Shown piece by piece: positions 1 through 59,787 of a DNA stretch of 59,787 nucleotides (position 1 is the stretch's first letter; each line of letters starts with the position of its first letter). This DNA is from a virus. A model generated the notes under the pieces. The model worked only from the letters and a program-made list of their open reading frames with translations. It was not told the origin of the DNA and did not search any database. The stretch is taken from IMG/VR virus record IMGVR_UViG_3300031521_000069, positions 1 through 59,787 of that record. One strand, written 5' to 3'. The position numbers were made by a program, and so were the translations under genes.

Positions 1-503
1 CCATTATCGAACCGGCTGATTTCTCGAAGTCGATTATTAATCCGTTCACAGATGTTCCGGCAGTAACCTCGGTTACTGCGGAGCACATTCGGATGTTGGA
101 GGACTGGATTAAAGTCCGGGATTCCGTCCGGGATTCCGTCCGGGATTCCGTCCGGGCTTCCGTCCGGGATTCCGTCTGGGATTCCGTCTGGGCTTCCGTC
201 TGGGATTCCGTCCGGGCTTCCGTCGGGGATTCCGTCCGGGCTTCCGTCTGGGCTTCCGTCTGGGATTCCGTCCGGGATTCCGTCCGGGATTCCGTCCGGG
301 ATTCCGTCCGGGCTCAGATAACCACAATTATCCGGGTCGATAAATGGGTGGGCGTCGACGCCGAGCCGGGCGTCAATCCATTTCAGAGCACAATCGACCT
401 CTGGAACGTCGGTCTGGTGCCGAGCTTCGACGGTGAGGTCTGGAGACTGCATTCGGGGTCGGATGCGAAAGTGGTCTATACGTGGGTGCCGGGAAATGAT
501 TAA
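1..503 (+). CDS. VRDS tetrapeptide-repeat protein, 5' end outside window
   Basis: The frame is open from base 3 to the TAA at 501-503, so the gene starts upstream of the window; an in-frame ATG at 93 is only an internal Met. About 37 ordinary residues are followed by 16 perfect four-residue units V-[R/W/G]-[D/A]-S and then an ordinary C-terminal domain of about 60 residues rich in W and V. The stop overlaps the ATG (496) of the SbcC-like gene, so they are translationally coupled. I do not recognise a function. A regular heptad-free tetrapeptide array could form a beta-solenoid or an elongated stalk; that is inference. Confidence 0.7.
   Translation, partial: IIEPADFSKSIINPFTDVPAVTSVTAEHIRMLEDWIKVRDSVRDSVRDSVRASVRDSVWDSVWASVWDSVRASVGDSVRASVWASVWDSVRDSVRDSVRDSVRAQITTIIRVDKWVGVDAEPGVNPFQSTIDLWNVGLVPSFDGEVWRLHSGSDAKVVYTWVPGND
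114..317 (+). repeat. 12-bp tandem coding repeat (GTC-NGG-GNT-TCC)
   Basis: Sixteen full 12-bp units plus a diverged seventeenth. Units differ almost only at two single positions: the first base of codon 2 (CGG, TGG or one GGG) and the second base of codon 3 (GAT or GCT). V and S codons are invariant GTC and TCC. Near-perfect identity implies recent expansion or homogenisation. Confidence 0.95.
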
Positions 504-1485
504 TTCCGTAAGGCTAGTTAATTTTCAATGTCATAAAGACCGGGTTATCAAATTTGATCCCGGTATAAATGCAATTACCGGGGAAAGTCGCATTGGAAAA
601 TCGGCCATTTTCCGCTCCCTATTGTTTGTGTTTAACAATGAGTCTAAGGATACTGATGTCGTAAACTGGGACGCAAAATTTGCGGAAGTAACAGGCAGTA
701 TAAACGATGTTGATATTATCCGTACAAAAGGCGGTAGTAAAAACACATACAAAATTGGCGACAGCCCTGCCCAATTAGCCGGGGTTGGCGTTCCTGATGA
801 AGTTATGGCTGTAACCCATATTGACGAAATAAACATTGAGCGGCAACATGATGATTATTTTTTAATCAGATTAACGCCCGGTAATTTAGGCCGCTATTTT
901 AATGAATTAGTTGGGTTGGAAAATATTGATCAAACCTTTGAAACAATTAACCGAATACAGTCCGAAAATAATTCTTCCTTGAAACTTAAAGAAGAAAAGT
1001 TATCGGAAGCTGATGAGGAAAGAAAAAAGTTAAATTTTATTGACGATTGTGAAGTTATGTTTATGGAATTGAATTATATATCAAAACAACAAAACGAACG
1101 TTATAAACGTCATAAAAAATTAACCGATAAAATAAATGAATTGAATATATTGGACACTGTTGATTATGATCCAATTATTACCGCCGCACAAAAAATAATT
1201 GACATGTTCGAAGGTCAAAAACAGAATAAGGTCATTAAGCGAAAACTTATCGACCTTGCTGAAGAATATTCCAATAAAATAATTGACCTATCGGGGTATG
1301 ATAAAATAGAAAAACAGGTTGAAAAAATTAAACAACTAAAATTGCTTAAAAACAATATTTTAAGCGCGGTTAATGATTACCCCGGCAAGGATACCACTGA
1401 AGCCGAAATCGTTGCGGTACAGGAAGAATTAAGGGAAATTGCCCCGGAATGTCCCACTTGCGGGAGGAGTTGCAAATGTTTATAG
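496..1485 (+). CDS. SbcC/Rad50-like ATPase, N-terminal half with CxxC end
   Basis: 329 residues from the ATG at 496 (the frame is open further upstream but this ATG begins the conserved SMC-type N-terminus MINSVRLVNFQCHKD). Walker A is GESRIGKS at about residues 29-36. Residues 150-310 are a charged coiled coil. The protein ends with CPTCGRSCKC, which resembles the zinc-hook CxxC of Rad50. It therefore carries only the N-terminal ATPase lobe, one coiled-coil arm and the hook; the Walker B lobe is encoded separately at 2559-3161. Expected to act with the nuclease encoded next (overlap of 10 bp) in DNA end processing during replication/recombination, as T4 gp46/gp47 do. Confidence 0.85.
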   Translation: MINSVRLVNFQCHKDRVIKFDPGINAITGESRIGKSAIFRSLLFVFNNESKDTDVVNWDAKFAEVTGSINDVDIIRTKGGSKNTYKIGDSPAQLAGVGVPDEVMAVTHIDEINIERQHDDYFLIRLTPGNLGRYFNELVGLENIDQTFETINRIQSENNSSLKLKEEKLSEADEERKKLNFIDDCEVMFMELNYISKQQNERYKRHKKLTDKINELNILDTVDYDPIITAAQKIIDMFEGQKQNKVIKRKLIDLAEEYSNKIIDLSGYDKIEKQVEKIKQLKLLKNNILSAVNDYPGKDTTEAEIVAVQEELREIAPECPTCGRSCKCL

Positions 1486-2357
1486 CCTGCTCCGATCTTC
1501 ATATTACTGAAACCAAACCGGTTTATCGAGTTGAGGAAAATTGGATGGCGGTTTGTTTAAGCAAACTAAAACAGATAATTGACCTTGCGAATGAAAAAAA
1601 ATGTCCGGTAATTGTTGCCGGGGATTTTTTTGACAAATCATCCCATAGTATGGAACTACTCATATCAACGATGAATTTGCTGAAAACCTGTAAACAGCAA
1701 ATTATTGTTATTCCGGGCAATCATGACCCCAAAGCTCACAATATGGAGTTGCTTAATAAATCGGCAATTTCTTTAATGAATTTTGTAGGTACTAACGTTT
1801 TTAACAAAGTAATCAGCATTAAAAGCGGAAATTTTAAAATTGATTTTTTTCCGTTTGGAAGTGAATTAAAATCTATGGGTGGTGATATTGCGGTTATCCA
1901 TGAATTTGCTTATGTTGAAAAACCATGGGCTGACGTTTCTGAAAGCGGCAATTATCGAAAAATAATCAGAAGATTGGGCGGCGATTATAAATTGATTATT
2001 GCCGGGGATAATCATGAAGATTTTATTGAAGAATATCGCGGTTGCACTTTTTTAAATTGCGGCGCAATGCTTCGAACCGACCGCAATGAGCAAGACCGAG
2101 TTCCCAAATTTTACTTGATTGAAGATAATCTGAATATTATACCGCAACCATTTTCGATTAAAAAAGATGTTTTTGACGTTAAAGTACTAGATATTATTAA
2201 ACGCAAAGACGAGGCAATAGAAAAAGTCGCAGATCAAATGAAGTCTAATATGAAAATAGACCTGGATTTTAAGCGTAATATGGAACGCCGGTTGCAGCAA
2301 AAAGATTTGGATAACGAAACAGAGGTTAAAGAAATGATAAGGAGCGTAATCAAATGA
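1476..2357 (+). CDS. SbcD/Mre11-like exonuclease
   Basis: Calcineurin-type metallophosphoesterase with the family motifs in order: SDLH (about residues 6-9), GDFFD, GNHD, a later IHEF and AGDNHED. These supply the two-metal site of SbcD/Mre11/T4 gp47 nucleases. Start chosen at 1476 because GGAGGAG lies about 6 bases upstream, whereas the earlier in-frame ATG at 1449 lacks a ribosome-binding site and adds non-conserved residues. It overlaps the end of the Rad50 N-half gene and overlaps the next gene by ATGA. Its position between the two halves of Rad50 is unusual. The C-terminal ~70 residues are charged helical, suitable for binding the Rad50 coiled coil. Confidence 0.88.
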   Translation: MFIACSDLHITETKPVYRVEENWMAVCLSKLKQIIDLANEKKCPVIVAGDFFDKSSHSMELLISTMNLLKTCKQQIIVIPGNHDPKAHNMELLNKSAISLMNFVGTNVFNKVISIKSGNFKIDFFPFGSELKSMGGDIAVIHEFAYVEKPWADVSESGNYRKIIRRLGGDYKLIIAGDNHEDFIEEYRGCTFLNCGAMLRTDRNEQDRVPKFYLIEDNLNIIPQPFSIKKDVFDVKVLDIIKRKDEAIEKVADQMKSNMKIDLDFKRNMERRLQQKDLDNETEVKEMIRSVIK

Positions 2358-2608
2358 GTGTTGCCGATCAGGTTTTAAAGTTAAAAAGAAAAGTTGATGA
2401 ACTGAAAGAAAAACAACTTCGAAACAAAATAATTCGAGAACGTGTAATCAAAGAACTCAAGGATATTGGGTGCGATACCGTTGAAGACGCTGAAAAAGAA
2501 ATTAAACGCCTTGATAAAGAAATTCTGTCCGAAGATAAAAATTTGGAGACTTTATATAATGAATTCATCGAACAATATGGTCAGCAACTTGGGATTGATT
2601 GCGAATAA
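2354..2608 (+). CDS. short coiled-coil protein in the Rad50-Mre11 operon
   Basis: 84 residues, nearly all charged heptads (K, E, R, L), with ATGA overlap to the nuclease gene. It overlaps the next gene (ATG 2559) by about 50 bases in another frame. It probably supplies part of the returning coiled-coil arm missing from the split Rad50, or is a separate subunit. Function is inferred from sequence character and position only. Confidence 0.65.
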   Translation: MSVADQVLKLKRKVDELKEKQLRNKIIRERVIKELKDIGCDTVEDAEKEIKRLDKEILSEDKNLETLYNEFIEQYGQQLGIDCE

Positions 2609-3161
2609 AATCAATAAAGTAAAAAGCGCCCGAGAAATATATGAGGAGCAATATTGTGAAACTCGGCGGCAAATAAAAAAGTTGGAAAGAAAACAGACAG
2701 TAATTATCAAATCAATTCGGATTATTCAAGAAGTGGCGCAAGCAACGCAGCAGGAACTCGAGTGCAAAATAAGTGAAATCGTAACTGCTGCAATTCAGGC
2801 CGTTTTCAAAGAAAAAGACGAACTTAAAATAACCTTTGAAATGAAGCGAAACAAAACCGAGGCGGAGATAACGGTATTCAATGAACGTGGCCATACTGTT
2901 AATCTGCTTAACGACGATGGTGGCGGATTAATTGATATTGTTACCTTTTCCTTGCGGCTTGCCTGTTGGAGAATTAAGGCGACAAAATCGGCTCCTATTT
3001 TTCTTTTTGACGAACCGTTTAAAAATTTATCAAAAAAATATCTACCGGCAGCAATTCAGTTTATGCACGATATAAGGGAGAAACTTGGGGTTCAGATTAT
3101 TATGATTACTCATATCTCGGAACTTGCAGAATCTGCCGATAAAAATATTGAGATTGTATAA
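2559..3161 (+). CDS. SbcC/Rad50-like ATPase, C-terminal half
   Basis: About 200 residues from the ATG at 2559 (a second in-frame ATG is at 2577; GGAG precedes the first). An N-terminal coiled coil of about 90 residues leads into an ABC/SMC C-terminal lobe: a DGGGLIDIVTFSLRLA segment in the place of the signature helix, Walker B IFLFDEPF and a His switch MITHISEL. The canonical LSGG signature is degenerate, as in other phage gp46-like proteins. It completes the ATPase whose P-loop is at 496-1485. The stop is immediately followed by the helicase ATG (3162). Confidence 0.85.
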   Translation: MNSSNNMVSNLGLIANKINKVKSAREIYEEQYCETRRQIKKLERKQTVIIKSIRIIQEVAQATQQELECKISEIVTAAIQAVFKEKDELKITFEMKRNKTEAEITVFNERGHTVNLLNDDGGGLIDIVTFSLRLACWRIKATKSAPIFLFDEPFKNLSKKYLPAAIQFMHDIREKLGVQIIMITHISELAESADKNIEIV

Positions 3162-4691
3162 ATGAAGATTCGTAAAATTGACCGGCGAGTTGAACGAGAC
3201 ATTCTTATTGGGCTCATTGTCGATAAAAATTACATGGCCCAAGTTCGGAATGTAATTCAACCACAACTATTGAAAAATTCTTACGCTCGGACGGTTGCGG
3301 TTTGGTGTACCGAATATTACGATCAATACAAGGATGTGCCGTTTGCTAAAATTCAGGATATTTATGAGTACCACAATCGCAAAAGTGAGGTAGAAGAGGA
3401 TCAAGTCGATTTGATCGAAAAGCTTTTGCAAACTGTTAATGAGGATTACACACAAAAAGACAGTTTTAACTCGCAATTTTTACTTGATGTTACCGAGGAG
3501 TATTTTAACCGGGTGCGGCTGGAAACTTTGGTATCACGGTTACAAGACGAACTCGAGTCCGGCACTGTTAAAAAAGCAGAGGAATTCCTTACCGATTCAA
3601 AGTCGATCAAAATAACCACCAAACGGGCCGTTGATACGCTGGTAGACCGGGAAAAGATTAATGCGGCCTTTGATAAATCCAACACCCGAGTTTTAGCCTT
3701 GCCCGGCGATTTTGGCTTGATGCTGGAAGAACAGTTGAACCGGGGTTCTTTGGTTGCCATTCAGGGGACTTCCAAAGGCGGCAAAACTTGGCTAATGAAT
3801 TACATTAAAATTGCCGCTTTAATTCAACGCAAACGGGTACTTAACATCCAGCTGGGGGATTTGACTGAGGAAGAGGCTTTACTGCGCGATTCTATTTCAC
3901 TTGCAAGGAAAAGTAACGAAGAAAGATATTGTGGGACGTTTAAATGCCCGGTGCGTTTTATTAAACACGGTGGAGGTTCCCGAGAATGCGAATTATTGCC
4001 CCCAGGCTGGGATGTAGAGTATGAAAAAATTACTATTGAAAAGCCCTTGACCGCTGAAGAAGCATATCAAACTAATTTGAAGTTTTACGAACGCTGCAAG
4101 ATTGAGAAAGATAAATACTATCGGTTTGCGGCATTCCCTGGCGGCTCAATAAACGTTCAGGATATTGATGCTCTTTGTGAACAACTTTATATCGAGGATG
4201 ATTTTGTGCCGGATATCATATTGCCCGATTATATGGATATTTTGGGCAAAGAAAATCCTCGGGATGAGGGTAGGGATAAAATTAATGCGAATTGGATCGC
4301 GATGAAAGCCCTGGCGCAAAGGCGAAAATGTCTTGCTTTCACTCCAACTCAATCCGATGCAGATGCTTTTGACGGTAAACTTCAAACGAAGAAAAACTTT
4401 TCTGACGACCGCAGAAAGCTCGATCATGTAAACGGAGCTTATGGAATGAATCAGACGGATCAAGAAAAGATTGCCGGGATCAATAAATTTAATGTAATTG
4501 TGGCGCGGTCGGGCGATTTCGTTACCTCCGAACCCTGTTACGTCTTACAGTGTTTGCGCCGGGGGATGCCGGTTATCGATAGTCTTATGCCCAGCTTACG
4601 GGGACAATATCAAACAGGGCAACAGCAAAGGAAGGTCGAGGAAGAAGCTTCTGAAAAAATAAGAAGCAGAACACGGGAAAGGAAAAAATAA
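3162..4691 (+). CDS. DnaB-type replicative helicase
   Basis: 509 residues. The N-terminal ~160 residues are helical, like the DnaB/gp41 N-domain. The RecA-like ATPase has Walker A GTSKGGKT (about 202-209) and Walker B ILPDYMDIL, followed by a Q/T-rich motif (FTPTQSDAD) and an arginine-containing end. A Cys pair region (YCGTFKC) is inserted after Walker A. It would unwind DNA at the replication fork with the primase at 57866-58804. The gene starts directly after the Rad50 C-half and is the last gene of that operon. The length fits phage DnaB-like helicases. Confidence 0.85.
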   Translation: MKIRKIDRRVERDILIGLIVDKNYMAQVRNVIQPQLLKNSYARTVAVWCTEYYDQYKDVPFAKIQDIYEYHNRKSEVEEDQVDLIEKLLQTVNEDYTQKDSFNSQFLLDVTEEYFNRVRLETLVSRLQDELESGTVKKAEEFLTDSKSIKITTKRAVDTLVDREKINAAFDKSNTRVLALPGDFGLMLEEQLNRGSLVAIQGTSKGGKTWLMNYIKIAALIQRKRVLNIQLGDLTEEEALLRDSISLARKSNEERYCGTFKCPVRFIKHGGGSRECELLPPGWDVEYEKITIEKPLTAEEAYQTNLKFYERCKIEKDKYYRFAAFPGGSINVQDIDALCEQLYIEDDFVPDIILPDYMDILGKENPRDEGRDKINANWIAMKALAQRRKCLAFTPTQSDADAFDGKLQTKKNFSDDRRKLDHVNGAYGMNQTDQEKIAGINKFNVIVARSGDFVTSEPCYVLQCLRRGMPVIDSLMPSLRGQYQTGQQQRKVEEEASEKIRSRTRERKK

Positions 4692-4714
4692 TCAGATTAT
4701 TTTCAACCATTCTA

Positions 4715-4743
4715 TTGATCTTTTAATTACCCGGTTGTATAAT
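4715..4743 (+). promoter_or_regulatory. sigma70-like promoter
   Basis: TTGATC, 17-bp spacer ending CCCGGTTG, then TATAAT at 4738-4743. The TSS would fall near 4750, about 30 bases before the ATG at 4779. The spacer end and -10 match other promoters of this phage. Confidence 0.8.
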
Positions 4744-4778
4744 ATCATTGTAGACCGAATAAAACAAACAACCGGAGA

Positions 4779-4970
4779 ATGAAAGTGAACAACATATTCA
4801 TAAAAGAAATTGAAGTTGAATCCAAAAAGATTATGGCAGTTTGCAATTCCTGTAGCAAATATGGAACTTGCAAGAGTTGTTCATATTATAAGGCCAATAA
4901 AGAAGTAATCGATGCAGCCGAAGCCCAACAAGATGCAGCGGTACAAAGTTGGGTTCGCTCAAACATATAA
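4779..4970 (+). CDS. small Cys-rich protein
   Basis: 63 residues, ATG at 4779 preceded by CCGGAG. The central CNSCSKYGTCKSC (two CxxC pairs) should bind zinc or form a small knuckle. The C-terminal third is Ala/Gln rich. First gene after the 4715 promoter. No family recognised; one of many Cys-rich small proteins in this phage. Confidence 0.75.
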   Translation: MKVNNIFIKEIEVESKKIMAVCNSCSKYGTCKSCSYYKANKEVIDAAEAQQDAAVQSWVRSNI

Positions 4971-4976
4971 ACCAAC

Positions 4977-4994
4977 ACCGGCCTCCGGGCCGGT
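4977..4994 (+). other. intergenic RNA hairpin with TCCG tetraloop
   Basis: ACCGGCC-TCCG-GGCCGGT, a perfect 7-bp stem with a UNCG-class loop, between two cotranscribed genes. No T-run follows, so it is not a terminator; it may stabilise or delimit mRNA. Confidence 0.6.
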
Positions 4995-5018
4995 TAATAA
5001 CAAAACAGGATGAAGAAA

Positions 5019-5864
<846 letters not shown>

Positions 5865-5917
5865 GTTAATAATCCTCTTGTAATTAGTTTTATTCTGCCG
5901 CCGTCAGGATAATATTT

Positions 5918-6568
5918 TTATAAACCGACTTCTTTTTTAATTGTTGCCGGATCAATTTTAAACATAACCGGGACGCCCGAAACATCAGGGGTATTCGGAA
6001 AAATATAACCCAGGGTTTCGCGGGTAAACAAATTAATCACCAATTTCCAACAATGAGTCGGAACAGATATTTTATCTATACCAATAGTTGTCGACGGTTT
6101 AGCGCGGTATAGTGGCCCGGTCATAATAACAAAATCCTGCCCATTCAACGCCCATTTGCGGCATTGCGTTTCCAGTGACCTGCATAACCCCCGGTTAAAC
6201 CTTTTGGTTTGCGGTACTTGATTATCTACATCAAAGGTGCTTTGCATTGCCTCTAATAGCCACGCCATATCCTGGGCGGGACAAAGATGCCCAATATCAA
6301 GGTTACTTCCCACAAAATTACGCCTAACCGCCCAAGGGAATGTCATTCCGGATCGTTCGCCCTGGCCTATAATAGAACGGTCGTAGATAAGAACCCAGGC
6401 AACAAATTTTATCGTCCTGTCCGGGTTGTATACCGTTATGTAGTAGGTTTTGTCAATAACACGTGGTCTATCAAAAATGGGGATATATTGGTCTAGTTTC
6501 TTATCGTAAGATAAAACTACCGATGCACAGAAAATAAACATTACAAATGAAAATATAATTTTAATCAT
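5918..6568 (-). CDS. exported DNA/RNA non-specific endonuclease (beta-beta-alpha metal)
   Basis: 216 residues. Residues 1-20 form a signal peptide (two Lys-rich residues, then IIFSFVMFIFCASVVLS). The nuclease core has NLDIGHLCPAQDM with catalytic His at about 94 (family consensus DRGH; Arg is Ile here) and the metal-ligand Asn region DVDNQVPQ about 20 residues later, as in Serratia nuclease/NucA. It probably degrades nucleic acid in the periplasm or outside the cell. It lies in a - strand cassette of exported or proteolytic products. The ribosome-binding site is weak. Confidence 0.82.
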   Translation of the reverse strand: MIKIIFSFVMFIFCASVVLSYDKKLDQYIPIFDRPRVIDKTYYITVYNPDRTIKFVAWVLIYDRSIIGQGERSGMTFPWAVRRNFVGSNLDIGHLCPAQDMAWLLEAMQSTFDVDNQVPQTKRFNRGLCRSLETQCRKWALNGQDFVIMTGPLYRAKPSTTIGIDKISVPTHCWKLVINLFTRETLGYIFPNTPDVSGVPVMFKIDPATIKKEVGL

Positions 6569-6606
6569 AATATTTTATTCTTTGAAAACTTGTAATCGTG
6601 AATAAA

Positions 6607-7065
6607 TTATGCCCTACTATTCAAAATGGTGCGCCCGGATAAAAATGATTTCCATGCCGAATCTGTTTCGAGCAGGGCGTAATATTTTGTTGCCACGAAA
6701 TAACGTGAAGCTCGCAACCACTTCCAAGAAGTACCGGCATCAATTAATCGGCGGCAATTTGAAAGAAAACGCATATTTGCATCTTCCCATGCTTTCTTTG
6801 CCTCGGACATTGTTGCAAATACAAAAGGAACAGAATATTCAACATCGTGAATATCTGCCGCTGGAGTTATGTCAATTAAACCAATGAAATTTGGAATAAA
6901 ATGATAGACCAATTTATTCCAAAAACCAATTTGCGATCCGACCCCATTACAATATGAGCCAAAAGTTTTGGGGTCGGCGTTCAACAAATCACGAGCAACT
7001 TCGGACATATCTAGTCCGATATATTTTTTAAAATCGCCTCTGGGGTAAGCGGCTAAACAAAACAT
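6607..7065 (-). CDS. uncharacterised protein with HDxxY motif
   Basis: 152 residues, starting 2 bases after the stop of the upstream lipoprotein gene. A central ITPAADIHDVEY followed by a helix with AN..FL is reminiscent of small phage/viral lipase-like or DUF1353-like folds, in which an HD pair follows a DA/AA motif and an Asp/Asn-containing helix. That resemblance is weak and I assign no activity. No signal peptide is apparent. Confidence 0.6.
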   Translation of the reverse strand: MFCLAAYPRGDFKKYIGLDMSEVARDLLNADPKTFGSYCNGVGSQIGFWNKLVYHFIPNFIGLIDITPAADIHDVEYSVPFVFATMSEAKKAWEDANMRFLSNCRRLIDAGTSWKWLRASRYFVATKYYALLETDSAWKSFLSGRTILNSRA

Positions 7066-7067
7066 TT

Positions 7068-7601
7068 TTATTTACCTGTTGTTTGCATTTTTACTTCAAC
7101 TTTAACGCCGGGTAGAGTAAATCCGTTTTTATTAACCATCAAACCAACCCCGCTCATATCGGTAACAGCCAAAGCAGAATCAGAACCTTCGGGAGCAACC
7201 CCAACCCATATAACATCTTCCTGAACCAAATTTGTTTTTGTGTCACTGTCTTTGAAGAAAGAAATCCAATTCCACCACGAGTTAGAATAAGTCTTATTTT
7301 GAACAAAATAAGGTTGACCAGCCGCCATGGGTGATGAAAAATAATTCATAGTAAAAATTCCCAAATCAAGATAGGGCGAAAAATTACCGGTAGTTGCATC
7401 ATAAAAGCTGGCTTTTAGTGCATAGCATTCATATTTCAATCGAACTTGTTTGCCGGTGGTTGGCATGGTGCGAGTGTCCGATTCCTTTGATACGGCGGTT
7501 TTTCCATCGGCGGCGTAATTAATTTTTTCATGGCTTGTATTCATACATCCAACAAAAAGCATCCCAAAGAGCCCTGCGATCAAAATTGTGATTTTTTTCA
7601 T
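7068..7601 (-). CDS. phage lipoprotein
   Basis: 177 residues with a classic lipoprotein signal: MKKITILIAGLFGMLFVGC, lipobox LFVGC with Cys19. The mature part is polar with several G/S/T beta-type stretches and no recognised domain. AAGGAAG precedes the ATG. Likely anchored in the outer or inner membrane; phage lipoproteins often mediate superinfection exclusion, which is inference here. It lies between the papain-like protease and the HDxxY protein. Confidence 0.75.
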   Translation of the reverse strand: MKKITILIAGLFGMLFVGCMNTSHEKINYAADGKTAVSKESDTRTMPTTGKQVRLKYECYALKASFYDATTGNFSPYLDLGIFTMNYFSSPMAAGQPYFVQNKTYSNSWWNWISFFKDSDTKTNLVQEDVIWVGVAPEGSDSALAVTDMSGVGLMVNKNGFTLPGVKVEVKMQTTGK

Positions 7602-7616
7602 TTTTTTTATCTTCCT

Positions 7617-8384
7617 TTATTGACCAAGTTCTGTTTGTGAAATTACTCGACCATCCCAAAATAAACGATCATTTGCAAAATAAGCATCCGGCATCCAACA
7701 ATAACCCTTTTCACCCCAGGTAATATCCCAGGAATTGCGAACCCGAAAATAACCGGGCTTATAGGCATTGGTTAGCATGGCATGACCGCCGATCTGACGT
7801 TCGTAAAAACGAGGCATCGGAACAATACCAGTCTTGGCAACCTTTGCGGACTCAAAACTACTATATAAAGACACGCCAAAAACAACAGGATAACCCGCCG
7901 CAATCGCGTGACGCATAAGTTCTGGAGTATCTTTGCCAGCGGCTATTGTGGTTGCCTGTAATACCTGCCACTTCGTTGCCCTTTCAATGATATTTGATGG
8001 CGGCAGTTTGTAATAGCTGTCGGAAGCAAGGCCATAGGGGTAATCCGTTTCGGGAACCATTCCAAATTCTTTTGCAGCCTTAATCATATCATCGAGCGTT
8101 GCTCCCTCGTCGACATTCAAGGTTCCTGCAATATGGCGGGTAACGGTTGCGAGAAATAATGGTGAAAAATATTGCTTTGCACCGCCTTCGGAAAAAACTT
8201 GGGATTCAAAAGCACCCGAACCGGCAAAAGCAAAACAAGAGCCGAAACTACCCTGGTTTCGCGGCGGCAAAAATTCATTTTGAATATCACACGTATCCGG
8301 GATCGGCATTTGGGGGAGGCGCGAAGAACACAAAGGGTGATAGGCGGTTTTTTTACAACGCCTCAAATTACATTTATGGTTCAT
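7617..8384 (-). CDS. papain-like (C1A) cysteine protease
   Basis: 255 residues containing all C1A landmarks: oxyanion Gln and nucleophile in NQGSFGSCFAF (Q44, C50), catalytic His in GGHAML (H201) and Asn in RNSWDITWGEKGYCW (N217), matching the NSWGxxWGxxGY motif. There is no propeptide and no obvious signal peptide; an N-terminal Cys-rich segment of about 30 residues precedes the protease. Targets are unknown. Papain-family enzymes are rare in phages, so it may cleave a host or competing-phage protein or act in a virion. The start overlaps the upstream gene's stop region with GGAG 8 bases before. Confidence 0.85.
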   Translation of the reverse strand: MNHKCNLRRCKKTAYHPLCSSRLPQMPIPDTCDIQNEFLPPRNQGSFGSCFAFAGSGAFESQVFSEGGAKQYFSPLFLATVTRHIAGTLNVDEGATLDDMIKAAKEFGMVPETDYPYGLASDSYYKLPPSNIIERATKWQVLQATTIAAGKDTPELMRHAIAAGYPVVFGVSLYSSFESAKVAKTGIVPMPRFYERQIGGHAMLTNAYKPGYFRVRNSWDITWGEKGYCWMPDAYFANDRLFWDGRVISQTELGQ

Positions 8385-8387
8385 TAT

Positions 8388-8864
8388 TCATTCTCCGATT
8401 TGTTGATTGGTTTTTGTCAGTAAATCAATAAGATTTGATGTTTTGTTAAAATCAAGGAGTGCAAGTTGCTTTTTTATCTCTTTTATCTGATCAAGGCAGA
8501 GGCAGGTTTCCCGGTTGTGTTCGCATTGTTTGGATGTAACGTAATCGCGTTGGTTTAGTGCAAAATTTTCCATTTTTTGTGAAAGGCTATCAAACCGGCT
8601 TAAAATATCTGTCCTGAATTGAACAGCTTCTTTATGATAACCCTCGGTTATTTCAACAATTCTTGCCAACTCTTTATCGCGATAAATTTCTCTTTGTTTA
8701 TCGAGTTCGACGAAGTTGGCAAAATATTGTTCGGTTACTTTTTTTTCAGTTGAGTGTATATGCTTGTAAATGCCCCAAGCGAACCCGCCAACAACAATTG
8801 CACCGGAGCCAATCGAACAAATTATCGTTACTGCAAGCTGTATGTGGTCTAAGGTAATGGTCAT
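8388..8864 (-). CDS. single-TM protein with cytoplasmic or periplasmic coiled coil
   Basis: 158 residues: one hydrophobic helix at about 10-30 (VTIICSIGSGAIVVGGFAWG), then about 110 residues of charged coiled coil with CEHNRETCLC, a small Cys cluster. It is the first gene of the - strand cassette and has its own promoter at 8910-8938. A holin-associated or XhlA-like role is possible but unsupported by motif. Confidence 0.6.
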   Translation of the reverse strand: MTITLDHIQLAVTIICSIGSGAIVVGGFAWGIYKHIHSTEKKVTEQYFANFVELDKQREIYRDKELARIVEITEGYHKEAVQFRTDILSRFDSLSQKMENFALNQRDYVTSKQCEHNRETCLCLDQIKEIKKQLALLDFNKTSNLIDLLTKTNQQIGE

Positions 8865-8909
8865 TTAAAAAACCTTTCTTTGTTTATAAATAAAGTATTT
8901 CATATTAAG

Positions 8910-8938
8910 AATATACAATTTTTCCGGGATAAATGCAA
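8910..8938 (-). promoter_or_regulatory. promoter of the nuclease/protease cassette
   Basis: On the - strand TTGCAT, 17 bp, TATATT. The predicted TSS is about 40 bases before the ATG at 8864. It is divergent from the 8998 promoter. Confidence 0.7.
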
Positions 8939-8997
8939 CTTTTACAAAATAGCGATTATGATTAAGGAAAAAATTCAATATTTTTGTGTTTGATTGG

Positions 8998-9025
8998 TTG
9001 ATAAAAGATTAAACAGCTGTATAAT
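8998..9025 (+). promoter_or_regulatory. promoter of the acyltransferase gene
   Basis: TTGATA, 16 bp ending AGCTG, TATAAT. The leader to the ATG at 9118 contains an inverted repeat GAACTTTG (9048-9055) / CAAAGTTC (9085-9092) that could form a 5' UTR hairpin. The 8865-9117 stretch holds nothing else I can identify. Confidence 0.75.
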
Positions 9026-9117
9026 ATGTTTGTAGGGAAGAAAGTCGGAACTTTGGCTTAATGAAAAAATCGAAGGTATTTTTGCAAAGTTCGATCTATA
9101 TATGATAGAGGATTAAG

Positions 9118-10113
9118 ATGAAAAGATTCGAATATTTGGATTCTCTAAGAGGGATAGCTGCAATGTTGGTGGTGGTATTTCACATTTGGGAAAAGAATAC
9201 CGACCACAACAATGTTCTGGCAACGTTCCCGTTCAACGTATTGATTGCCGGACATGGTTGTGTCTGCCTGTTTTTCATCTTGTCTGGGTTCGTGCTCAGT
9301 TACAAATTCATCGGTGAAGTTAATCAGGCCGATCCGCTGATCAAGGCAATTATCAAGCGCCCATTCCGTTTGGGTGGGGTGGTTATTTTTGTTTCGTTGT
9401 TTGCTTTGATCATAACCGGCAAGTTGTTTTCTATTCCAACCGACATTTTGATTCAGATCATTATTCAAAACCCCTTGACCTTTGCTGTGTACGACATTCC
9501 TCCACTTTGGACAATCGGGATCGAGTTGCAAGGATCGATCATGGTTTTTGTTGCCATGATCTTTATCAATGGGTTGCCGGTAGTTCAACGTATATTAGTT
9601 TTGACTTGTTGCATCTTTGTTTTTCGGAACAGCTTCTTCGATGCTTTTTTCTTTGGAATGATTATTGCCGATATTATCAAAAACAATTTGGTAAGTCCAT
9701 CTAAGGCATTGACTATCGTATTATTGGCTTTATTACCAGTTGGTTTGTGGTTGTTTGCTCATAACCGAGAAAGTAACCAGATAGGATTTTGGGTCGGTGA
9801 ATCTCTGTATTCGATGATCGGGGCGGCTATCGTATTCTTGTTTGTTTGCTTCTGCCCGGCAACCCACAAGATACTAAGCATCAAGCCCCTGATATTCTTA
9901 GGAAAGATTTCATTCAGCCTGTATGTATCGCACTGGCTAATAGTGGTAACTTATTCAAGTTTTTTCAAGGACTTGATGATTGGTTTTCCGTTTCTCTTAC
10001 AATCGGTTTTGCTCGTTGGGGTGTCGGTGCTGGTTGGCTGGTTACTAACCATTGCCATCGACAACCCGGCCGTCAAATTCGCCGGAGTAGTCGCAAGCAA
10101 GTTTAAATCATGA
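9118..10113 (+). CDS. acyltransferase 3 family membrane protein (O-antigen/polysaccharide acetylase)
   Basis: 331 residues. N-terminal FEYLDSLRGIAAMLVVVFH is the family signature, with catalytic His in VVFHIW; FFILSGFVLSY is the second motif. About ten hydrophobic segments follow. Such OafA/YrhL-type enzymes O-acylate surface sugars and in phages commonly alter the receptor (lysogenic or pseudolysogenic conversion). The gene stands alone on the + strand between two - strand operons with its own promoter, as expected for a moron. Its end overlaps by 6 bp the convergent stop at 10108; no terminator is evident between them. Confidence 0.9.
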   Translation: MKRFEYLDSLRGIAAMLVVVFHIWEKNTDHNNVLATFPFNVLIAGHGCVCLFFILSGFVLSYKFIGEVNQADPLIKAIIKRPFRLGGVVIFVSLFALIITGKLFSIPTDILIQIIIQNPLTFAVYDIPPLWTIGIELQGSIMVFVAMIFINGLPVVQRILVLTCCIFVFRNSFFDAFFFGMIIADIIKNNLVSPSKALTIVLLALLPVGLWLFAHNRESNQIGFWVGESLYSMIGAAIVFLFVCFCPATHKILSIKPLIFLGKISFSLYVSHWLIVVTYSSFFKDLMIGFPFLLQSVLLVGVSVLVGWLLTIAIDNPAVKFAGVVASKFKS

Positions 10114-10719
10114 TACAGAGATATTTACATCGGAACCCGGAATATGGTCGACCGGTTTGCAAGTTATTTCCTTTAACAATCCACCATCGCGGATTAGTTG
10201 TGGAAGTTGGTTATTGACCGGCAATGATTTATCGAAATGTTTTTCTTCGGCTTGTTCAAAATCCTGCCGATTATATTCCGGCATCTTGGCAATCATGTTC
10301 ATCATGTGTTTCAGCTCTTGTACACAATCGGTGGCAAGTTTGTTTTCAAACTCCCATCCCGAAACAATCTTCTTGATTTCCAGTTCGGTGTCGATGATCG
10401 TCAGGTTGAGTTCTTCTATCTCTAGAGCACCTTTGACAGAATCGAATTCGGAAATCTTCGCTTTCAACTTGGCGATTTTATTCTTCAACATTTTTACTTT
10501 ATTTTGGCTTTGTTCCCGACAGATCGAACCGTGCTCCAAATCCTTATATCGTTGTGTGTAATTCAACAACAGCGCCCGATATGCTCTTTCAGGAGTCTTC
10601 TCCCCGGCAACAATAGAATCGATTTGGAACGCCGAATTGCCAAATGGAATATCAAACAGGCGCTTTTGCACCTGTTCCATATCGCCAGAAAGTTGTTCAA
10701 ACTTAATCAAATCGGACAT
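10108..10719 (-). CDS. coiled-coil protein at the end of the tail-fibre cluster
   Basis: 203 residues from ATG 10719, which overlaps the upstream fibre stop as TAATG. It has long heptad stretches (about residues 75-140) and an acidic/polar C-terminus. The place right after the fibre gene is typical of fibre assembly chaperones or fibre-tip subunits, but no family is recognised. Confidence 0.65.
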   Translation of the reverse strand: MSDLIKFEQLSGDMEQVQKRLFDIPFGNSAFQIDSIVAGEKTPERAYRALLLNYTQRYKDLEHGSICREQSQNKVKMLKNKIAKLKAKISEFDSVKGALEIEELNLTIIDTELEIKKIVSGWEFENKLATDCVQELKHMMNMIAKMPEYNRQDFEQAEEKHFDKSLPVNNQLPQLIRDGGLLKEITCKPVDHIPGSDVNISVS

Positions 10720-12161
10720 TATAGGATTCCTCCGATTTGAGTAGATGTTTGACGCTCTCTTGCTAGTTGCATTGTTGCGCTCAAAACCGTTGCAGCTTCT
10801 GTTGCATAGGTTAATTTTTGGATGATGTTCGATGTGGCAGAAGAAACGATCCCGCCCAAGCCATAACCAGCAGTTCTTGAGTTGCACCCGCTCGAGTTAG
10901 AAACTGCTGTTAATGTTGCAGAGATTGTTGAAATTGCCGGGGTTGTGGCAAGGGTTAATTTCTGGATTATATTTCTCTCGGTAACGCCCCCCCCACCGAG
11001 AAAATAACCACAACCACCAGAATCATAATTAACCCCATTAGGGATATTACAAGCATATGCCAAAACTGCCGATTGTACTGCACAGGTTTCTGAACCATAA
11101 GTAAATTTATCGATAATATTATATGTATCGGAGGGGGAGTCAGGGTTTCCACCGCAAAACAATGCCATTACAGAATTGCCGATAGAACCAGTACCTCCAC
11201 GAGACGTACTTAACGAACCGGCTGCAACCGATAGAACTTCGGTTGTATAACTAATCTTTCTGATAGCAGTGGTTGTTCCGGCATAATTACCGCCAGCAAC
11301 ATAACCTGCAACTGAAGTTTGACAACCACTATTACCGCCAATAAGGGCTTGCGAGCTTAATGTAATCAACATCGTTGATATTGAATTATCGATTGCTCCG
11401 TATTTTTCAATCGACATTATTTGGGCACTACCGGTGAACCCGCCGAGAATATATGAAGAAGACAATGAAGATACACTAGCACAAAGACTCCTGGCAACAG
11501 AAAGCGATTGACTTACTAATGCTGTCGCTTCTGTCGTGAAATTGAGCGATTCGATTGGCTTTAGTGAATCATTGGCAGTTTCTCCAGAAGTACCTCCGGC
11601 AAAAGTATAACCAGATGAAGGATACATGGCTGTTTTGCTTCCGTTATCTACCGTTGTGGTAAACTCGGAATTTTCTGTGGTGCAAACAAATTCGATATAC
11701 TTGTTAATTGTGGTTTCAAATTGCAATTCAACGGCAGATGCAGCCGATTGAACCGATGAAGCAATAGTGTTTGTAACGTATTGTCCGTTTGCGCCCGACA
11801 AAATTGACCAACCGCCAACACCTTTAGACAAGATACCAAATCGAAAACCAAAAACAGCGGTTGGCGGGAGAGTGAAATTTAATTTACCAACAGCCCCGGC
11901 AACATACATTTTCCCATTTTCGATGATGGTGTTAGCAGTTACAAACTCCGGTGTTAATCCCCCCCCCGAACTACCCCCTACCGCCGCAACTGTCCCAGCA
12001 TCATCTTTGGTGGAAAGAGTATTGCTGTTGGTCGAATCCAGAAACAGGACTTTCTTTCCTGTTTCTGGTGTCGGTACATTCGCCGGGTTTATGGGGTTTA
12101 ATTTTACCCCGCCTTGGAACTCGGTGTCGCCCTGCAGAATATATTCTACTTGATTTGCCAT
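10719..12161 (-). CDS. tail fibre with kelch-like repeat domain
   Basis: 480 residues. Residues 1-60 form an attachment module shared with the fibre at 12223-13419 (NPxNPxNVPTP...DSTNxNxLSxKDxxGxV). From about residue 185 five to six repeats of some 45-50 residues recur, each with a GG-containing turn and an IxKxxYxTE or IQKLTxAT strand, which suggests a beta-propeller of the kelch type found in receptor-binding fibres. Probably adsorption. Translationally coupled to the coiled-coil gene downstream. Confidence 0.75.
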   Translation of the reverse strand: MANQVEYILQGDTEFQGGVKLNPINPANVPTPETGKKVLFLDSTNSNTLSTKDDAGTVAAVGGSSGGGLTPEFVTANTIIENGKMYVAGAVGKLNFTLPPTAVFGFRFGILSKGVGGWSILSGANGQYVTNTIASSVQSAASAVELQFETTINKYIEFVCTTENSEFTTTVDNGSKTAMYPSSGYTFAGGTSGETANDSLKPIESLNFTTEATALVSQSLSVARSLCASVSSLSSSYILGGFTGSAQIMSIEKYGAIDNSISTMLITLSSQALIGGNSGCQTSVAGYVAGGNYAGTTTAIRKISYTTEVLSVAAGSLSTSRGGTGSIGNSVMALFCGGNPDSPSDTYNIIDKFTYGSETCAVQSAVLAYACNIPNGVNYDSGGCGYFLGGGGVTERNIIQKLTLATTPAISTISATLTAVSNSSGCNSRTAGYGLGGIVSSATSNIIQKLTYATEAATVLSATMQLARERQTSTQIGGIL

Positions 12162-12222
12162 TATAATTTCTCTTTATTTTTTCGAGGCGATTAAAAATAA
12201 AATAATCGCCCCGAAATTTTAA

Positions 12223-13419
12223 TTAAACCGCAGTCCAGGAAATTGCTTTGGTAGTTCCGTCGCAAGTCAACTTATAAGTTCCGGCACTGGCAGGAGCATG
12301 TAAAGCCGTAAGAACTCCCGTAGACGCACGATAATAAATATCGCTAACTGCATCGCTTCCCATGATTACCACTGTCCCAGCGCCAATCATATCGTTGTTC
12401 ACGGCTTTGTATCCCGTGCCGGTATTGGCCACGCCAGTAATCAGATTGTTTTTGGAATAAATAGTAGCAGAAGTCCCGGCAATCACAGGAACTCCCGATC
12501 CACTATTTACCAAATAATTATTGACGATTGCGTTATTACGCAAGGTTCCATCCGCACCGTTATCGCAAGAGATTAACCCGCCATTGCCGCTATTCACAAT
12601 AATATTATCGGCAATAAAAGCAGTTCCTCCGGTTGTTGAAGTAATTAGAGCTCCGGCTTTAGCAGTGTTAAAATTACATTCTCTAATGAATAATACTCCT
12701 GCACCCGTAATGGTACTGGTCAGAGTACAAACAATTGCCAAAAACTGCCCCGTGCTTACAACAGTGATAACACCCCCAAGCAGAGAAACGCTTTTAAAGT
12801 CGGCAAGACCGGCAATCGAAATATTGCCGGTAATGGAACCGCCCTGGACAAGGACCCGACCCGTAGCGGTGCTTGAAAAAGCAACGTTACCCACTGTATG
12901 AAGGTCGTAACGGGTGTAATCGGGATTAGGAACAGTAATTCCGGCGCTGAAAGTTATCGTTGATCCATTGCCATAAACAATCAGCGGAATATTCGGCAAA
13001 GTAACGGCAGAAGTTTCTGTGTAAGTCCCAAAAGCAATGTCGATCGTTGCACCAGTATAACTTGCTGCGGTAATTGCAGCTCCGGCAGCAGATAAAGAAG
13101 CAAACGGGAAAGCCTCCGACCCATTAGCGATAATACCTTTGGCTGTATTTGCGGCCGCCTTGGTTTTATCAACATGAACAATGGGCGAAAGAATTGCACC
13201 AATATCGTCTTCGCTCATATCCGAATCAGTCAACAAAACTTGAACATTACCCAAATGATCTTTCTGCGAAAGAACATTGTTATTGGTGGAATCCTTGAAT
13301 ACAAAAATTCCACCAGCTAGCATCGGAGTAGGTACATTTACTGGATTGACTGGGGTAAAAATAACCCCATTGCTTGCCCGGTAAACGTTGCCGGCCATGT
13401 AAAACGTTTTCTTACTCAT
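12223..13419 (-). CDS. tail fibre/tailspike with right-handed beta-helix
   Basis: 398 residues. It shares the N-terminal attachment module with the 10719-12161 fibre. Residues 95-340 show short V/I/G/N-rich rungs (GSITGNISIAG, NNAIVNNYLVNSG, SKNNLITG) typical of parallel beta-helices, and the end (TYKLTCDGTTKAISW) resembles a small trimerisation tip. No catalytic motif is apparent. AGGAAAAG precedes the ATG. Confidence 0.75.
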   Translation of the reverse strand: MSKKTFYMAGNVYRASNGVIFTPVNPVNVPTPMLAGGIFVFKDSTNNNVLSQKDHLGNVQVLLTDSDMSEDDIGAILSPIVHVDKTKAAANTAKGIIANGSEAFPFASLSAAGAAITAASYTGATIDIAFGTYTETSAVTLPNIPLIVYGNGSTITFSAGITVPNPDYTRYDLHTVGNVAFSSTATGRVLVQGGSITGNISIAGLADFKSVSLLGGVITVVSTGQFLAIVCTLTSTITGAGVLFIRECNFNTAKAGALITSTTGGTAFIADNIIVNSGNGGLISCDNGADGTLRNNAIVNNYLVNSGSGVPVIAGTSATIYSKNNLITGVANTGTGYKAVNNDMIGAGTVVIMGSDAVSDIYYRASTGVLTALHAPASAGTYKLTCDGTTKAISWTAV

Positions 13420-13464
13420 TTTCTTTTCCTTAATTTCTTTGTTGGTGGAACTGCTAATTGCAGT

Positions 13465-13914
13465 TTATGATATCATTATTTTCCAAACTCCGCTAATTGG
13501 AATTTGATTTATTGGAAAGTAGATTTTTATTGTGTTATTGTCTGCTTTTTCGCGCGTATAATAAACAAAAACTCCAGTATTATCTTCCATTAAAATCGTC
13601 TTAATGTTTCTATTGAGATTATGGGTAATGGTTAGGGTGTTTGATGACCAAACAAAACCTGTTGAATTGGTAGATGTAAAAGAACCAAAAAAATCATTTA
13701 TTACGGTTGGGGCATAAATTTTACCCCAAACATCACTGTCTTTATAAAACCAATCGCCGGAAACAATATTCAGATAGAAATCGGTGTTGCCGCCAAGAGT
13801 ATTTGACGGATCGGCACCGCCATATCTTACTCTTGATTTGGCAGTATCAATAACCGGAGCTGGCGCACTGCCAACCGGCCCGACTATAAAAGATTCTGTC
13901 AGTTCTTCAGCCAT
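13465..13914 (-). CDS. tail fibre tip/adaptor protein B
   Basis: 149 residues from ATG 13914 (TAATG overlap with the upstream gene). The C-terminal ~75 residues are a domain also present at the end of the 13914-14543 product: FTSTxSTGFVWSSNTLTITHN and later IPISGVWKI. A 51-bp identical DNA segment lies within this domain. Likely a receptor-binding or capping domain at the distal fibre. Confidence 0.65.
   Translation of the reverse strand: MAEELTESFIVGPVGSAPAPVIDTAKSRVRYGGADPSNTLGGNTDFYLNIVSGDWFYKDSDVWGKIYAPTVINDFFGSFTSTNSTGFVWSSNTLTITHNLNRNIKTILMEDNTGVFVYYTREKADNNTIKIYFPINQIPISGVWKIMIS
13616..13666 (-). repeat. 51-bp direct repeat, copy 1
   Basis: Identical at all 51 positions to 14077-14127, encoding the FVWSSNTLTITHNL core of the shared fibre domain, while the flanks are diverged. 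Confidence 0.95.
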
Positions 13915-14543
13915 TAATTTCCGCCCTGGAAAATTTGTATTGTCCAAGTTCCGGTAATCGGAATTAACGCAACCGGAAAATAGATGACAATACTATTCAC
14001 ATCAACCGGATCAAAAGAATATGCGCAGTTAATTTTATTGGCATCTTGAATCCTTACTGTCGGGAAATAAGTCCCAAGATTATGGGTAATGGTTAGGGTG
14101 TTTGATGACCAAACAAAACCTGTTGAAGCAGTCGACGTAAAGGCAGACAGGAAACAACCGATTCCTAACTGTCCTTTTGTTACGTCCCCAGTATATGTAC
14201 CGACGGAACTAACTTGACCCTTTCTATCACTATCTAACCATGCATTTGTATCGGCATCCCAAACCCAATAAGTTCCAGTAGAAGTTACCTTTGCGTTCCA
14301 GCCAATTTCGCCAGTAGGATATGCAGAAATTAACGCAGCAGATGTGGCAAAAACGCCTTTATAATAAATATCCCCAATACCCATGGGGAGTGTCCAGTTT
14401 ACCTTATCGACGGAAACCCTGATGTAAATATCTCCGCCGACTGGCTTTGTGTGCCAGCTCAGATGATCAGAGGAAAATTGAACAAAAGTTGCATTGGTTA
14501 GCAACTGTCCTAAAATGGGATCAAATACTGGTAAACTGTTCAT
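13914..14543 (-). CDS. tail fibre tip/adaptor protein A
   Basis: 209 residues. An N-terminal half with DIYYKGVFATSAALISAYPTGEIG resembles the intramolecular 'value/label' segment common in phage fibres; the C-terminal ~80 residues share the domain described for 13465-13914, including FVWSSNTLTITHN. The two adjacent genes therefore arose by partial duplication. Confidence 0.65.
   Translation of the reverse strand: MNSLPVFDPILGQLLTNATFVQFSSDHLSWHTKPVGGDIYIRVSVDKVNWTLPMGIGDIYYKGVFATSAALISAYPTGEIGWNAKVTSTGTYWVWDADTNAWLDSDRKGQVSSVGTYTGDVTKGQLGIGCFLSAFTSTASTGFVWSSNTLTITHNLGTYFPTVRIQDANKINCAYSFDPVDVNSIVIYFPVALIPITGTWTIQIFQGGN
14077..14127 (-). repeat. 51-bp direct repeat, copy 2
   Basis: Perfect match to 13616-13666; see that entry. 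Confidence 0.95.
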
Positions 14544-14552
14544 TTTAACCCC

Positions 14553-14792
14553 TTAAAGATCAATGTAATTATTATTGATCGGAACCCAATTGGTTATTGA
14601 AGCTCTTGCCGACCAAAGGCCGAATGTCCACGTTTGAATAACACCGGTTGTGGTATCGATTTTTTCAATGTATTGCGGCGTTGCGGCGTTTGGCATCGTC
14701 CCATAAATCTGATAATTTACGCCAGCTGTTGTCGTCGTATCGATGGTACTGGGTTTCCGAAAATGGGTATTGAATTTGAATACTCTGCTCAT
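14553..14792 (-). CDS. small fibre-region protein
   Basis: 79 residues, beta-rich (YQIYGTMPNAATPQYIEK, TWTFGLWSARASITNW). No family recognised. It sits between the fibre assembly protein and the fibre tips with close spacing, so it is probably a fibre or baseplate accessory. Confidence 0.6.
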   Translation of the reverse strand: MSRVFKFNTHFRKPSTIDTTTTAGVNYQIYGTMPNAATPQYIEKIDTTTGVIQTWTFGLWSARASITNWVPINNNYIDL

Positions 14793-14803
14793 TTGTTCTT
14801 TCC

Positions 14804-15289
14804 TTAATTATTTTGCAACCAATCAAGTAATTCTTCAGCCGTCATTGTTTCGAAGCTGTTTTTAATCGCCCGATATTTTTCAAAAACAATTTGGCCATAT
14901 TGAATCAAACCAAATTCAAGGCCAATAATTTGCGAATTAGATAAATGAATTACGCTGTCGTCTTTACATACCCAATCGGTTTCAAATGTCGAATCGAGTT
15001 TTGCATAGGCAGCCGCTCCATTAATACGCTCGCGGCTTCGGCTATCGCACTGAATATTCTTACCCAGATATTCAAAGCAATCGTCTTCTTCGCGGGCGCG
15101 AAGTTGGTTTGCCTTGTCCCTGGCACTATATAAGGCATCAGTTCTTTCGTCATAGGCATCGAAAATTGTTTGAGCAGCGGCCTTTTGATTGGGAGTGGCG
15201 CTGTGTTTAAAAACAATACCTGTTTGAAAACTTACACCATCTATCGGGCAAACTTCTTCAATTTTATTATGCAGCGCTAAAATGTTCAT
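14804..15289 (-). CDS. DUF4376-like tail fibre assembly protein
   Basis: 161 residues. The helical, charged layout with repeated R.RE, a W in WVCKDD and the ending MTAEELLDWLQNN resemble DUF4376-type chaperone/assembly proteins found beside fibres. AGG precedes ATG. The assignment is moderate and rests on length, context and sequence style. Confidence 0.5.
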   Translation of the reverse strand: MNILALHNKIEEVCPIDGVSFQTGIVFKHSATPNQKAAAQTIFDAYDERTDALYSARDKANQLRAREEDDCFEYLGKNIQCDSRSRERINGAAAYAKLDSTFETDWVCKDDSVIHLSNSQIIGLEFGLIQYGQIVFEKYRAIKNSFETMTAEELLDWLQNN

Positions 15290-15300
15290 TTTTTTTACCT

Positions 15301-16452
15301 TTACATCAGCACAGAACTATTAATTGTTGCGGTGGTAAAAACCCCGCCCGAATAACCAAATTCAGCCAAATGCAAAGCCAAATAACCTAATGGCAGAGGC
15401 CGCCACTCGGAGGAGCTTCCGGTAACTGTTGTGGCACTACTAGTAATTCCGGATGCTCGAGAAATCCAAGATAAGTCGGCAGTCGCCAAGCCGATTTCAC
15501 CAGCGGAAACCATCCCCCAAGTTGTATTATTTAGCAAGAAAACACCATCTTCACCACAAACCATTTCAACTTTATTATTAGCATCGTTATTATAATATCT
15601 CCAAGCGCCGGTCGTATATGAATGAGACGCACTAGAAATAAAATAAAACATTTTGTTTAATTTATTGTTTTCGTTCCAACAAAATCTCCTGACGGCACTA
15701 TCCTCAGATTGACCAATTGTCGAAGTTGTCCTAATGGTTCCCAAATAACGTTTGGTAGTACTTCCACTTTTTACTTTAATTCCGTCTTGCAACACAAGGG
15801 CAGTGGCTCGGACGGTATCGCTAGCCCAAGCCACTGCTTCTAACGTTAAAGTTCCAGCATCTGAATAAGCAAAAATATCAAAATTGGTATTGGCTGCAAA
15901 CCCTGTCAATGCCAAAGATACTTCGATAAATTGTTTTACCTCCCACTGCGCTCCTGTATATAACGCAAGGTTATTCCCATTATAGGGCGTGAAAGAAACC
16001 GAAGTTGCCGTCGGTAAATTCAGACGCCCTTGTGATAAAAAATTCAACGAAGTAAAGTTGAATAGAGATTCTAGGCTTTTCCAATATGTCGGATTTGCTC
16101 CGGCATCGGGGTCTTTTGTGCCGCCCGAATTCGGGCCGCTTGCAAGTAGCGATTGATACAAAACCGCATCGGTACCGCCGACCACAAAAGCCCCGGCAGG
16201 ATAATCAGTCAACGCCGACCAAACAGGAATCCCGGTTTTTTCTACCTGATTCAATACCGCTGCAATTCGATAAAGAATCTCGTTTGAGTTTTTGCTATCG
16301 ATAATTTCAGAAAACGGCCAGCCCTTTTCGACATCGGCTTGCAAAATTGCCGTATCACGATAAGTAACTCCGGCAACCGGATTTGTCGGGATTGTAGTAG
16401 TCGCGGATGTTCCGAAAACCATCCCTTTTAATGAAACCGTTCTATTTGCCAT
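15301..16452 (-). CDS. tail fibre protein, baseplate-proximal
   Basis: 383 residues. The N-terminal ~150 residues include GIPVWSALTDYPAGAFVVGG, a carbohydrate-binding/adaptor-like module (WSxxxYxxGxxV) common near baseplates. A central beta domain (VRATALVLQDGIKVKSGSTT, YLGTIRTTSTIGQSEDS) is of a type repeatedly seen in phage tail proteins. AGGAG lies 6 bases before the ATG. First fibre gene after the baseplate set. Confidence 0.7.
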   Translation of the reverse strand: MANRTVSLKGMVFGTSATTTIPTNPVAGVTYRDTAILQADVEKGWPFSEIIDSKNSNEILYRIAAVLNQVEKTGIPVWSALTDYPAGAFVVGGTDAVLYQSLLASGPNSGGTKDPDAGANPTYWKSLESLFNFTSLNFLSQGRLNLPTATSVSFTPYNGNNLALYTGAQWEVKQFIEVSLALTGFAANTNFDIFAYSDAGTLTLEAVAWASDTVRATALVLQDGIKVKSGSTTKRYLGTIRTTSTIGQSEDSAVRRFCWNENNKLNKMFYFISSASHSYTTGAWRYYNNDANNKVEMVCGEDGVFLLNNTTWGMVSAGEIGLATADLSWISRASGITSSATTVTGSSSEWRPLPLGYLALHLAEFGYSGGVFTTATINSSVLM

Positions 16453-16470
16453 CTTAACTCCTGTATATTC

Positions 16471-17226
16471 TTATAATGATAAATAAATTGCAGCCCTTGC
16501 AAAATCTGGTCTTCCTGCTTCTTGGTCGGGTGCAAAACCCATCCCACTATTATTATAAGCGTTCATGGGTAGGAATACAACACCTAAAATTCTGGTGGTG
16601 GCCGCAAACGGCAATAAGTATCTAAGCCCAAATTTAGAATCATTCGCTGTTACAGTAAGCAATAAGGCGAGCACATTTCTCGGTATTGTACTCCTGACCA
16701 CAAGATAAATATCAAGAGGAGCAACAGTAATAAACGAAACGTTTTCATTGGTCAATAATTTTATATAAGACCGAAGTTCCGGTACGCTTGCCCCTTGAAC
16801 GTGATTTTTAAATATTTTAGCAAAAATCAATTTCCTATATTCAATATCATTTGCAACCGTATCCTCATATAAGCTGGCCGGACTACACCAAACAACAACC
16901 TGATCCGGGCAATTTATTGCATCGTCGGTTGTTAACCAGCTTTTAGTTGCACCGTCAATATTTACCCGCTCTTGTCCAACAAGAACACCAATACCGTCCA
17001 GTTGCACCCCGGTAGCGGTCATTAAGGTTCTTTTGCTTAATGAATCATAAAGCGAATCATAAAGTTCCTGGGCTTCTGCGGAGGTTGCCTGAACCAATTC
17101 ATCAAGGATTGTTGAGTTCCTGAATTGATAAAGCAACCGGCTTCTTCCCCGCGCAAGAAGGTCTTGATTATATTGCGAAAAATCAACGGTTAAATTCGCG
17201 TTATTTTCGAATATATTTGTGCTCAT
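16471..17226 (-). CDS. baseplate protein, P2 gpI / DUF2612-like
   Basis: 251 residues immediately after the gpJ-like gene, with ATGA overlap. The helical N-terminus, central VQLDGIGVLVGQ and the place J-then-I-then-fibres fit the DUF2612/gpI family that connects the wedge to fibres. Confidence 0.75.
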   Translation of the reverse strand: MSTNIFENNANLTVDFSQYNQDLLARGRSRLLYQFRNSTILDELVQATSAEAQELYDSLYDSLSKRTLMTATGVQLDGIGVLVGQERVNIDGATKSWLTTDDAINCPDQVVVWCSPASLYEDTVANDIEYRKLIFAKIFKNHVQGASVPELRSYIKLLTNENVSFITVAPLDIYLVVRSTIPRNVLALLLTVTANDSKFGLRYLLPFAATTRILGVVFLPMNAYNNSGMGFAPDQEAGRPDFARAAIYLSL

Positions 17227-18458
17227 GATACGTTCACCGTGATGTTACTTGTTGAGAAAGTGGCGATATGATCCCAAACAACCGCAATGTCCGCAGACCC
17301 CAATGTACCAGAAGAAAGACCAATTTGCACCGAATTTATTTTCAATCCCAGCACGGCATTAATCGGCGGGTAAAGTTTCGATACAACAACGTCATCGCCA
17401 GGTAAATAACCGCTTTGATCAAAAACATTGGTCTCAACAACACCCAGTCCCTCAATTCCATATAGGGCGAACTGAGCAATATTATTTTTAATCTGAACCA
17501 CGGCGTCGGCAGGATAAGAATTGACGTCAATAATACTTATGTTAACCTCAACAAAAATCGGGACCGGTGTTGGTCTGGTAAACCGGATAATGTTACTGGT
17601 CTGCATAGTATCAACATAAGTTACCGAGGTGTTTCCATAAGTATAAATCGCAACCGCCAGACGTTCAAAAATAACCCGTGCAACATCGGCGTTAATGCCA
17701 CCAATTACAACGGCGCATAATGATTTTGCCGGTAATCCGTTTCCATCCGTGGTCAAAGTATTGTTGACATAAATTCGACAACTGGTAACATTTTCAATAT
17801 TCAAAATCGCGCCGTAAATCGCCTCTACAACAGATTGCGCCGGGGTGGTTGTCGATATATTTCTCCGGGAGCGCAAGGCGGCATCGGTTTCATCTACCGT
17901 TCCAGGAATTGTTTCCGCAATATTTGTGGCCGCATCCCAGCCGGAAATAATCGTTACCATTTTTGTCAACGAACCGGCAGCATAAACATAAGCCCCATTA
18001 GTGGTCGAAGTTGTCGCCGCCGTTGCTGTGCCGTCGCTTCCAATATAAACATCGGCATTAAGCGCCCAGATAACTTCATCGTTTGTATCCGATACCTTGC
18101 TCCCGACGGGGATAAGCAAACCAACAGAGCCGGTCAATAATAAAGTTGTCGTCGACGCTGTGCCGCTTTTCCGGGTTATACCGTTTAATTGAACAAGGCC
18201 ACTAAGCCCCGGCCCGGCAGCAAGCAATGGATTAAACTGATTATAGGTTGCTTGCGCCAATTCCCAGGTGGTTGATAACTGGTCAATAAGAGTGTTAATC
18301 ACCTGAACAAAAGGATCATCCTCTTGTAAATTGATTTGCAGGGTTTCCCCACTATCAGGATCAACAATCTGGTTTAATAATGCTTGTAACGAAGATCGAA
18401 TGTCATTCAATCTTTTTAAATTAAAACCGGCAACTGTATCAACACCATAAGTCGTCAT
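17223..18458 (-). CDS. baseplate wedge protein J (P2 gpJ/Mu gp47/T4 gp6-like)
   Basis: 411 residues with Baseplate_J features: a helical N-terminus, RKSGTASTTTLLLTG and the IPVGSKVSD turn, DETDAALRSRR, and a C-terminal beta domain. It forms the wedge ring of the contractile baseplate. Flanked by the gp25-like and gpI-like genes in the usual order. Confidence 0.88.
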   Translation of the reverse strand: MTTYGVDTVAGFNLKRLNDIRSSLQALLNQIVDPDSGETLQINLQEDDPFVQVINTLIDQLSTTWELAQATYNQFNPLLAAGPGLSGLVQLNGITRKSGTASTTTLLLTGSVGLLIPVGSKVSDTNDEVIWALNADVYIGSDGTATAATTSTTNGAYVYAAGSLTKMVTIISGWDAATNIAETIPGTVDETDAALRSRRNISTTTPAQSVVEAIYGAILNIENVTSCRIYVNNTLTTDGNGLPAKSLCAVVIGGINADVARVIFERLAVAIYTYGNTSVTYVDTMQTSNIIRFTRPTPVPIFVEVNISIIDVNSYPADAVVQIKNNIAQFALYGIEGLGVVETNVFDQSGYLPGDDVVVSKLYPPINAVLGLKINSVQIGLSSGTLGSADIAVVWDHIATFSTSNITVNVS

Positions 18459-18460
18459 AT

Positions 18461-18847
18461 TTAAGCCTCTATATAAAGTCCGTTGATTGTCACATAATCA
18501 GATATTTCATTGATATTCTTCTCAACAACGATTGTAATTGTTGGAGTGTATGCTCTGGTCGACCGCTCAATAACCAAAGAAAAATCAAGAATTCGCAATA
18601 CGCCCGGCACAGCCAAAATTTTCTTTCTCAACGTATTCGAGAGAAGCGAACTATTTTTTGATCCGAGCAAAGTTGTATAATAAGGAATACCGTTTTTTAC
18701 GTTTAGAAAATACTCACCTTCGTAGTGCATCAATGCTACTTTTACCCGTTGACGAACTTGGTCGGAACCAGAAATCAAAGTAAACTTATGATCGTTTCCG
18801 ATAACCAAATCGTGGGTTATTGCGCCCAATTTTAACGTCCAGCTCAT
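18461..18847 (-). CDS. baseplate wedge gp25/gpW-like protein (DUF2634)
   Basis: 128 residues, with LISGSDQVRQRVKVALMHYEGEYFLNV. The VRQR..L....GEYF(L/F) core is the gp25-like hallmark. Located between spike and gpJ, as expected. Confidence 0.85.
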   Translation of the reverse strand: MSWTLKLGAITHDLVIGNDHKFTLISGSDQVRQRVKVALMHYEGEYFLNVKNGIPYYTTLLGSKNSSLLSNTLRKKILAVPGVLRILDFSLVIERSTRAYTPTITIVVEKNINEISDYVTINGLYIEA

Positions 18848-19899
18848 TAAACAACTCCTCCGCTATTATCCGGCCCGGCACGAACACCGCTATGAACATG
18901 AACTGCATTGATTGTTTTCCCCGAATGAGAAATTCCGTTACCGGTTAAAATAGGATCGTTCGCAGTTACACCGGACATTGTTCCGCTGACAAAAACATTA
19001 CCTTTAATATTAATTGTCGGCGCAGATATAGCAATTGTATTTTGTGTCAGTGAAATTGTTGAGTCGCCAAAACCAGTAACAGAAGACCAAAAAGAAACCA
19101 ACGACCAAAACAAAGGATTTGCTGTTCCTTGAACCCCGGCTAATGTGCCTGGGCCGTTTGCGGCAATACAAATATACTTACTGCCGCTATGTTGAACAAT
19201 TTGATCAACAGTATAATTGGATGTATCGACATATTCCGGATCGGTATCTGTATTATCGGGATGTCTTACCCCGACCACATTGTTCGGCCCGTTTTGTTTT
19301 GTACAAACATAATAAGCCGAACCATATTTTACATTGGTACTAACCGGATAATTTACTTCATCACTCCAGTCGGGGGCGCAGCAAACAACATCAATTCCGG
19401 CATTTGATACTTTAACATAACGCCCTAAATTTGTATTCCTCATGACCACCCCGTCGTTCTGCCATGACGGGATCGCATTTGGCAAAGCAATTAATCCTAC
19501 AATCGCAATCCCGTCGCAAAGGGAATGGGCTCTTGGCATAGTTAACTCGACCGGGTCTTGAACCCTGCCGTATTTATGCCAATTATCAATACTTCTTTGC
19601 GAAAAAATAATAAGGCATTGGTCGCCCTTGCCGACCGGGAAAGTCAAACTGAATCCGGTTGAGGTCGAATACGGAAAAACACAGGGAACTTGAATTAAAT
19701 CCGGCAACTGTTGTTTTATTGATGTTCCATTTAACGCAGTAACGATTTGTCGAATATTCGGAGTTACTATCACGGTTTGATTGGTTGAATCAAACGACTG
19801 CACGGTTCCGGGAATAGATGTATTTACCCCATAAAGAAGCCGCTGAATGACCTGTTGCAAAATTGCCGGGTCTTTATTATCTAAAAAACTCAGATCCAT
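18847..19899 (-). CDS. Gp138-like baseplate spike
   Basis: 350 residues. The N-terminal ~150 residues are an OB-fold type Gp138 domain (GTVQSFDSTNQTVIVTP, FPVGKGDQCLIIFSQRSIDNW). A C-terminal apex ends in HVHSGVRAGPDNSGG, a His-rich tip motif typical of membrane-puncturing spikes that bind a metal. A middle insert contains two Cys-bearing YxCxxxNGP repeats (YYVCTKQNGPNNVVG, YICIAANGPGTLAG), probably a carbohydrate-binding-like module. Confidence 0.83.
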   Translation of the reverse strand: MDLSFLDNKDPAILQQVIQRLLYGVNTSIPGTVQSFDSTNQTVIVTPNIRQIVTALNGTSIKQQLPDLIQVPCVFPYSTSTGFSLTFPVGKGDQCLIIFSQRSIDNWHKYGRVQDPVELTMPRAHSLCDGIAIVGLIALPNAIPSWQNDGVVMRNTNLGRYVKVSNAGIDVVCCAPDWSDEVNYPVSTNVKYGSAYYVCTKQNGPNNVVGVRHPDNTDTDPEYVDTSNYTVDQIVQHSGSKYICIAANGPGTLAGVQGTANPLFWSLVSFWSSVTGFGDSTISLTQNTIAISAPTINIKGNVFVSGTMSGVTANDPILTGNGISHSGKTINAVHVHSGVRAGPDNSGGVV

Positions 19900-19900
19900 T

Positions 19901-20818
19901 TTATACCCCGAACTTTTTTGATTCTATTCGCATTTGCCAGGCATCGCCGCTCGTATCGCCGTTAAACTCAATCGTGTGTACTTTATAATCCCCATTATAC
20001 ATCGGCACAAAGCCGCTTTCAAGCTGAACAATATCCCCCGGCGTAACCTTGGGGTTCATAAAGGCTGTTATTTCTATTCCGGTTTGAAGTTGCATTTTAT
20101 CTTGAAGTTGAGGGGTTGCATGAAAAAGATTGCCAGCTTCGTTTGATACTTTGTGTTTAGTGTTCCCGGCTCTCGTGTCTTTAATTGCCTGAAATACTCC
20201 ATTTTGAACGCTCCAACTGAAGCCGTAACAGTTCGCTAATCGGTCAAGTTCCACCGCAACTCGGCCATTAACAATATAGCCACGAGAACCGAAAATTCCT
20301 TCTATATCAATCTTACTCCCGCTTGTTTGTACATCCGGCATTGCGGAAGCAAGATCAAATACAACTGTTTTTACCTCTGTATTCGCCGGATAAACTTTTT
20401 GTAGCAATCCGGCGCTAATACCATTGTACCCATCGAATAGCGTCATTGTCGTTTTATTGCTCGAGCCCTCTTTAGAAGGCATTACCTGCAACACTTGCCC
20501 ATCAGCCAATAAAGACATCGGAATATTTGACCAACCAACAAACAATTGAGCCCGCAGTGATTGTTTCGGTTGCATCAATAGTTTTCTGGTATCGGGGCGA
20601 AGGTTATATATTTCTATTGTTGATTCATTCGGCTGACCGACCAACTGTTTGTTAATGACAAAAGATATTTGCAGATTTTCACGTGAGCCGTCGGCAACAA
20701 TATTTAACAGATTTTTGGTCGTGCTGCTCTCAACAATCTTGCCGCTTTGATCGGTGGAAGTTGACGTTATTTTTTGTTGTATTCTTAATTCCGCTCGTCT
20801 GATAAATGGTTGACTCAT
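19901..20818 (-). CDS. baseplate hub protein (gpD/gp27-like)
   Basis: 305 residues. STIEIYNLRPDTRKLL, GYIVNGRVAVELDRLAN and VTPGDIVQLES match hub proteins of the late-control-D type. The gene lies between the Dit-like protein and the spike. It overlaps the Dit-like gene by ATGA. Confidence 0.75.
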   Translation of the reverse strand: MSQPFIRRAELRIQQKITSTSTDQSGKIVESSTTKNLLNIVADGSRENLQISFVINKQLVGQPNESTIEIYNLRPDTRKLLMQPKQSLRAQLFVGWSNIPMSLLADGQVLQVMPSKEGSSNKTTMTLFDGYNGISAGLLQKVYPANTEVKTVVFDLASAMPDVQTSGSKIDIEGIFGSRGYIVNGRVAVELDRLANCYGFSWSVQNGVFQAIKDTRAGNTKHKVSNEAGNLFHATPQLQDKMQLQTGIEITAFMNPKVTPGDIVQLESGFVPMYNGDYKVHTIEFNGDTSGDAWQMRIESKKFGV

Positions 20819-21996
20819 GCTACCACCGTATAGTCGAGATCATCCATTGAAAAATTAAGGGCTCGGGTCGGCATCAATTCAGCGGCGGCGAGTTCAAAGG
20901 CAGATAAGGCCACATCGTTGAAATAATACAGAACCGCATCTTGATTGCTCTTGGCAATACCATCTCCCCAGGCATCAATCGAACTTGATCCGCCGTTATT
21001 TAAATTACTGACGAACAAATTATTCATCGGGAAACCAAAATTGTAACCGTTTAGCAAATTGATCCCTGGCGCTAAAAGGATTCCGTTCAAATACAAAGGT
21101 TCATCTTCGTTGAACAAATTCAAAAACCAAGAAACATATTCATAACTATAGGCAAGACCAAAGGTCAGATAAACATTGTTGATTAAACTCTGGAGCGAAA
21201 AGGCCGTGTTCCCGGCAAGCTGAATAAAATTGATTGACTTTAACAAAGCATTCTGCGCGGTAATAAAATTATTATACAGGCCTTGCGTTAACGGATTCAC
21301 ATCGGTACTATTTTCAATCCCGGCAACAACGCCGTTTAGTCCAACATAATTTTCATCTACCCAGGTTTTAACAACTGTTTGAGATAATACTTCTTGATCC
21401 GTATAGGGAACGACATCTTGAATTCCAATATCCGATAAGCTGACGGCACTAGCAGTAATAGGATAAGTAGAATTAATTTTTAACCGAGTTTTGGTTTCGG
21501 AAGTCAGGTATGTCGATTTGATTGCAGAAGTATCTACTGTTTCAAACAAATCTTTTGAATAAGACCCGGTGTTAAAGTTGGTCAAATTTACTTTCTTGAA
21601 TTTAACCGTAACTTTCAATTGCCCCCGGAATGGAGCCTCATGTGTTGCCCCCAAACTTTCAATTGCCATTGATTCATAAATTTCATGCTGGGTCAGTATG
21701 GTCAAGAGCTCGCGGGAATTCCGCATCCGTTTGAGTTCTTGCCATATTGTTCTTGAGGTTTCTCCGACTAAAGGAGAATTAGGACCGTCAATATTTGAGA
21801 CATAAAAATTAAGCTCAAGATAATCGGGTTTAATAATAATGTGATCGGTCATCGGCGAACCGTTTTCAAGCACTTGGTCAACAACATCGTTATCGGCAGT
21901 ATGGGCTTCACTAACCGTAATATAAGCGTCCAAATCTTGTAAAATAGCAAAACCATCAGTATTAAAAATAGTAACGGCTTGTGTCGGTTCGCTCAT
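20815..21996 (-). CDS. Dit-like tail/baseplate protein
   Basis: 393 residues directly after the tape measure gene. The N-terminal half (DHIIIKPDYLELNFYVSN, RTIWQELKRMRNSRELLTI) is the Dit-like fold found at the tail tip of myoviruses; the C-terminal ~200 residues are helical with aromatic-rich segments. It should join the tube to the hub. Confidence 0.72.
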   Translation of the reverse strand: MSEPTQAVTIFNTDGFAILQDLDAYITVSEAHTADNDVVDQVLENGSPMTDHIIIKPDYLELNFYVSNIDGPNSPLVGETSRTIWQELKRMRNSRELLTILTQHEIYESMAIESLGATHEAPFRGQLKVTVKFKKVNLTNFNTGSYSKDLFETVDTSAIKSTYLTSETKTRLKINSTYPITASAVSLSDIGIQDVVPYTDQEVLSQTVVKTWVDENYVGLNGVVAGIENSTDVNPLTQGLYNNFITAQNALLKSINFIQLAGNTAFSLQSLINNVYLTFGLAYSYEYVSWFLNLFNEDEPLYLNGILLAPGINLLNGYNFGFPMNNLFVSNLNNGGSSSIDAWGDGIAKSNQDAVLYYFNDVALSAFELAAAELMPTRALNFSMDDLDYTVVA

Positions 21997-23934
21997 TTAA
22001 AAAGCTCCTATGGGCGCGGTCATTCCGGGCGCAATAGATTGAAGGGTATTTGAAGTTCTATTTGCAACTTCACGCGCCACTTCGTTGGGGTTTGCCGCAC
22101 CATTAATATTAATGATTTGATTCATTGACGTGCTGTTTGCAGAATGATTTGATACTGGCTGCACTGGCGCAACATGATTTGATATACCATTATTGATGGC
22201 AATCTGATTTGATGCAATTGCTTGCCCCTGGGCTATTGCGCCTTTGGTTGGACTCGTCAAATCATACTTATCGGTCGATCCGGTAACTGCCTGATTGGTT
22301 TTGTCCTGAACATTCTTCAGTCCTTCGCTTGCGCCCCGGAAAATTTTTCCAACACCCGGTATTTTACCGAGCAAATTGAGCAAACCACGAATTGAATCGA
22401 TAACAACATTAATCGGCATTAACAGGGCTTTCATAAAAGTCTGTCCCATTACCTTAATTGCCCCGATCATACTCCCGGTTGATTTCCATAATTTATCGAA
22501 CCACATGGTAAGCAAAACAATTGCGCCGACAATGGCCGCTATAGCCGCGATAACCGCCGCCACTATCCAAGTAATAGGATTTGCCCAAAGTGCCGCCGTA
22601 AACGCCCAAACAGCGGGGATTACCGTTGTAAAAAGAGCGGTTGCAAAGGCAATGCATGCCGGGATAGCGGCAGATATCATTGAAACAGTAAATCCGACGA
22701 CTGCCCTCCATACATTTCCAATCATTACCGCAGCAGTTCTAACCAAAGCCGGGATGGTTTTTGTTGTCAAAGTAGCCGCAAAACTCCAAGCGGATAACAT
22801 CGCGCTTTTAAGCGAAGCAGCAAAGGCGGCGGCGGCAAAGCGGGGAGATGTCATTACCATTCTCCACCAACTTCCCATAACCGCTATTCCCTTGATCAAT
22901 TCAACCTTAAGGAAATTAAGGGATAACGCGATTCGGGCAAAAGAAGCCTGAACCCAGGGCGTTGTTTGAATCCAAAGTAATGCCCAAGCATATGATGTTT
23001 TAAGATTAAATGCAAACTGAATAATTGCAATAATTGATTTGCCGACTGCAAGCGGAAGCGCCATTGCCATAATTGCGGCCAGCGCAAGGCAAGCGGTTGC
23101 AACCACTCCGGCAATGATTGCCGTCCCCAACATTGATTGAGTAAGCGTTGAAATAATCCAAATAAGCGGTTTTAAAACAGTCATCAAAATACTAAGAACA
23201 CCAACCGCTATTTTTAAGCCGCTTGAAACTCCTTCAATGAAACCCCTCAAGGCAGTTTCAATCAATTGCCGATTAGTTTTAACCCAATCTTTCAGGTGCT
23301 CCAATAATTCGGTCATTTCCGGCATAGCACCGAGAATAGCGCGTTTATAAACAGCGGTAATTGTGGACTGCAAAGAATGCAATACTTCTTCAAATTTTTG
23401 AGCGGCTTTAATCTGATTTTCGGGAATAATGGCACCCTGTCCCCGAGCCTCGCCAAACAATTCCTCGACGCCCTCTTTCCCTTGCTTCAAAAGGCGGATA
23501 GTATCGGGCGTAAACCCTAAACCTTCGCCCAATTTTGTCGCCTCAATATCGCTCATTCCCTTGAACGTATCTGCCATACTTGCAGTATATTGTTCAAGCG
23601 ATTGACCTGAGCGCATTGCTCCTTGAGCAAGCAAATCAATATCACTTTTTACAGAATCGGCGGAGCCACCGAGTTGTTCGATTGCATACTGATAAGTTTG
23701 AAGCGATTCATAAGAAACACCAAGACTTTTTGCAAAGTTTGATTCGGCAACAACGCTATGAACGGTTTCAACGGCAAAGTAACCAATAGCAGCAGCGGTT
23801 CCAGTTAAAGTCATTGCTAACTTTTTACCGGCTTCGCGAATTTGATCCATAACTTTTTTGGCGGCTTCAGCCGGGGCAAGATTTGTTTCAAATCCCAAAA
23901 TAGTTATGAACTCGTCAACTATCGTTCTAGCCAT
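21997..23934 (-). CDS. tape measure protein
   Basis: 645 residues, Ala/Ile-rich. It has long amphipathic helices, several strong hydrophobic segments (about 235-300 and 390-480) and a disordered C-terminus rich in N, A and S. At about 0.15 nm per residue this predicts a tail near 95-100 nm. AGGAAG precedes the ATG; the ATG overlaps the stop of the gpGT-like reading frame. Confidence 0.87.
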   Translation of the reverse strand: MARTIVDEFITILGFETNLAPAEAAKKVMDQIREAGKKLAMTLTGTAAAIGYFAVETVHSVVAESNFAKSLGVSYESLQTYQYAIEQLGGSADSVKSDIDLLAQGAMRSGQSLEQYTASMADTFKGMSDIEATKLGEGLGFTPDTIRLLKQGKEGVEELFGEARGQGAIIPENQIKAAQKFEEVLHSLQSTITAVYKRAILGAMPEMTELLEHLKDWVKTNRQLIETALRGFIEGVSSGLKIAVGVLSILMTVLKPLIWIISTLTQSMLGTAIIAGVVATACLALAAIMAMALPLAVGKSIIAIIQFAFNLKTSYAWALLWIQTTPWVQASFARIALSLNFLKVELIKGIAVMGSWWRMVMTSPRFAAAAFAASLKSAMLSAWSFAATLTTKTIPALVRTAAVMIGNVWRAVVGFTVSMISAAIPACIAFATALFTTVIPAVWAFTAALWANPITWIVAAVIAAIAAIVGAIVLLTMWFDKLWKSTGSMIGAIKVMGQTFMKALLMPINVVIDSIRGLLNLLGKIPGVGKIFRGASEGLKNVQDKTNQAVTGSTDKYDLTSPTKGAIAQGQAIASNQIAINNGISNHVAPVQPVSNHSANSTSMNQIININGAANPNEVAREVANRTSNTLQSIAPGMTAPIGAF

Positions 23935-24175
23935 TATTATCTTCCTGAGATTTTGCTTCTACATACTGATTCAGGTCGAGCCAGTCATTCATCGTCCAAA
24001 CATCGTCCATCGTATAAGTGCCGTCCGATAAATCTTTGAACGTACATATTTTTGACATCACTAATCTAATCAATGGCCAATCGTATGCACACTCTTCGGG
24101 TATCGTTATTTTCCGCTGACCGTTGTCGGCGCTGGTGACTGTGGCAAAAATGTTTTCACCCCAGCGCCGATTCCT
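23927..24175 (-). CDS. T-part of the tail assembly chaperone, made by -1 frameshift
   Basis: The -1 frame is open from the slippery site at 24175-24181 to the TAG at 23927-23929, which overlaps the tape-measure ATG. It adds 82 residues, ending in a conserved-looking MDDVWTMNDWLDLN segment. An internal ATG lacks a good ribosome-binding site, so expression as a fusion with 24106-24621 (gpG-gpGT arrangement) is favoured. Position directly before the tape measure is the classical one. Confidence 0.8.
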   Translation of the reverse strand, partial: RNRRWGENIFATVTSADNGQRKITIPEECAYDWPLIRLVMSKICTFKDLSDGTYTMDDVWTMNDWLDLNQYVEAKSQEDNNG

Positions 24176-24621
24176 TTTAAAAAAGGTTTGACGTTATTCC
24201 ATGTTACCCAAATTGCAACCGGGTAATAATCGCCGGGGTGGTTTTGGAAATGAAGATCAAAGGCAACCGGATCGCTCAATTTCTGATCTTCGCAATAAAC
24301 ATCACTCGAAAACGCAGAGGTAAAAATCCCGGAAACTTCGTCGGGGTCAAGGCTTGAAATTAGGGAAATAATAGATACGACCATGGTCGCGAGCTCTTTA
24401 TTATCCAGGCTAAAATCAAGTCCTTCAAGATCAACTTTCCCGTCTTTGGAAGGAACGTTCTTCTTGAGCAGGTCAAGAGCACCGACCGCACCCTTGTTGG
24501 CGACCAGCTTTGACAATGCTGAAATAACCCTGAGGCCGAACGGAGCAGCCTTTACGGGAGGCATTTTACGCATCCCATAGTGACGGCCTTCGAGCGTTAA
24601 TTTACAGTGAAACATATCCAT
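24106..24621 (-). CDS. tail assembly chaperone G
   Basis: 171 residues from ATG 24621, AGAGGA upstream. Helical, with a middle FGLRVISALSKLVANKGAVG and an acidic segment. The frame passes a slippery heptamer at 24181-24175 and stops at 24106, 22 codons after it. Located between tube and tape measure genes, it should coat the tape measure during tail assembly. Confidence 0.8.
   Translation of the reverse strand: MDMFHCKLTLEGRHYGMRKMPPVKAAPFGLRVISALSKLVANKGAVGALDLLKKNVPSKDGKVDLEGLDFSLDNKELATMVVSIISLISSLDPDEVSGIFTSAFSSDVYCEDQKLSDPVAFDLHFQNHPGDYYPVAIWVTWNNVKPFLKGIGAGVKTFLPQSPAPTTVSGK
24127..24181 (-). promoter_or_regulatory. programmed -1 ribosomal frameshift signal
   Basis: In the zero frame the codons are CCT TTT TTA AAA GGA, giving the heptamer T-TTA-AAA (24175-24181). 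Five bases later begins a GC-rich stem: CGGCGCTGG (24161-24169) continuing GGTGA, pairing with TCACCAGCGCCG (24127-24138) with one 2-base bulge. Slippery site, spacer and stem match the canonical layout. Confidence 0.85.
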
Positions 24622-24647
24622 TTCAAATCATCCTCTATTTTAATGGA

Positions 24648-25088
24648 TTAACCTTCGCTTTCATCCGGACTGAAATCTTCGCCAATAAAGGTAAAGCTCT
24701 GAGTCTGCATTTCTGCGCCGCCAGTGGAGGCAGTCGCCAAATCACCCAGGCAATTTTGAAGTTTTACAACTTCCTCAACGCCCGAATAAATCGAAATATT
24801 GAGAAGTATCGGATTTGACCGATGCAGTTTATACAAACGGTTGAACAGGCCGCATTCCGGAGAAGTTGGCTTTAGTTTTAACGTTACTTTTCCGGCAGTA
24901 CCAGCAGAAACAGAAAGCCTCGATCTGTCGAGTCCTTCCTGAACCTTAATACGACCCTCATTGGGCTCAAAAGAAATTGCATCATTGTCCCCGGCAAAGT
25001 CAGTAACAACCCGTTGAAAACTACCATCGGCAGCGGCAACAATGACGGAGCATTTTGCTTGCGAATAAAGTTGAGTATTTCTTCCCAT
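24648..25088 (-). CDS. tail tube protein
   Basis: 146 residues between sheath-side genes and the tail chaperone. The sequence (TAGKVTLKLKPTSPE, DDSxSFEPNEGRI) looks like DUF3277-type tube proteins of contractile tails. Assignment rests on size, order and beta-rich content. Confidence 0.75.
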   Translation of the reverse strand: MGRNTQLYSQAKCSVIVAAADGSFQRVVTDFAGDNDAISFEPNEGRIKVQEGLDRSRLSVSAGTAGKVTLKLKPTSPECGLFNRLYKLHRSNPILLNISIYSGVEEVVKLQNCLGDLATASTGGAEMQTQSFTFIGEDFSPDESEG

Positions 25089-25100
25089 CTTGAATTCTCC

Positions 25101-25331
25101 TTATGCAATCAGCTTCGCATAATTAGCGAGAGCATCGGTTTTTTCTTTTACATAACCGGGGTCGAATTCCCCGCCGCTAAACGCCCGTTCGAATTCGGTA
25201 TTGATGCTCTTAATAAGATCAGCAACGCGCTTCCGATGTACCGCAGCATTTTTCAAATCTTCGGGCGTCATTTTGGCGTCCAATTTTTTCTCTACTTTGT
25301 CGCCCTTCTTGGCAACCCGGATAATCTTCAT
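25101..25331 (-). CDS. small late protein with MKIIRV leader
   Basis: 76 residues beginning MKIIRVAKKGDKVEKK, then a charged helical body. AGGAGAC precedes the ATG. Member of the leader-sharing group described in the findings. No other family. Confidence 0.7.
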   Translation of the reverse strand: MKIIRVAKKGDKVEKKLDAKMTPEDLKNAAVHRKRVADLIKSINTEFERAFSGGEFDPGYVKEKTDALANYAKLIA

Positions 25332-25341
25332 TTATTGTCTC

Positions 25342-25521
25342 CTATTTATAACATGGACATTCGTTTTGTGCTTCGCTATTATCATCACCATACGGGCAGG
25401 GCGCACCCTTAACAACCTGAATTTCTTTGCACCCGGAAACACATTGCTCAGTGTCAGCACGAAAACACTTACAAAGATTTTTCATAAAACTATCTGAAAC
25501 CTTTACTTTAATTACTTTCAT
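25342..25521 (-). CDS. small Cys-rich late protein with MKVIKVK leader
   Basis: 59 residues from ATG 25521 with AGAGGTG 5 bases before. It begins MKVIKVKVSDSF, then has eight Cys: CKC, CVSGC, CPYG, CPC. It probably binds metal or is disulfide-bonded. Leader and position (directly after the sheath gene) put it in the same group as its neighbours. Confidence 0.8.
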   Translation of the reverse strand: MKVIKVKVSDSFMKNLCKCFRADTEQCVSGCKEIQVVKGAPCPYGDDNSEAQNECPCYK

Positions 25522-25536
25522 GTCAACACCTCTTTA

Positions 25537-27075
25537 TCAGGAATAAGCTTCGACGTTAATATTGATCGAATGAACCGCCCCGTCAAGATTTGCAATGATT
25601 GTTGACGGAGGCCCGATTCTGGAGGCCCGATCCGATACCGTCATGTTCTGAAGCGGCGTAAACGAAATCGTATAGGCCGGGTCGATAGAAACCTTGTTAT
25701 CGTTGCTGGCGAGTTGAATCGGTCTTGCCGCAAAAGTGCCGTTTAAAACGTAACGGCGGCAAATGCTATCCTCGGCATTGAAAATAAGGTTAACGCCGTT
25801 TGTGGTATACGGAACCTTATTATTTTGCAGGAAAACATTGTATACAGCAACCTGAAGCTCTTCCTTGAAGTTGTCCAAGTTAATCCGGTCGTCAATAAAC
25901 CAAGATGTGTTTGAATCAACGCCTTCACGAGTGGTACGACTGTTGTTGCCAACCAGCGTAAACGTATTGATACGCTTGCTCGTCAATACCGCCAATTCCG
26001 ATTCGGTAACAGGTACGGTCGGGATACCGTACAGGTCTTTGAATTTCATCGTAATTGTGGAATTCGAAGCCGAATAGTTGACGCTCAGGGCAATCGCCAG
26101 AATCGCCATTTCCGGATAATAATACGGGTTGTTGTGATAAACAACAAACGTCCGAGTATAACCGGCAGTCTTACAAAGATACCCGATATCGGTTGTTGAG
26201 CCGCTATCATGGGCAAATGCCGAATTTACGCACAGACCAATGATTCCGGTTCTTGCTTCACAATATGCGGCGGCAAGAGTTTGGTCGCTACTGTCGCGAT
26301 AAGTTTTGTCGAGGACTTTTCCGTAAACAAACTTTCCGGAAGCGGAAGCGGCCTCATCGATATACGCCAGTTCACTGGCAATATCGCCCGGCAAATAGCC
26401 CGGAACAGTATAGGCGGTTTGCACGTCATTGGTATCGATGTATTGACCACCTAAGAAGCCCGAACCGGAAACATCAACGCCGGTCGCGGCGGCACTCAAA
26501 TAAGATACTGTCGAAGAAGCCCCAGCAATTCCCGAAGTGATCCTCATCGTCCCGGCTGCCCCGGCAACAACAGTACAAAGGGTATACCCTCCGGTTGCGA
26601 CGGCGCGAAGTTTGGTTTGAATTACGGTTGCGACTGCCGCCATTGTAGCACAGGAATGGAAATCAAGAGCGGTAATCGATTGTTCCGAACCGTCAATTGA
26701 AATTTTGAAACTACCGGTCGTAACCGCCGTCCAAGTTGCAATGGTTTGTTGGACTGAACCGAGTTCAAGATAACCGGCAACAGCAGCCTCAAAAATTCGG
26801 GCAATTGCCATCGTCTTGGCTCGCGGAGATTGAGAAAAGAATGCTGTCGCCGCCTTGTAAGCTTCGGAGGATGTGGCGAAACCGTCGGCGGTGACAGCAC
26901 TCAAAGATGAATAGAAACGAATGCGGTTCGAATCTTGGTCAAAAGTTGCGTTGGGGGTACAGAAACACGGAATAGAAAAATCCGTTGTGGTTTCTGCCTG
27001 GGGTTTGGTGATGTTGACGGTAACATCAATATCCCTGGGCAGCGATTTAGAGCTGGAAACAATAATGGAACTCAT
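25537..27075 (-). CDS. tail sheath protein (DUF3383-like)
   Basis: 512 residues. The N-terminus IDVTVNITKPQAETTTDF and C-terminal sheath region (YTISFTPLQNMTVSDRASRIG) resemble DUF3383 contractile sheath proteins. Residues about 110-205 are an inserted domain (TWTAVTTGSFKISIDG, ITALDFHSC, TGGYTLCTVV, RITSG) that recurs in the cement protein at 31821-32711. The sheath surrounds the tube and contracts on infection. Confidence 0.85.
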   Translation of the reverse strand: MSSIIVSSSKSLPRDIDVTVNITKPQAETTTDFSIPCFCTPNATFDQDSNRIRFYSSLSAVTADGFATSSEAYKAATAFFSQSPRAKTMAIARIFEAAVAGYLELGSVQQTIATWTAVTTGSFKISIDGSEQSITALDFHSCATMAAVATVIQTKLRAVATGGYTLCTVVAGAAGTMRITSGIAGASSTVSYLSAAATGVDVSGSGFLGGQYIDTNDVQTAYTVPGYLPGDIASELAYIDEAASASGKFVYGKVLDKTYRDSSDQTLAAAYCEARTGIIGLCVNSAFAHDSGSTTDIGYLCKTAGYTRTFVVYHNNPYYYPEMAILAIALSVNYSASNSTITMKFKDLYGIPTVPVTESELAVLTSKRINTFTLVGNNSRTTREGVDSNTSWFIDDRINLDNFKEELQVAVYNVFLQNNKVPYTTNGVNLIFNAEDSICRRYVLNGTFAARPIQLASNDNKVSIDPAYTISFTPLQNMTVSDRASRIGPPSTIIANLDGAVHSININVEAYS

Positions 27076-27093
27076 ATTTTATTTCTCCTTAAA

Positions 27094-27309
27094 TTATTTG
27101 ATTGATGCAATTACTTGTCTCAAACGATACTCTTGATCCTCGAGAACGTCTTTACTGACCGAACCGTGCTGTTTTCCAAGTTGATAAACAAGTTTCAAGT
27201 TATCAGCAATTTTCCCCAATGAAGTAAGATTATTGTTATCAATACTTCCGTCGACTTTCTTCTGCTTCGCATCCGCTTTCTTCATCTTCAATGTACGGAG
27301 AATTTTCAT
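27094..27309 (-). CDS. small basic protein, MKILRT leader
   Basis: 71 residues from ATG 27309: MKILRTLKMKKADAKQKK then a helical body. It is weakly similar to the leader group. Upstream ribosome-binding sequence AATAAGG. Function unknown. Confidence 0.6.
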   Translation of the reverse strand: MKILRTLKMKKADAKQKKVDGSIDNNNLTSLGKIADNLKLVYQLGKQHGSVSKDVLEDQEYRLRQVIASIK

Positions 27310-27313
27310 AACC

Positions 27314-27514
27314 TTATTCCTTATCGCTTTTTTTGATTTTCTTTTCCACTTCTTCAACCGCCGATACTTCACAATGTGCAACAGCATCGCGCAACGGTTT
27401 ACGACTCAAATATTCAGCTTGCCATACTTCGTTGGCAACCGTTGCCGATTCTTTGGGCTTAATTTCAAGTCCACAAACTTGAACCGTTTGTTTGGAGTTG
27501 TTGATAATTTTCAT
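27314..27514 (-). CDS. small protein, beta-rich
   Basis: 66 residues: MKIINNSKQTVQVCGLEIKP then a Lys/Glu-rich end. The style (short beta domain with KPKES) resembles small capsid-decoration or internal proteins. The MKII start is a partial leader match. Confidence 0.6.
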   Translation of the reverse strand: MKIINNSKQTVQVCGLEIKPKESATVANEVWQAEYLSRKPLRDAVAHCEVSAVEEVEKKIKKSDKE

Positions 27515-27523
27515 TTTTATACC

Positions 27524-27775
27524 CTATTTGATTTCCAATTCCGACAACATTCCTTGAGCTGCATCAAGATGATTGAGAGAAGAAATAATGGCATCTACAT
27601 TTTCTCTCTGATAAATCGAATAATTTGCTCGCCGAAAAGTGTCTTTCATTTGCTTGAACTGTCTTACAGCCGGAATCAAAGATTCGCCAATTTTTTTTGC
27701 CTGAATAACAAGCGGTTTAATAATATTATCTCCGGTCATATCCTCATCACCAATTTTTACTTTAATCAATTTCAT
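27524..27775 (-). CDS. small late protein with MKLIKVKIGDED leader
   Basis: 83 residues. The leader MKLIKVKIGDEDM is followed by a helical body with no known domain. It lies directly before the tail-terminator candidate in the head-tail gene block. Confidence 0.7.
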   Translation of the reverse strand: MKLIKVKIGDEDMTGDNIIKPLVIQAKKIGESLIPAVRQFKQMKDTFRRANYSIYQRENVDAIISSLNHLDAAQGMLSELEIK

Positions 27776-27787
27776 TTCTTATTTTCC

Positions 27788-28291
27788 TTACGCTTGATTA
27801 AATTCTGTTGTTATTTGAATTCGATTGAAATAATCCGCATCAAAAACCTCGCTCTGTACATGATAAAAAGAGCATTTTAACTCCTGTCTTTCTTCAAATT
27901 TCGCGTCAATAAATGGCGCACTTGTATTATTAATCGTCCCTTTATCAGATAACCCGAAACCGTAAATCCCCATCCCATAAAAAAACTTAATGGTTTGAAA
28001 ACTTGCTTGCAGGTTTGCCAAAGTACTCCGGGCATCGCCACCCAGTGCCTCAACAACGTAAGTCAGCAAACCCAGTCCTCTGACTGTTTCCGTCGCCCCG
28101 GTACTCGTGCCCGCAAAAGTAACAATGTCGTTTGCAACGGCAGTGTAATCCATTGTGATAATGCTGCAATACGGTTTGTTTGGTTGCGGGGTATCGGCAC
28201 GGCGCAGAATGGTCGAGCGACCGGTAATCGCCTCCACGTAATCGGCAAAATATTTGTTTGCCAAATCGTATTTTGTAAAATCCTTGCTCAC
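27788..28291 (-). CDS. tail terminator/neck protein candidate
   Basis: 167 residues, with DTPQPNKPYCSIITMDY near the N-terminus and FKVxS.-type beta strands; similar in style to the 'neck terminator gp12-like' (LIC_12616) family. Context between head-tail connectors and sheath supports a tail-terminator role. Confidence 0.6.
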   Translation of the reverse strand: MSKDFTKYDLANKYFADYVEAITGRSTILRRADTPQPNKPYCSIITMDYTAVANDIVTFAGTSTGATETVRGLGLLTYVVEALGGDARSTLANLQASFQTIKFFYGMGIYGFGLSDKGTINNTSAPFIDAKFEERQELKCSFYHVQSEVFDADYFNRIQITTEFNQA

Positions 28292-28680
28292 GCCGTTTCC
28301 TCGTTATCGCGGTCAAGATATTTAACCGCTAAATATTTCCGGTACATTCCGTCCGCCGATCTATTCGCCTCAATATATACACGATAAACATCATCGTCAT
28401 ATTTAAAAAATGTTTGAACTTGCGTCGCATCCTCTGCCGCACTATCTATAAAATACAGCTTCTTATTCCGTGTGTAAACCGTAATTGATTTCTTCTTAAT
28501 TAACCCCTCGTCCAGAAGTTGAAGATCATCAGTAGAAGTTGGCAGAATAACCCCGACAAACCAGTAAGCGGAACCCTTGGTTTTTTGATAAATATGATCA
28601 ACAACAGACCCCGTTTCATCGTAAGCCCAAATCTTACGAAGAAATTGGTCTAACACTGGAATCATATTTATCGGAAACAT
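28288..28680 (-). CDS. head-tail connector-region protein
   Basis: 130 residues, overlapping the next gene by ATGA. Beta-rich with SITVYTRNKKLYF and VYRVYIEANRSADG. No family recognised with confidence; gene order suggests a neck or stopper component. Confidence 0.55.
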   Translation of the reverse strand: MFPINMIPVLDQFLRKIWAYDETGSVVDHIYQKTKGSAYWFVGVILPTSTDDLQLLDEGLIKKKSITVYTRNKKLYFIDSAAEDATQVQTFFKYDDDVYRVYIEANRSADGMYRKYLAVKYLDRDNEETA

Positions 28681-28683
28681 ATT

Positions 28684-29193
28684 TTATTTCTCGCTCTTTT
28701 TTCTTATCGCGAACGTAACGGTTTGCCTCATTAGCCCGGTATCAATTAAGGGGTTCGCGCTTTTCTTTTTTGCAATCGTTGCCGGGGCGTTCGGGGGTTC
28801 ACTAAGCTCGGTAATTTCAGTTTTCATAACCGCAACCGCTTTTAAGCCCATCAACTCGGCTAAATCCTCTAACTTCAATTTTCCCCGGTTAACAGCTTCT
28901 AAGCCTTTCTTAATCGGTTCACTCAACTCCCTGCTTGCGCGTTTACCGCCAATATCCATAAATCGGCGCGGCGGTATATGTTCTAACCCTTGGGCATCTT
29001 TCGTTCCGTAATTGTTATAAAAAGCCACGTCTATTACTGCAACGCCATTTGGGTAAGTTGCAGCGGTTGCCTTGCCCTTTGGAAAACCGATAACAACTTC
29101 CGGCAAATCTTTCAACCGGGCAATTAATTCCTTAATGGCGGTTGGCTTTTTCTCTTTGATTTTTGCTTTGATACCGGCCATTAGGATAATCAT
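28684..29193 (-). CDS. head-tail completion protein (HK97 gp10/virion morphogenesis-like)
   Basis: 169 residues (start at 29193, or 29181 if MAGIKAK is the true start). The C-terminal NPLIDTGLMRQTVTFAIR is the hallmark of gp10/gpG-like tail completion proteins (PLxDTGxLxxSI). It overlaps the TM-containing small gene. Confidence 0.8.
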   Translation of the reverse strand: MIILMAGIKAKIKEKKPTAIKELIARLKDLPEVVIGFPKGKATAATYPNGVAVIDVAFYNNYGTKDAQGLEHIPPRRFMDIGGKRASRELSEPIKKGLEAVNRGKLKLEDLAELMGLKAVAVMKTEITELSEPPNAPATIAKKKSANPLIDTGLMRQTVTFAIRKKSEK

Positions 29194-29383
29194 GCTCCCG
29201 AATTTTACGGCTTAACTCAACTTGGTTTGCCAGCTCTTTTTCTTTGCGTTCCCGGAACAATATCTTCAGGGCAATTATAACCCCGACGGCTTTGACCAAA
29301 AAGGGAAACAAGCTCTTTTTTTGAGCAAGCGGAATAAAGCTAAGATCGAGTTCGTCGGTTTTCTTAACTTTTAATGTCCTCAT
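29132..29383 (-). CDS. small membrane protein with MRTLKVKKTDELD leader
   Basis: 83 residues: leader, then one hydrophobic helix (SLFPFLVKAVGVIIALKILF), then a basic tail. It overlaps the upstream gene by ATGA and the downstream gene by 62 bases. The only leader-group member with a clear TM helix. Confidence 0.65.
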   Translation of the reverse strand: MRTLKVKKTDELDLSFIPLAQKKSLFPFLVKAVGVIIALKILFRERKEKELANQVELSRKIREHDYPNGRYQSKNQREKANRH

Positions 29384-29835
29384 AATACAATTGCCTCAAC
29401 CGGATATTGGGTATTTGCAACTTGATTTGCAATCAACGGGCCGCGACCCATTTTATTCCGAATACGAATGAACTCCTGTCCGAACCGGGTAGAGGCCAAA
29501 AATTTATCATCATTCCGATCATACATCGGCATCTCCAGAGTTTTGGACAAATCACCAACTGTCGCACTCGTCATAATCCCCAACGCTTGTGACATAGCGG
29601 CGGAGCCCGGAGCAAGCTCCGCCGACAATTGGGTATCAACAAACAAAGATAATAAATGTGCTGTCAGATAGTAAGCAGCTTTTCTATAATATTTTCCGAA
29701 CGTACCCTCGGTAACTTCTACCGAAACATCGTCTTCGAGAATGGCCGTAATCCGCGAAGTTGCGAATACTGCCGAATCATCAAAGATCGGTGCAAAGTAA
29801 GCTCGGAAATCCGCTTCTGACAGCACGGTTGCCAT
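29380..29835 (-). CDS. head-tail adaptor (DUF4054-like)
   Basis: 151 residues: LSEADFRAYFAPIFDDSAVF, KYYRKAAYYLTAHLLSLF and FLASTRFGQEFIRIRNKMG fit DUF4054 adaptors (YxxAxxLLxAH, then STxYGxxF). Expected to bind the portal side of the neck. Confidence 0.8.
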   Translation of the reverse strand: MATVLSEADFRAYFAPIFDDSAVFATSRITAILEDDVSVEVTEGTFGKYYRKAAYYLTAHLLSLFVDTQLSAELAPGSAAMSQALGIMTSATVGDLSKTLEMPMYDRNDDKFLASTRFGQEFIRIRNKMGRGPLIANQVANTQYPVEAIVL

Positions 29836-29839
29836 ATCG

Positions 29840-30610
29840 TTATTCCTTATCGTCCTGCTGGGCTTTAAATACCCAGGAGATCAAACGTTTATCGGTTGTA
29901 TCGGCGTCAAACTCGATGTCAAGTTTCTTCGCCAAAACTTCAAGCTGTTCCCGATCCATTGCGCCGAGTTGTTTCTGGGTAAAATACTCGACTTCGGATT
30001 CTTTTACCTTTTCTTCAACATTCAGCTCATTTGCCTCTTCCGATGTAACCCGTTCAATTTTGGTTTCGGGAACCTTGGCATTTTCTCCGGTAACAAGCGT
30101 CGACGCTGCCGCCAAATTACCGCCGGGTATCTTTAGCGCACCTTCGTGCATCCCGGCGCTTAATTCGGCGATATAACGCTGTTTGTATTGATTGGCCTTG
30201 TCCATGTCGATGCTGTTGCCAAAATTATTGGCACGAAGCAGATTAAACTTCGGATAACCATCCCGGTCAAGATAGGGCGCAATTTCGGGATTCTGGTCAC
30301 CACCGACACTTCTGATTTGCAGCATCAAGTTTTTGTAATTGGAATAACCAATTTCGCGGGATACGGAAGACTTATCGACCGCACTATCAATCTGGCGATT
30401 ATTCAAAATAACCAGAACGCCGTTTGCGATAAGCTGCTGAAAAAACGGATGCGACTGAATTTTTTCTTCAAACACAGAAGAATCAACTTCAGTAATGGCG
30501 TTGTCGGATTCGATATTTACTCGAGCGCCGAGGCCTTTTGTACCACCCTGCTTTGTCATCAAATTGATAAAGTAAGGGGTCGGACTTGTATTTTGGATCA
30601 AAATTTTCAT
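29840..30610 (-). CDS. head protein with LEM/SAP-like C-terminus
   Basis: 256 residues, N-terminus MKILIQNTSPTPYFINLM. Middle is polar; residues 210-250 (MDREQLEVLAKKLDIEFDADTTDKRLISWVF) resemble HeH/LEM/SAP helix-extended-helix motifs that can bind DNA. Placed between capsid and adaptor; probably a head component. N-terminal strand may be a distant relative of the leader. Confidence 0.55.
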   Translation of the reverse strand: MKILIQNTSPTPYFINLMTKQGGTKGLGARVNIESDNAITEVDSSVFEEKIQSHPFFQQLIANGVLVILNNRQIDSAVDKSSVSREIGYSNYKNLMLQIRSVGGDQNPEIAPYLDRDGYPKFNLLRANNFGNSIDMDKANQYKQRYIAELSAGMHEGALKIPGGNLAAASTLVTGENAKVPETKIERVTSEEANELNVEEKVKESEVEYFTQKQLGAMDREQLEVLAKKLDIEFDADTTDKRLISWVFKAQQDDKE

Positions 30611-30677
30611 AATAAAAACATCCTCTACTTTTCTAAAATTCGAGGACGGTATTTATCCGCCCTCGATTCGTTATAGA

Positions 30678-31799
30678 TTAGATACCTTCCATATGGGCAG
30701 CGGAGCGCGGATACCGAACAACGCAACCGGCGCTATAAGCATACCAGAGCAGAATGTAGGTAAACAAATTCTGCTGAACCGGCATACTCTGAGCTTCTTC
30801 AGGAATTTCAACGGCAATTTTGTCCTCTTTCTTCACATAAGCGGACATCTTGCCGGTGCCGTTATAACCGGCACCTTCGTATTCATTCACCGGAATGATA
30901 TCTTCCAGGCTCTTGAAATACGGGCTGTTTTCCAGAATATAGGTCATGATCGAAATATCGCGGTTTTCCAAACGGCGGTTGACCAGATAATTCCATTTGC
31001 TCGGGGAGAGCAGGAGCTTATTGGGCCGTTCGCGCATTTTGGAATTTACCCAGATCGTCATTGCGATACCGGAAACGTCGGCAAGAATTTCATCTGCCGT
31101 CTTGGATTCCCAATTCGTATCTCCATTTGCGCCGACGTCAACCACGCCGACCGGAATTAACGGGTTATTCAGGAAGCCGGGAACGCCAGCATCCGGCAAT
31201 CCATAGAATGCCTGGTCATTCAATGCTTCTTCAACGCCGCGAAGAGCAGCAGTCTGGCGAATCTGTTCCGGCGAATAACGGGCGCGGCCATTGCGCTGGG
31301 CAACAACAAAGCCCTGGAGTTCCTGAATGGTCCAAGTGGCACCAATCCCCCACATTACAACCGGGTATTTGATTTCCTTACCGCCGCCGTCTACAAACGG
31401 AACGTCTTTGCCGCCAGCATTGATTACTTTGGCCTTGGCGAAGAAGTCATAGACTTCGGACGTAATTTCTTTTACGCCAGCACCGCCCTGATTGATGATC
31501 GGGAAAACGTTACGGAAGGGGAGGATTTCATATTCCACTTCGTAAGCTTTTGCGGTCAGGAACTCGAGCGCACGGTTGAAAAACAGTGACTGATTTTCAA
31601 CGGCGTCGGTTGCGAGGTGCATACCGTCCGCTTTCAAAGAATGGGCCAGATAAATCCGGTCTTCATGCGTCAAATTGGCGTAAAAACTTGCCGCCGCATC
31701 AGCAACATGAATCTTGCTCATGCCGCCCATGCTGGTCACCGGCTGAACGCCGTTGCCCTTCGCATATTTGGCAGAATCTCCGATATAAGATACGTTCAT
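30678..31799 (-). CDS. major capsid protein (DUF2184-like, HK97 fold)
   Basis: 373 residues from ATG 31799, with GGAAAGGA 9 bases upstream; a second ATG at 31808 lies too close. Features: LPFRNVFPI, YPVVMWGIGATWTIQELQ, KLLLSPSKWNYLV, FTYILLWYAYSAGCVVRYP. The pattern fits DUF2184 capsid proteins, which share the HK97 fold also used by encapsulins. High expression is expected. Flanked by cement protein and DNA-binding-like head protein. Confidence 0.85.
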   Translation of the reverse strand: MNVSYIGDSAKYAKGNGVQPVTSMGGMSKIHVADAAASFYANLTHEDRIYLAHSLKADGMHLATDAVENQSLFFNRALEFLTAKAYEVEYEILPFRNVFPIINQGGAGVKEITSEVYDFFAKAKVINAGGKDVPFVDGGGKEIKYPVVMWGIGATWTIQELQGFVVAQRNGRARYSPEQIRQTAALRGVEEALNDQAFYGLPDAGVPGFLNNPLIPVGVVDVGANGDTNWESKTADEILADVSGIAMTIWVNSKMRERPNKLLLSPSKWNYLVNRRLENRDISIMTYILENSPYFKSLEDIIPVNEYEGAGYNGTGKMSAYVKKEDKIAVEIPEEAQSMPVQQNLFTYILLWYAYSAGCVVRYPRSAAHMEGI

Positions 31800-31820
31800 T
31801 TTATTCATTCCTTTCCTGTT

Positions 31821-32711
31821 TTAGCGGAGGCCTTTAACATCAATGATACCAACCTGACCAACGCTGTAAGTGCCGGTATAAATCGCCGACCCCAACTGCG
31901 TCCGACCCGAACCGCTCGCGGCGTAAATTTCGCCCGTAGCATCATCGAAATAAACACTACCGCCACCGGCAGTAGCTTCAAGGCAAAGTACCTTAATAAG
32001 ACCGTCCTGTCTGAAGGCACCAACATGTCCTTCGCGAACCGTAGTGGTCTTGGAGGCAGCACCGGCTCCACCTTCTTCGGTAATACTTCTCAGGGATACG
32101 CCCAAAATGGTCGCCGCAACAACAGCAGCGGTACCAACAACAGTCTGGAAACTATCCCAACCGAGCATCACGTTAATTTCAATGCCGCTTCCACCGGTAA
32201 CAACGCCGGGATAAGTAACACTCGAAGTCGTGCCGGTCGTGCCGGAAGTAATCTTGAACTGTTCGGTGGCATCATCCCAAACAACCGTGGCCAGCGTATA
32301 ACCGCCAGTACCGATTGCCCGAACCGCCGTCTGAATTACACTCGCAATCCCATCGAGATCGGTTGCGGAATGAAAATCAAGGGCAGTAATATTGTGAGCA
32401 ACGCCGTTAATCTTGATACTGAATTCACCGGTGGTAATCGCAGTCCAGGTCGAAAGAACCTGAATCGGAAAACCAGTGCCGATCAGATAACCGGCAGAAG
32501 CCGCATGAATGCTGGTCGTGCCCAAACGAGCGCGAGGCGGCGGGCCGTAGCTGGAACCGAGACTAACAACACGTCCAAAAGGAATGTCGCCATTTTCGGC
32601 AATAAACGAAAAATCGCGGGTCGGATTGGAATCCGCATTCGCGCCCGGCAGACCGTCGGACAACACGCGATCATACTGCTTCTGTACATAAGAGGGAACC
32701 GCGACACTCAT
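31821..32711 (-). CDS. capsid cement/decoration protein
   Basis: 296 residues. The N-terminus YVQKQYDRVLSDGLPGA and C-terminal decorated beta domain (KVLCLEATAGGGSVYFDD) are similar to structural cement protein Gp24/DUF2190-type products next to the capsid gene. Residues about 80-180 are the same domain inserted in the sheath protein (TWTAITTGEFSIKING, ITALDFHSA, TGGYTLATVV). Overlaps the protease/scaffold gene by ATG/TAA. Confidence 0.75.
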   Translation of the reverse strand: MSVAVPSYVQKQYDRVLSDGLPGANADSNPTRDFSFIAENGDIPFGRVVSLGSSYGPPPRARLGTTSIHAASAGYLIGTGFPIQVLSTWTAITTGEFSIKINGVAHNITALDFHSATDLDGIASVIQTAVRAIGTGGYTLATVVWDDATEQFKITSGTTGTTSSVTYPGVVTGGSGIEINVMLGWDSFQTVVGTAAVVAATILGVSLRSITEEGGAGAASKTTTVREGHVGAFRQDGLIKVLCLEATAGGGSVYFDDATGEIYAASGSGRTQLGSAIYTGTYSVGQVGIIDVKGLR

Positions 32712-33550
32712 TATTTGCCTCCATTGAGTTTCAACAGCCGAGCTTCTTTCGCTACCTGAACAAAACTTTTCTTCGAAGTATTTTCCGGAGCTTCATCGTT
32801 TGCCAGAATCTGCATGTCATGTTCCCATGAATCAATCTTTTTCTGGCTGGTCTTTACGGCAGCGTTGAACATGCTGTCAAGAGCTTGGGGATGCAGGGAT
32901 TTGGTAACAACGCCGGGCATCTGCTTTTTGATTACAGCACGTTTTACCGCATCGCCGTCGAATTTACCGTCGCGCCCGATATAGCTATCGACCGCAAAAG
33001 TCGAACCGAGAATTTTGGAAGCAACGGCGGTCAAACTCAACATCTTGCCGACCGCAGTTTCCGCGCTATCGCCTTTTTTCTGCATGTCAAGGAACCTCTT
33101 GCAATAATCATATGCAGCCTGATCCATCTTGCCGACTTTACCTTCTTCGAGTTCAACCTCGAAAATAGTATCATCTTCGTCGACACCTTCTTTCATTTCC
33201 TCGGCTTCTTCTTCCGGAGTTTCTTCAGCGGATTCCTCTTTGGTTTCTGCTTCATCTTCTTCGGTTACTTCGCCGTCATTGTCTTCTTCGCCGTCTTCAA
33301 GATCGTCATCATCGACGCCGGGAATTTCGACCTTCTTATCGTCGTCTTCACCGTCTTCCTGAATTTTGACATCCTTTTCATCCATTTCTTCAACTTCCGC
33401 TCCTTCGCCTTCCAACTTCTTAGCGACTTCGGACGAAATTTCGGAAACGTTTTCTTCGTCTTCGTCAGTCGCCAAAAAATAGCGATAACGAGCCGTCGGC
33501 TTCTGGGCTTTATCAAGAGCCTTCGCCTGTGCTTTTCCAAACTTTCTCAT
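32711..33550 (-). CDS. nested scaffold protein (internal start)
   Basis: Within the protease gene an in-frame ATG (about codon 200; MRKFGKAQAKALDKAQ) has AAAGGA 8-10 bases upstream. Initiation here would yield a 279-residue scaffold without protease, like Nu3 within lambda C. Confidence 0.6.
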   Translation of the reverse strand: MRKFGKAQAKALDKAQKPTARYRYFLATDEDEENVSEISSEVAKKLEGEGAEVEEMDEKDVKIQEDGEDDDKKVEIPGVDDDDLEDGEEDNDGEVTEEDEAETKEESAEETPEEEAEEMKEGVDEDDTIFEVELEEGKVGKMDQAAYDYCKRFLDMQKKGDSAETAVGKMLSLTAVASKILGSTFAVDSYIGRDGKFDGDAVKRAVIKKQMPGVVTKSLHPQALDSMFNAAVKTSQKKIDSWEHDMQILANDEAPENTSKKSFVQVAKEARLLKLNGGK

Positions 33551-34147
33551 TGTTTGTTTTCCTTTTACTTTATTCTCAGTGCTGTCGCACACTCGACAAC
33601 TTGAACCGCAACGTCCATTTTGAACCAGAGCAACATGGTTCGGCATCAAATAAAACTGAACAGCTCGATACTTCTGACCGTCCTTCGAACCTTCCTGACT
33701 GCGATACGCCGTCTCATAACCGGCAGAAAGTTCATCGTAATCGTCAGATTCTTGAAGTTTATCAATCGCCCATTGATCGTGGATCATGATGTCGTTTATG
33801 ATATATGTTTCACCATCGACAACTTGAACACGAGCATTTGAACCGGTTGTTCCAACAATAACTTTTTTCACCGTCTCCGGCGTTACTTCATTTTCTTCCG
33901 GATGTTCCATCGTGATCGGAATGTTATTGAAATAATTGCAGCATTCCTTGAGCGCTTCCGGCGGACGGTAAACGGTAATCAATTCACCGTCAGCAACGAC
34001 GGAACCGTCTTCACATTGGACATTGGAATATTGGAGTAAACCAGATTTGGCGATTCGACAGTCCGGTAGGAGTAAGTATCCGGCAGGGTGAATCCTGCGT
34101 TTACTTCCCTGGGTCTTGATGAAATCGACAATCTTTAAAGTCTTCAA
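32711..34147 (-). CDS. prohead protease fused to acidic scaffold (DUF2213-like)
   Basis: 478 residues. The N-terminal 190 residues are a DUF2213/U35-like serine protease: His in PITMEHPEE (about H82), Ser in YDELSAGYET (about S141), and NHVALVQNGRCG. A linker leads to a strongly acidic D/E segment (about 225-330) and an alpha-helical C-terminus, as expected for a scaffold that is digested during maturation. Starts MKTLKIVDFIK. A promoter lies just upstream. Confidence 0.82.
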   Translation of the reverse strand: MKTLKIVDFIKTQGSKRRIHPAGYLLLPDCRIAKSGLLQYSNVQCEDGSVVADGELITVYRPPEALKECCNYFNNIPITMEHPEENEVTPETVKKVIVGTTGSNARVQVVDGETYIINDIMIHDQWAIDKLQESDDYDELSAGYETAYRSQEGSKDGQKYRAVQFYLMPNHVALVQNGRCGSSCRVCDSTENKVKGKQTMRKFGKAQAKALDKAQKPTARYRYFLATDEDEENVSEISSEVAKKLEGEGAEVEEMDEKDVKIQEDGEDDDKKVEIPGVDDDDLEDGEEDNDGEVTEEDEAETKEESAEETPEEEAEEMKEGVDEDDTIFEVELEEGKVGKMDQAAYDYCKRFLDMQKKGDSAETAVGKMLSLTAVASKILGSTFAVDSYIGRDGKFDGDAVKRAVIKKQMPGVVTKSLHPQALDSMFNAAVKTSQKKIDSWEHDMQILANDEAPENTSKKSFVQVAKEARLLKLNGGK

Positions 34148-34171
34148 TCAGTTTTCTCCTACTTGTTATAG

Positions 34172-34200
34172 ATAATAATTGATTTCGCTCAATAATGCAA
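34172..34200 (-). promoter_or_regulatory. promoter of the protease/scaffold-capsid genes
   Basis: - strand TTGCAT, 17 bp, TATTAT; TSS near 34165, about 20 bases before the ATG at 34147, which has AGGAG. Confidence 0.65.
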
Positions 34201-34232
34201 GCAATATTAATTCACCTGCATTTTGCCTATAT

Positions 34233-34439
34233 TTATTTGTTGATGATCGCAAGAATAGCTTGCTGATATTCTTTATATTCTTGAGGCGTCAATTCCGTTC
34301 CTTCGAGAGCTTTAAACGAATTATAGTCGCCCCGGATATGTTTGCGCCATGCCTGATCACGTTTGAATTTTTCGGCATCTTTTTTTGCCATTTGTTGAAT
34401 GCGTTCTTCGTCACCGATTTTTACTTTGATAATTTTCAT
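34233..34439 (-). CDS. small late protein with MKIIKVKIGDEE leader
   Basis: 68 residues from ATG 34439, preceded by a very strong GAGGAGG. Leader MKIIKVKIGDEERIQ followed by a charged helical body. Chosen over an upstream TTG because of the ribosome-binding site and the leader. Confidence 0.78.
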   Translation of the reverse strand: MKIIKVKIGDEERIQQMAKKDAEKFKRDQAWRKHIRGDYNSFKALEGTELTPQEYKEYQQAILAIINK

Positions 34440-34452
34440 TATCGCCTCCTCG

Positions 34453-34758
34453 TTATTTATATGTTTCGAAAATATTTTGAGCAATTTGTTTGATATATTT
34501 ATGATAGGCACCCATTGCCATCATAAAATTCAAATCGGAGCGCGACTTGGTCATATCGTAAACTTTCTTTTCCAAAACACTTTTTGGACCCATAAAGGTC
34601 ACTTCCCATTTCTGAGGAGCTCGATTATTAGCAAATCTCGTTTCTGATTTTGGATCATCAAGAATAACCAAACGAACAGAATAACCGCCTTCGCCATATG
34701 AAGCGCTGTCGTTTAACTCCCAATTATCGTCTTTGCATTTCACTTTGATAATTTTCAT
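34453..34758 (-). CDS. small late protein with MKIIKVKCKDD leader
   Basis: 101 residues from ATG 34758 (leader MKIIKVKCKDDNWELND); AGAGGG lies about 10 bases upstream. The middle is beta-like (YSVRLVILDD, WEVTFMGP), C-terminus helical. Unknown function; close neighbours share the leader. Confidence 0.78.
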   Translation of the reverse strand: MKIIKVKCKDDNWELNDSASYGEGGYSVRLVILDDPKSETRFANNRAPQKWEVTFMGPKSVLEKKVYDMTKSRSDLNFMMAMGAYHKYIKQIAQNIFETYK

Positions 34759-34759
34759 T

Positions 34760-35098
34760 TTACCAATTCCCTCTTTCATGATAAAACCAGTTACGCCAGT
34801 CCGCTATAGCTTCACCCAAAATATTTAAATCGTGTCCCAGATTGACAGAAACATTATTTGCTTTATAAAATTGATTGGCTGAGTTTTCCAACAACTTAAA
34901 ACCGGCAATCACTGCATTTTCTTTTTTACCGTCAATCAATTTAATCAACTTCTCAATCGAGATTTCATTTTTCTTAACAAAATCTTTGACCTCAAAATCA
35001 TCATATTTTTTCAGGGTATTAATAGCGGCAATAACTTTGGAAGAATATTCTTTTCCAAGATCATTATCGTCACCAATCTTTACTTTCAAAATTCTCAT
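34760..35098 (-). CDS. small late protein with MRILKVKIGDDND leader
   Basis: 112 residues: leader MRILKVKIGDDNDLGKE, then a helical body with repeated K/E/N. It overlaps the previous gene by ATGA. Confidence 0.78.
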   Translation of the reverse strand: MRILKVKIGDDNDLGKEYSSKVIAAINTLKKYDDFEVKDFVKKNEISIEKLIKLIDGKKENAVIAGFKLLENSANQFYKANNVSVNLGHDLNILGEAIADWRNWFYHERGNW

Positions 35099-35307
35099 TT
35101 TGTTATCCGTTGTTTTGTAATATTAGGATTTTTTCTTTTACCGGCGTTAAAAGCAGGTCTATTATTAATTGACTGATAAGACTGAATAAATTTGAGATCT
35201 TGTTTTGAAAGAACCTCGCCGGTTTTCAACCTTTGAATAAGATCTTCATAATCTTGCTTCATTTTGTCTTTTATATCGTCGGTTTTTCTAATCTTAATAA
35301 TTTTCAT
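35095..35307 (-). CDS. small late protein with MKIIKIRKTDD leader
   Basis: 70 residues: MKIIKIRKTDDIKDK, helical middle, basic C-terminus rich in K, R and N (NAGKRKNPNITKQRITK) that could contact DNA. Confidence 0.78.
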   Translation of the reverse strand: MKIIKIRKTDDIKDKMKQDYEDLIQRLKTGEVLSKQDLKFIQSYQSINNRPAFNAGKRKNPNITKQRITK

Positions 35308-35319
35308 TTTATTTAACCT

Positions 35320-36417
35320 TTACAATGTATCGAAGTCCGGAATTACGGGATCAGCAAAACATCGGCAGAGAATCGGTTTTCCCGGCGGACCGTCGGGAGG
35401 CGGTTGACGAAACGGTTTTCCGTCCGGCGCAATCGGCGGCTTCGCCATTTTTTGAAACAAAAAATACTGTCCTTCCCGATCCCAATGATTTCCATGATAT
35501 TTGCTATTCTTATCGACATCCGGGTATAAACCATTCGGATTTCCAGCAACTCTCCGGTCTCTAGAATTACGCCAACAATACCCCTGCACCCCACAATTCT
35601 GCATCCTGAGATGGTTGAAATCAGAAAATGCTTTTGCCGTCTGATCTCGGGCAATCAATTTCGCTTTTGTCTTCGTCGCCTTAGTTAAATCCATTAACGC
35701 TTGGATCATCCCGCCTTCCGGCACCTTAACCCCGTTCACATTATCTTTAACCAAGGTCTGTATATCATCAAAGTATTTTTTCGGAATACTAGAAATCAAA
35801 TTCACGTTTTCTTTTACCTGAGCATCAAAAGCATCCTTCAATCCCTTTTCGGTCATAATGGTCATCAAATCAATTCCGGCAGCTTTTTTAAATTGAGCAT
35901 AAAACTTTCGTTTGCTCTCTTTGTAAGTTTGCAGGGTTATATCTTTTGCGGTCGCCTCGTAAGCGTAGAGTAGGTCTTGATATTTACGCCGTAACTTTTC
36001 CAGCCGGTGATTAAATTTTTCGAGCAGGGTTTGATCAGCTTCAAATTTTCCGATCAATACTCCATATGGCCGGACGGATTGTTCCGTGATCAACCAATTT
36101 TCGCCCTCGTGTATTGCACCCTTAATTTTACCCGTGGAAATGTCTCGGATAACCTGTTTTTTAAGCACCCCAACCATCCGGGCAACCTCGTATGCGGTCA
36201 AATAACGAACGGCGTCTGTGGCTTGTTTAAACGTTAATTTTGCGTTTTCCTGAACTTGAGCTTTGGAAAGCTTCTTTTGCTGTTCCTCGCTCATCTTCAG
36301 AATCAGGGGCTTAAGCTGGAGTTCATAATCGCGAGCAAGACGACGAGCCAATTCAAGTAGCTTCGCCCGGTACTGGGCGATTAAAGTTGGATATACTTGA
36401 ATTGGCTTGAACTTCAT
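35320..36417 (-). CDS. minor head/head morphogenesis protein (Mu gpF/SPP1 gp7-like)
   Basis: 365 residues. A long helical N-terminus and a C-terminal domain with KLIARDQTAKAFSDFNHLRMQNCG, YCWRNSRDRRV and PGKPILCRCFADP, the signature of Mu gpF-like head morphogenesis proteins (RDxTxK, then RH, then CRC). It associates with the portal. It interrupts the series of leader proteins. Confidence 0.85.
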   Translation of the reverse strand: MKFKPIQVYPTLIAQYRAKLLELARRLARDYELQLKPLILKMSEEQQKKLSKAQVQENAKLTFKQATDAVRYLTAYEVARMVGVLKKQVIRDISTGKIKGAIHEGENWLITEQSVRPYGVLIGKFEADQTLLEKFNHRLEKLRRKYQDLLYAYEATAKDITLQTYKESKRKFYAQFKKAAGIDLMTIMTEKGLKDAFDAQVKENVNLISSIPKKYFDDIQTLVKDNVNGVKVPEGGMIQALMDLTKATKTKAKLIARDQTAKAFSDFNHLRMQNCGVQGYCWRNSRDRRVAGNPNGLYPDVDKNSKYHGNHWDREGQYFLFQKMAKPPIAPDGKPFRQPPPDGPPGKPILCRCFADPVIPDFDTL

Positions 36418-36803
36418 TAATTCACTTGAAGAATTTTTACAGCATTATTTATTTTCTTCAATCTGTCCTCTGCAAATTTTATTATTTTTTCATTGCCTGT
36501 ATCTTTTGCTTTGGCTAAAGCAAGTTGAAAAGCAATAGAAGAATTACCTAATTTAATAATTCCATCAGTATAATTCCTTACCGCTTCATCCAAATGCAAA
36601 ACCTTATCATCACCGACATGTTTCGGCAGACTCTTGTAAGCCGACTTCGGCGTCTTGCTCGCAAATTCTTTGGCGACCGCCGGTTTCTTTGCAAACAAAT
36701 AACCCTGTTGTGCTTTGCTCTCAAACACGTCCTGCTTCTTTACTGTTTTATTGTGAGTCTTTTCAGGGACAGCATCCGAACACTTCACTTTGATAATTTT
36801 CAT
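36417..36803 (-). CDS. late protein with MKIIKVKCSDA leader
   Basis: 128 residues: leader MKIIKVKCSDAVPEKTHNK, a Lys/Ala-rich middle and a helical C-terminus (FAEDRLKKINNAVKILQ). Overlaps the gpF-like ATG. Highly basic (Lys-rich), consistent with a DNA-associated internal protein; no family recognised. Confidence 0.78.
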   Translation of the reverse strand: MKIIKVKCSDAVPEKTHNKTVKKQDVFESKAQQGYLFAKKPAVAKEFASKTPKSAYKSLPKHVGDDKVLHLDEAVRNYTDGIIKLGNSSIAFQLALAKAKDTGNEKIIKFAEDRLKKINNAVKILQVN

Positions 36804-36817
36804 TTCTTCACCTTTCC

Positions 36818-37102
36818 TTAACGATTAACCTTCTCCATTGCCGCCCAGATTTCACCCGAAATAGATTTTGCACCGTTGAGTTTGCTCGAGACCTTCCCAC
36901 TATCATCAATCGAAATATAACCATTACGATCATCGAGGCCATAAATGCGAACATTGGTCGAATTAGCCCATATTTTGCAAAGCCTTCCAATTTTTTCATT
37001 ATTGGTTTCCGCGACGAGGGCGTTAATAAAATTTTGCGCAACTGCCTTTCTTTCGTCAATAGTCATTTTATCGTCACCGACCCAGACCTTAATTATTTTC
37101 AT
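36818..37102 (-). CDS. late protein with MKIIKVWVGDDK leader
   Basis: 94 residues: leader MKIIKVWVGDDKMTIDE, then a mixed domain with NVRIYGLDDRNGYISID. Its 5' end overlaps the portal 3' end by 14 bases, and the DNA coding for KIIKV is present twice in a row at that junction. Confidence 0.78.
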   Translation of the reverse strand: MKIIKVWVGDDKMTIDERKAVAQNFINALVAETNNEKIGRLCKIWANSTNVRIYGLDDRNGYISIDDSGKVSSKLNGAKSISGEIWAAMEKVNR

Positions 37103-38687
37103 TTTTTACCTTAATTATTTTCTTGGCTTTATTTATAGAATCTGTTTCTTCCCATTCCGGCACCACATCTTCTTCCTGTGCGGCCTTCAAATTTTTAAGC
37201 GTTTTGTTTGGACGCCCCAGATAATTATCTTTATTTGCCTCTTCGGCGGCAACTTCCGGGTCTACCTGATAAACCCCATCACGTGCTCTTTCAAGTTCGT
37301 CGGCAACATCCATCGCATCCACCAAATCAACTTCATTCGCTCCGGTTTCTTTTTCCAGCCGTTCAATTTCTCCTTTCGTCAGGTTGTTAAAAATCTTCCG
37401 TTCCATAACTTCTTTCCGAGCAATCTTCAGATCGATAATTTTATTGTCCATGGACGCAGTAAGCATATCCAAGAACTGTCTATCGGTTTCCATTTTCTTT
37501 TCCGGCGATACTCTTTCAAGGGCTGGGAAGACAACGTCAAAATCAGCCGGGAGATTTTCGTTAAATAAGGACGGAACAATCCAGCGCCGGTACAGGCTCA
37601 TCAAATGGGGTTTAGCTCCGGAAGACTGATATTCTTCAATCATATCGTAATAATTGTTCATGTCGCCTTCGCCAGTAGCATCCAAACCCTTGGCACTAGT
37701 GCCAACCAGCTTTGTAACCGGATACCCTGTGGCGGCGCTTACAGTAGTATAAAACCGCTCTAAAATTTGATCCAAACCGCTAAAGGCCCCGACCTCAAAG
37801 TTCTCCAACTTCTCTTTAGTATCAATAATTGCCATGTTATTATTGGACATCTGATAGTTCATCAGATTAACCCGCTTCAAAAATGCAGCGGTGGCTTCGT
37901 CGTCCGCAACAATACCCAGCAAATCATCGACACTCAATACCGGTACGGAAGCCCGGAACAAAAGTGAGGCAATAGCACTATCAACAATACCAGCGTTCCT
38001 GACCGCCTCATAGACGTTGGATAAAATAGATTGACCCCAATAAAGATTACGCTGCCTTTCATACCAGGGCAAAAACTCACCGCCGAATCTTTCTACCCGA
38101 GAATGATGGACAATAGCTCCGGTTAAAAATAATTCTTCATCCTTAACCCCGGTCTGTTTTAAAGCAACTATACCGGCGGAGCCAATTGTATAAGTAATCG
38201 GCATCAGAAAATCGTCAGCCAACGGGTTCATGAAATTAATACGAGCGGCATAAGCTTGCCAAGCGTCAAACATCCGCAAACAAAGAAGGGAATTATGCGG
38301 CAAGTAATCGGGAATAGGATTCCTCATTGCTCCCCAGGTCGCATTAGTCAGCGCGACAATAAGGGAGCCGCCAAAAATACGTTCTGATTTCAAAGCGGAT
38401 AAGAGTAATTCTTTTGTTCCCAAATGTTCATCATATTTTTTGAGAAGATTAATCTTATCCGGTTCCCAAGACGGACAATAGATATCCCAGCCTCGCTTTA
38501 ATGATTCTTTAGGGAGCAAGTCAACAATACGCCGCCCCAGCCATCCTTCATAAATATCGACCAGCTCTTGATAACCAAAAAAGTTTTGAGGAGAGAACAC
38601 AGATTGTTGGAGACGGTCGGTTCCGCTGTTCATGCTCGTAACGAGATTGACCAGCGAATCGACCTGTTTCGTTTTGGTTATCTTCAT
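37089..38687 (-). CDS. portal protein (DUF1073-like)
   Basis: 532 residues. FFGYQELVDIYEGWLGRRIVDLLPKESLKRGWDI, SERIFGGSLIVAL, and TGYPVTKLVGTSAKGLDATGEGDMNNYYD match DUF1073 portals. The protein begins MKITKTKQVDS, a variant of the leader, and its last residues are AKKIIKVKNENN. It forms the dodecameric DNA gate of the head. It is 13 bases downstream of the ferritin-like gene. Confidence 0.87.
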   Translation of the reverse strand: MKITKTKQVDSLVNLVTSMNSGTDRLQQSVFSPQNFFGYQELVDIYEGWLGRRIVDLLPKESLKRGWDIYCPSWEPDKINLLKKYDEHLGTKELLLSALKSERIFGGSLIVALTNATWGAMRNPIPDYLPHNSLLCLRMFDAWQAYAARINFMNPLADDFLMPITYTIGSAGIVALKQTGVKDEELFLTGAIVHHSRVERFGGEFLPWYERQRNLYWGQSILSNVYEAVRNAGIVDSAIASLLFRASVPVLSVDDLLGIVADDEATAAFLKRVNLMNYQMSNNNMAIIDTKEKLENFEVGAFSGLDQILERFYTTVSAATGYPVTKLVGTSAKGLDATGEGDMNNYYDMIEEYQSSGAKPHLMSLYRRWIVPSLFNENLPADFDVVFPALERVSPEKKMETDRQFLDMLTASMDNKIIDLKIARKEVMERKIFNNLTKGEIERLEKETGANEVDLVDAMDVADELERARDGVYQVDPEVAAEEANKDNYLGRPNKTLKNLKAAQEEDVVPEWEETDSINKAKKIIKVKNENN

Positions 38688-38700
38688 TCGGATTCCTGCT

Positions 38701-39054
38701 TTATTTGGAGAGTTTCAGAATCCGTTTGGTATCAGCCGCTTTTGCCGCCTTGGAGCCGGAAGCCAAAATCAATTTAGCTTCTTCCATTCCCCGCTCGCTA
38801 AGCGAACAATCTGCTCCATCATTCAACAAAGCAATCGCGGCCCGGAATTCGCCAACATGAACAAGCTCTTCTTCGGCAATCGAATTGAGCAAGGCAGCGA
38901 TTTTTTCGTTGCGAATTGATGTAGCAAGTTGGGAATACAGATTTGCGGCCTCAAGTTCTGCGGCCAACATTTCACGCAATGCCCGGATAAGTTCTTGGTC
39001 GGTAAGTTTCCGGTCAAGATCAAGTCCGGAAAAAGAATCTGCGAATTTTGCCAT
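38701..39054 (-). CDS. encapsulated-ferritin-like (EncFtn/rubrerythrin-type) protein
   Basis: 117 residues. Two helices carry LAAELEAANLYSQLATSI and SIAEEELVHVGEF. The residues E33, Y40, E63 and H66 have the spacing (7, 23, 3) of EncFtn E32, Y39, E62 and H65, which form the ferroxidase centre at the subunit interface of encapsulin ferritins. E35 matches entry-site E34, whereas the E31 and W38 positions are Ala32 and Leu39. The C-terminal ~35 residues are a tail ending ADTKRILKLSK. It has its own promoter and is the first gene of the portal/capsid operon. Iron oxidation is inferred from residues, not shown. Confidence 0.78.
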   Translation of the reverse strand: MAKFADSFSGLDLDRKLTDQELIRALREMLAAELEAANLYSQLATSIRNEKIAALLNSIAEEELVHVGEFRAAIALLNDGADCSLSERGMEEAKLILASGSKAAKAADTKRILKLSK

Positions 39055-39089
39055 AATTGAGTTATCCTTATAAAATTATCCTTACAAAG

Positions 39090-39118
39090 ATAATAAGCGC
39101 AATATAGCAAAATTGCAA
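39090..39118 (-). promoter_or_regulatory. promoter of the late (head) operon
   Basis: - strand TTGCAA, 17 bp, TATTAT, with the TSS about 30 bases before the ferritin-like ATG. 39055-39189 holds nothing else. Confidence 0.7.
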
Positions 39119-39189
39119 GGTCAACACGGAGCGCTGGTTAATACTGGGTAATTATGTAGTAGGTTTTAAATTTTCGCAAACCGTAATAA

Positions 39190-39540
39190 TTAAACCCGCT
39201 CAAAAGCGCGGCATCCGGTAATATTTCCGGCCTCATCCCTTATTACATCAGCAGGAACGATCAAGTCCGTACGTTCGGTTACAGCACTTGCAACCATACG
39301 ACTAACAATCAAATAAACCCCATCAACTGCATCCGGCAAACCAGTAACTTCACCAAATGTTTGTCGGACAAATTTAACAATAATTTGTCCGGTTTTATCA
39401 ATATGACCGTCAAGGCCATATCCGCCGAGTTGTTCGGTTAAAGACGTAACTCTCGCCAATCCCTCCGGCACAAACTCAACAACAGACTTGTCCGGAGCGT
39501 TATATCTTACAACATGTGGGGTAAAATTTTTAATAATCAT
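39190..39540 (-). CDS. TPH-motif conserved phage protein
   Basis: 116 residues from ATG 39540 (AGGA upstream). It starts MIIKNFTPHVVRY and ends with YLIVSRMVASAVTERTDLIVP and RDEAGNITGCRAF, a pattern (NxTPHxV ... Sx.Vx.A.P.RxDLxxP...VRD..G.I.GC) I have seen in phage/actinobacterial small proteins of unknown function. Confidence 0.65.
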   Translation of the reverse strand: MIIKNFTPHVVRYNAPDKSVVEFVPEGLARVTSLTEQLGGYGLDGHIDKTGQIIVKFVRQTFGEVTGLPDAVDGVYLIVSRMVASAVTERTDLIVPADVIRDEAGNITGCRAFERV

Positions 39541-39541
39541 T

Positions 39542-40060
39542 TTATTGTTTTCCTGCAATTAGTAGTGCCATTTCAATTAATTTTGTACGAATGTCCCCAT
39601 TCATACCGGTATCAATTTTGTAATTCATTATCACATCTTTTGCTAATTCAACCAACCAATATGCCGGATAACAATATCCGGCTGTCATTTTACCATCCTC
39701 GTCGTAGTGATACGATCCGCCAGCGCGTAGTGAAAATTCGTCGCGCGCCTCGACCCATTCAATTTTAGCCCATTCACCATTTTCAAAAGACGCCCCAACT
39801 TTCCTATCCTCTAAATATTTTGCATCATCCCAATCGCAAATATTATGATTAATTGTTTCTGCAAACCATTCCCCATTAATGTTTGTGATATTATATTCTG
39901 ATATTTTCCGCAAAATCTTTCCGTCGGCGGCATAAAAATAAACAGCCCTTTCAATTGCAACTTCATCCCAAGTATTCGCGGCTAACGCTGTTTCAATTTT
40001 AATCCGATTCGACGGCCTTACGATTTTCATTGTGAGTATATTGGCTTCTGAGATATTCAT
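39542..40060 (-). CDS. hypothetical protein
   Basis: 172 residues from ATG 40060 (ATGA overlap with the upstream stop; GGAG 8 bases before). Contains WFAETINHNICDWDDAKY and aromatic-rich YHYDEDGKMTAGYCYPAYW. No family recognised. Confidence 0.65.
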   Translation of the reverse strand: MNISEANILTMKIVRPSNRIKIETALAANTWDEVAIERAVYFYAADGKILRKISEYNITNINGEWFAETINHNICDWDDAKYLEDRKVGASFENGEWAKIEWVEARDEFSLRAGGSYHYDEDGKMTAGYCYPAYWLVELAKDVIMNYKIDTGMNGDIRTKLIEMALLIAGKQ

Positions 40061-40251
40061 TCTTTGATTCTCCAATAACCGCCGTCATAATTTTGCACTA
40101 TATCATCCCATAATTTTTTAACATATTCCACTAGCACTCCCGTAGAATCAATAAATTCTCCGTTAATCAGGTGATAGCCGCCATTACCAGCAGCATCCGG
40201 CTTTACTTCTTTGCCAAATTTATCATAACTTCTTGTAATTATCTTTTCCAT
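40057..40251 (-). CDS. hypothetical small protein
   Basis: 64 residues: MEKIITRSYDKFGKEVKP ... GGYHLINGEFIDSTG ... YDGGYWRIKE. AAGGATGAC lies before the ATG. First gene behind the 40288 promoter. Confidence 0.65.
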   Translation of the reverse strand: MEKIITRSYDKFGKEVKPDAAGNGGYHLINGEFIDSTGVLVEYVKKLWDDIVQNYDGGYWRIKE

Positions 40252-40287
40252 TTTGTCATCCTTGATTTATCACTTTCAACTAATCAT

Positions 40288-40316
40288 ATTATACACCGGT
40301 ATAATCGAAAAATCAA
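40288..40316 (-). promoter_or_regulatory. promoter with TTATAC-N4-GTATAA operator
   Basis: - strand TTGATT, 17 bp, TATAAT. On the + strand TTATAC (40289-40294), ACCG, GTATAA (40299-40304) form an inverted repeat overlapping the -10. Confidence 0.85.
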
Positions 40317-40355
40317 AATAAAGAACGAAAAATAATCATAGAAAAATTAAACAAA

Positions 40356-40613
40356 CTATTCCGGTAATGTTAACTGTACCAGGCGACCGTGAGCTTTAGC
40401 GCCGGGCAAGCGTTCAACAAGCTTCTTTTTTCTCAACTGCCGGATTGCTTTGTTAACCCCGATATTAGTAACACCGATAATTTTCCCAAACTCAATGTCC
40501 CCAATGTCGCTTTGTTCCTTTACCTGATTTTCCAAATAGAGCAGATAAAGAAATTCTACTCGGCCGAGCGGGGTTTTACACATTGTCTTCCACATCTTTT
40601 CTGTAACTGTCAT
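40356..40613 (-). CDS. winged-helix DNA-binding protein
   Basis: 85 residues from ATG 40613 (GAGG upstream). Layout of a MarR-like winged helix: FGKIIGVTNIGVNKAIRQLRKKKLVERLPG, with the recognition helix in IGVNKAIRQLRKK. Probably a transcription regulator. The start is 21 bases downstream of the tRNA on the transcribed strand, so both share a transcript. Confidence 0.75.
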   Translation of the reverse strand: MTVTEKMWKTMCKTPLGRVEFLYLLYLENQVKEQSDIGDIEFGKIIGVTNIGVNKAIRQLRKKKLVERLPGAKAHGRLVQLTLPE

Positions 40614-40633
40614 TTTTACCTCTTTTTTAAAAT

Positions 40634-40708
40634 TGGAGCCGGGTGTCGGAGTTGAACCAACGACCGATTGATTACAAATCAATTGTTCTACCACTGAACT
40701 AACCCGAC
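40634..40708 (-). tRNA. tRNA-Thr (anticodon TGT)
   Basis: 75 nt with encoded CCA. Acceptor GTCGGGT/ACCCGGC (one G-U), D arm, anticodon stem ATTGA/TCAAT with loop TTTGTAA, TpsiC arm GTTGG-TTCAACT-CC. The only tRNA I find. Confidence 0.95.
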
Positions 40709-40717
40709 CCATATAAT

Positions 40718-41029
40718 TTACGCCATCAAATAGAATACAAAAGAAACCGTCGCAACTGCAACCGCTATTATAGAGGCAACAACCAGATCGGCAATTAACT
40801 CTTTTTTGTTTTCTTTGCATTCGACAAAAAGAATATTCTTTCCGTCTGTTCTCAGGAAAGAAAAACACTTCACTTCACCGCAAGGCAAATTGGCGGTAGG
40901 TGACAAAGAAGGATTATAAAAGAAACAATCCTTACAACCTCTTTTAATCTTTTGCTTTTTTATTTGTAGTTTACGGATAACTCCGTCGATCACAAACTCC
41001 GTAACTTCGCCCGGTTGATATTCTTTCAT
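40718..41029 (-). CDS. membrane protein with Cys motif
   Basis: 103 residues: a soluble N-terminal half with CKDCFFYNPSLS..LPCGEVKC (four Cys, probably zinc or disulfides) and a C-terminal TM helix (LIADLVVASIIAVAVATVSFVFYLMA). AAGGAG precedes the ATG, which overlaps the upstream stop. Confidence 0.75.
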   Translation of the reverse strand: MKEYQPGEVTEFVIDGVIRKLQIKKQKIKRGCKDCFFYNPSLSPTANLPCGEVKCFSFLRTDGKNILFVECKENKKELIADLVVASIIAVAVATVSFVFYLMA

Positions 41030-41295
41030 TTTTTACTCCTTGTTTTTTTAACGGTTGTTGAATAAGGCGTACTCGTTAATTCCGATGCAAAATGCCACGA
41101 CCAATTTTCAACTGTTTTCGCCCAGGCAACGCCATATCGAATACTTTCATCAGCATTATAGCAAACAGCAACCACCATTCCCTTTTCTTCCGATATTCTC
41201 GAATACACTATTTGATTATTTTGGAAGTGCGTCAGATCGGCCGTTTCATTCGACCTCCGGCAATGAACAATGTGTCGAAACAATTTGTCGGTCAC
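41026..41295 (-). CDS. hypothetical protein
   Basis: 89 residues with HIVHCRRSNETADLTHFQNNQ and YGVAWAKTVENWSWHFASEL; Lys/Arg-rich end. Function unknown. ATGA overlap with the downstream membrane gene. Confidence 0.65.
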   Translation of the reverse strand: MTDKLFRHIVHCRRSNETADLTHFQNNQIVYSRISEEKGMVVAVCYNADESIRYGVAWAKTVENWSWHFASELTSTPYSTTVKKTRSKK

Positions 41296-41409
41296 GGTAA
41301 ACCGGATTGTTTTTTAGGGCATCAATATCGTACCCGAGTTTTATTTTAGGCGGCGGATTATTGCACCGATCAACTAAACCTAATAACGCGCCGTAAATCC
41401 TCTTCAACA
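41246..41409 (-). CDS. small basic peptide
   Basis: 54 residues from ATG 41409 (GGGG 8 bases upstream): MLKRIYGALLGLVDRCNNPPP... It overlaps both neighbours, so start and reality are moderately certain. Confidence 0.5.
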
Positions 41410-41555
41410 TGAGTCGAACCCCTTTGAGCATTTTCTTTTTCCTCGTACATTGCTTGTTTTATCCGAACCTTTTTATCTTCTGTTTTTTGCAAATTTTCGA
41501 GATATTCTTCTGTATTCCAGGGCATCAATAATCTCAAATATTTGAACACTTTCAT
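41370..41555 (-). CDS. small helical protein
   Basis: 61 residues: MKVFKYLRLLMPWNTEEYLENLQ, then a Lys/Glu helix. GGGAGAGGG precedes the ATG. Downstream of the 41588 promoter. Confidence 0.6.
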   Translation of the reverse strand: MKVFKYLRLLMPWNTEEYLENLQKTEDKKVRIKQAMYEEKENAQRGSTHVEEDLRRVIRFS

Positions 41556-41587
41556 TTACCCTCTCCCTCAATTGTTATTTAAATTAA

Positions 41588-41616
41588 ATTATACAACAAT
41601 ATAACCTAAAAATCAA
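41588..41616 (-). promoter_or_regulatory. promoter with near-perfect operator
   Basis: - strand TTGATT, 17 bp, TATAAT. Inverted repeat TTATAC-AACA-ATATAA (one mismatch). The -35 lies inside the end of gene 41606-42022. Confidence 0.8.
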
Positions 41617-42022
41617 CCTCCGTTTCTGAAAAAACATGATCAGAACTTGTATCTATTTTTAAAGGCGTCTTTTTTACTTCCTTATATTCCAATCTCCCCA
41701 AATACCATATTAACGCCCGGCGCAGTAAATCGGCCTTTTGTTTTTCATTCATTTTTTTATCTTCCCAAACAATATCTGGGAAACAAAGTGCCAGGCAAGT
41801 TCCCTTATAAGTGCTTTCTGGTTTTATTAAAGACAAATCGGGCTTAAGCCTTGCATGCGAACGCAGCGCCTTTTGACAAATGTCGGAATAACTAATGAGG
41901 TAAGTGTCTGAATAAAATTCAACAGCTTTTTTAAGTTGTTCAAGCAATGAATTGGATACCCGGAGTTTATGTTGGATATCTACAACCAATTCCCTAAGCT
42001 TTTGTTTACGGCGGCTATCCAT
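41606..42022 (-). CDS. hypothetical protein
   Basis: 138 residues, helical N-terminus (LRVSNSLLEQLKKAVEFYSD), a Pro/Cys middle (CLALCFPDIVWEDKK) and a Lys-rich end. An HTH-like or chromosomal-binding role is possible but unassigned. Confidence 0.6.
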   Translation of the reverse strand: MDSRRKQKLRELVVDIQHKLRVSNSLLEQLKKAVEFYSDTYLISYSDICQKALRSHARLKPDLSLIKPESTYKGTCLALCFPDIVWEDKKMNEKQKADLLRRALIWYLGRLEYKEVKKTPLKIDTSSDHVFSETEVDF

Positions 42023-42035
42023 TTGTTTTTCTCTT

Positions 42036-42323
42036 TTATTCGGGCAGTTCTTTAATTCTGTTTAAAACCGCTTCTGCCCTTTCGGATGTCTTTAAATCCC
42101 GGTACTCGGCAACTTCTTTGCAGCAAAGATAATCAGGATCGTGTAACGGGCATTTACTACATTCAAAATCATAATCATCGGTTCGATATTCTGCGCAGTA
42201 TGGTTCCAAACCGGGCATGTCTTTCAAAAATGGATTGTTATGGAGCAAATAAGTAATGGAGGACATTGGGTGCCTTACTAAGAACTCCCACTTACTGATA
42301 GATAAGTCTTTTGTTCTGCTCAT
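42036..42323 (-). CDS. Cys-cluster protein
   Basis: 95 residues with EPYCAEYRTDDYDFECSKCPLHDPDYLCC: five Cys in a compact segment, probably a zinc or FeS site. ATGA overlap with the upstream gene. Confidence 0.65.
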   Translation of the reverse strand: MSRTKDLSISKWEFLVRHPMSSITYLLHNNPFLKDMPGLEPYCAEYRTDDYDFECSKCPLHDPDYLCCKEVAEYRDLKTSERAEAVLNRIKELPE

Positions 42324-42727
42324 TTTCTTGTCCTTAGTTGTAAATAGACTTTATCAATATAATCCAAATTCGCTTCTACCCGATCATTAAATTCCCTTTC
42401 GTCCAGCAGGTAGTTAACCCCGCGCAATATCATGTCGGCCCGAACAAAATCATTTACCCAAATCGCGTGATAAAAAAACTGGGGAAAATTCTGTGTCGTC
42501 AACGCATCGAAATCCTTAAAAGGAGGCGATACGAATTTTTTATGAAATCGCCCACAGGTTTTTCGTAAAGTCAAAAAGTAAAAGCCGTCGTCTTTAAAAA
42601 CAACAAACAGGTGGAATATTTTTCCAGCCTTAATATTCCGCACGGGCAATACAGTATCGGTAAATGTATATTCTCCTAATCTAAGATTTTTAAGGCACCC
42701 CACAAACTTAAACTTCGGATTTATCAT
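42320..42727 (-). CDS. hypothetical protein
   Basis: 135 residues with aromatic-rich strands (IFHLFVVFKDDGFYFLTLR). Unknown. First gene behind the 42818 promoter. Confidence 0.6.
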   Translation of the reverse strand: MINPKFKFVGCLKNLRLGEYTFTDTVLPVRNIKAGKIFHLFVVFKDDGFYFLTLRKTCGRFHKKFVSPPFKDFDALTTQNFPQFFYHAIWVNDFVRADMILRGVNYLLDEREFNDRVEANLDYIDKVYLQLRTRK

Positions 42728-42817
42728 TTAGTTCCCAATCAAATTTAATTTTATCGTTCGTCAAGATATTTTTATCGGCTCGTTTTAGTCTTGGGAATTC
42801 CCGATAATAATAGTTAC

Positions 42818-42845
42818 ATTATACACCGGGTTAAACAAAAATCAA
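42818..42845 (-). promoter_or_regulatory. promoter
   Basis: - strand TTGATT, 16 bp ending CCCGGTG, TATAAT. The left half-site of the operator is degenerate here. Confidence 0.75.
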
Positions 42846-42861
42846 ATATATGTAGTAACTT

Positions 42862-42981
42862 TTATTTAGTTTTCTTTACCGCATATTTCACTAGCCGGGG
42901 CGAATAATCCTTACAAACGGTATGTTTATACTGGCAACGGCATAAATCGCGATTAGAACAGCTATTGCAAAGATTACTCAT
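42862..42981 (-). CDS. 39-residue Cys-rich microprotein
   Basis: ATG 42981, overlapping the previous stop (ATGAGTAA). CNSCSNRDLCRCQYKHTVC has five Cys; compare CNSCSKYGTCKSC at 4779-4970, which it resembles closely. Probably zinc-binding. Confidence 0.65.
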   Translation of the reverse strand: MSNLCNSCSNRDLCRCQYKHTVCKDYSPRLVKYAVKKTK

Positions 42982-43042
42982 TGCATTCGATCCCGGCAGG
43001 ATGATTATTGTAATGCTGCGGATGATTTGCTTGTTCTTTCAT
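42974..43042 (-). CDS. 22-residue peptide resembling the start of DUF3310
   Basis: MKEQANHPQHYNNHPAGIECNE. The NHPxHY...GIEC core is the N-terminal signature of DUF3310 phage proteins (NxPxHYxxGGIECID), but the frame stops right after. TAATG overlap with 43042-43558. Likely a truncated remnant or a start for coupling. Confidence 0.5.
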   Translation of the reverse strand: MKEQANHPQHYNNHPAGIECNE

Positions 43043-43558
43043 TATTCCAAATCTCCTTCGGTTATACCGGCAAGTTCATTTAAGTCACGCCGGATTGATT
43101 GAAGCTGAATTTCAAGTCCCGACAATTCTTTTTCATCAAGACTATTACCTATTGTATCATAAAAAGTAGTTTTTTCGTCAACATAAGACGAAACCTGGGT
43201 TTGCTTTATCTTCTCCATAATATCGTCAATCTGTTGCAACTTGGATTTACCCGGTTTTGCCCGAACAAAACAATCGTCACAAAAAGAAAATTCTCGAGCC
43301 GAGTCGTGCTCAAAATTAGAAAGTTTATCGTCATACGATATTTCTTCTTTATTTACATAAAGAAAAGGATACCCATTTTTCCAAATCTTAATTACCCCGT
43401 TTTTCCATTTACGTCCACATTCGAATGCAATTTGTTGGACTTCTATCGATTGTTCGGGTGTAACCCTTATTTTTATATTCTGTCCTTTATACAAAGCCCA
43501 TCTAAAATTCGGATGAGTTTCTATCTTCTTTTCTTTGGATTTATTCACTTGCCAGCTC
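43042..43558 (-). CDS. hypothetical protein (GTG start)
   Basis: 171 residues from GTG 43558, with AAGGAG 8 bases upstream inside the thyX end. The middle has FCDDCFVRAKPGKSKLQQ; C-terminus is a coiled coil. No family recognised. Confidence 0.65.
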
Positions 43559-44428
43559 CTTGTTATATGTGATTTCGGCGGGGAAATCTGGCAGGTTAAC
43601 CAGGAGCCGCATAACTTGCCGCATTTGCGGGTGAGCCGCCTTGTCGAGGCGCAATGCAAGGATATTTTGCCACTGTTCGAACGTTGCGGTCATTATGACC
43701 TCGGTCTTGAGCGAGTTGGGCAATACCGACCGGGCTTCTTGGGGTTTGCAGCCATTATTAATCATGTAAGCATAGTATTGCTCGCTGTTTGCCATGGCGC
43801 GAAACCATGTTTGATAATTAACCCCATTAATGTTTTTAACCCAATCAAAACAAGGGCGAATAACTTGCATATTGCCGGAGCAATCAACATACCGGGTTGA
43901 CTCCTGACTAAACGACGCAACTCGGTGTCGAACCAGTTCGTGGGACACGCCCCGGTCACAGATAAACCGAACAGTCATGTAATCGGCAGCTTCCGCGACA
44001 GAATACCAATCCATGTCACAACGCTTTTCTACCGGCACAAATTCACCAAATAAATCCTCCGAAAATTTGATAAAGGGTTCTGCCACGCCGTTAGCAAACC
44101 CTCTTGTATGGCGACAAAAGGCGACAAACAAATTTCTCCAGGCTCGGACATTACCGGTGGTATCCCCATTTTCATCTTCGATAATAAAAGATCCGTGGAA
44201 CCCGTAGCAAAAATTCTTATAAGACGGATTTTCTCTACTCTTGAGAGTAAGATGAACGTGTTCCAGAATTGAATCGTGTTTGGTTTTGATCCGGGCCGCA
44301 ACAAATCTTCGCGCCGAATCTTCAGTGATTTTATCTTCGCTCTTATAACACACCCGACCGCAAAGTTCGATTTTTTTCAACGGGTCGTGCTCGTGAATAA
44401 TTTCAACGCTGGGTTCAATAATCTGCAT
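43541..44428 (-). CDS. thyX: flavin-dependent thymidylate synthase ThyX
   Basis: 295 residues from ATG 44428 (AAAGGAG). The ThyX motif RHRxxSxxxxSxRY is complete: RHRVASFSQESTRY (about 167-180). N-terminal IEPSVEIIHEHDP and CYKSED are also typical. It methylates dUMP to dTMP using CH2-THF and FAD. It boosts dTTP supply for phage DNA and fits the partial ribonucleotide reductase at 5715. Confidence 0.95.
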   Translation of the reverse strand: MQIIEPSVEIIHEHDPLKKIELCGRVCYKSEDKITEDSARRFVAARIKTKHDSILEHVHLTLKSRENPSYKNFCYGFHGSFIIEDENGDTTGNVRAWRNLFVAFCRHTRGFANGVAEPFIKFSEDLFGEFVPVEKRCDMDWYSVAEAADYMTVRFICDRGVSHELVRHRVASFSQESTRYVDCSGNMQVIRPCFDWVKNINGVNYQTWFRAMANSEQYYAYMINNGCKPQEARSVLPNSLKTEVIMTATFEQWQNILALRLDKAAHPQMRQVMRLLVNLPDFPAEITYNKELASE

Positions 44429-44429
44429 T

Positions 44430-44939
44430 TTATTCTCCTTTATATCCCAATTGTTTTGGCGCAATCCAATAAGACGCACCCTCGCCCTTTACCCGAATTT
44501 CCAAAACGGATTCGGGATCAAAACTATGTTGAGTAATTTCAACAAACTCCCCATTCAAAAGAGCGGAAGTTCCGATTAAAAAACACTTGGCCCAATTGGG
44601 AGCTAGAGATAAGCTATTATCGGGAACAACAATAAGAGAATCCCCATTAGCAGAAAACAATTTGAGCCTAACCAGCCCGTTGCCCAAATTACTTTCTAAT
44701 TGACAAAACAAGTGAAAACCTTCCCAGGCATTTGTTAGAACATAATCGCCCGGCAGGAAAGTTTCGTTTTTAACAGGATCGTGTTCTTTATCAACAACGA
44801 CCTTCTTCCTTAGTTCCACCAATTCCTCGAGCCAAGTGGCAAGTTGTCGATGTTCGGCGGCGCAGGAACAATCCGGATTTGTATTATTATAAGAATCCGC
44901 AACTTCCCTTGAATGTTTTATTGCTTCTTCAATATTCAT
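44430..44939 (-). CDS. hypothetical protein
   Basis: 169 residues: helical N-terminus with a Cys pair (CSCAAEHRQLATWLEELVELRK) and a beta-rich C-terminus. The N-terminal part resembles small 'EHRQLAxWLxEL' helical phage domains. Unassigned. Confidence 0.6.
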   Translation of the reverse strand: MNIEEAIKHSREVADSYNNTNPDCSCAAEHRQLATWLEELVELRKKVVVDKEHDPVKNETFLPGDYVLTNAWEGFHLFCQLESNLGNGLVRLKLFSANGDSLIVVPDNSLSLAPNWAKCFLIGTSALLNGEFVEITQHSFDPESVLEIRVKGEGASYWIAPKQLGYKGE

Positions 44940-45038
44940 CTTTTCGTTCCGTTTTTACAATGTTCACGCCATAATTTACCGGTGGAGCTGGCACTGGCAG
45001 TCCTGCCGCACCAAGGGCATTTACTGGTATTGATGGCA

Positions 45039-45254
45039 TTACTCCATCCTTTCTACTTGTACACCGTTTTCACTTACTCGATAAAAAAACAAGCCACCGC
45101 AAGATTCGCAGAATTGATCATCTTCGCTCGGCACTATGTTTTTTACTTTAAAACCTGCGTTGCAATGGGGGCAGGTGCCATCGAGTAGTATGCGACTAGC
45201 AAGTGCAGCATGGTAGTCGGCTATTTTTTGTTTCAAGGGTATTTTGCTATTCAT
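45039..45254 (-). CDS. zinc-ribbon protein
   Basis: 71 residues from ATG 45254. CPHCNAGFKV ... FCESCGG, two CxxC pairs 20 residues apart, a zinc ribbon. Overlaps the upstream stop. Confidence 0.7.
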   Translation of the reverse strand: MNSKIPLKQKIADYHAALASRILLDGTCPHCNAGFKVKNIVPSEDDQFCESCGGLFFYRVSENGVQVERME

Positions 45255-45612
45255 TGTCGTCGCCGTCATCCGGCCCGTCGTCAACAGCGTTCAACTCCCC
45301 GACGTCCTGCATATGATTCCGGTACGCTGTTTTAAACTTTGAAATATCATCTTCATCCCGGTTTGCAGACCCCGATCTGAACAACCAAAGCGGACATTCC
45401 CCGTTTTCGCATCCCTTGGTCAGCCCCCGGTTATAACCGTTGCACTCCCAGCAGAACATTTTGATCGCCCGGAGCGCCTTGGGGTTCTTTAGAAATTTTT
45501 CTACAGGATTGGTCTTGACCATTTCTTCCCCGGCATGTTCTTCCCGCCACTTGGCAAGGGCATCGACTGCCGCAGTATTTTTTACTTCTTCTTCAACAAA
45601 TTTTCTGGCCAT
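45247..45612 (-). CDS. Cys-rich phage protein (CxxC...CPLW family)
   Basis: 121 residues. LRAIKMFCWECNGYN...CENGECPLWLFRSG is a common small phage family of unknown function with four Cys; the tail is strongly acidic (DDGPDDGDDNE). Confidence 0.75.
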   Translation of the reverse strand: MARKFVEEEVKNTAAVDALAKWREEHAGEEMVKTNPVEKFLKNPKALRAIKMFCWECNGYNRGLTKGCENGECPLWLFRSGSANRDEDDISKFKTAYRNHMQDVGELNAVDDGPDDGDDNE

Positions 45613-45614
45613 GG

Positions 45615-45719
45615 TTATTTCCTCTTTCCGAATATTTTTTCAATGGTTTGTAAAACTTGATCGAAGTTCATCATTATGGCCAGGGCAATAATGACCGCCG
45701 CACCGCCAATATACTCCAT
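45615..45719 (-). CDS. 34-residue membrane peptide
   Basis: MEYIGGAAVIIALAIMMNF then a basic amphipathic end. AAGGATAA precedes ATG 45719. One TM helix; possibly a small holin-like or membrane-modulating peptide. Confidence 0.55.
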   Translation of the reverse strand: MEYIGGAAVIIALAIMMNFDQVLQTIEKIFGKRK

Positions 45720-45779
45720 AATTAATTATCCTTTGTTGTGATTACGACGCCTTTGTGCCTTTCGGCGTTGCTATCATAT

Positions 45780-45807
45780 ATTATAATACACTCGTATAAT
45801 AAAGCAA
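45780..45807 (-). promoter_or_regulatory. promoter with operator-like inverted repeat
   Basis: - strand TTGCTT, 16 bp, TATAAT. On the + strand TAATAC-ACTC-GTATAA at 45784-45799. Confidence 0.7.
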
Positions 45808-45836
45808 GCGCCGGGTATAAAATAAATTGACTTTTG

Positions 45837-46166
45837 TTATTGGGCTTCCGGCTTCCAGGCCAATATCTTATTATAGATGATCCGGGCATAACGCTGACGG
45901 TCTTTGGCTAAATTAGCCCCAAACCAATTAAAATAATCCGGACAACCAAAATTCCCATCATCAAAAACGCAACCCTCCCCATGTTGCAAAGGACATTTGA
46001 AATCGGTGTTTTTGTCTTTTATTGAACACAAGGGGCACTGGCAAACAAGAGTGAGTACCTTTATAAGCAATTGTTTCGGGAGGGTGTTTTTCGAATCAAT
46101 CTCCGGATGATCCGCCAGGTATTTCCAAACCTCGAGGCTAATTTCTTTTGCTTCAACTTGAGTAAT
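45837..46166 (-). CDS. Cys-rich protein, start codon not ATG/GTG/TTG
   Basis: The reading frame with QVEAKEISLEVWKYLADHPEI followed by CPLCSIKD, CPLQHGEGC and GCPDYF is open from a stop at 46215 down to 45837. The N-terminal sequence is clearly protein-like (a known phage style 'xxEALEISLEVWxYLAxHPEI...CPLC'), yet the region has no ATG/GTG; an ATT at 46166 or ACG at 46169, both behind AAAGGAAAG, are the only candidates in the right place. TTG at 46070 would delete the conserved part. Confidence 0.6.
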   Translation of the reverse strand: MTQVEAKEISLEVWKYLADHPEIDSKNTLPKQLLIKVLTLVCQCPLCSIKDKNTDFKCPLQHGEGCVFDDGNFGCPDYFNWFGANLAKDRQRYARIIYNKILAWKPEAQ

Positions 46167-46192
46167 CGTTTTCTGCTTTCCTTTTTTTGTTG

Positions 46193-46425
46193 TTAAATAA
46201 CCAACTTCGAATCGTTTATCTCAATACAAAGTTTTACACATTTTATTTCGCTGTCGGGATCGGCAAGTAGCTTTTCGTACTCGGTTGCGGCTTTGATCTG
46301 ATTGAAAACGGATCGAGCACGATTATAGAATCTTTACCTTTCCTTACAGCCTCATTGATTTCCGCAGTCATTTTTTCAACCTCGTCCCGAATTTCACCAG
46401 CAGTCATATCGCGCCAAACTTTCAT
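46193..46425 (-). pseudogene. small gene with apparent frameshift
   Basis: Frame 0 starts MKVWRDMTAGEIRDEVEKM (ATG 46425) and becomes un-protein-like after AVRKGKDS, stopping at 46243. The -1 frame continues with NRARSVFNQIKAATEYEKLL and DPDSEIKCVKLCIEIND to a stop at 46193. Together they read as one ~77-residue helical protein. Genuine mutation, error or frameshifting cannot be told apart. Confidence 0.5.
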
Positions 46426-46468
46426 TTGCTCGTTTCCTCCGGTTGTTGTTTATCCCGTCCACAAGTAT

Positions 46469-46497
46469 ATTATACAACCGTATAAGTAAAAGATCAA
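46469..46497 (-). promoter_or_regulatory. promoter with TTATAC-N4-GTATAA operator
   Basis: - strand TTGATC, 17 bp, TATAAT. Inverted repeat TTATAC-AACC-GTATAA at 46470-46485, overlapping the -10. Confidence 0.85.
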
Positions 46498-46533
46498 TAG
46501 TGATGATAAAAATAATCGAAGAAAAATTGAAAA

Positions 46534-48015
46534 CTATTTGATAGACGTATTTATTACCGACCCGTCCGGCAGCTTTAAATTAATCCTAGAGGAATCCGCG
46601 TATGAAACGCCGCCAGAACGCTTGACAACCGGCGACCCGGTATCTTGTCCGACCGGAGGCACAGGAAGCCCGGCAACGGTTAAATAATTACATCCGCCGC
46701 TTCTTTTTGCCGCCTCTGCCTCTTTTTCTTGTTTGCCCCGGACACCGCCCATCATCTTCACATAATCAATCGCCCCCTCTTTCATAATCTCATCGTTGTA
46801 AGTATAGCGCAGGGCGTCAACGGCATGATTAAATTTATCAATTGGCTCCCCGACAACTTTCCCGGTCGCCGGATCGGTTTTGTATTTATAGAGCTGAAAC
46901 TCGTCGGTAATATTTTCCTCCGGCAATCCTTGATCCAAACATCTGGGGTGGACAACAATATTCCAATGCTTTAACCAGTCCAGCCCCATTGTGATACTCC
47001 CGGCCCCTTTCTTAACCGCCTCTATTCGATAATGACGATTTTTCAAATGCTTAATCAGTTCCGGCCTTGCACTTTCGGCCTTTACTATGTACCCCTTGAT
47101 TCCTGATATCAGGGCAAATAAGTCGGTATCGATTTGATCCGGGTCAAGTTCAATTTTAAAAATACAATCCGCGATATAAATTTCCTTTGTGTTCCAATCT
47201 AAATACGATCTTATCAAACAACACGGGTCGGGGAAGAAACCGAAGTCAACACCGAACTTCCAGGGGATAATTGTATCAGCAGGAACAATAAAATCCCGGA
47301 CGCACCATTTTCGAATAATCGTCGCCTCACTAATCTTCTGGGGCAAACCACACCAGATATAATTATAATCATCTTCGGAATTACTTTTATCCGACATCAT
47401 CAACTCATACAGCGGTGTATCACGGAACCACGGGTTATCCCACCAGTTGATATAAACATGAACCGTATCCGGTGGAATCGAAGCACCGGTAACGAACCTA
47501 TCATGAACCGGTTCATGTTCGATTTTCCGATTATAGCTGAACCACACTTCCGACCCCGGCTTACGAATCGTCGGTAACAATAAATCCAAACTCATTTTTG
47601 AAACCATTTGAGCTTCTTCAACCCAGCAGATGTCATAACCTTCGTATGATTTCAGGTTGTCGGCGGCACTATGATCTGCTCCGGATTGCCTTAAGCCGGA
47701 AAAACTTATCTTCCCGCTGTTATGGGGACAAAGAATTTCTGCCTCTTTAATCATAAACCAAGGACGTAAACCGAATTTATCAATTTTCTTTTCAATCAAT
47801 GCCTTAACAGAATCTTTCAAAGAATGTTGAACTTCGCGGCAGCATAGCGCCCACTTGCCATAGCAGAAAACTTCTTTGATAATCTGCTCGGCAAAGAAGT
47901 GAGATTTAGCACCGCCGCGACCACCCTCGGCAACTTTATATCGGTGGGGCTGGGTTAATTCCTCGAGCTTTTCAGGATACTCAATGTTTAAATCAATATT
48001 TGGTTGGTCGGTCAT
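46534..48015 (-). CDS. terL: terminase large subunit
   Basis: 493 residues. ATPase: Walker A-like AEGGRGGAKS (about 29-38), Walker B with catalytic Glu ICWVEEAQ, coupling motif FSYNRK. Nuclease: VDFGFFPDPCC, later ESARPELI, and DKFNHAVDALRYTY, the acidic triad of Terminase_3/PBSX-type nucleases. It packages DNA. Its ATG overlaps a tiny upstream reading frame by TAATG and has no good ribosome-binding site, so it is probably translated by coupling. Confidence 0.92.
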   Translation of the reverse strand: MTDQPNIDLNIEYPEKLEELTQPHRYKVAEGGRGGAKSHFFAEQIIKEVFCYGKWALCCREVQHSLKDSVKALIEKKIDKFGLRPWFMIKEAEILCPHNSGKISFSGLRQSGADHSAADNLKSYEGYDICWVEEAQMVSKMSLDLLLPTIRKPGSEVWFSYNRKIEHEPVHDRFVTGASIPPDTVHVYINWWDNPWFRDTPLYELMMSDKSNSEDDYNYIWCGLPQKISEATIIRKWCVRDFIVPADTIIPWKFGVDFGFFPDPCCLIRSYLDWNTKEIYIADCIFKIELDPDQIDTDLFALISGIKGYIVKAESARPELIKHLKNRHYRIEAVKKGAGSITMGLDWLKHWNIVVHPRCLDQGLPEENITDEFQLYKYKTDPATGKVVGEPIDKFNHAVDALRYTYNDEIMKEGAIDYVKMMGGVRGKQEKEAEAAKRSGGCNYLTVAGLPVPPVGQDTGSPVVKRSGGVSYADSSRINLKLPDGSVINTSIK

Positions 48016-48068
48016 TATATTCTGCCACGGGACATTCCATCAAAAAAACTGATAATTGTATATTTCAT
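48015..48068 (-). pseudogene. 17-residue relic resembling a C5-cytosine methyltransferase N-terminus
   Basis: MKYTIISFFDGMSRGRI, ending directly at the terL start. Motif I of C5-MTases reads SLFDGxxxGxxAL. Between this and 48151 another 24-codon frame (MRTNRRLPPEIQAKITRLEK...) is open. Both are too short to function as enzymes; they may serve to couple terL translation. Confidence 0.4.
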
Positions 48069-48150
48069 TCACCCACCACCTTTTCAAGGCGCGTAATTTT
48101 TGCTTGTATTTCCGGCGGTAAACGCCGGTTAGTTCTCATTGCCGCCCGTT

Positions 48151-48285
48151 TCACCGGCTACATGCTAAAAGCGGTTTACCGGCCTGTTCTATACAGAATT
48201 TCGCTATATTTTTACAACGCCCGGAATCCGGCTGAACTCCGTCGGCATTTACCTTTCCCAGGTTGGCAAAATCACATCGTTTCAT
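48151..48285 (-). CDS. 44-residue Cys-containing peptide
   Basis: ATG 48285 overlaps the terS stop as TAATG. MKRCDFANLGKVNADG ... RCKNIAKFCIEQAG ... CSR: four Cys. Possibly a small zinc protein. No family. Confidence 0.55.
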   Translation of the reverse strand: MKRCDFANLGKVNADGVQPDSGRCKNIAKFCIEQAGKPLLACSR

Positions 48286-49019
48286 TATCGCGCCACCTTA
48301 TCGGCAGGAACCGCCGTTGCCTTAACATTGATAACCGACCCTTCCCCAAGTTGTTTATTCTTCAACGGACTTTGAATGGAATATTGATGAACGTTGATAA
48401 CAGGAGGTTGCAACGGTTGTCCACCCGGCCCACTAATCTCTTTCTTCGCCGGTTCTTTGTAACCCATAATATCGCAGATCAGGGCTCCGACCGCTTTCTG
48501 GTCAACCATCTTTGTCACTACCCGCTTTAATACTTTTTCGCCGGTTGCCGGGTTTTCTATCTCGATAACCGAAACCTCCTTGGCGGCAGAAATAGCCCCT
48601 GTTCTTTTCGCCTCCTCATAATCTTCAAGATCTCCAATATCGGTCAGGAATACTCGGGCTAATTTTTCCAAAACCATTTCCCGGCTAATCAATTGTGCCC
48701 AGGGCTTGTCGGCAATCTGTCGGTTCAGAAGTTCTTTATCAATATAATCCAGGATCGGTTTGACCCTTGCCTTGGCTTCGCAGCCACGGGAAGAAGCGTG
48801 TTTATGAATGTAACCGGCCTTAATAGCGGTCGCGGTAAGACTTTCGGATTCAAAATAGTATGGGATAAAAAGTTTTTCCCGGTACGTAAGTTTTTGATAT
48901 ATTGCCCGGAGTTCTTCCGGCAGTTCGGGCAGGACATGATATTCAAACCTTTTTAATTGTTTCCGGTCAGCTATAGACATTGTTTCCAAATTGTAGCGCC
49001 AACAAACTGCTTCTCTCAT
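48285..49019 (-). CDS. terS: terminase small subunit
   Basis: 244 residues from ATG 49019 (AGAGGA 10 bases upstream). Terminase_2-like: YREKLFIPYYFESESLTATAIKAGY (an HTH where a phage usually shows F...YL..N.T.AAxxAGY), then SSRGCEAKARVKPILDYID and a C-terminal oligomerisation/TerL-binding part. It recognises the packaging site. Confidence 0.85.
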   Translation of the reverse strand: MREAVCWRYNLETMSIADRKQLKRFEYHVLPELPEELRAIYQKLTYREKLFIPYYFESESLTATAIKAGYIHKHASSRGCEAKARVKPILDYIDKELLNRQIADKPWAQLISREMVLEKLARVFLTDIGDLEDYEEAKRTGAISAAKEVSVIEIENPATGEKVLKRVVTKMVDQKAVGALICDIMGYKEPAKKEISGPGGQPLQPPVINVHQYSIQSPLKNKQLGEGSVINVKATAVPADKVAR

Positions 49020-49070
49020 AATTCCGACCATCCTCTTTAATCGGTTACTTACTTTTATATCACATAATAA

Positions 49071-49099
49071 ATTATAACCGACAATTTCCGAGAATGCAA
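49071..49099 (-). promoter_or_regulatory. promoter of terS-terL
   Basis: - strand TTGCAT, 17 bp, TATAAT; TSS about 45 bases before the terS ATG. Confidence 0.8.
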
Positions 49100-49377
49100 G
49101 ACAACTAAGTAACATTCTTACTTATCTGGCAATCAACCGCCTTATCCGTCCGGGCGAATCTGATCAACATGTTTACGCTGTATTAACCCTTGCTCTATGT
49201 AGGGTTATATAATAAATGGGTTAAGGACAGGTTACGTTTGTTTCACGGACTTTCCTCTTTTTTATTTTAAACACAAATTGATAATCAATATAAGTCTTCG
49301 CTAAATAATTCTCTTTGTTCGCCATTTAAATGAATGCCAGACTCTCGCGCAATTAAAAACGCTTCTTGTCTTTCAAT
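49100..49377. other. intergenic region upstream of terS
   Basis: No convincing gene. It contains an inverted repeat TAACCC (49184-49189) / GGGTTA (49202-49207), and on the - strand an in-frame continuation past the stop of 49378-49713 that encodes about 29 protein-like residues (RQEAFLIARESGIHLNGEQ...), which would be read only by stop readthrough. As the terminase genes follow, the packaging (pac/cos) site could lie here; this is inference. Confidence 0.5.
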
Positions 49378-49713
49378 TTATGTCTCATTGCGAGAGATAA
49401 TGGTGATTTTGACGCCATCGGAGAGCTGTTCAATCGTTGCGTTGACTTGGTGTGTATGGATCAACTCCAAAATGAGGGGAGATACTGGACGCACAGTAAT
49501 ATAACGCCAACTGCTGCCAGTTACTGCCGAGCGCGGCAGAACGGTTTTAAGCGCCGCCAGCAGCGTTAAATATTGCTGGCGCTTGCTACTTGCGTTAGGC
49601 TTGCGCCCTTGCCCTTTGCCCCGGTTGGCTGCTGTTTTGGCTGCGCTTTTGACGCAACCGCCTCTGCGCCCCAGGGCGACCGCTGCCGCATTTTTTGCTT
49701 TATCATCGCTCAT
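49378..49713 (-). CDS. LGRRGG-type small basic protein
   Basis: 111 residues from ATG 49713. N-terminal DDKAKNAAAVALGRRGGCVKSAAKTAANRG is of the 'AAAVxLGRKGGxxxxxAK' type found in plasmids, phages and bacteria; the rest is beta-rich. Its base composition is more GC-rich than its neighbours, suggesting recent acquisition. Confidence 0.65.
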   Translation of the reverse strand: MSDDKAKNAAAVALGRRGGCVKSAAKTAANRGKGQGRKPNASSKRQQYLTLLAALKTVLPRSAVTGSSWRYITVRPVSPLILELIHTHQVNATIEQLSDGVKITIISRNET

Positions 49714-49752
49714 CGTCCGCCTCAATCCCCGGCTTGTGCCGGGGCGTATTGA

Positions 49753-50058
49753 TTAGAAATTCATGTTATCGTTGACTTCATCGCGCCACTGGCGCAATGT
49801 TTCATCCATAATTTCGACATCAATTTCATTCAGTTTGTAATCACCGTTGCGCTCTAAATCAGAGTTGCTATAGCTGCAGTTTTGTTGCCAAACACGACCG
49901 GACCATAACCCGTTTTCTTTGAATAGAATTTCGACACTATAACCTGTTTTGCCTGCGGCGTCGAGTTCGACAATTTCCTGATAACATTTTTTATAACCTT
50001 CCTCAAAAGATTCCATGTTGATTTCATTGCTGTCGATGATTCTGCTTTCGTTTTCCAT
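49753..50058 (-). CDS. hypothetical acidic protein
   Basis: 101 residues, AGGAGACG before the ATG. Acidic and with aromatic residues (LWSGRVWQQNCSYSNSD). Resembles small anti-restriction/regulator-sized proteins but no family is recognised. Under the palindrome-containing promoter at 50120. Confidence 0.65.
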   Translation of the reverse strand: MENESRIIDSNEINMESFEEGYKKCYQEIVELDAAGKTGYSVEILFKENGLWSGRVWQQNCSYSNSDLERNGDYKLNEIDVEIMDETLRQWRDEVNDNMNF

Positions 50059-50119
50059 TTTTCGTCTCCTGATTTTTTTTCGATCCGCTTGCGATGCCCA
50101 TCATCACTTGCATGTTTAT

Positions 50120-50148
50120 ATTATAATCTAAGCGCTTAGAAAATGCAA
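50120..50148 (-). promoter_or_regulatory. promoter with palindromic operator in the spacer
   Basis: - strand TTGCAT, 17 bp, TATAAT. The spacer contains a perfect 12-bp palindrome CTAAGCGCTTAG (50128-50139), likely a repressor site, different from the TTATAC operator. Confidence 0.75.
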
Positions 50149-50382
50149 TATCAAAATGATTTAAAATCGCAAAATAATTTATTTTACGCTCAAAAACTTT
50201 GAAAATATTTTTGATGTAGTAAGCGAATCGGTTTTAGTAAAATATGCACAATCGCTGGCGGTCGCGGTTTCCGGGCCTGGCACAACTAAATATCGTTGTT
50301 TTGTGAAAACCTCAGTTCGGTTAAATCCACCTCAGAACGGTTATGCGTGCCTGGGAAAACCTATTGTGATATTACAATAATC
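50149..50382. other. noncoding region with direct and inverted repeats
   Basis: No gene. Direct repeats CCTCAGTTCGGTTA and CCTCAGAACGGTTA begin 20 bp apart (50310, 50330). An inverted repeat TATTGT (50362-50367) / ACAATA (50374-50379) lies next to the following stop. Looks like a regulatory region. Confidence 0.5.
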
Positions 50383-50580
50383 TTACTTTGTTTTGTTGTG
50401 AACGCAATAGGGGTCGCACAGGCCGTTCATTCCATACCCGCAGTTCCCGCAATCAGATTTTTGTTCGGAAACCACCCGATGGCGCGACTTTGTTTTTCTC
50501 GCCACTTTTGCTTCGCTCAAAAATTCCTCTTCGCGGAATTCGGTTAAGTGGGTTCTGAAATAATCGACATCTTTGTCCAT
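50383..50580 (-). CDS. Cys-rich small protein
   Basis: 65 residues, C-terminus CGNCGYGMNGLCDPYC (CxxC, then CxxxC). AGGGTAACGG precedes the ATG. Probably zinc-binding. Confidence 0.7.
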   Translation of the reverse strand: MDKDVDYFRTHLTEFREEEFLSEAKVARKTKSRHRVVSEQKSDCGNCGYGMNGLCDPYCVHNKTK

Positions 50581-50585
50581 AACCG

Positions 50586-50918
50586 TTACCCTATTTTATG
50601 AATGTTTTCCAACTCACTTTCAAAGACGATTATTTTGTTCAGTCCTTCCGCATATCTTTTTTCCAATCTTGCTCCTTCTGAATTTTGCCAACCGTTAAGC
50701 ATCAGAACATGAGTGCTGATTTGAACCATAGTCATATCAAGAATCATATACTGTTCATAATCCAAGTCCGGTATATGTTGTGTAGGACTTAATACCCGGC
50801 AATCGTAATCCCGAATAATCATTTCCTCCACCTGTTTAAAGTGAGGAAAATTATAATCGGTAATGCCGGTCATCGGGCCGGACAGATAAACAAGGTCGCT
50901 GGTACTAAATAGATTCAT
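50586..50918 (-). CDS. DUF4406 (nucleoside deoxyribosyltransferase-like)
   Basis: 110 residues: VYLSGPMTGITDYNFPHF near the start and HVLMLNGWQNSEGARLEKRYAE are both DUF4406 hallmarks, related to nucleoside 2-deoxyribosyltransferases. Probably nucleotide metabolism. ATGA overlap with the small frame upstream. Confidence 0.85.
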   Translation of the reverse strand: MNLFSTSDLVYLSGPMTGITDYNFPHFKQVEEMIIRDYDCRVLSPTQHIPDLDYEQYMILDMTMVQISTHVLMLNGWQNSEGARLEKRYAEGLNKIIVFESELENIHKIG

Positions 50919-51019
50919 TTGATCGTAACCCCATCGACTCCGGTTTTAATCCAACAGAAGGTTCCGGTCAGGATATCGATGTTTTCGCATTCAATGTGCA
51001 ACTTTTCCGAGCTAACCAA
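50915..51019 (-). CDS. 34-residue peptide (TTG start)
   Basis: Open frame ending in ATGA overlap with the DUF4406 gene: SSEKLHIECENIDILTGTF then CWIKTGVDGVTIK. Protein-like, starting at TTG 51019 or an unseen codon. Confidence 0.45.
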   Translation of the reverse strand: MVSSEKLHIECENIDILTGTFCWIKTGVDGVTIK

Positions 51020-51116
51020 TTTTGTCGCCGTCAAAAGAATTTAAACATTGACCCCTTGGATTTAGATAATAACCGTTATTTTGCTCCTCAGTGTGTTTGC
51101 AATTCTTCTTGACCAT
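51012..51116 (-). CDS. 34-residue peptide
   Basis: MVKKNCKHTEEQNNGYYLN ... QCLNSFDGDKIG. Two Cys and a His near the N-terminus. ATG 51116 has no strong ribosome-binding site; tentative. Confidence 0.45.
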   Translation of the reverse strand: MVKKNCKHTEEQNNGYYLNPRGQCLNSFDGDKIG

Positions 51117-51139
51117 TCTAAACGTTAATGTATATCTGT

Positions 51140-51313
51140 TCACTTTCTTTTCCTCCAGCTATCGCAAAAATTTTCAATCGGATGCTTTGTGCAAATAATC
51201 GATTCACAATTTTCGCAACTCTTTTTACCGAATATTTGACTCCAGTTATCCCGGTACTTCTTTTCATCGGTCGGACGCCGTTTATCCCCTTTACCTGCCG
51301 CACTAACACTCAT
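51140..51313 (-). CDS. KGDKRRP-type small Cys protein
   Basis: 57 residues from ATG 51313 (ATGA overlap). GKGDKRRPTDEKKYRDNWSQIFG is a motif I know from small phage proteins (KGDxxRPxxxxxYxxNWxxIFG); the end adds CENCESIICTKHPIENFC. Confidence 0.7.
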   Translation of the reverse strand: MSVSAAGKGDKRRPTDEKKYRDNWSQIFGKKSCENCESIICTKHPIENFCDSWRKRK

Positions 51314-51609
51314 TTCCTCTCCCACATTGTACAGGGTTCCAAAATTCTTTTGATTGCATCTAATTTTACTTTCATGGCGTTATATTTTACACGATATGAG
51401 CCATTCATCAGATTGCGACATTTTGCCGAAAGGCTTCTATTCCTGTACCGGTACTTGTTTACCGAAGTTCTTAATTTATCTGTTTCTTTTTTATCTGCTT
51501 CAAGCTGTTTTATTTTGGTTTTTAATGACTTTATTTCGAGATCCATCAAATAAGCTTTATCTACCGCCTTTTGATGAACTTCTTTCAGTTTTAAAAAACC
51601 GATTGCCAT
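51310..51609 (-). CDS. coiled-coil protein, probable Rz-like candidate
   Basis: 99 residues from ATG 51609: a slightly hydrophobic N-terminus and then K/E/R/N coiled coil (IKSLKTKIKQLEADKKETDKL). It directly follows the endolysin, the place of a spanin, but the N-terminal anchor is weak. Tentative. Confidence 0.5.
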   Translation of the reverse strand: MAIGFLKLKEVHQKAVDKAYLMDLEIKSLKTKIKQLEADKKETDKLRTSVNKYRYRNRSLSAKCRNLMNGSYRVKYNAMKVKLDAIKRILEPCTMWERK

Positions 51610-51611
51610 AA

Positions 51612-52019
51612 TTAAACCGCAGCCTCCAGAATTCGCTTTACTTTTGCCCAATAAGGCAGGGTTTGTTCCTTTTGCCAACCATTAGGCCCACCGTTATGCA
51701 TCCGGGCTGCAATTTCGTAAGTGCAAGGTTTTTTCGTGTGCTGTTCATAAGCGTGGCAATACCATTGCAAATATAGCCGAACAATAGTTCTTGCCCTCCC
51801 CACGACAAAAGCATCAACGTGATCATAAAACAGGTTATAGCGCTCATTGACGTCTCGAATATAGATATCATGAAGTTGCAGGACGCCAAAGGCGGTCGGC
51901 TTGCCATTAACATAATCGCCTTGGGCTATAGCAACATTATTCGACTCGACTTTTGAAAGCGCGGAAAGAAAGACCTCAAAGTCTGGGCTATCAAAATCAA
52001 CTTTGTTTTCGACGTTCAT
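51612..52019 (-). CDS. lysozyme-like endolysin (transglycosylase/muramidase)
   Basis: 135 residues: FLSALSKVESNNVAIAQGD with the catalytic Glu in VES, then GKPTAFGVLQLHDIYIRDVNERY, and the C-terminal AARMHNGGPNGWQKEQTLPYW. The pattern fits small SLT/lysozyme-like phage endolysins (AL..VES....GD..xAxGxxQI...Y..D). It cuts the glycan strands at lysis. Confidence 0.78.
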   Translation of the reverse strand: MNVENKVDFDSPDFEVFLSALSKVESNNVAIAQGDYVNGKPTAFGVLQLHDIYIRDVNERYNLFYDHVDAFVVGRARTIVRLYLQWYCHAYEQHTKKPCTYEIAARMHNGGPNGWQKEQTLPYWAKVKRILEAAV

Positions 52020-52021
52020 CC

Positions 52022-52207
52022 TTAGCCCCCAATAAGGTTAAGGATATCGGCGTAAATCTGCTCCGCCAGTTGCTCGGACTCGAGGCGCTTATGGTCGGGA
52101 ATCAGCGCTTGCAAGTCTTTAATTCCTTGCAGAATCTGGTTAAATTCTTCCAGTCGTAAATCAACCGAAATATCGACATTCACTTTTGAACTTCCAATAT
52201 TACTCAT
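52022..52207 (-). CDS. hypothetical helical protein
   Basis: 61 residues with a coiled-coil core (LRLEEFNQILQGIKDLQAL). Overlaps the upstream stop; just before the endolysin. Possibly a small lysis or structural adaptor. Confidence 0.55.
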   Translation of the reverse strand: MSNIGSSKVNVDISVDLRLEEFNQILQGIKDLQALIPDHKRLESEQLAEQIYADILNLIGG

Positions 52208-52994
52208 CTTTTAAACCCCTTGCTAAGGTTAAACAATCATCAATTTGTTTTCCGGCCTGTTTTAGACTTCGAACAAAATCACGCAAATGATCCTGGTTAA
52301 TAAGATTCCCTAATTTTCCTCGATTTAACCACCGCTCATAATCAATTCCATTTTGTTGACAAAATAATTTTACGGTCTCCAAATTGTTGTTCTGTTGCTG
52401 AAGCCGATTATTTTCGACCTCGATGTCTTTAACCTGTTTATCAACCTTTTGCCGAATTGCTTCGCCAATTTTCCAGCCGAGTTTTTTGCCATCCTCGATG
52501 TTTTTTAGTTCCTCTTTCCAATACTGCAAAGAGTTTTCCCGACGATTTTCATGATTGTATTCTCGGGTTATTACTACCCTGTTCATCAAAAGATATCTAT
52601 ATAAACCTTCAGGAATAACAACATCGCGCCGAACTGCTTTTCGGGCAGTATAAAGCCGGGAACCCTGAACAGTAATTAGACCAATTTGTTTGTCCAGTTC
52701 TTCAACGGCTATTAGCCCCTTCGGGCAAACAAAATAGAAATCGGTACAGTATGGAAGATAGTTTTGCCACTTGTTGTCGTTAAGAAAATCAGATCGACTA
52801 ACTTTAATCTCATACCCCCATACAGTAGGGTTAGTCCAAGATTTTTTCATCGCCCAGGCATCAAGACGATAACAATGCTGTTCAAACCCGGATTGCCAGG
52901 AACTGCCAACCTTGCATTCGTCGACAAATATATCGCCATTGTTCCGGTGTCGGGTTTCAAGCAAGGTTTTTATATTTTTAGCAGTTATTGTCAT
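52200..52994 (-). CDS. MmcB-like DNA repair protein with coiled coil
   Basis: 264 residues. RLDAWAMKKSWTNPTVWGYEIKVSRSDFLNDNKWQNYLPYC and FYFVCPKGLI resemble MmcB, whose D...ExK(V)SRxDFxxDxKWxxYxxYCD core is PD-(D/E)XK-like. The C-terminal ~100 residues are helical/coiled coil. It may act in DNA repair or as a nuclease. Confidence 0.75.
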   Translation of the reverse strand: MTITAKNIKTLLETRHRNNGDIFVDECKVGSSWQSGFEQHCYRLDAWAMKKSWTNPTVWGYEIKVSRSDFLNDNKWQNYLPYCTDFYFVCPKGLIAVEELDKQIGLITVQGSRLYTARKAVRRDVVIPEGLYRYLLMNRVVITREYNHENRRENSLQYWKEELKNIEDGKKLGWKIGEAIRQKVDKQVKDIEVENNRLQQQNNNLETVKLFCQQNGIDYERWLNRGKLGNLINQDHLRDFVRSLKQAGKQIDDCLTLARGLKDE

Positions 52995-53214
52995 TTATAT
53001 ACCAGATTCCTTTATCGCGGCTTTGTTATACTTCCATTTCAATTTTTTAATTTTAGCATCAATTCGCTCCAACCGGCGTTTATGTCCATTGTTATCCTCA
53101 ATCCAACCCCCCACATTTGGTTTCTTTATAAACCTCAAATGTCAACAATTCGAGTTCGACAACAAGATGCTTATGAGCTTCTGAAAACACTTCATTAATC
53201 CGATAAAGTTTCAT
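52995..53214 (-). CDS. small protein disrupted at a run of six G
   Basis: ATG 53214 begins MKLYRINEVFSEAHKHLVVE ... VYKETKC, then six G (C on the + strand at 53107-53112) and stops at 53098. Removing one G continues as GGWIEDNNGHKRRLERIDAK to a stop at 52995, giving 72 sensible residues. Phase variation, +1 frameshifting or error. Confidence 0.6.
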
Positions 53215-53322
53215 TTAAATTTTCCTTTGTTGTCCACGATCTGCTTTAGTTGACCCGGCAAATTCAACATAACGGCCACACTTTTCACAATAACAATCCA
53301 TCGAATAACCTTCTGCAATCAT
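53215..53322 (-). CDS. 35-residue Cys protein
   Basis: MIAEGYSMDCYCEKCGRYVE then KADRGQQRKI. CYCEKC resembles half of a zinc ribbon. ATGA overlap upstream. Confidence 0.6.
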   Translation of the reverse strand: MIAEGYSMDCYCEKCGRYVEFAGSTKADRGQQRKI

Positions 53323-53522
53323 TGCTCTTCTCCTTTGCTTTGACACCACCCACAGGCGCGAAAATTATCGCCTCGCTCTTGTTGTACAATATCACAGACC
53401 TCTTGATACGGAATTTGACTTTCCCGAACATAATCAACCTCATAACCCAGGATCGGTGGCGGGTGCAACATTTTGCTGTTTTTATCCGGTTTCATTGCGA
53501 TCACCGTAATATCAATTTTCAT
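53319..53522 (-). CDS. small protein, GWC paralog 1
   Basis: 67 residues: MKIDITVIAMKPDKNS, later FRACGWCQSKGEEQ. Shares style and C-terminal GWCxxxxEE with its neighbour 53512-53739. Confidence 0.6.
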   Translation of the reverse strand: MKIDITVIAMKPDKNSKMLHPPPILGYEVDYVRESQIPYQEVCDIVQQERGDNFRACGWCQSKGEEQ

Positions 53523-53739
53523 GATTGACCTTTATTTTATCCTTTAATTTTTTCAGTGCCAAATTAAGTTCGGTTTCTTCACATTTGCACCATCCGACTA
53601 TTACATATTTCGGGCCGCGCAATCGGTTAACGACTTTGCGAACATATTGAAAACATATCTTTTGATCTTCGGGCACCTCATGTCCCGAAATATTTTTCGG
53701 CGTGTGTCCGGGTATTACGCAGCCTATATTAATTTTCAT
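53512..53739 (-). CDS. small protein, GWC paralog 2
   Basis: 75 residues: MKINIGCVIPGHTPKN, then YVIVGWCKCEETELN. Paralogous to 53319-53522 (same order: strand, helix, GWC). Confidence 0.6.
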   Translation of the reverse strand: MKINIGCVIPGHTPKNISGHEVPEDQKICFQYVRKVVNRLRGPKYVIVGWCKCEETELNLALKKLKDKIKVNHEN

Positions 53740-53767
53740 TATTCACCTCATTATTTCTATGTATATT

Positions 53768-53985
53768 TTAGTCTGACGATCTAGTTTTATGTAATATCCC
53801 ATATTTGTCACACTTTACGGACTGACCATTAATTCTTTTTGTTCCGCCGCAACCGTCATCAAATATACCTGATATTTTTCCATCAGTCATCACAATTTCA
53901 AGGCCGTTAATTTCAAACTTTTTTGCATTTGGAAAGTCGGCGTATTTACGATCACTTCTGTAATCGTAAATTGTTTATCTTGCAC
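53768..53985 (-). pseudogene. frameshifted small gene behind the 53993 promoter
   Basis: A 66-codon frame (RSDRKYADFPNAKKFEINGL, then FDDGCGGTKRINGQSVKCDK) is open from a stop at 53980 to 53768 but lacks an ATG at its beginning; only an internal ATG (53890) exists. A GTG at 53985 in another frame is placed right after the promoter (VQDKQFTI). A shift between them would yield one gene. Alternatively initiation is at 53890. Confidence 0.45.
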
Positions 53986-53992
53986 TAATGAT

Positions 53993-54021
53993 ATTATACA
54001 ACCGTATAATCAATAAGTCAA
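53993..54021 (-). promoter_or_regulatory. promoter with TTATAC-N4-GTATAA operator
   Basis: - strand TTGACT, 17 bp, TATAAT. Inverted repeat at 53994-54009, TTATAC-AACC-GTATAA, the same N4 as at 46470. Confidence 0.85.
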
Positions 54022-54040
54022 CATAAAATCAAAATATTTT

Positions 54041-54081
54041 ATAAGAAAATTACTTATACTATGTATAAGTAATTTTCTTAT
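54041..54081. repeat. perfect 19-bp inverted repeat, 3-base loop
   Basis: Arms at 54041-54059 and 54063-54081 are exact reverse complements around TAT; the centre is TTATAC-TAT-GTATAA, one base shorter than the promoter operators. Lies between the rep gene and the 53993 promoter. Confidence 0.9.
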
Positions 54082-54328
54082 CCCGGTTTTTATTGATAAA
54101 TAATCTATTAACCGTTCTTTTCTAACCTGTTTAATCAACAATATAACGCTTAACTTAGAAGTTGTCCCAACAACATTAACAATGCAGTTTAACCGGATTA
54201 CAGGTTTCACAAAACAAAGGAGAAAAAGCCTATTAAAATAAACGACAGGGCTAGGTGAACCCAAAAGCCGTAAAAGGCCAACGGGCGACCTCTATGTCGC
54301 CCTTAAAATTTAAATTTGTAAGCAATTT
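54082..54328. other. noncoding, hairpin-rich region below the replication gene
   Basis: No convincing gene. A hairpin GGGCGAC-CTCTAT-GTCGCCC lies at about 54284-54303 and could end transcription from 54329-55618, though its T-tail is weak. Other short stems are present. A - strand frame at 54010-54264 is hydrophobic but has no ribosome-binding site. Confidence 0.5.
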
Positions 54329-55618
54329 TCAATCCTCGGCAATTGCGGCCTCATATTGATCTCGGTTCATATAAGTCCAGTAACCGGTAACATCAGCATC
54401 AAACGCTTTCCAGCATTCGGAACCCTCGGTAATCATCGAAACCGCAATCGGCATCCCGGTTCGTTTGGCATAATTTTCGACATAATACGGGTAAATTTCG
54501 TGAACATTACGCCCAAAACAGGTTTGATAATTTACATACCCCCTGGCCTTTTGGCCTTGAATAAGACGTTCGCAGGGTTCACTCCAGTCGAGGATTTGGT
54601 TAATTATTTCGACTAAACTGTCTTCCTTGTCGGAGCCTGGTTTAACGTTGTCGGATACCATGGAAATTAGTTTTTCAAGCAGGGCAATATTTTTGGGGGA
54701 TTTGAAGGGGGGATCTTTTATTGAACCTGAATTTTGTTCATCTTTATTTTTTGCCCAATCAAAATTTCCTTCAAGAATTTGAAATGAACGGTCTTTTCTA
54801 AACATTCTTTCAACGTCAAACCATTCTAATTTTCGATAAATATCAGCATCCTGTTCAATACGGTCGAAAACTTCATTCCAAAAGGGCAGGGATAATTCTT
54901 CTTTAATCCTGGCTTTGATTAATTTTTCACGTGTTTCGGTTATTTTTCGGATTGCAGGAATAATCTTTAATTCGGTTAGGTTTTTCAACCGGTCTAAAAC
55001 TTTCAGGTATATTTTATCCAGCTTTCTTTGATCGATGTCAACTTTAGTTACTGTTGATTGAGCTGAGGATTCGAAAAGGGTTTTTTGAGCAGGTTTATTG
55101 ATATCGAGGCTTTGGTAGGGATCAGGGTTTGATTTGGAAACAGAATTGAAATTGGGGCCTAAAACAGAAACGTCGTTAGCGGGGCTAACGGCATCTTTCT
55201 TTTCTTTATTATTACTTGTATTACTATACGCGCAGTTTTCTAAGTACCCTGTTGAGAAAATTAAATACCTATTTAGAATATTAACTACCCTCCCCGTCAC
55301 CTGATTCCCCTTCATTTTTAATTCTATTTTTATAAAACCTTTTTCTTCAAGAGATGACATTATTTGAGAACAGCGCGATTTTGAAATATCAAAAAAATCA
55401 GCGAAATAAGCATTGGAAGCATAACAACCATCTTTATTATCCAAACTATCAATTTCAACCAAGAAACATTTTTCCATTATTGATAATTTTTTATTAAGCC
55501 ATATTTCTTTGGCAATCCAAATCCCTTTAAAATCTCTGTTAACCATTTTGTGGCTATCCTGCTTTTCAAAGGAAGATAAAATTGATTGAAGATCATCTTC
55601 CGACGTTGTTCCCGACAT
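54329..55618 (-). CDS. winged-helix replication initiator-like protein
   Basis: 429 residues. N-terminal ~100 residues are a winged helix (KLSIMEKCFLVEIDSLDNKDGCYASNAYFADFFDISKSRCSQIMSSLEEKGFI), of the type fused in phage/plasmid replication proteins. The C-terminal part is charged and helical with a LIQGQKARGYVNYQTCFGRNV motif. Its single-gene operon has its own promoter, a structured leader and an adjacent palindrome, as expected for an initiator with the origin nearby. Confidence 0.68.
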   Translation of the reverse strand: MSGTTSEDDLQSILSSFEKQDSHKMVNRDFKGIWIAKEIWLNKKLSIMEKCFLVEIDSLDNKDGCYASNAYFADFFDISKSRCSQIMSSLEEKGFIKIELKMKGNQVTGRVVNILNRYLIFSTGYLENCAYSNTSNNKEKKDAVSPANDVSVLGPNFNSVSKSNPDPYQSLDINKPAQKTLFESSAQSTVTKVDIDQRKLDKIYLKVLDRLKNLTELKIIPAIRKITETREKLIKARIKEELSLPFWNEVFDRIEQDADIYRKLEWFDVERMFRKDRSFQILEGNFDWAKNKDEQNSGSIKDPPFKSPKNIALLEKLISMVSDNVKPGSDKEDSLVEIINQILDWSEPCERLIQGQKARGYVNYQTCFGRNVHEIYPYYVENYAKRTGMPIAVSMITEGSECWKAFDADVTGYWTYMNRDQYEAAIAED

Positions 55619-55686
55619 TTAAAAGAAGTTTGAGGCAACCGCGTCGGTCGGCTGTCCTATGAGGATCGGTCATAGTAAGCCTCTGT
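55619..55686 (-). promoter_or_regulatory. structured 5' leader of the replication gene
   Basis: From the predicted TSS the RNA can fold with outer stem GAGGC/GCCTC enclosing CTATGA-CCGATCC-TCATAG and a second short stem (CGACC/GGTTG), a compact three-way arrangement ending about 15 bases before the ATG. Folding by eye only. Confidence 0.5.
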
Positions 55687-55690
55687 TTTT

Positions 55691-55718
55691 ATTATAGCAT
55701 ATTAAAATAAATTTGCAA
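55691..55718 (-). promoter_or_regulatory. promoter of the replication gene
   Basis: - strand TTGCAA, 16 bp, TATAAT. Confidence 0.8.
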
Positions 55719-55792
55719 GGTATGCTTTGAATTATTGGGCAGAAATAGAAAATTATAAAACTTAATGTCCTTCTTCCCTTACAAATTCCAGT

Positions 55793-55990
55793 AATAAAAT
55801 AAAAAAACCGAACCGGAACAAAATTAAAAGCCTGGGAGGTTGCCTTTAACCAACCACTGCAATGGCGTTCCGGTTCGGGTGCAAAACAAAAAAATGAGCG
55901 AGCGGCGCGAAAACAAGAGTTACAACAAAGGAGTAAAAATTCTTGCCTTCATTCAACCGGGTAACAAGTCCGGTCTATGCCGTCGCCCGA
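55793..55990 (-). ncRNA. candidate ~190-nt structured RNA ending in an intrinsic terminator
   Basis: A strong promoter (55998) is followed by no ORF of note, then a hairpin whose arms CCGAACCGGAAC (55808-55819) and GTTCCGGTTCGG (55867-55878) pair perfectly over 12 bp and whose loop contains GGTTG...CAACC (another stem); the 3' arm is followed by TTTTTTTATTTTATT. An additional hairpin, ACCGG...CCGGT, lies near the 5' end. It looks like a trans-acting RNA or an attenuator ahead of the replication promoter. Confidence 0.6.
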
Positions 55991-55997
55991 TAACTAT

Positions 55998-56025
55998 ATT
56001 ATACGCCAGTTTTTAAACTTTGCAA
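55998..56025 (-). promoter_or_regulatory. promoter of the candidate ncRNA
   Basis: - strand TTGCAA, 16 bp ending CTGGCG, TATAAT. It is back-to-back with the + strand promoter at 56033. Confidence 0.78.
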
Positions 56026-56032
56026 TACCTGT

Positions 56033-56061
56033 TTGCTTTTTTATTAACCCTATAGTATATT
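56033..56061 (+). promoter_or_regulatory. promoter of the SNF2-primase operon
   Basis: TTGCTT, 17 bp, TATATT; TSS about 20 bases before the TTG start at 56089. Confidence 0.7.
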
Positions 56062-56088
56062 ATATTATAAACGTACAAGGAATATAGA

Positions 56089-56352
56089 TTGAAATCGTTA
56101 AAGACAGTCAAATTGGTTTACCGGGAAGTCGATGAGTATGAGGAATTTGTTCTCGGGAACAAAAATTGGATCGTTACCCCGGAGGGAAATATTTTTCACC
56201 GGGAGACGGGAATGGCCTGGAATTGCAATGGCCAATATGATAATCCACGCCGAGCGGTTAAAATGTTTCAGCGGAGCTATGAAGGCGCTGGGCCAGAAAA
56301 GAAAAGGCAGTTTAATTATGCAATTGAAAGTCACGATAAAATAAATGAGTAA
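56089..56352 (+). CDS. hypothetical protein (TTG start)
   Basis: 87 residues from TTG 56089, with AAGGA 7 bases upstream. LGNKNWIVTPEGNIFHRETGMAWNCNGQY is a compact motif suggesting a small beta-hairpin domain. ATGA-type overlap with the SNF2 gene. Confidence 0.6.
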   Translation: MKSLKTVKLVYREVDEYEEFVLGNKNWIVTPEGNIFHRETGMAWNCNGQYDNPRRAVKMFQRSYEGAGPEKKRQFNYAIESHDKINE

Positions 56353-57697
56353 TCTTGTTGCAGATTTAAGACCATACCAGCGCAAGGGCATCCGGATGAT
56401 GCTCGACCGTTTTAACGGCAAGTCATTAAACGCAGATGATATGGGTTTGGGCAAAACCATTCAAAGCCTGGCTGTTATTGATCGTCTTCATGAGCGAACT
56501 TTAATTGTCTGTCCCAGCCCGTTAAAATATAATTGGGTGGACGAGTTTAAGAAATTTCTGCCCTCTGTAAAACCCTATGTATGTTCCGGACAAACTCCGG
56601 CAGTAATGCGAAAACTTGACCGGTTTCAGGTTTACATTTGCAATTATGAAATTGTTCAATATTGGCGCGATACTTTTATTGCCCTAGGGGTTAAACTTTT
56701 GATTTGCGACGAATCCCATTATGTAAAGTCGTCAAAGAGCCTCCGGTATAAGGCAGTCAAAGCAATTTCATTAACCTGTGAACATAGAATACTTTTAACC
56801 GGAACCCCAATTGAAAATCAACCGGCAGAACTTTGGGCTCAGTTACAGATTATTGACAAGGATATGTTCCCCTCTTGGTTATTGTTTATAAAGCGCTACA
56901 ACGGGGCGCGACGGAGCCGGTGGGGGTGGCAGTTAAAGAAAGCAACCAATGCCCCGGAATTAAACCAAATTCTATTGGAAAAGGTTATGGTTCGCCGGAA
57001 GAAAACCGAGGTGCTCAAAGAACTGCCGGAAAAAAATCGTGTTGTAATTCCACTTGAAATTGATAATTGGGAACAATACTTAGAAGCCGAGAAAAATATC
57101 ATTGCCTGGTTGCGTGAAAATACCCGGCTTAATCTCGATAAGGCCAAAAAGGGCTTGGCCATGATTAAGATTGAAAAATTGAAATTAATCAGCGGCCTCG
57201 GTAAATTAAAACAGATTATCAATTGGGCAAACGAGGAATCACAAAATCAAAAGTTGGTGGTTTTTTGTCATCATATTCAAGTTCTGGATCATCTTCGAAA
57301 GGGTTTAAAAAATTGCGTTATTATGGACGCAGAAACCAAAGGAGAACAAAGACAAAAGTTGGTTCATGTTTTTCAAGAAGATCCCAAAATTAGAGTATTT
57401 TTATCGACACTTAGAGTCGGCGGCACCGGCCACACACTACATGCGGCACATACTACTATTCATTGCCAACTTGACTGGAATCCGCAAAAACATTCTCAAG
57501 CAGAAGATAGGGTATTAAGAATAGGACAAACCGCAAAGGAGGTAACGAATTATTATTTCATCGCCAAGGATACCATCGAAGAAAAAATAATCAATCTGCT
57601 TGATCTAAAAAGACAAAATAGTAGTTCGGTTATTGACGGAGAAGATCAAAAGGAAAGTGAAATGTTAACCAATTTATTACAGGAAATGATTAAATGA
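56345..57697 (+). CDS. SNF2-family DNA helicase/translocase
   Basis: 450 residues with all SNF2 motifs: I DDMGLGKT, Ia LIVCPSPLKYNW, II (DESH) LLICDESHYVKS, III LLTGTPIENQP, IV-V (LVVFCHH, STLRVGGTGHTL), VI QAEDRVLRIGQT. Compact SMARCAL1/phage-type. It translocates on dsDNA to remodel forks or remove proteins. Followed by overlap (ATGA) with the next gene. Confidence 0.95.
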   Translation: MSNLVADLRPYQRKGIRMMLDRFNGKSLNADDMGLGKTIQSLAVIDRLHERTLIVCPSPLKYNWVDEFKKFLPSVKPYVCSGQTPAVMRKLDRFQVYICNYEIVQYWRDTFIALGVKLLICDESHYVKSSKSLRYKAVKAISLTCEHRILLTGTPIENQPAELWAQLQIIDKDMFPSWLLFIKRYNGARRSRWGWQLKKATNAPELNQILLEKVMVRRKKTEVLKELPEKNRVVIPLEIDNWEQYLEAEKNIIAWLRENTRLNLDKAKKGLAMIKIEKLKLISGLGKLKQIINWANEESQNQKLVVFCHHIQVLDHLRKGLKNCVIMDAETKGEQRQKLVHVFQEDPKIRVFLSTLRVGGTGHTLHAAHTTIHCQLDWNPQKHSQAEDRVLRIGQTAKEVTNYYFIAKDTIEEKIINLLDLKRQNSSSVIDGEDQKESEMLTNLLQEMIK

Positions 57698-57876
57698 GCG
57701 AAAGAGTTACTCTGCAAGTTCAGTGTTTTGAAACTTCAAAACGAAATGCATTAAAAAAATGGGCGCATAAGAACGGTGCAAGTGTCCGGGAACTTATTTA
57801 TTCTATGATAAAAAGAGAAAAAGAAATTCAACCGGTAATTAAGAAAGATTTGGAAGATCTTGTAAATGGCAATTGA
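57694..57876 (+). CDS. small ribbon-helix-helix-like protein
   Basis: 60 residues: VTLQVQCFETSKRNALKKWAHKNGASVRELIYSMIKRE. A short beta strand followed by two helices is RHH-like, possibly a regulator. Overlaps the primase start. Confidence 0.6.
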   Translation: MSERVTLQVQCFETSKRNALKKWAHKNGASVRELIYSMIKREKEIQPVIKKDLEDLVNGN

Positions 57877-58804
57877 TGTCGTCAGACTTTACGAAAAATT
57901 TAAAATTGATTACAAAACGTCCGGGCCACAAATTTCTCGAGGTTGGGTGTCGACAAGCTGTTGTTTTTGTGGGGACACCGGTTATCACCTTGGTTATAAT
58001 CAGAAAATATCGAGGTTTACGTGCTGGAAATGCGGTGTAAAATCCGATATCAAAGTTATTGCCCGACTTTTGAATGTATCTTTTGATTACGCAAAAAAGA
58101 TAGCAGATGAGTTTTATGTAGTAGGTTCCAAACGTCAAGAAGCTATTACACATGCTAAAGAATTGATATTGCCTGAAAATGAAGGATGTTTGCGGCAGGT
58201 ACATCGGAAGCACATTAAAGATCATGGTGCTGGTTTTGACCCGACTTTTTTGGAACAAAAATATGGGCTAGTCGGAACTTTGAATTACGGCGATTATTCT
58301 AACCGGATTTTGATTCCTATTTATTATAAAGGGCAGCTTGTAAGTTTTTCATCTCGCGACATTACAGATAAGGCAATGGTTAAGGCAAAAGCATGTAAAG
58401 AAGAAAATGAAGTTGTTCATTATAAAAACCTTCTTTACGGGTTTGATGAAGTGCCGGGGAATACAGTTATCTTATCTGAAGGGCCGTGGGATAAATACCG
58501 CTGGGGTGATGAAGGGTTGGCAAGCTGGGGTATTAAGTTAAGTCAAAATCAGATAGATTTGTTATCATGTTTTAGGAATATTTTTATCGTTTTTGACTCT
58601 GAAATAGTTGACGAGGTGGAAAAAGAAAAAACAGCCCGACAACGGGCAGAGGAGTTGGCAGACAACTTATCAATTTTTACCAACGTTTTTTTGATCGAGG
58701 AAATGGGGGAAGAACCGGCAGATATAAGTCAACGTCGGGCAGACAAGATGAAGTCTAGATTTTTGGAACTGGCAAGGAAAAAAGACATCGAACAAAGATT
58801 CTGA
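57866..58804 (+). CDS. DNA primase (zinc finger + TOPRIM)
   Basis: 312 residues. N-terminal zinc finger CCFCG...FTCWKCG (about 31-56), then TOPRIM motifs VILSEGPWDKYR (acidic Glu) and IFIVFDSE (DxD-like). Related to DnaG/T4 gp61-class primases in compact form. Makes primers for the DnaB-like helicase encoded at 3162. Confidence 0.88.
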   Translation: MAIDVVRLYEKFKIDYKTSGPQISRGWVSTSCCFCGDTGYHLGYNQKISRFTCWKCGVKSDIKVIARLLNVSFDYAKKIADEFYVVGSKRQEAITHAKELILPENEGCLRQVHRKHIKDHGAGFDPTFLEQKYGLVGTLNYGDYSNRILIPIYYKGQLVSFSSRDITDKAMVKAKACKEENEVVHYKNLLYGFDEVPGNTVILSEGPWDKYRWGDEGLASWGIKLSQNQIDLLSCFRNIFIVFDSEIVDEVEKEKTARQRAEELADNLSIFTNVFLIEEMGEEPADISQRRADKMKSRFLELARKKDIEQRF

Positions 58805-58835
58805 TGAAAATATTTGAATTATCATAAAATTGCTC

Positions 58836-58863
58836 TTGCTTTTTCATTCAGATATATTATAAT
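58836..58863 (+). promoter_or_regulatory. promoter of the HARE-HTH gene
   Basis: TTGCTT, 16 bp, TATAAT. The -10 lies inside a perfect 16-bp palindrome (58852-58867). The leader contains CGGG...CCCG; GGAGGA precedes the ATG at 58927. Confidence 0.78.
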
Positions 58864-58926
58864 ATATGACATACGGGAACGATACCCGCAAATGCTTTAA
58901 AATAAACAAAAGTTGGAGGATGTGAA

Positions 58927-59622
58927 ATGGCGAGTGTAACTAAGAAAGAAGTAGTTCAGGCGATCAACGACATTAACGATCTGTTGGGGTTTGATACCCC
59001 CATTCAGGCAACTGAGGACATGAGCGTAGCTGCATTGACGGCGGCGATTGCTGAAAAACAGGAAGGTGAGGACGCTTTCGTTGCCGACGATTTCCGACCC
59101 GGTAAAAAGAATTCTCTGACCATTGATACGGTCAAGATTCTGAAACGTCTGAAGATCAAGATTCCGGCAGTATGGGAAAAGAGGCTCGGTGGTGAATCCG
59201 AAGAAGGGGATGTGCCGAATCCGGCGATTGAAGCCGAAAAGAAGGCAGTAAAATCGGAATCGGCAGCAAAAAAGACGGTGGAGCCCAAGAAGGTGATCAA
59301 GGAAGAGGTGACCAAGAAAACGGTAAAGCCGGAAGTCGAAAAATCCCCAGAAGAAAAGCCGCTCAAAAAGGTGGCAAAAAGTGAAGAAAAGAAATCTGGT
59401 AAGGTATCTCTTTACGATGCGGCGATGATCGTCCTGCGCGAATCCGGCAAACCAATGAAGATCAAGGACATTTTCCAAGAAGTTACCGACCGTGATTTGT
59501 GGAGTTCCGAAACGGCGAAGACCCCGTTGAATTCCCTTTCTGCCCGGTTTACGACAACGATTGCCAAGGGTAATAAGGAAGTGATCAAGACCGCTCCCGG
59601 CACTTTCCAAATTGGCGAATAA
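58927..59622 (+). CDS. HARE-HTH domain protein
   Basis: 231 residues. Residues 1-80 form an acidic/helical N-domain; 85-155 are an Ala/Lys/Glu/Val linker (disordered, K- and E-rich); residues 160-231 (SLYDAAMIVLRESGKPMKIKDIF, TPLNSLSARFTTTI, FQIGE) form a HARE-HTH winged-helix domain, proposed to recognise modified DNA. Strong ribosome-binding site; probably abundant. May be nucleoid-like or a transcription regulator. Confidence 0.8.
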   Translation: MASVTKKEVVQAINDINDLLGFDTPIQATEDMSVAALTAAIAEKQEGEDAFVADDFRPGKKNSLTIDTVKILKRLKIKIPAVWEKRLGGESEEGDVPNPAIEAEKKAVKSESAAKKTVEPKKVIKEEVTKKTVKPEVEKSPEEKPLKKVAKSEEKKSGKVSLYDAAMIVLRESGKPMKIKDIFQEVTDRDLWSSETAKTPLNSLSARFTTTIAKGNKEVIKTAPGTFQIGE

Positions 59623-59629
59623 CCCCTCC

Positions 59630-59666
59630 AGTGGTCTTGCGTTAAGTATTGCGCAAGACCACTTTT
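59630..59666 (+). terminator. rho-independent terminator
   Basis: AGTGGTCTTGCG / CGCAAGACCACT, a perfect 12-bp stem with a 10-base loop, followed by TTT (TTTT counting the last stem base). Confidence 0.92.
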
Positions 59667-59684
59667 AACTCGAATGGTTATTAA

Positions 59685-59787
59685 ATGAAAACTCCAATAT
59701 CGTATTATGGTGGGAAGAAACATATGACACCGGAAGTTTTAAAATTATTCCCTAAGCATATTCAATATGTGGAACCATTTCTCGGTG
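59685..59787 (+). CDS. Dam-type DNA adenine methylase (D12 class), 3' end outside window
   Basis: The first 34 residues, MKTPISYYGGKKHMTPEVL ... YVEPFLG, show the PxxYxGGK and YVEPFxGG motifs of D12-class MTases (SAM-binding motif). It would methylate phage DNA at adenine. Truncated by the window end. Confidence 0.88.
   Translation, partial: MKTPISYYGGKKHMTPEVLKLFPKHIQYVEPFLG

Follow-up and report, generated by a model that had tools for sequence, protein, structure and literature searches.

Introduction

Why should ten small proteins, encoded among the structural genes of one phage, begin with nearly identical residues? The question is raised by a 59.8-kb virus sequence, the whole of which is referred to here as the window and which, going by its head and tail genes, belongs to a contractile-tailed phage. 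Its late operon lies on the - strand and includes genes for Terminase_3, Phage_portal_3, a MuF-type head protein, a DUF2213 protease, a cement protein, a PF09950 capsid protein, and neck, terminator and sheath proteins. Ten small open reading frames are interspersed among these structural genes, and the first 11 residues of their products are near-identical. Judging from sequence alone, we estimate a chance of roughly one in two that this leader is a capsid-targeting tag, the functional counterpart of the one carried by the internal proteins of T4.

The late operon and its leader genes

The ten open reading frames listed in an earlier note on this DNA are all present, on the - strand and with ATG starts (Table 1). 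Their neighbours are the portal, MuF, protease, DUF4054, terminator and sheath genes, and they are set among these with gaps of at most 15 bp or small overlaps, the exception being 85 bp ahead of the protease gene. The gene for leader protein 1 starts within the end of the portal gene. Six of the leader genes are located between the portal and protease genes and four (25101, 25342, 27524 and 29132) among the neck, sheath and tube genes; two leader genes adjoin sheath or tube genes instead of head genes.

Table 1. Coordinates and properties of the ten leader proteins and of the head proteins discussed in the text
Feature	Coordinates	Strand	Length (aa)	N-terminal residues	Leader coordinates	Leave-one-out score	Body pI	Remarks
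Portal protein, Phage_portal_3	37089..38687	-						N-terminus is not a leader
Portal C-terminal KKIIKVK	37104..37124	-						DNA direct repeat of the 36818 gene start
Leader protein 1	36818..37102	-	94	MKIIKVWVGDD	37070-37102	25.6	9.2	0 of 2,452 null N-termini as good
Leader protein 2	36417..36803	-	128	MKIIKVKCSDA	36771-36803	25.8	9.8	
Head morphogenesis (MuF-type) protein	35320..36417	-						phrog_324
Leader protein 3	35095..35307	-	70	MKIIKIRKTDD	35275-35307	22.4	10.1	
Leader protein 4	34760..35098	-	112	MRILKVKIGDD	35066-35098	28.4		
Leader protein 5	34453..34758	-	101	MKIIKVKCKDD	34726-34758	27.3		
Leader protein 6	34233..34439	-	68	MKIIKVKIGDE	34407-34439	32.9	9.4	
DUF2213 head maturation protease	32711..34147	-						Long acidic scaffold-like C-terminal region; body net charge -41
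Major capsid protein, PF09950	30678..31808	-						~60-residue N-terminal extension relative to solved chain 8hdt_A
Leader protein 7	29132..29383	-	83	MRTLKVKKTDE	29351-29383	20.0	10.2	
Leader protein 8	27524..27775	-	83	MKLIKVKIGDE	27743-27775	28.3		
Leader protein 9	25342..25521	-	59	MKVIKVKVSDS	25489-25521	22.0	5.1	
Leader protein 10	25101..25331	-	76	MKIIRVAKKGDK	25296-25331	18.2		One-residue insertion

Other proteins of the window also drew attention. Directly upstream of the portal gene, 38701-39054 (-) encodes a rubrerythrin/ferritin-like protein (Pfam Rubrerythrin, E 1.6e-6; weakly EncFtn-like), which lacks the leader and is possibly another virion cargo. The extra N-terminal residues of the capsid protein may be a propeptide. 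The cement-type protein (31821-32711, -) contains, at residues 70-201, a segment of the family DUF3383, to which the sheath-like protein 25537-27075 also belongs, and this suggests that the two share an inserted domain. Elsewhere in the window, one gene block encodes a papain-family cysteine protease (7617-8384, -) and a DNA/RNA non-specific endonuclease (Endonuclease_NS, 5918-6568, -) whose start resembles a signal peptide, and a membrane acyltransferase (Acyl_transf_3, 9118-10113, +) is a possible agent of surface modification.

Reality and extent of the set

Exactly ten small late proteins, of 59-128 aa, carry the leader M-[KR]-[IVLT]-[IL]-[KR]-[VI]-[K]-x-[GST]-D-[DE]. Position 4 is I or L and position 6 is V or I in all ten, and D10 is invariant once leader protein 10 is aligned with its inserted residue. 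When residues 2-11 were shuffled within each protein, the summed similarity of the real leaders lay 23.8 s.d. above the mean of the shuffles. Profiles built from nine leaders and applied to the tenth gave scores of 18.2-32.9, and the best null N-terminus reached 13.0. The null set was made up of N-termini predicted in related and other viral loci, 2,452 in all, with genes in the comparison loci called by a simple script and no trained gene finder. No pair of bodies matches at E<0.1. The similarity is thus far above chance on proteins that are otherwise unrelated, as the earlier note had proposed, and its statement that nothing clear occurs outside 25.1-38.7 kb also stands, since no N-terminus of the window beyond those bounds scores above 0.

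The weaker matches that the earlier note saw in three further proteins did not hold up. The portal N-terminus scores only 9.3, a value reached by 3 of the 2,452 null N-termini. Its D10 and N14 are part of the consensus of the portal family, where they are invariant. The scaffold-protease (-0.9 on the leader profile) and the protein encoded at 27094 (3.2) are not members. A 14-bp direct repeat, AAAATAATTAAGGT, spans the end of the portal gene and the start of the next gene (37089-37124, -), and its first copy provides an AAGG Shine-Dalgarno-like site. Because the C-terminal KKIIKVK of the portal protein lies inside this repeat, it was not counted as an independent leader.

We also considered the N-terminus of the major capsid protein (MNKMNVSYIGDS), since it contains IGDS, and rejected it at a score of -3.0, with 75 null N-termini as good. 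Capsid proteins of some distant relatives (L026, L024, L041 and L051) begin with MKxxxLR(D/N)GS, a leader-like strand-turn whose similarity is within the null range. One start of the form MKxIKLRDGS scores 10.4, again inside the null range, and these starts were set aside.

Bodies of the leader proteins

The boundary between leader and body is sharp, at residue 11-12, and the bodies beyond it are of different kinds: Cys-rich, mixed beta/alpha, helical and hydrophobic. Leader protein 9 has a Cys-rich body, the most acidic of the ten, and leader protein 7 a hydrophobic stretch as judged by eye. In searches with the bodies, Pfam yielded nothing strong and PHROG only weak hits, among them phrog_1375 at residues 15-61 of leader protein 2. 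This family was found neither in the relatives nor in the controls, and its absence from the relatives is therefore uninformative. Phage homologues were sought for two bodies and none were found. Structure models of the leader proteins were single-sequence and of low confidence. In the AlphaFold model of leader protein 4 (mean pLDDT 60), helices begin at residue 13 and residues 1-11 are unmodelled; the model of leader protein 5 has a mean pLDDT of 51. A fold search with one such low-confidence body model returned no useful match.

Selection on the peptide

Over codons 2-11 of the leaders, pS is 0.84 and pN 0.32 (pN/pS 0.38); for the bodies each value is about 0.72 (pN/pS 1.0). The synonymous sites of the leader are saturated and its amino acids are kept, so that selection acts at the level of the peptide and not at that of RNA or DNA. 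By this sequence comparison, the leader is an old, selected peptide, as opposed to a copied DNA cassette, an RNA element or a mere A-rich start. The reading of the leader as a peptide tag is thus supported by peptide-level selection, by the unrelated bodies and by confinement to the late head, neck and tail operon.

Search for relatives

Among the 116 related loci examined, no shared-leader set was found apart from the window and one contig, L009, which is 100% identical to it and therefore adds no evolutionary information. The window has 11 similar N-termini (the ten leaders and the portal), and the other loci have at most two, on unrelated proteins. Viral and genome collections likewise gave no second phage with the leader beyond the identical contig. 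A scan of viral contigs with the leader pattern recovered that contig and, besides spurious matches, one further protein and a 140-aa protein that recurs in unrelated contigs; in genome contigs the matches were mostly single, longer bacterial proteins, several of which resemble glucosamine-6-phosphate deaminase by eye, and formed no set. Single-protein scans with the capsid and sheath proteins yielded no relatives, and TerL relatives reached about 45% identity at most, the leader set occurring in none. Shewanella MSO-5, Iodobacter phiPLPE and Vibrio pA2SJ1, distant phages of the Phage_portal_3/DUF2213/PF09950 type, are like the window in head gene order and families, but portal identity to phages of this type is only about 25-32%.

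Proposed role of the leader

The leader proteins are small, mostly basic and late, and they have a short leader in common. This is the anatomy of the T4 internal proteins, and a capsid-targeting leader is therefore favoured. The median pI of the bodies is 9.1, against 6.0 for the other small proteins of the window, and eight of the ten lie above 8; against the capsid reading, this basic bias reaches only p=0.04, with one body acidic and one neutral. The two leader genes beside sheath or tube genes also tell against it, as do the lack of an (L/I)xE site of the T4 type near the leader and the dissimilarity to the T4 leader. We infer that the leader would be recognised by a scaffold or core component, and that encapsidation and ejection would follow. 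The leader would dock the ten accessory proteins onto a part of the assembling virion, the likeliest candidates being the prohead core and the acidic tail of the protease-scaffold. The docked proteins would end up inside the capsid and enter the host together with the DNA, and their bodies might there serve host takeover or anti-defence. The acidic tail is a plausible, though conjectural, receptor for a basic leader. The leader is of a low-complexity K/I/V type, and this limits what can be said about its partner. The conserved D10 could mean that the tag is not cleaved, or that the protease has a different P1 preference.

More tentatively, the locus may hold an independently evolved capsid-loading code of a non-T4 myovirus, in which a new 11-residue tag, not homologous to known capsid-targeting sequences, addresses ten injected cargoes, and the invariant Asp at its end perhaps marks a different cut by the prohead protease. 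The ip genes of T-even phages were recognised by their signal sequence. If the capsid-targeting reading is correct, leader-addressed cargo loading arose more than once, the present leader marks ten candidate injected proteins, possibly anti-defence or takeover factors, that lie beyond homology search, and a short tag becomes available with which proteins could be loaded into a further phage head.

The leader might instead be a genuine docking tag for some other partner, such as the tail tube or neck, an assembly chaperone, a host protein or a membrane, with the proteins acting late in infection and not as cargo. Peptide-level selection and unrelated bodies require only some common partner, and the four genes among the neck, sheath and tube genes, together with the hydrophobic stretch in leader protein 7, would suit such a role. 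We regard this as unlikely, though a serious alternative, since six of the genes lie between the portal and protease genes, and the known short leaders shared by small basic phage proteins are capsid-targeting. A rather improbable explanation is that old duplications gave rise to all ten proteins as paralogues; their bodies would have diverged beyond recognition, and the N-terminus would have been kept for a task internal to each protein, for instance as a strand in self-assembly, and not as a sorting tag. The clustering and similar sizes of the genes agree with this, as does the age implied by synonymous saturation; the different kinds of body, their lack of any mutual match and the sharp boundary after the leader do not.

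The expression-enhancing start offered as an alternative in the earlier note is disfavoured, and we consider it very improbable. The leader starts have a higher A content than those of other genes (0.44 vs 0.36, p=0.017) and are a little less folded (p=0.07), but the nucleotide-level conservation expected of such a start is not seen: amino acids are kept and codons are not, V6 and D10 are retained despite saturated synonymous sites, and an enhancer has no need for D at residue 10. Least probable of all is a nucleic-acid element, such as a recombination site or duplicated start cassette, spreading between genes. A single local direct repeat, where the portal and 36818 genes meet, speaks for it, but the leaders differ at nearly all synonymous sites and the upstream DNA is not shared.

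Comparison with known packaging signals

Three known systems bear on the capsid-targeting reading. In SPN3US and phiKZ, N-terminal segments have been proposed to target inner head proteins, and the N-termini of gp53 and gp54 are identical (PMC5694885). Unlike the window leader, these propeptides are mostly longer than 100 residues, are cleaved at a known motif and belong to giant phages. According to the available text on P1 DarB, an N-terminal signal is sufficient to direct a protein into a myovirus capsid; the tested segment was 30 residues long and came from a single very large protein, and that text reports no leader common to many small proteins, in contrast to the window (PMC9024508).

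The closest parallel is T4, in which homology among the internal proteins is confined to an N-terminal leader that directs packaging (PMC12373910). IPI, IPII, IPIII and Alt resemble the window set in carrying a short N-terminal leader on several small, basic, unrelated accessory proteins (PMC9026906, PMC12373910). The first ten residues of IPIII are enough for incorporation; residues 4 and 7 of the T4 leader are needed for targeting and residues 8 and 10 for processing, and Asp at position 10 blocks processing and leaves targeting intact (PMC9026906). The window likewise has a leader within the short range of 10-19 residues, common to otherwise unrelated small proteins, and its candidate cargo bodies are small and basic, as in T4-type internal proteins (the ipII and ipIII bodies of T4, locus L164, have a pI of 9.6-9.7 and a GC of 0.41). 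The near-invariant D10 occupies the position of E10 in IPII and IPIII, the residue that precedes the cut in the T4 leader. The differences are also clear. The T4 leader MKTYQEFIAE scores -5.9 on the window profile, with 99 of 2,452 null N-termini as good. The T4-type (L/I)xE cleavage motif occurs within the first 40 residues of two of the ten proteins and at the leader end of none. In place of the gp20/21/22/23 head lineage, the window has Phage_portal_3, DUF2213 and PF09950 as portal, protease and capsid, and, unlike T4, it carries a set of ten such proteins in a 59.8-kb record. Since the sequence, the cleavage site and the head protein families all differ, the window leader is not a member of the T4 system; it would instead work like one.

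What the first reader, a model, noticed from the sequence alone, without database searches (positions are those of the whole stretch)
38701..39054. Encapsulin-type ferritin gene directly ahead of the portal in a phage
Seen: E33, Y40, E63 and H66 have exactly the EncFtn spacing (R. rubrum E32, Y39, E62, H65), and EEE-V-H-V-G-E-F is the second helix. It is the first gene of the head operon. Known: encapsulin shells share the HK97 fold with phage capsids, and EncFtn works only inside the shell. Inference: a phage head operon with a ferroxidase cargo, either packaged in the head or protecting the packaging machinery from iron/oxidative damage, or a trace of the encapsulin-phage link. The entry-site residues differ (Ala32, Leu39).
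Basis: partly seen in the sequence, partly recalled or inferred. Interest (0 to 1): 0.78.

Follow-up and report, generated by a model that had tools for sequence, protein, structure and literature searches.

The report
Phage ferritin likely packed in heads
A virus of microbes carries, in its head-building gene cluster, an iron-oxidising protein of a kind known only as cargo of bacterial "encapsulin" cages, and relatives in other viruses are glued to head parts or carry head-entry tags, which suggests that phage heads are used like the iron-storing cages thought to descend from them.

Summary
The minus-strand ORF 39054..38701 (117 aa) is an encapsulated-ferritin (EncFtn)-type protein: NCBIfam EncB_fam E=5e-19, closest solved structures are EncFtns, predicted fold matches EncFtn, and E33/Y40/E63/H66 are invariant in 40 homologues. 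It ends 13 bp before a PF06381 portal gene, and the order EncFtn-then-portal recurs in the one distant relative found. No encapsulin was found; the shell gene is an ordinary phage capsid (PF09950).

Beyond the window, about 30 viral relatives, acquired several times, point to the phage head. In a T4-like clade EncFtn begins with a T4-type capsid-targeting peptide shared with its neighbours. In a 411-kb contig it carries the same peptide as the genes beside it. In others the EncFtn domain is fused to a portal (twice) or to a DUF2213 head-protease homologue (once): families flanking the window gene. Isolated Eggerthella phage LE2-3 has it inside a head-cluster protein.

The window's cluster holds eleven small proteins sharing only an N-terminal MK[IL]I[KR]VKxxD tag; EncFtn carries a weakly similar C-terminal peptide (suggestive only). 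Best reading: an EncFtn-like ferroxidase packaged in the phage head. Packaging is inferred, not shown. I found no published description.

The parts
38701..39054 (-). EncFtn-type ferritin-like gene, 117 aa; putative di-iron ligands E33, E63, H66 with Y40; helices 19-46, 50-77, 87-99
38704..38727 (-). C-terminal peptide KRILKLSK (KRTLKINRS in relative L006), in the position of the cargo-loading peptide of Myxococcus EncB/EncC; candidate head-targeting tail, inconclusive
   Evidence: p=0.02 and 0.03, not independent; conserved beyond a diverged linker
37089..38687 (-). Portal protein (PF06381); N-terminus MKITKTKQVD and C-terminus KKIIKVKNENN resemble the tag
36818..37102 (-). Small tagged ORF, MKIIKVWVGDD, 94 aa
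36417..36803 (-). Small tagged ORF, MKIIKVKCSD, 128 aa
35320..36417 (-). Head morphogenesis / Mu F-like protein
   Evidence: phrog_324 E=6e-46
35095..35307 (-). Small tagged ORF, MKIIKIRKTDD, 70 aa
34760..35098 (-). Small tagged ORF, MRILKVKIGDD, 112 aa
34453..34758 (-). Small tagged ORF, MKIIKVKCKDD, 101 aa
34233..34439 (-). Small tagged ORF, MKIIKVKIGDE, 68 aa
32711..34147 (-). Head maturation protease (DUF2213/phrog_530), N-terminus MKTLKIVD
31821..32711 (-). Protein matching DUF3383 and Phage_cement
30678..31808 (-). Major capsid protein (PF09950): the shell gene of the cluster; not an encapsulin
29132..29383 (-). Small tagged ORF, MRTLKVKKTDE, 83 aa
27524..27775 (-). Small tagged ORF, MKLIKVKIGDE, 83 aa
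27094..27309 (-). Small ORF with variant tag MKILRTLKMKKAD, 71 aa
25342..25521 (-). Small tagged ORF, MKVIKVKVSDS, 59 aa
25101..25331 (-). Small tagged ORF, MKIIRVAKKGD, 76 aa

Best explanation
The gene encodes an EncFtn-type ferroxidase that is incorporated into the phage prohead and stays inside the capsid, so that the HK97-type head plays the part that the encapsulin shell plays for cellular EncFtn. Proposed mechanism: EncFtn is made with the portal at the start of head assembly and is recruited to the prohead core, possibly by its C-terminal peptide; inside the head it forms its metal-dependent oligomer, oxidises Fe2+ at the E33/E63/H66(Y40) site and keeps reactive iron off the packaged DNA. 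Shown by sequence: family, fold, active-site residues, gene position, tag-rich head cluster, and in relatives T4-type capsid-targeting N-termini or fusion to portal or protease homologue. Inferred: packaging in this particular phage, catalysis, and the protective role.
For: Family, fold and site. Position 13 bp ahead of the portal; in L006 also ahead of the portal (62% identical) with small tagged genes between. Window and L006 head clusters: 19 small proteins with a common N-terminal decapeptide and no similarity after residue 12, coded by differing synonymous codons. T4-like clade: EncFtn starts MSKFKDYITE/MSRLSNYLTE/MNKFKDYMTE, cf. T4 ipII/ipIII MKTYQEFIAE; the motif is on 27 of 103 ORFs there against 4 of 1053 background; EncFtn shares it with neighbours (p=0.0002 in four loci). 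L108: tag MNPRKAFEQALAK shared with both adjacent genes (p=0.0002). Fusions: PF06381 portal + EncFtn in L114 and L119; EncFtn + DUF2213 head-protease homologue in L129. Cultured phage LE2-3: EncFtn domain in a 948-aa protein between a head-protease-like gene and the MCP. EncFtn needs an enclosing shell to store iron (PMC5012862); T4 targeting peptides carry foreign proteins into heads (PMC3012670, PMC5694885).
Against: The window EncFtn does not carry the cluster's N-terminal tag, and its C-terminal match is weak (p about 0.02). Of 22 viral loci tested for a shared N-terminal tag, only two lineages are clearly significant and one suggestive; many viral EncFtns show no evident tag. The two portal fusions are sisters in the tree, so probably one event. 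No virion proteomics exists for any of these phages to my knowledge, and catalysis is untested. Only one distant relative of this phage type was found. The Foldseek E-values are modest (best 3e-3) although probability is 1.00.
Confidence: 0.66

Rival explanations
1. It is an auxiliary metabolic gene that works in the infected cell: a soluble ferroxidase that lowers free iron and oxygen stress during infection, as proposed for phage Dps and manganese catalases; its place by the portal is incidental.
For: Gut phages encode Dps and Mn-catalases, read as in-cell oxidative protection (PMC8008677). Cellular EncFtn homologues come largely from archaea and anaerobes. The window protein has no clear N-terminal tag.
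Against: EncFtn alone oxidises iron but does not store it (PMC5012862). T4-type capsid-targeting N-termini, and fusion to portal and head-protease homologue, have no ready meaning for a cytosolic enzyme. Position ahead of the portal is kept in L006.
Confidence: 0.18
2. It is packaged, but its job is after ejection: like T4 internal proteins it enters the host with the DNA and acts there in the first minutes (iron/peroxide scavenging or counter-defence). This overlaps with the best explanation on packaging and differs on where it works.
For: T4 IPI, an internal protein, is injected and inhibits a restriction enzyme; the T-even internal proteins share only their targeting peptide (PMC3012670). 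In the T4-like loci other CTS-bearing proteins look kinase-like and DnaJ-like by eye, i.e. a mixed cargo.
Against: Fusion to the portal or the protease homologue would tether the domain to the particle unless it is cut off; nothing here shows ejection.
Confidence: 0.25
3. It is a non-catalytic assembly helper or portal-side structural bundle that reuses the EncFtn fold.
For: Tight link and fusion to the portal.
Against: E33, Y40, E63 and H66 are invariant across all viral and cellular members aligned, which a purely structural role would not demand.
Confidence: 0.07
4. It is a relic of the ancestral link between phage capsids and encapsulins (the phage state from which EncFtn encapsulins arose).
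For: Encapsulins are thought to derive from HK97-type phage capsids (PMC8346489).
Against: Viral EncFtns are scattered among cellular ones (at least 5 changes forced by supported branches), and tags and fusions differ by lineage, which fits repeated later acquisition. The tree rests on 66 columns and is unrooted.
Confidence: 0.05

Closest known systems
P. furiosus EncFtn domain (PDB 5n5e), the N-terminal domain of a fused encapsulin
   Same: Best solved-structure match by sequence (E=1e-10) and fold (prob 1.00, 37% id); same E/Y/E/H residues
   Different: Fused to its encapsulin shell; here a free protein in a phage head cluster with no encapsulin found
Myxococcus xanthus EncB/EncC (7s5c, 7s5k, 7s8t), cargo of the EncA encapsulin
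   Same: Two-helix EncFtn fold, a C-terminal tail with a terminal basic peptide
   Different: The Myxococcales relatives here end KRLTVGS[LM]..; the window ends KRILKLSK without the GSL core, and no shell gene of encapsulin type was found
Bacteriophage T4 internal proteins ipI/ipII/ipIII with capsid-targeting sequence
   Same: Small proteins of diverse bodies sharing one short terminal peptide; in the T4-like loci EncFtn itself begins with a peptide of the same pattern
   Different: T4 internal proteins are not ferritins; in the window the tag is a different peptide and is not at the EncFtn N-terminus
Phage-encoded Dps and manganese catalase (Gratiaviridae and others, PMC8008677)
   Same: Ferritin-superfamily enzymes in phages
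   Different: Different families, read there as acting in the infected cell; no capsid targeting or portal link described in the passages read
Eggerthella phage LE2-3 LE23_74 (QXJ36676.1)
   Same: EncFtn domain in a head-cluster protein of an isolated phage; ligand residues present
   Different: A 948-aa protein with nine repeated [KR]TA-type motifs (0.24 expected), four genes before the MCP, rather than a free small protein

Membership tests
EncFtn-type ferritin-like proteins | Two long antiparallel helices plus a short C-terminal helix | tested here: met
   H19-46, H50-77, H87-99, core pLDDT 92-98; Foldseek top hits are EncFtns
EncFtn-type ferritin-like proteins | Di-iron ligands E32/E62/H65 with Y39 (R. 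rubrum numbering) | tested here: met
   E33/E63/H66/Y40, invariant in 40 sequences; ligand roles from PMC5012862
EncFtn-type ferritin-like proteins | Annular decamer with the site formed between two subunits | not testable with these tools
   Only a monomer could be predicted
NCBIfam EncB_fam (NF058679) | Curated score of 90 bits | tested here: not met
   68.3 bits for the window protein; L009 reaches 90.5
Encapsulin cargo (Family 1 EncFtn systems) | Encapsulin shell gene in the cluster | tested here: not met
   None among the window proteins scanned; the shell gene is PF09950 phage capsid beside portal, protease and terminase; not every window ORF was scanned
Encapsulin cargo (Family 1 EncFtn systems) | C-terminal cargo-loading peptide of the TVGSL type | tested here: not met
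   Ends KRILKLSK
T4-type capsid-targeted internal head protein | N-terminal targeting peptide shared with other internal proteins | tested here: not met
   Not in the window EncFtn (sequence; tag map); met in the T4-like loci L007, L012, L014, L016 and, with another peptide, in L108
T4-type capsid-targeted internal head protein | Any terminal peptide shared with the tagged head-cluster proteins | tested here: inconclusive
   C-terminal RILKLS p=0.020, L006 RTLKIN p=0.031, not independent; terminal 8-mer conserved between the two orthologues
T4-type capsid-targeted internal head protein | Presence in virions and cleavage by the head protease | not testable with these tools
   Needs virion proteomics

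The most novel reading that the evidence does not exclude
Phages of several lineages independently load EncFtn ferroxidases into their heads (by capsid-targeting peptides, by fusion to portal or protease, or in multi-domain head proteins), so that virions are functional counterparts of ferritin encapsulins and may carry iron or protect their DNA from it.
Probability: 0.6. Interest if true: 0.88.

Novelty: new variant of a known kind. Interest (0 to 1): 0.79.

Why it matters
Encapsulins are believed to be domesticated phage capsids, but how a capsid came to hold an enzyme cargo is open, and the large survey of encapsulins removed phage-like neighbourhoods from its data (PMC8346489). Phages that put the same cargo family into true heads would show that the capsid-plus-ferroxidase pairing works in a virus, with several different loading solutions to compare. 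It would also give phage virions an active iron chemistry, relevant to genome stability outside the cell and to iron traffic by phages. A cultured carrier, Eggerthella phage LE2-3, makes it testable now.

Tried and rejected
A direct tblastn of the window protein in 50,697 phage records found nothing; only LE2-3 was reached, and only through diverged queries. Portal searches for more phages of this kind gave just the near-identical contig, L006 and one remote portal without EncFtn beside it. My first impression that nearly every viral EncFtn bears a neighbour-shared tag was tested and cut back: only the T4-like clade and L108 are clear, L104 is suggestive, and L009, L010, L105, L109-L113, L115, L117, L118, L120-L122 are not significant (L112 only marginally against one of two nulls). 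A first PSSM gave no convincing tag in the window EncFtn C-terminus; with the variant tags MRILKVK and MRTLKVK included it is suggestive only. I considered that the tags are recent DNA repeats; rejected because synonymous codons differ. I considered that tagged proteins are paralogues; rejected because their bodies share nothing. PHROGs gave no informative family for the tagged proteins. The promoter scan upstream is uninformative. An ordinary encapsulin operon was rejected: no encapsulin-type shell gene found.

Full report
What is there. The ORF at 38701-39054 is on the minus strand, 117 aa, and ends 13 bp before the ATG of the portal gene 38687..37089 (PF06381 E=5.9e-70). Downstream on the same strand follow a Mu-F-like head protein, a DUF2213 head maturation protease, a protein with DUF3383 and cement matches, the major capsid protein (PF09950), and further on another DUF3383 protein (25537-27075). 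A terminase large subunit lies at 46534-48015 on the same strand. G000, the record in which the window lies, is a 59,787-base virus record.

Identity. NCBIfam EncB_fam matches over residues 1-108 with E=5e-19 (68.3 bits; curated cut-off 90), TIGR04535 with 1e-11, Pfam Rubrerythrin above its gathering score. The nearest solved sequences are P. furiosus EncFtn (1e-10) and M. xanthus EncC (1e-8). An AlphaFold2 model from 40 homologues (mean pLDDT 80.8, core above 90) has helices 19-46, 50-77 and 87-99, and its best PDB matches are EncFtns (P. furiosus, EncC, EncB, then N. europaea, R. rubrum, H. ochraceum, with a few other ferritin-like proteins among them). In 20 viral and 20 cellular sequences R27, E33, A36, Y40, E63 and H66 are invariant. 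These correspond to the R. rubrum ferroxidase residues Glu32, Tyr39, Glu62 and His65 (PMC5012862).

Relatives in viruses. The window protein itself finds only one identical copy on another contig and nothing in the phage records. Profile scans of viral contigs gave about 30 distinct viral loci. L006 is the closest: EncFtn 41% identical in the first scan, ahead of a portal 62% identical to the window's, with small tagged genes between them. All eight viral EncFtns from L006-L016 tested, as free proteins or as a domain, match EncB_fam at E=5e-16 to 7e-26.

Head targeting in relatives. In L007, L008, L012, L013, L014 and L016, beside a T4-like terminase and neck gene and, in L007, a tail sheath stabiliser, EncFtn begins MSKFKDYITE, MGKFKDYLTE, MSRLSNYLTE or MNKFKDYMTE. 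T4 ipII and ipIII begin MKTYQEFIAE. The motif M-x(3,8)-[YF]-[ILM]-x-E is on 27 of 103 ORFs in these loci and on 4 of 1053 in background loci. Against N-termini from other loci and inner segments of the same locus, the likeness of the EncFtn N-terminus to its neighbours' is significant in L007, L012, L014 and L016 (p=0.0002; one clade), not in L008 and L013. In L108, from a 411-kb contig, EncFtn starts MNPRKAFEQALAK, as do the genes on both sides in close variants (p=0.0002), and holds a second copy inside. L104 is suggestive (p=0.045 and 0.0002). The other loci are not clearly significant. In T4 such peptides direct internal proteins into the prohead core and carry foreign proteins into heads (PMC3012670, PMC5694885).

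Fusions. L114 encodes one 885-aa protein with a PF06381 portal (8e-77), an EncFtn-like domain (Rubrerythrin 2.6e-8) and a topoisomerase IB domain (2e-26). L119 encodes a portal (PF06381 5.5e-8, phrog_146 1e-43) with EncFtn at its C-terminus. L129, a close relative of L119, instead has the EncFtn domain at the N-terminus of a protein with a DUF2213 match (1.1e-6; phrog_530 head maturation protease 5e-8), downstream of a separate PF06381 portal; its ORF runs off the contig. L119 and L129 share the linker RTDANL just ahead of the domain. The portal and DUF2213 families are those that flank and follow the window gene. That portal C-termini face the head interior is general knowledge, not tested here. 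The two portal fusions are sisters in the tree and may be one event.

A cultured phage. Eggerthella phage LE2-3 (MW679026, 112 kb, with a tail sheath gene) has the EncFtn domain in LE23_74, 948 aa, in the head cluster; the capsid gene is LE23_78 and LE23_71 matches a head maturation protease family. LE23_74 holds nine [KR]TA-type motifs against 0.24 in shuffles; the portal C-terminus (KRTAS) and LE23_76 have one each and LE23_68 two. They may be processing or binding sites; this is inference.

The window's own tags. Eleven small minus-strand ORFs between 25101 and 37102 begin with MK[IL]I[KR]VKxxD or a variant, and L006 has eight more. By blastp-short they match each other through the N-terminus; with the first 12 residues removed there is no match at all. 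The tag codons differ synonymously, so selection acts on the peptide. The portal N- and C-termini and the protease N-terminus resemble it. This looks like a capsid-targeting system of the T4 kind with another peptide, but no experiment shows what the tag does. The window EncFtn lacks the tag at its N-terminus. Its C-terminus KRILKLSK (L006: KRTLKINRS) resembles the variants MRILKVK and MRTLKVK, with p=0.020 and 0.031, not independent; the terminal 8-mer is conserved between the two while the linker is not (score 23 against at most 18 in 936 linker comparisons). It sits where the Myxococcales relatives carry KRLTVGS[LM]. I treat this as suggestive.

Origin. In a tree of 109 EncFtn domains (66 columns, many forks unresolved) viral members need about 10 changes of label, at least 5 forced by supported branches. 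This fits repeated acquisition rather than one ancestral viral lineage. Rooting and resolution are poor.

Mechanism. I take as most likely that the protein is built into the prohead, oxidises Fe2+ inside the shell, and so shields packaged DNA from iron-driven oxidation; EncFtn oxidises iron alone but stores it only in a shell (PMC5012862). Shown: family, fold, residues, position, tags and fusions in relatives. Inferred: packaging in this phage, activity, benefit. Action after ejection and action in the infected cell remain open; the second is how phage Dps and Mn-catalase have been read (PMC8008677).

Novelty. The searches of the paper library gave no report of EncFtn in phage heads; the 2024 review of encapsulated ferritins contains no word beginning with 'phage', and the encapsulin survey removed phage-like neighbourhoods. 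The library holds open-licence papers only, so an earlier report elsewhere is possible.

Noticed in passing
L114:4474-7131: One ORF joins a PF06381 portal, an EncFtn domain and a topoisomerase IB-like catalytic domain; a topoisomerase tied to a portal is odd in itself.
   Followed up: partly
window 25101-37102, minus strand; L006 6406-11355: A family of tiny head-cluster proteins united only by a decapeptide MK[IL]I[KR]VKxxD: apparently an undescribed capsid-targeting-like tag, interesting apart from ferritin.
   Followed up: partly
window 37085-37130: The portal C-terminus ends in a tag copy (KKIIKVKNENN) that lies directly before the tagged start of the next gene; the DNA AAAATAATTAAGGT is repeated there, and L006's portal lacks this C-terminal extension.
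   Followed up: no
L097:7395-10241 (LE2-3 LE23_74), L125 portal: Repeated [KR]TA[S] motifs in LE23_74, also at the portal C-terminus and in LE23_76 and LE23_68; possible head-protease sites.
   Followed up: partly
L097:1445-4558 and L125:40058-43279: LE2-3 gene 71, annotated 'tRNA synthetase', matches intein and head maturation protease families; the portal gene also has an intein match.
   Followed up: no
window 31821-32711: One ORF matches both DUF3383 (N-terminal part) and Phage_cement (C-terminal part), and a separate full-length DUF3383 gene lies at 25537-27075.
   Followed up: no
window 40634-40708: tRNA-Thr (TGT) gene on the minus strand.
   Followed up: no
window 43541-44479: By eye this ORF resembles a flavin-dependent thymidylate synthase (ThyX-like RHR..S motif); no profile search was run on it.
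   Followed up: no
L007, L012, L016 neighbourhoods: T4-type targeting N-termini on proteins that by eye look like a P-loop kinase, a HAD-type phosphatase and a DnaJ protein (MRF..YLxE starts): a mixed head cargo in uncultured T4-like phages.
   Followed up: no
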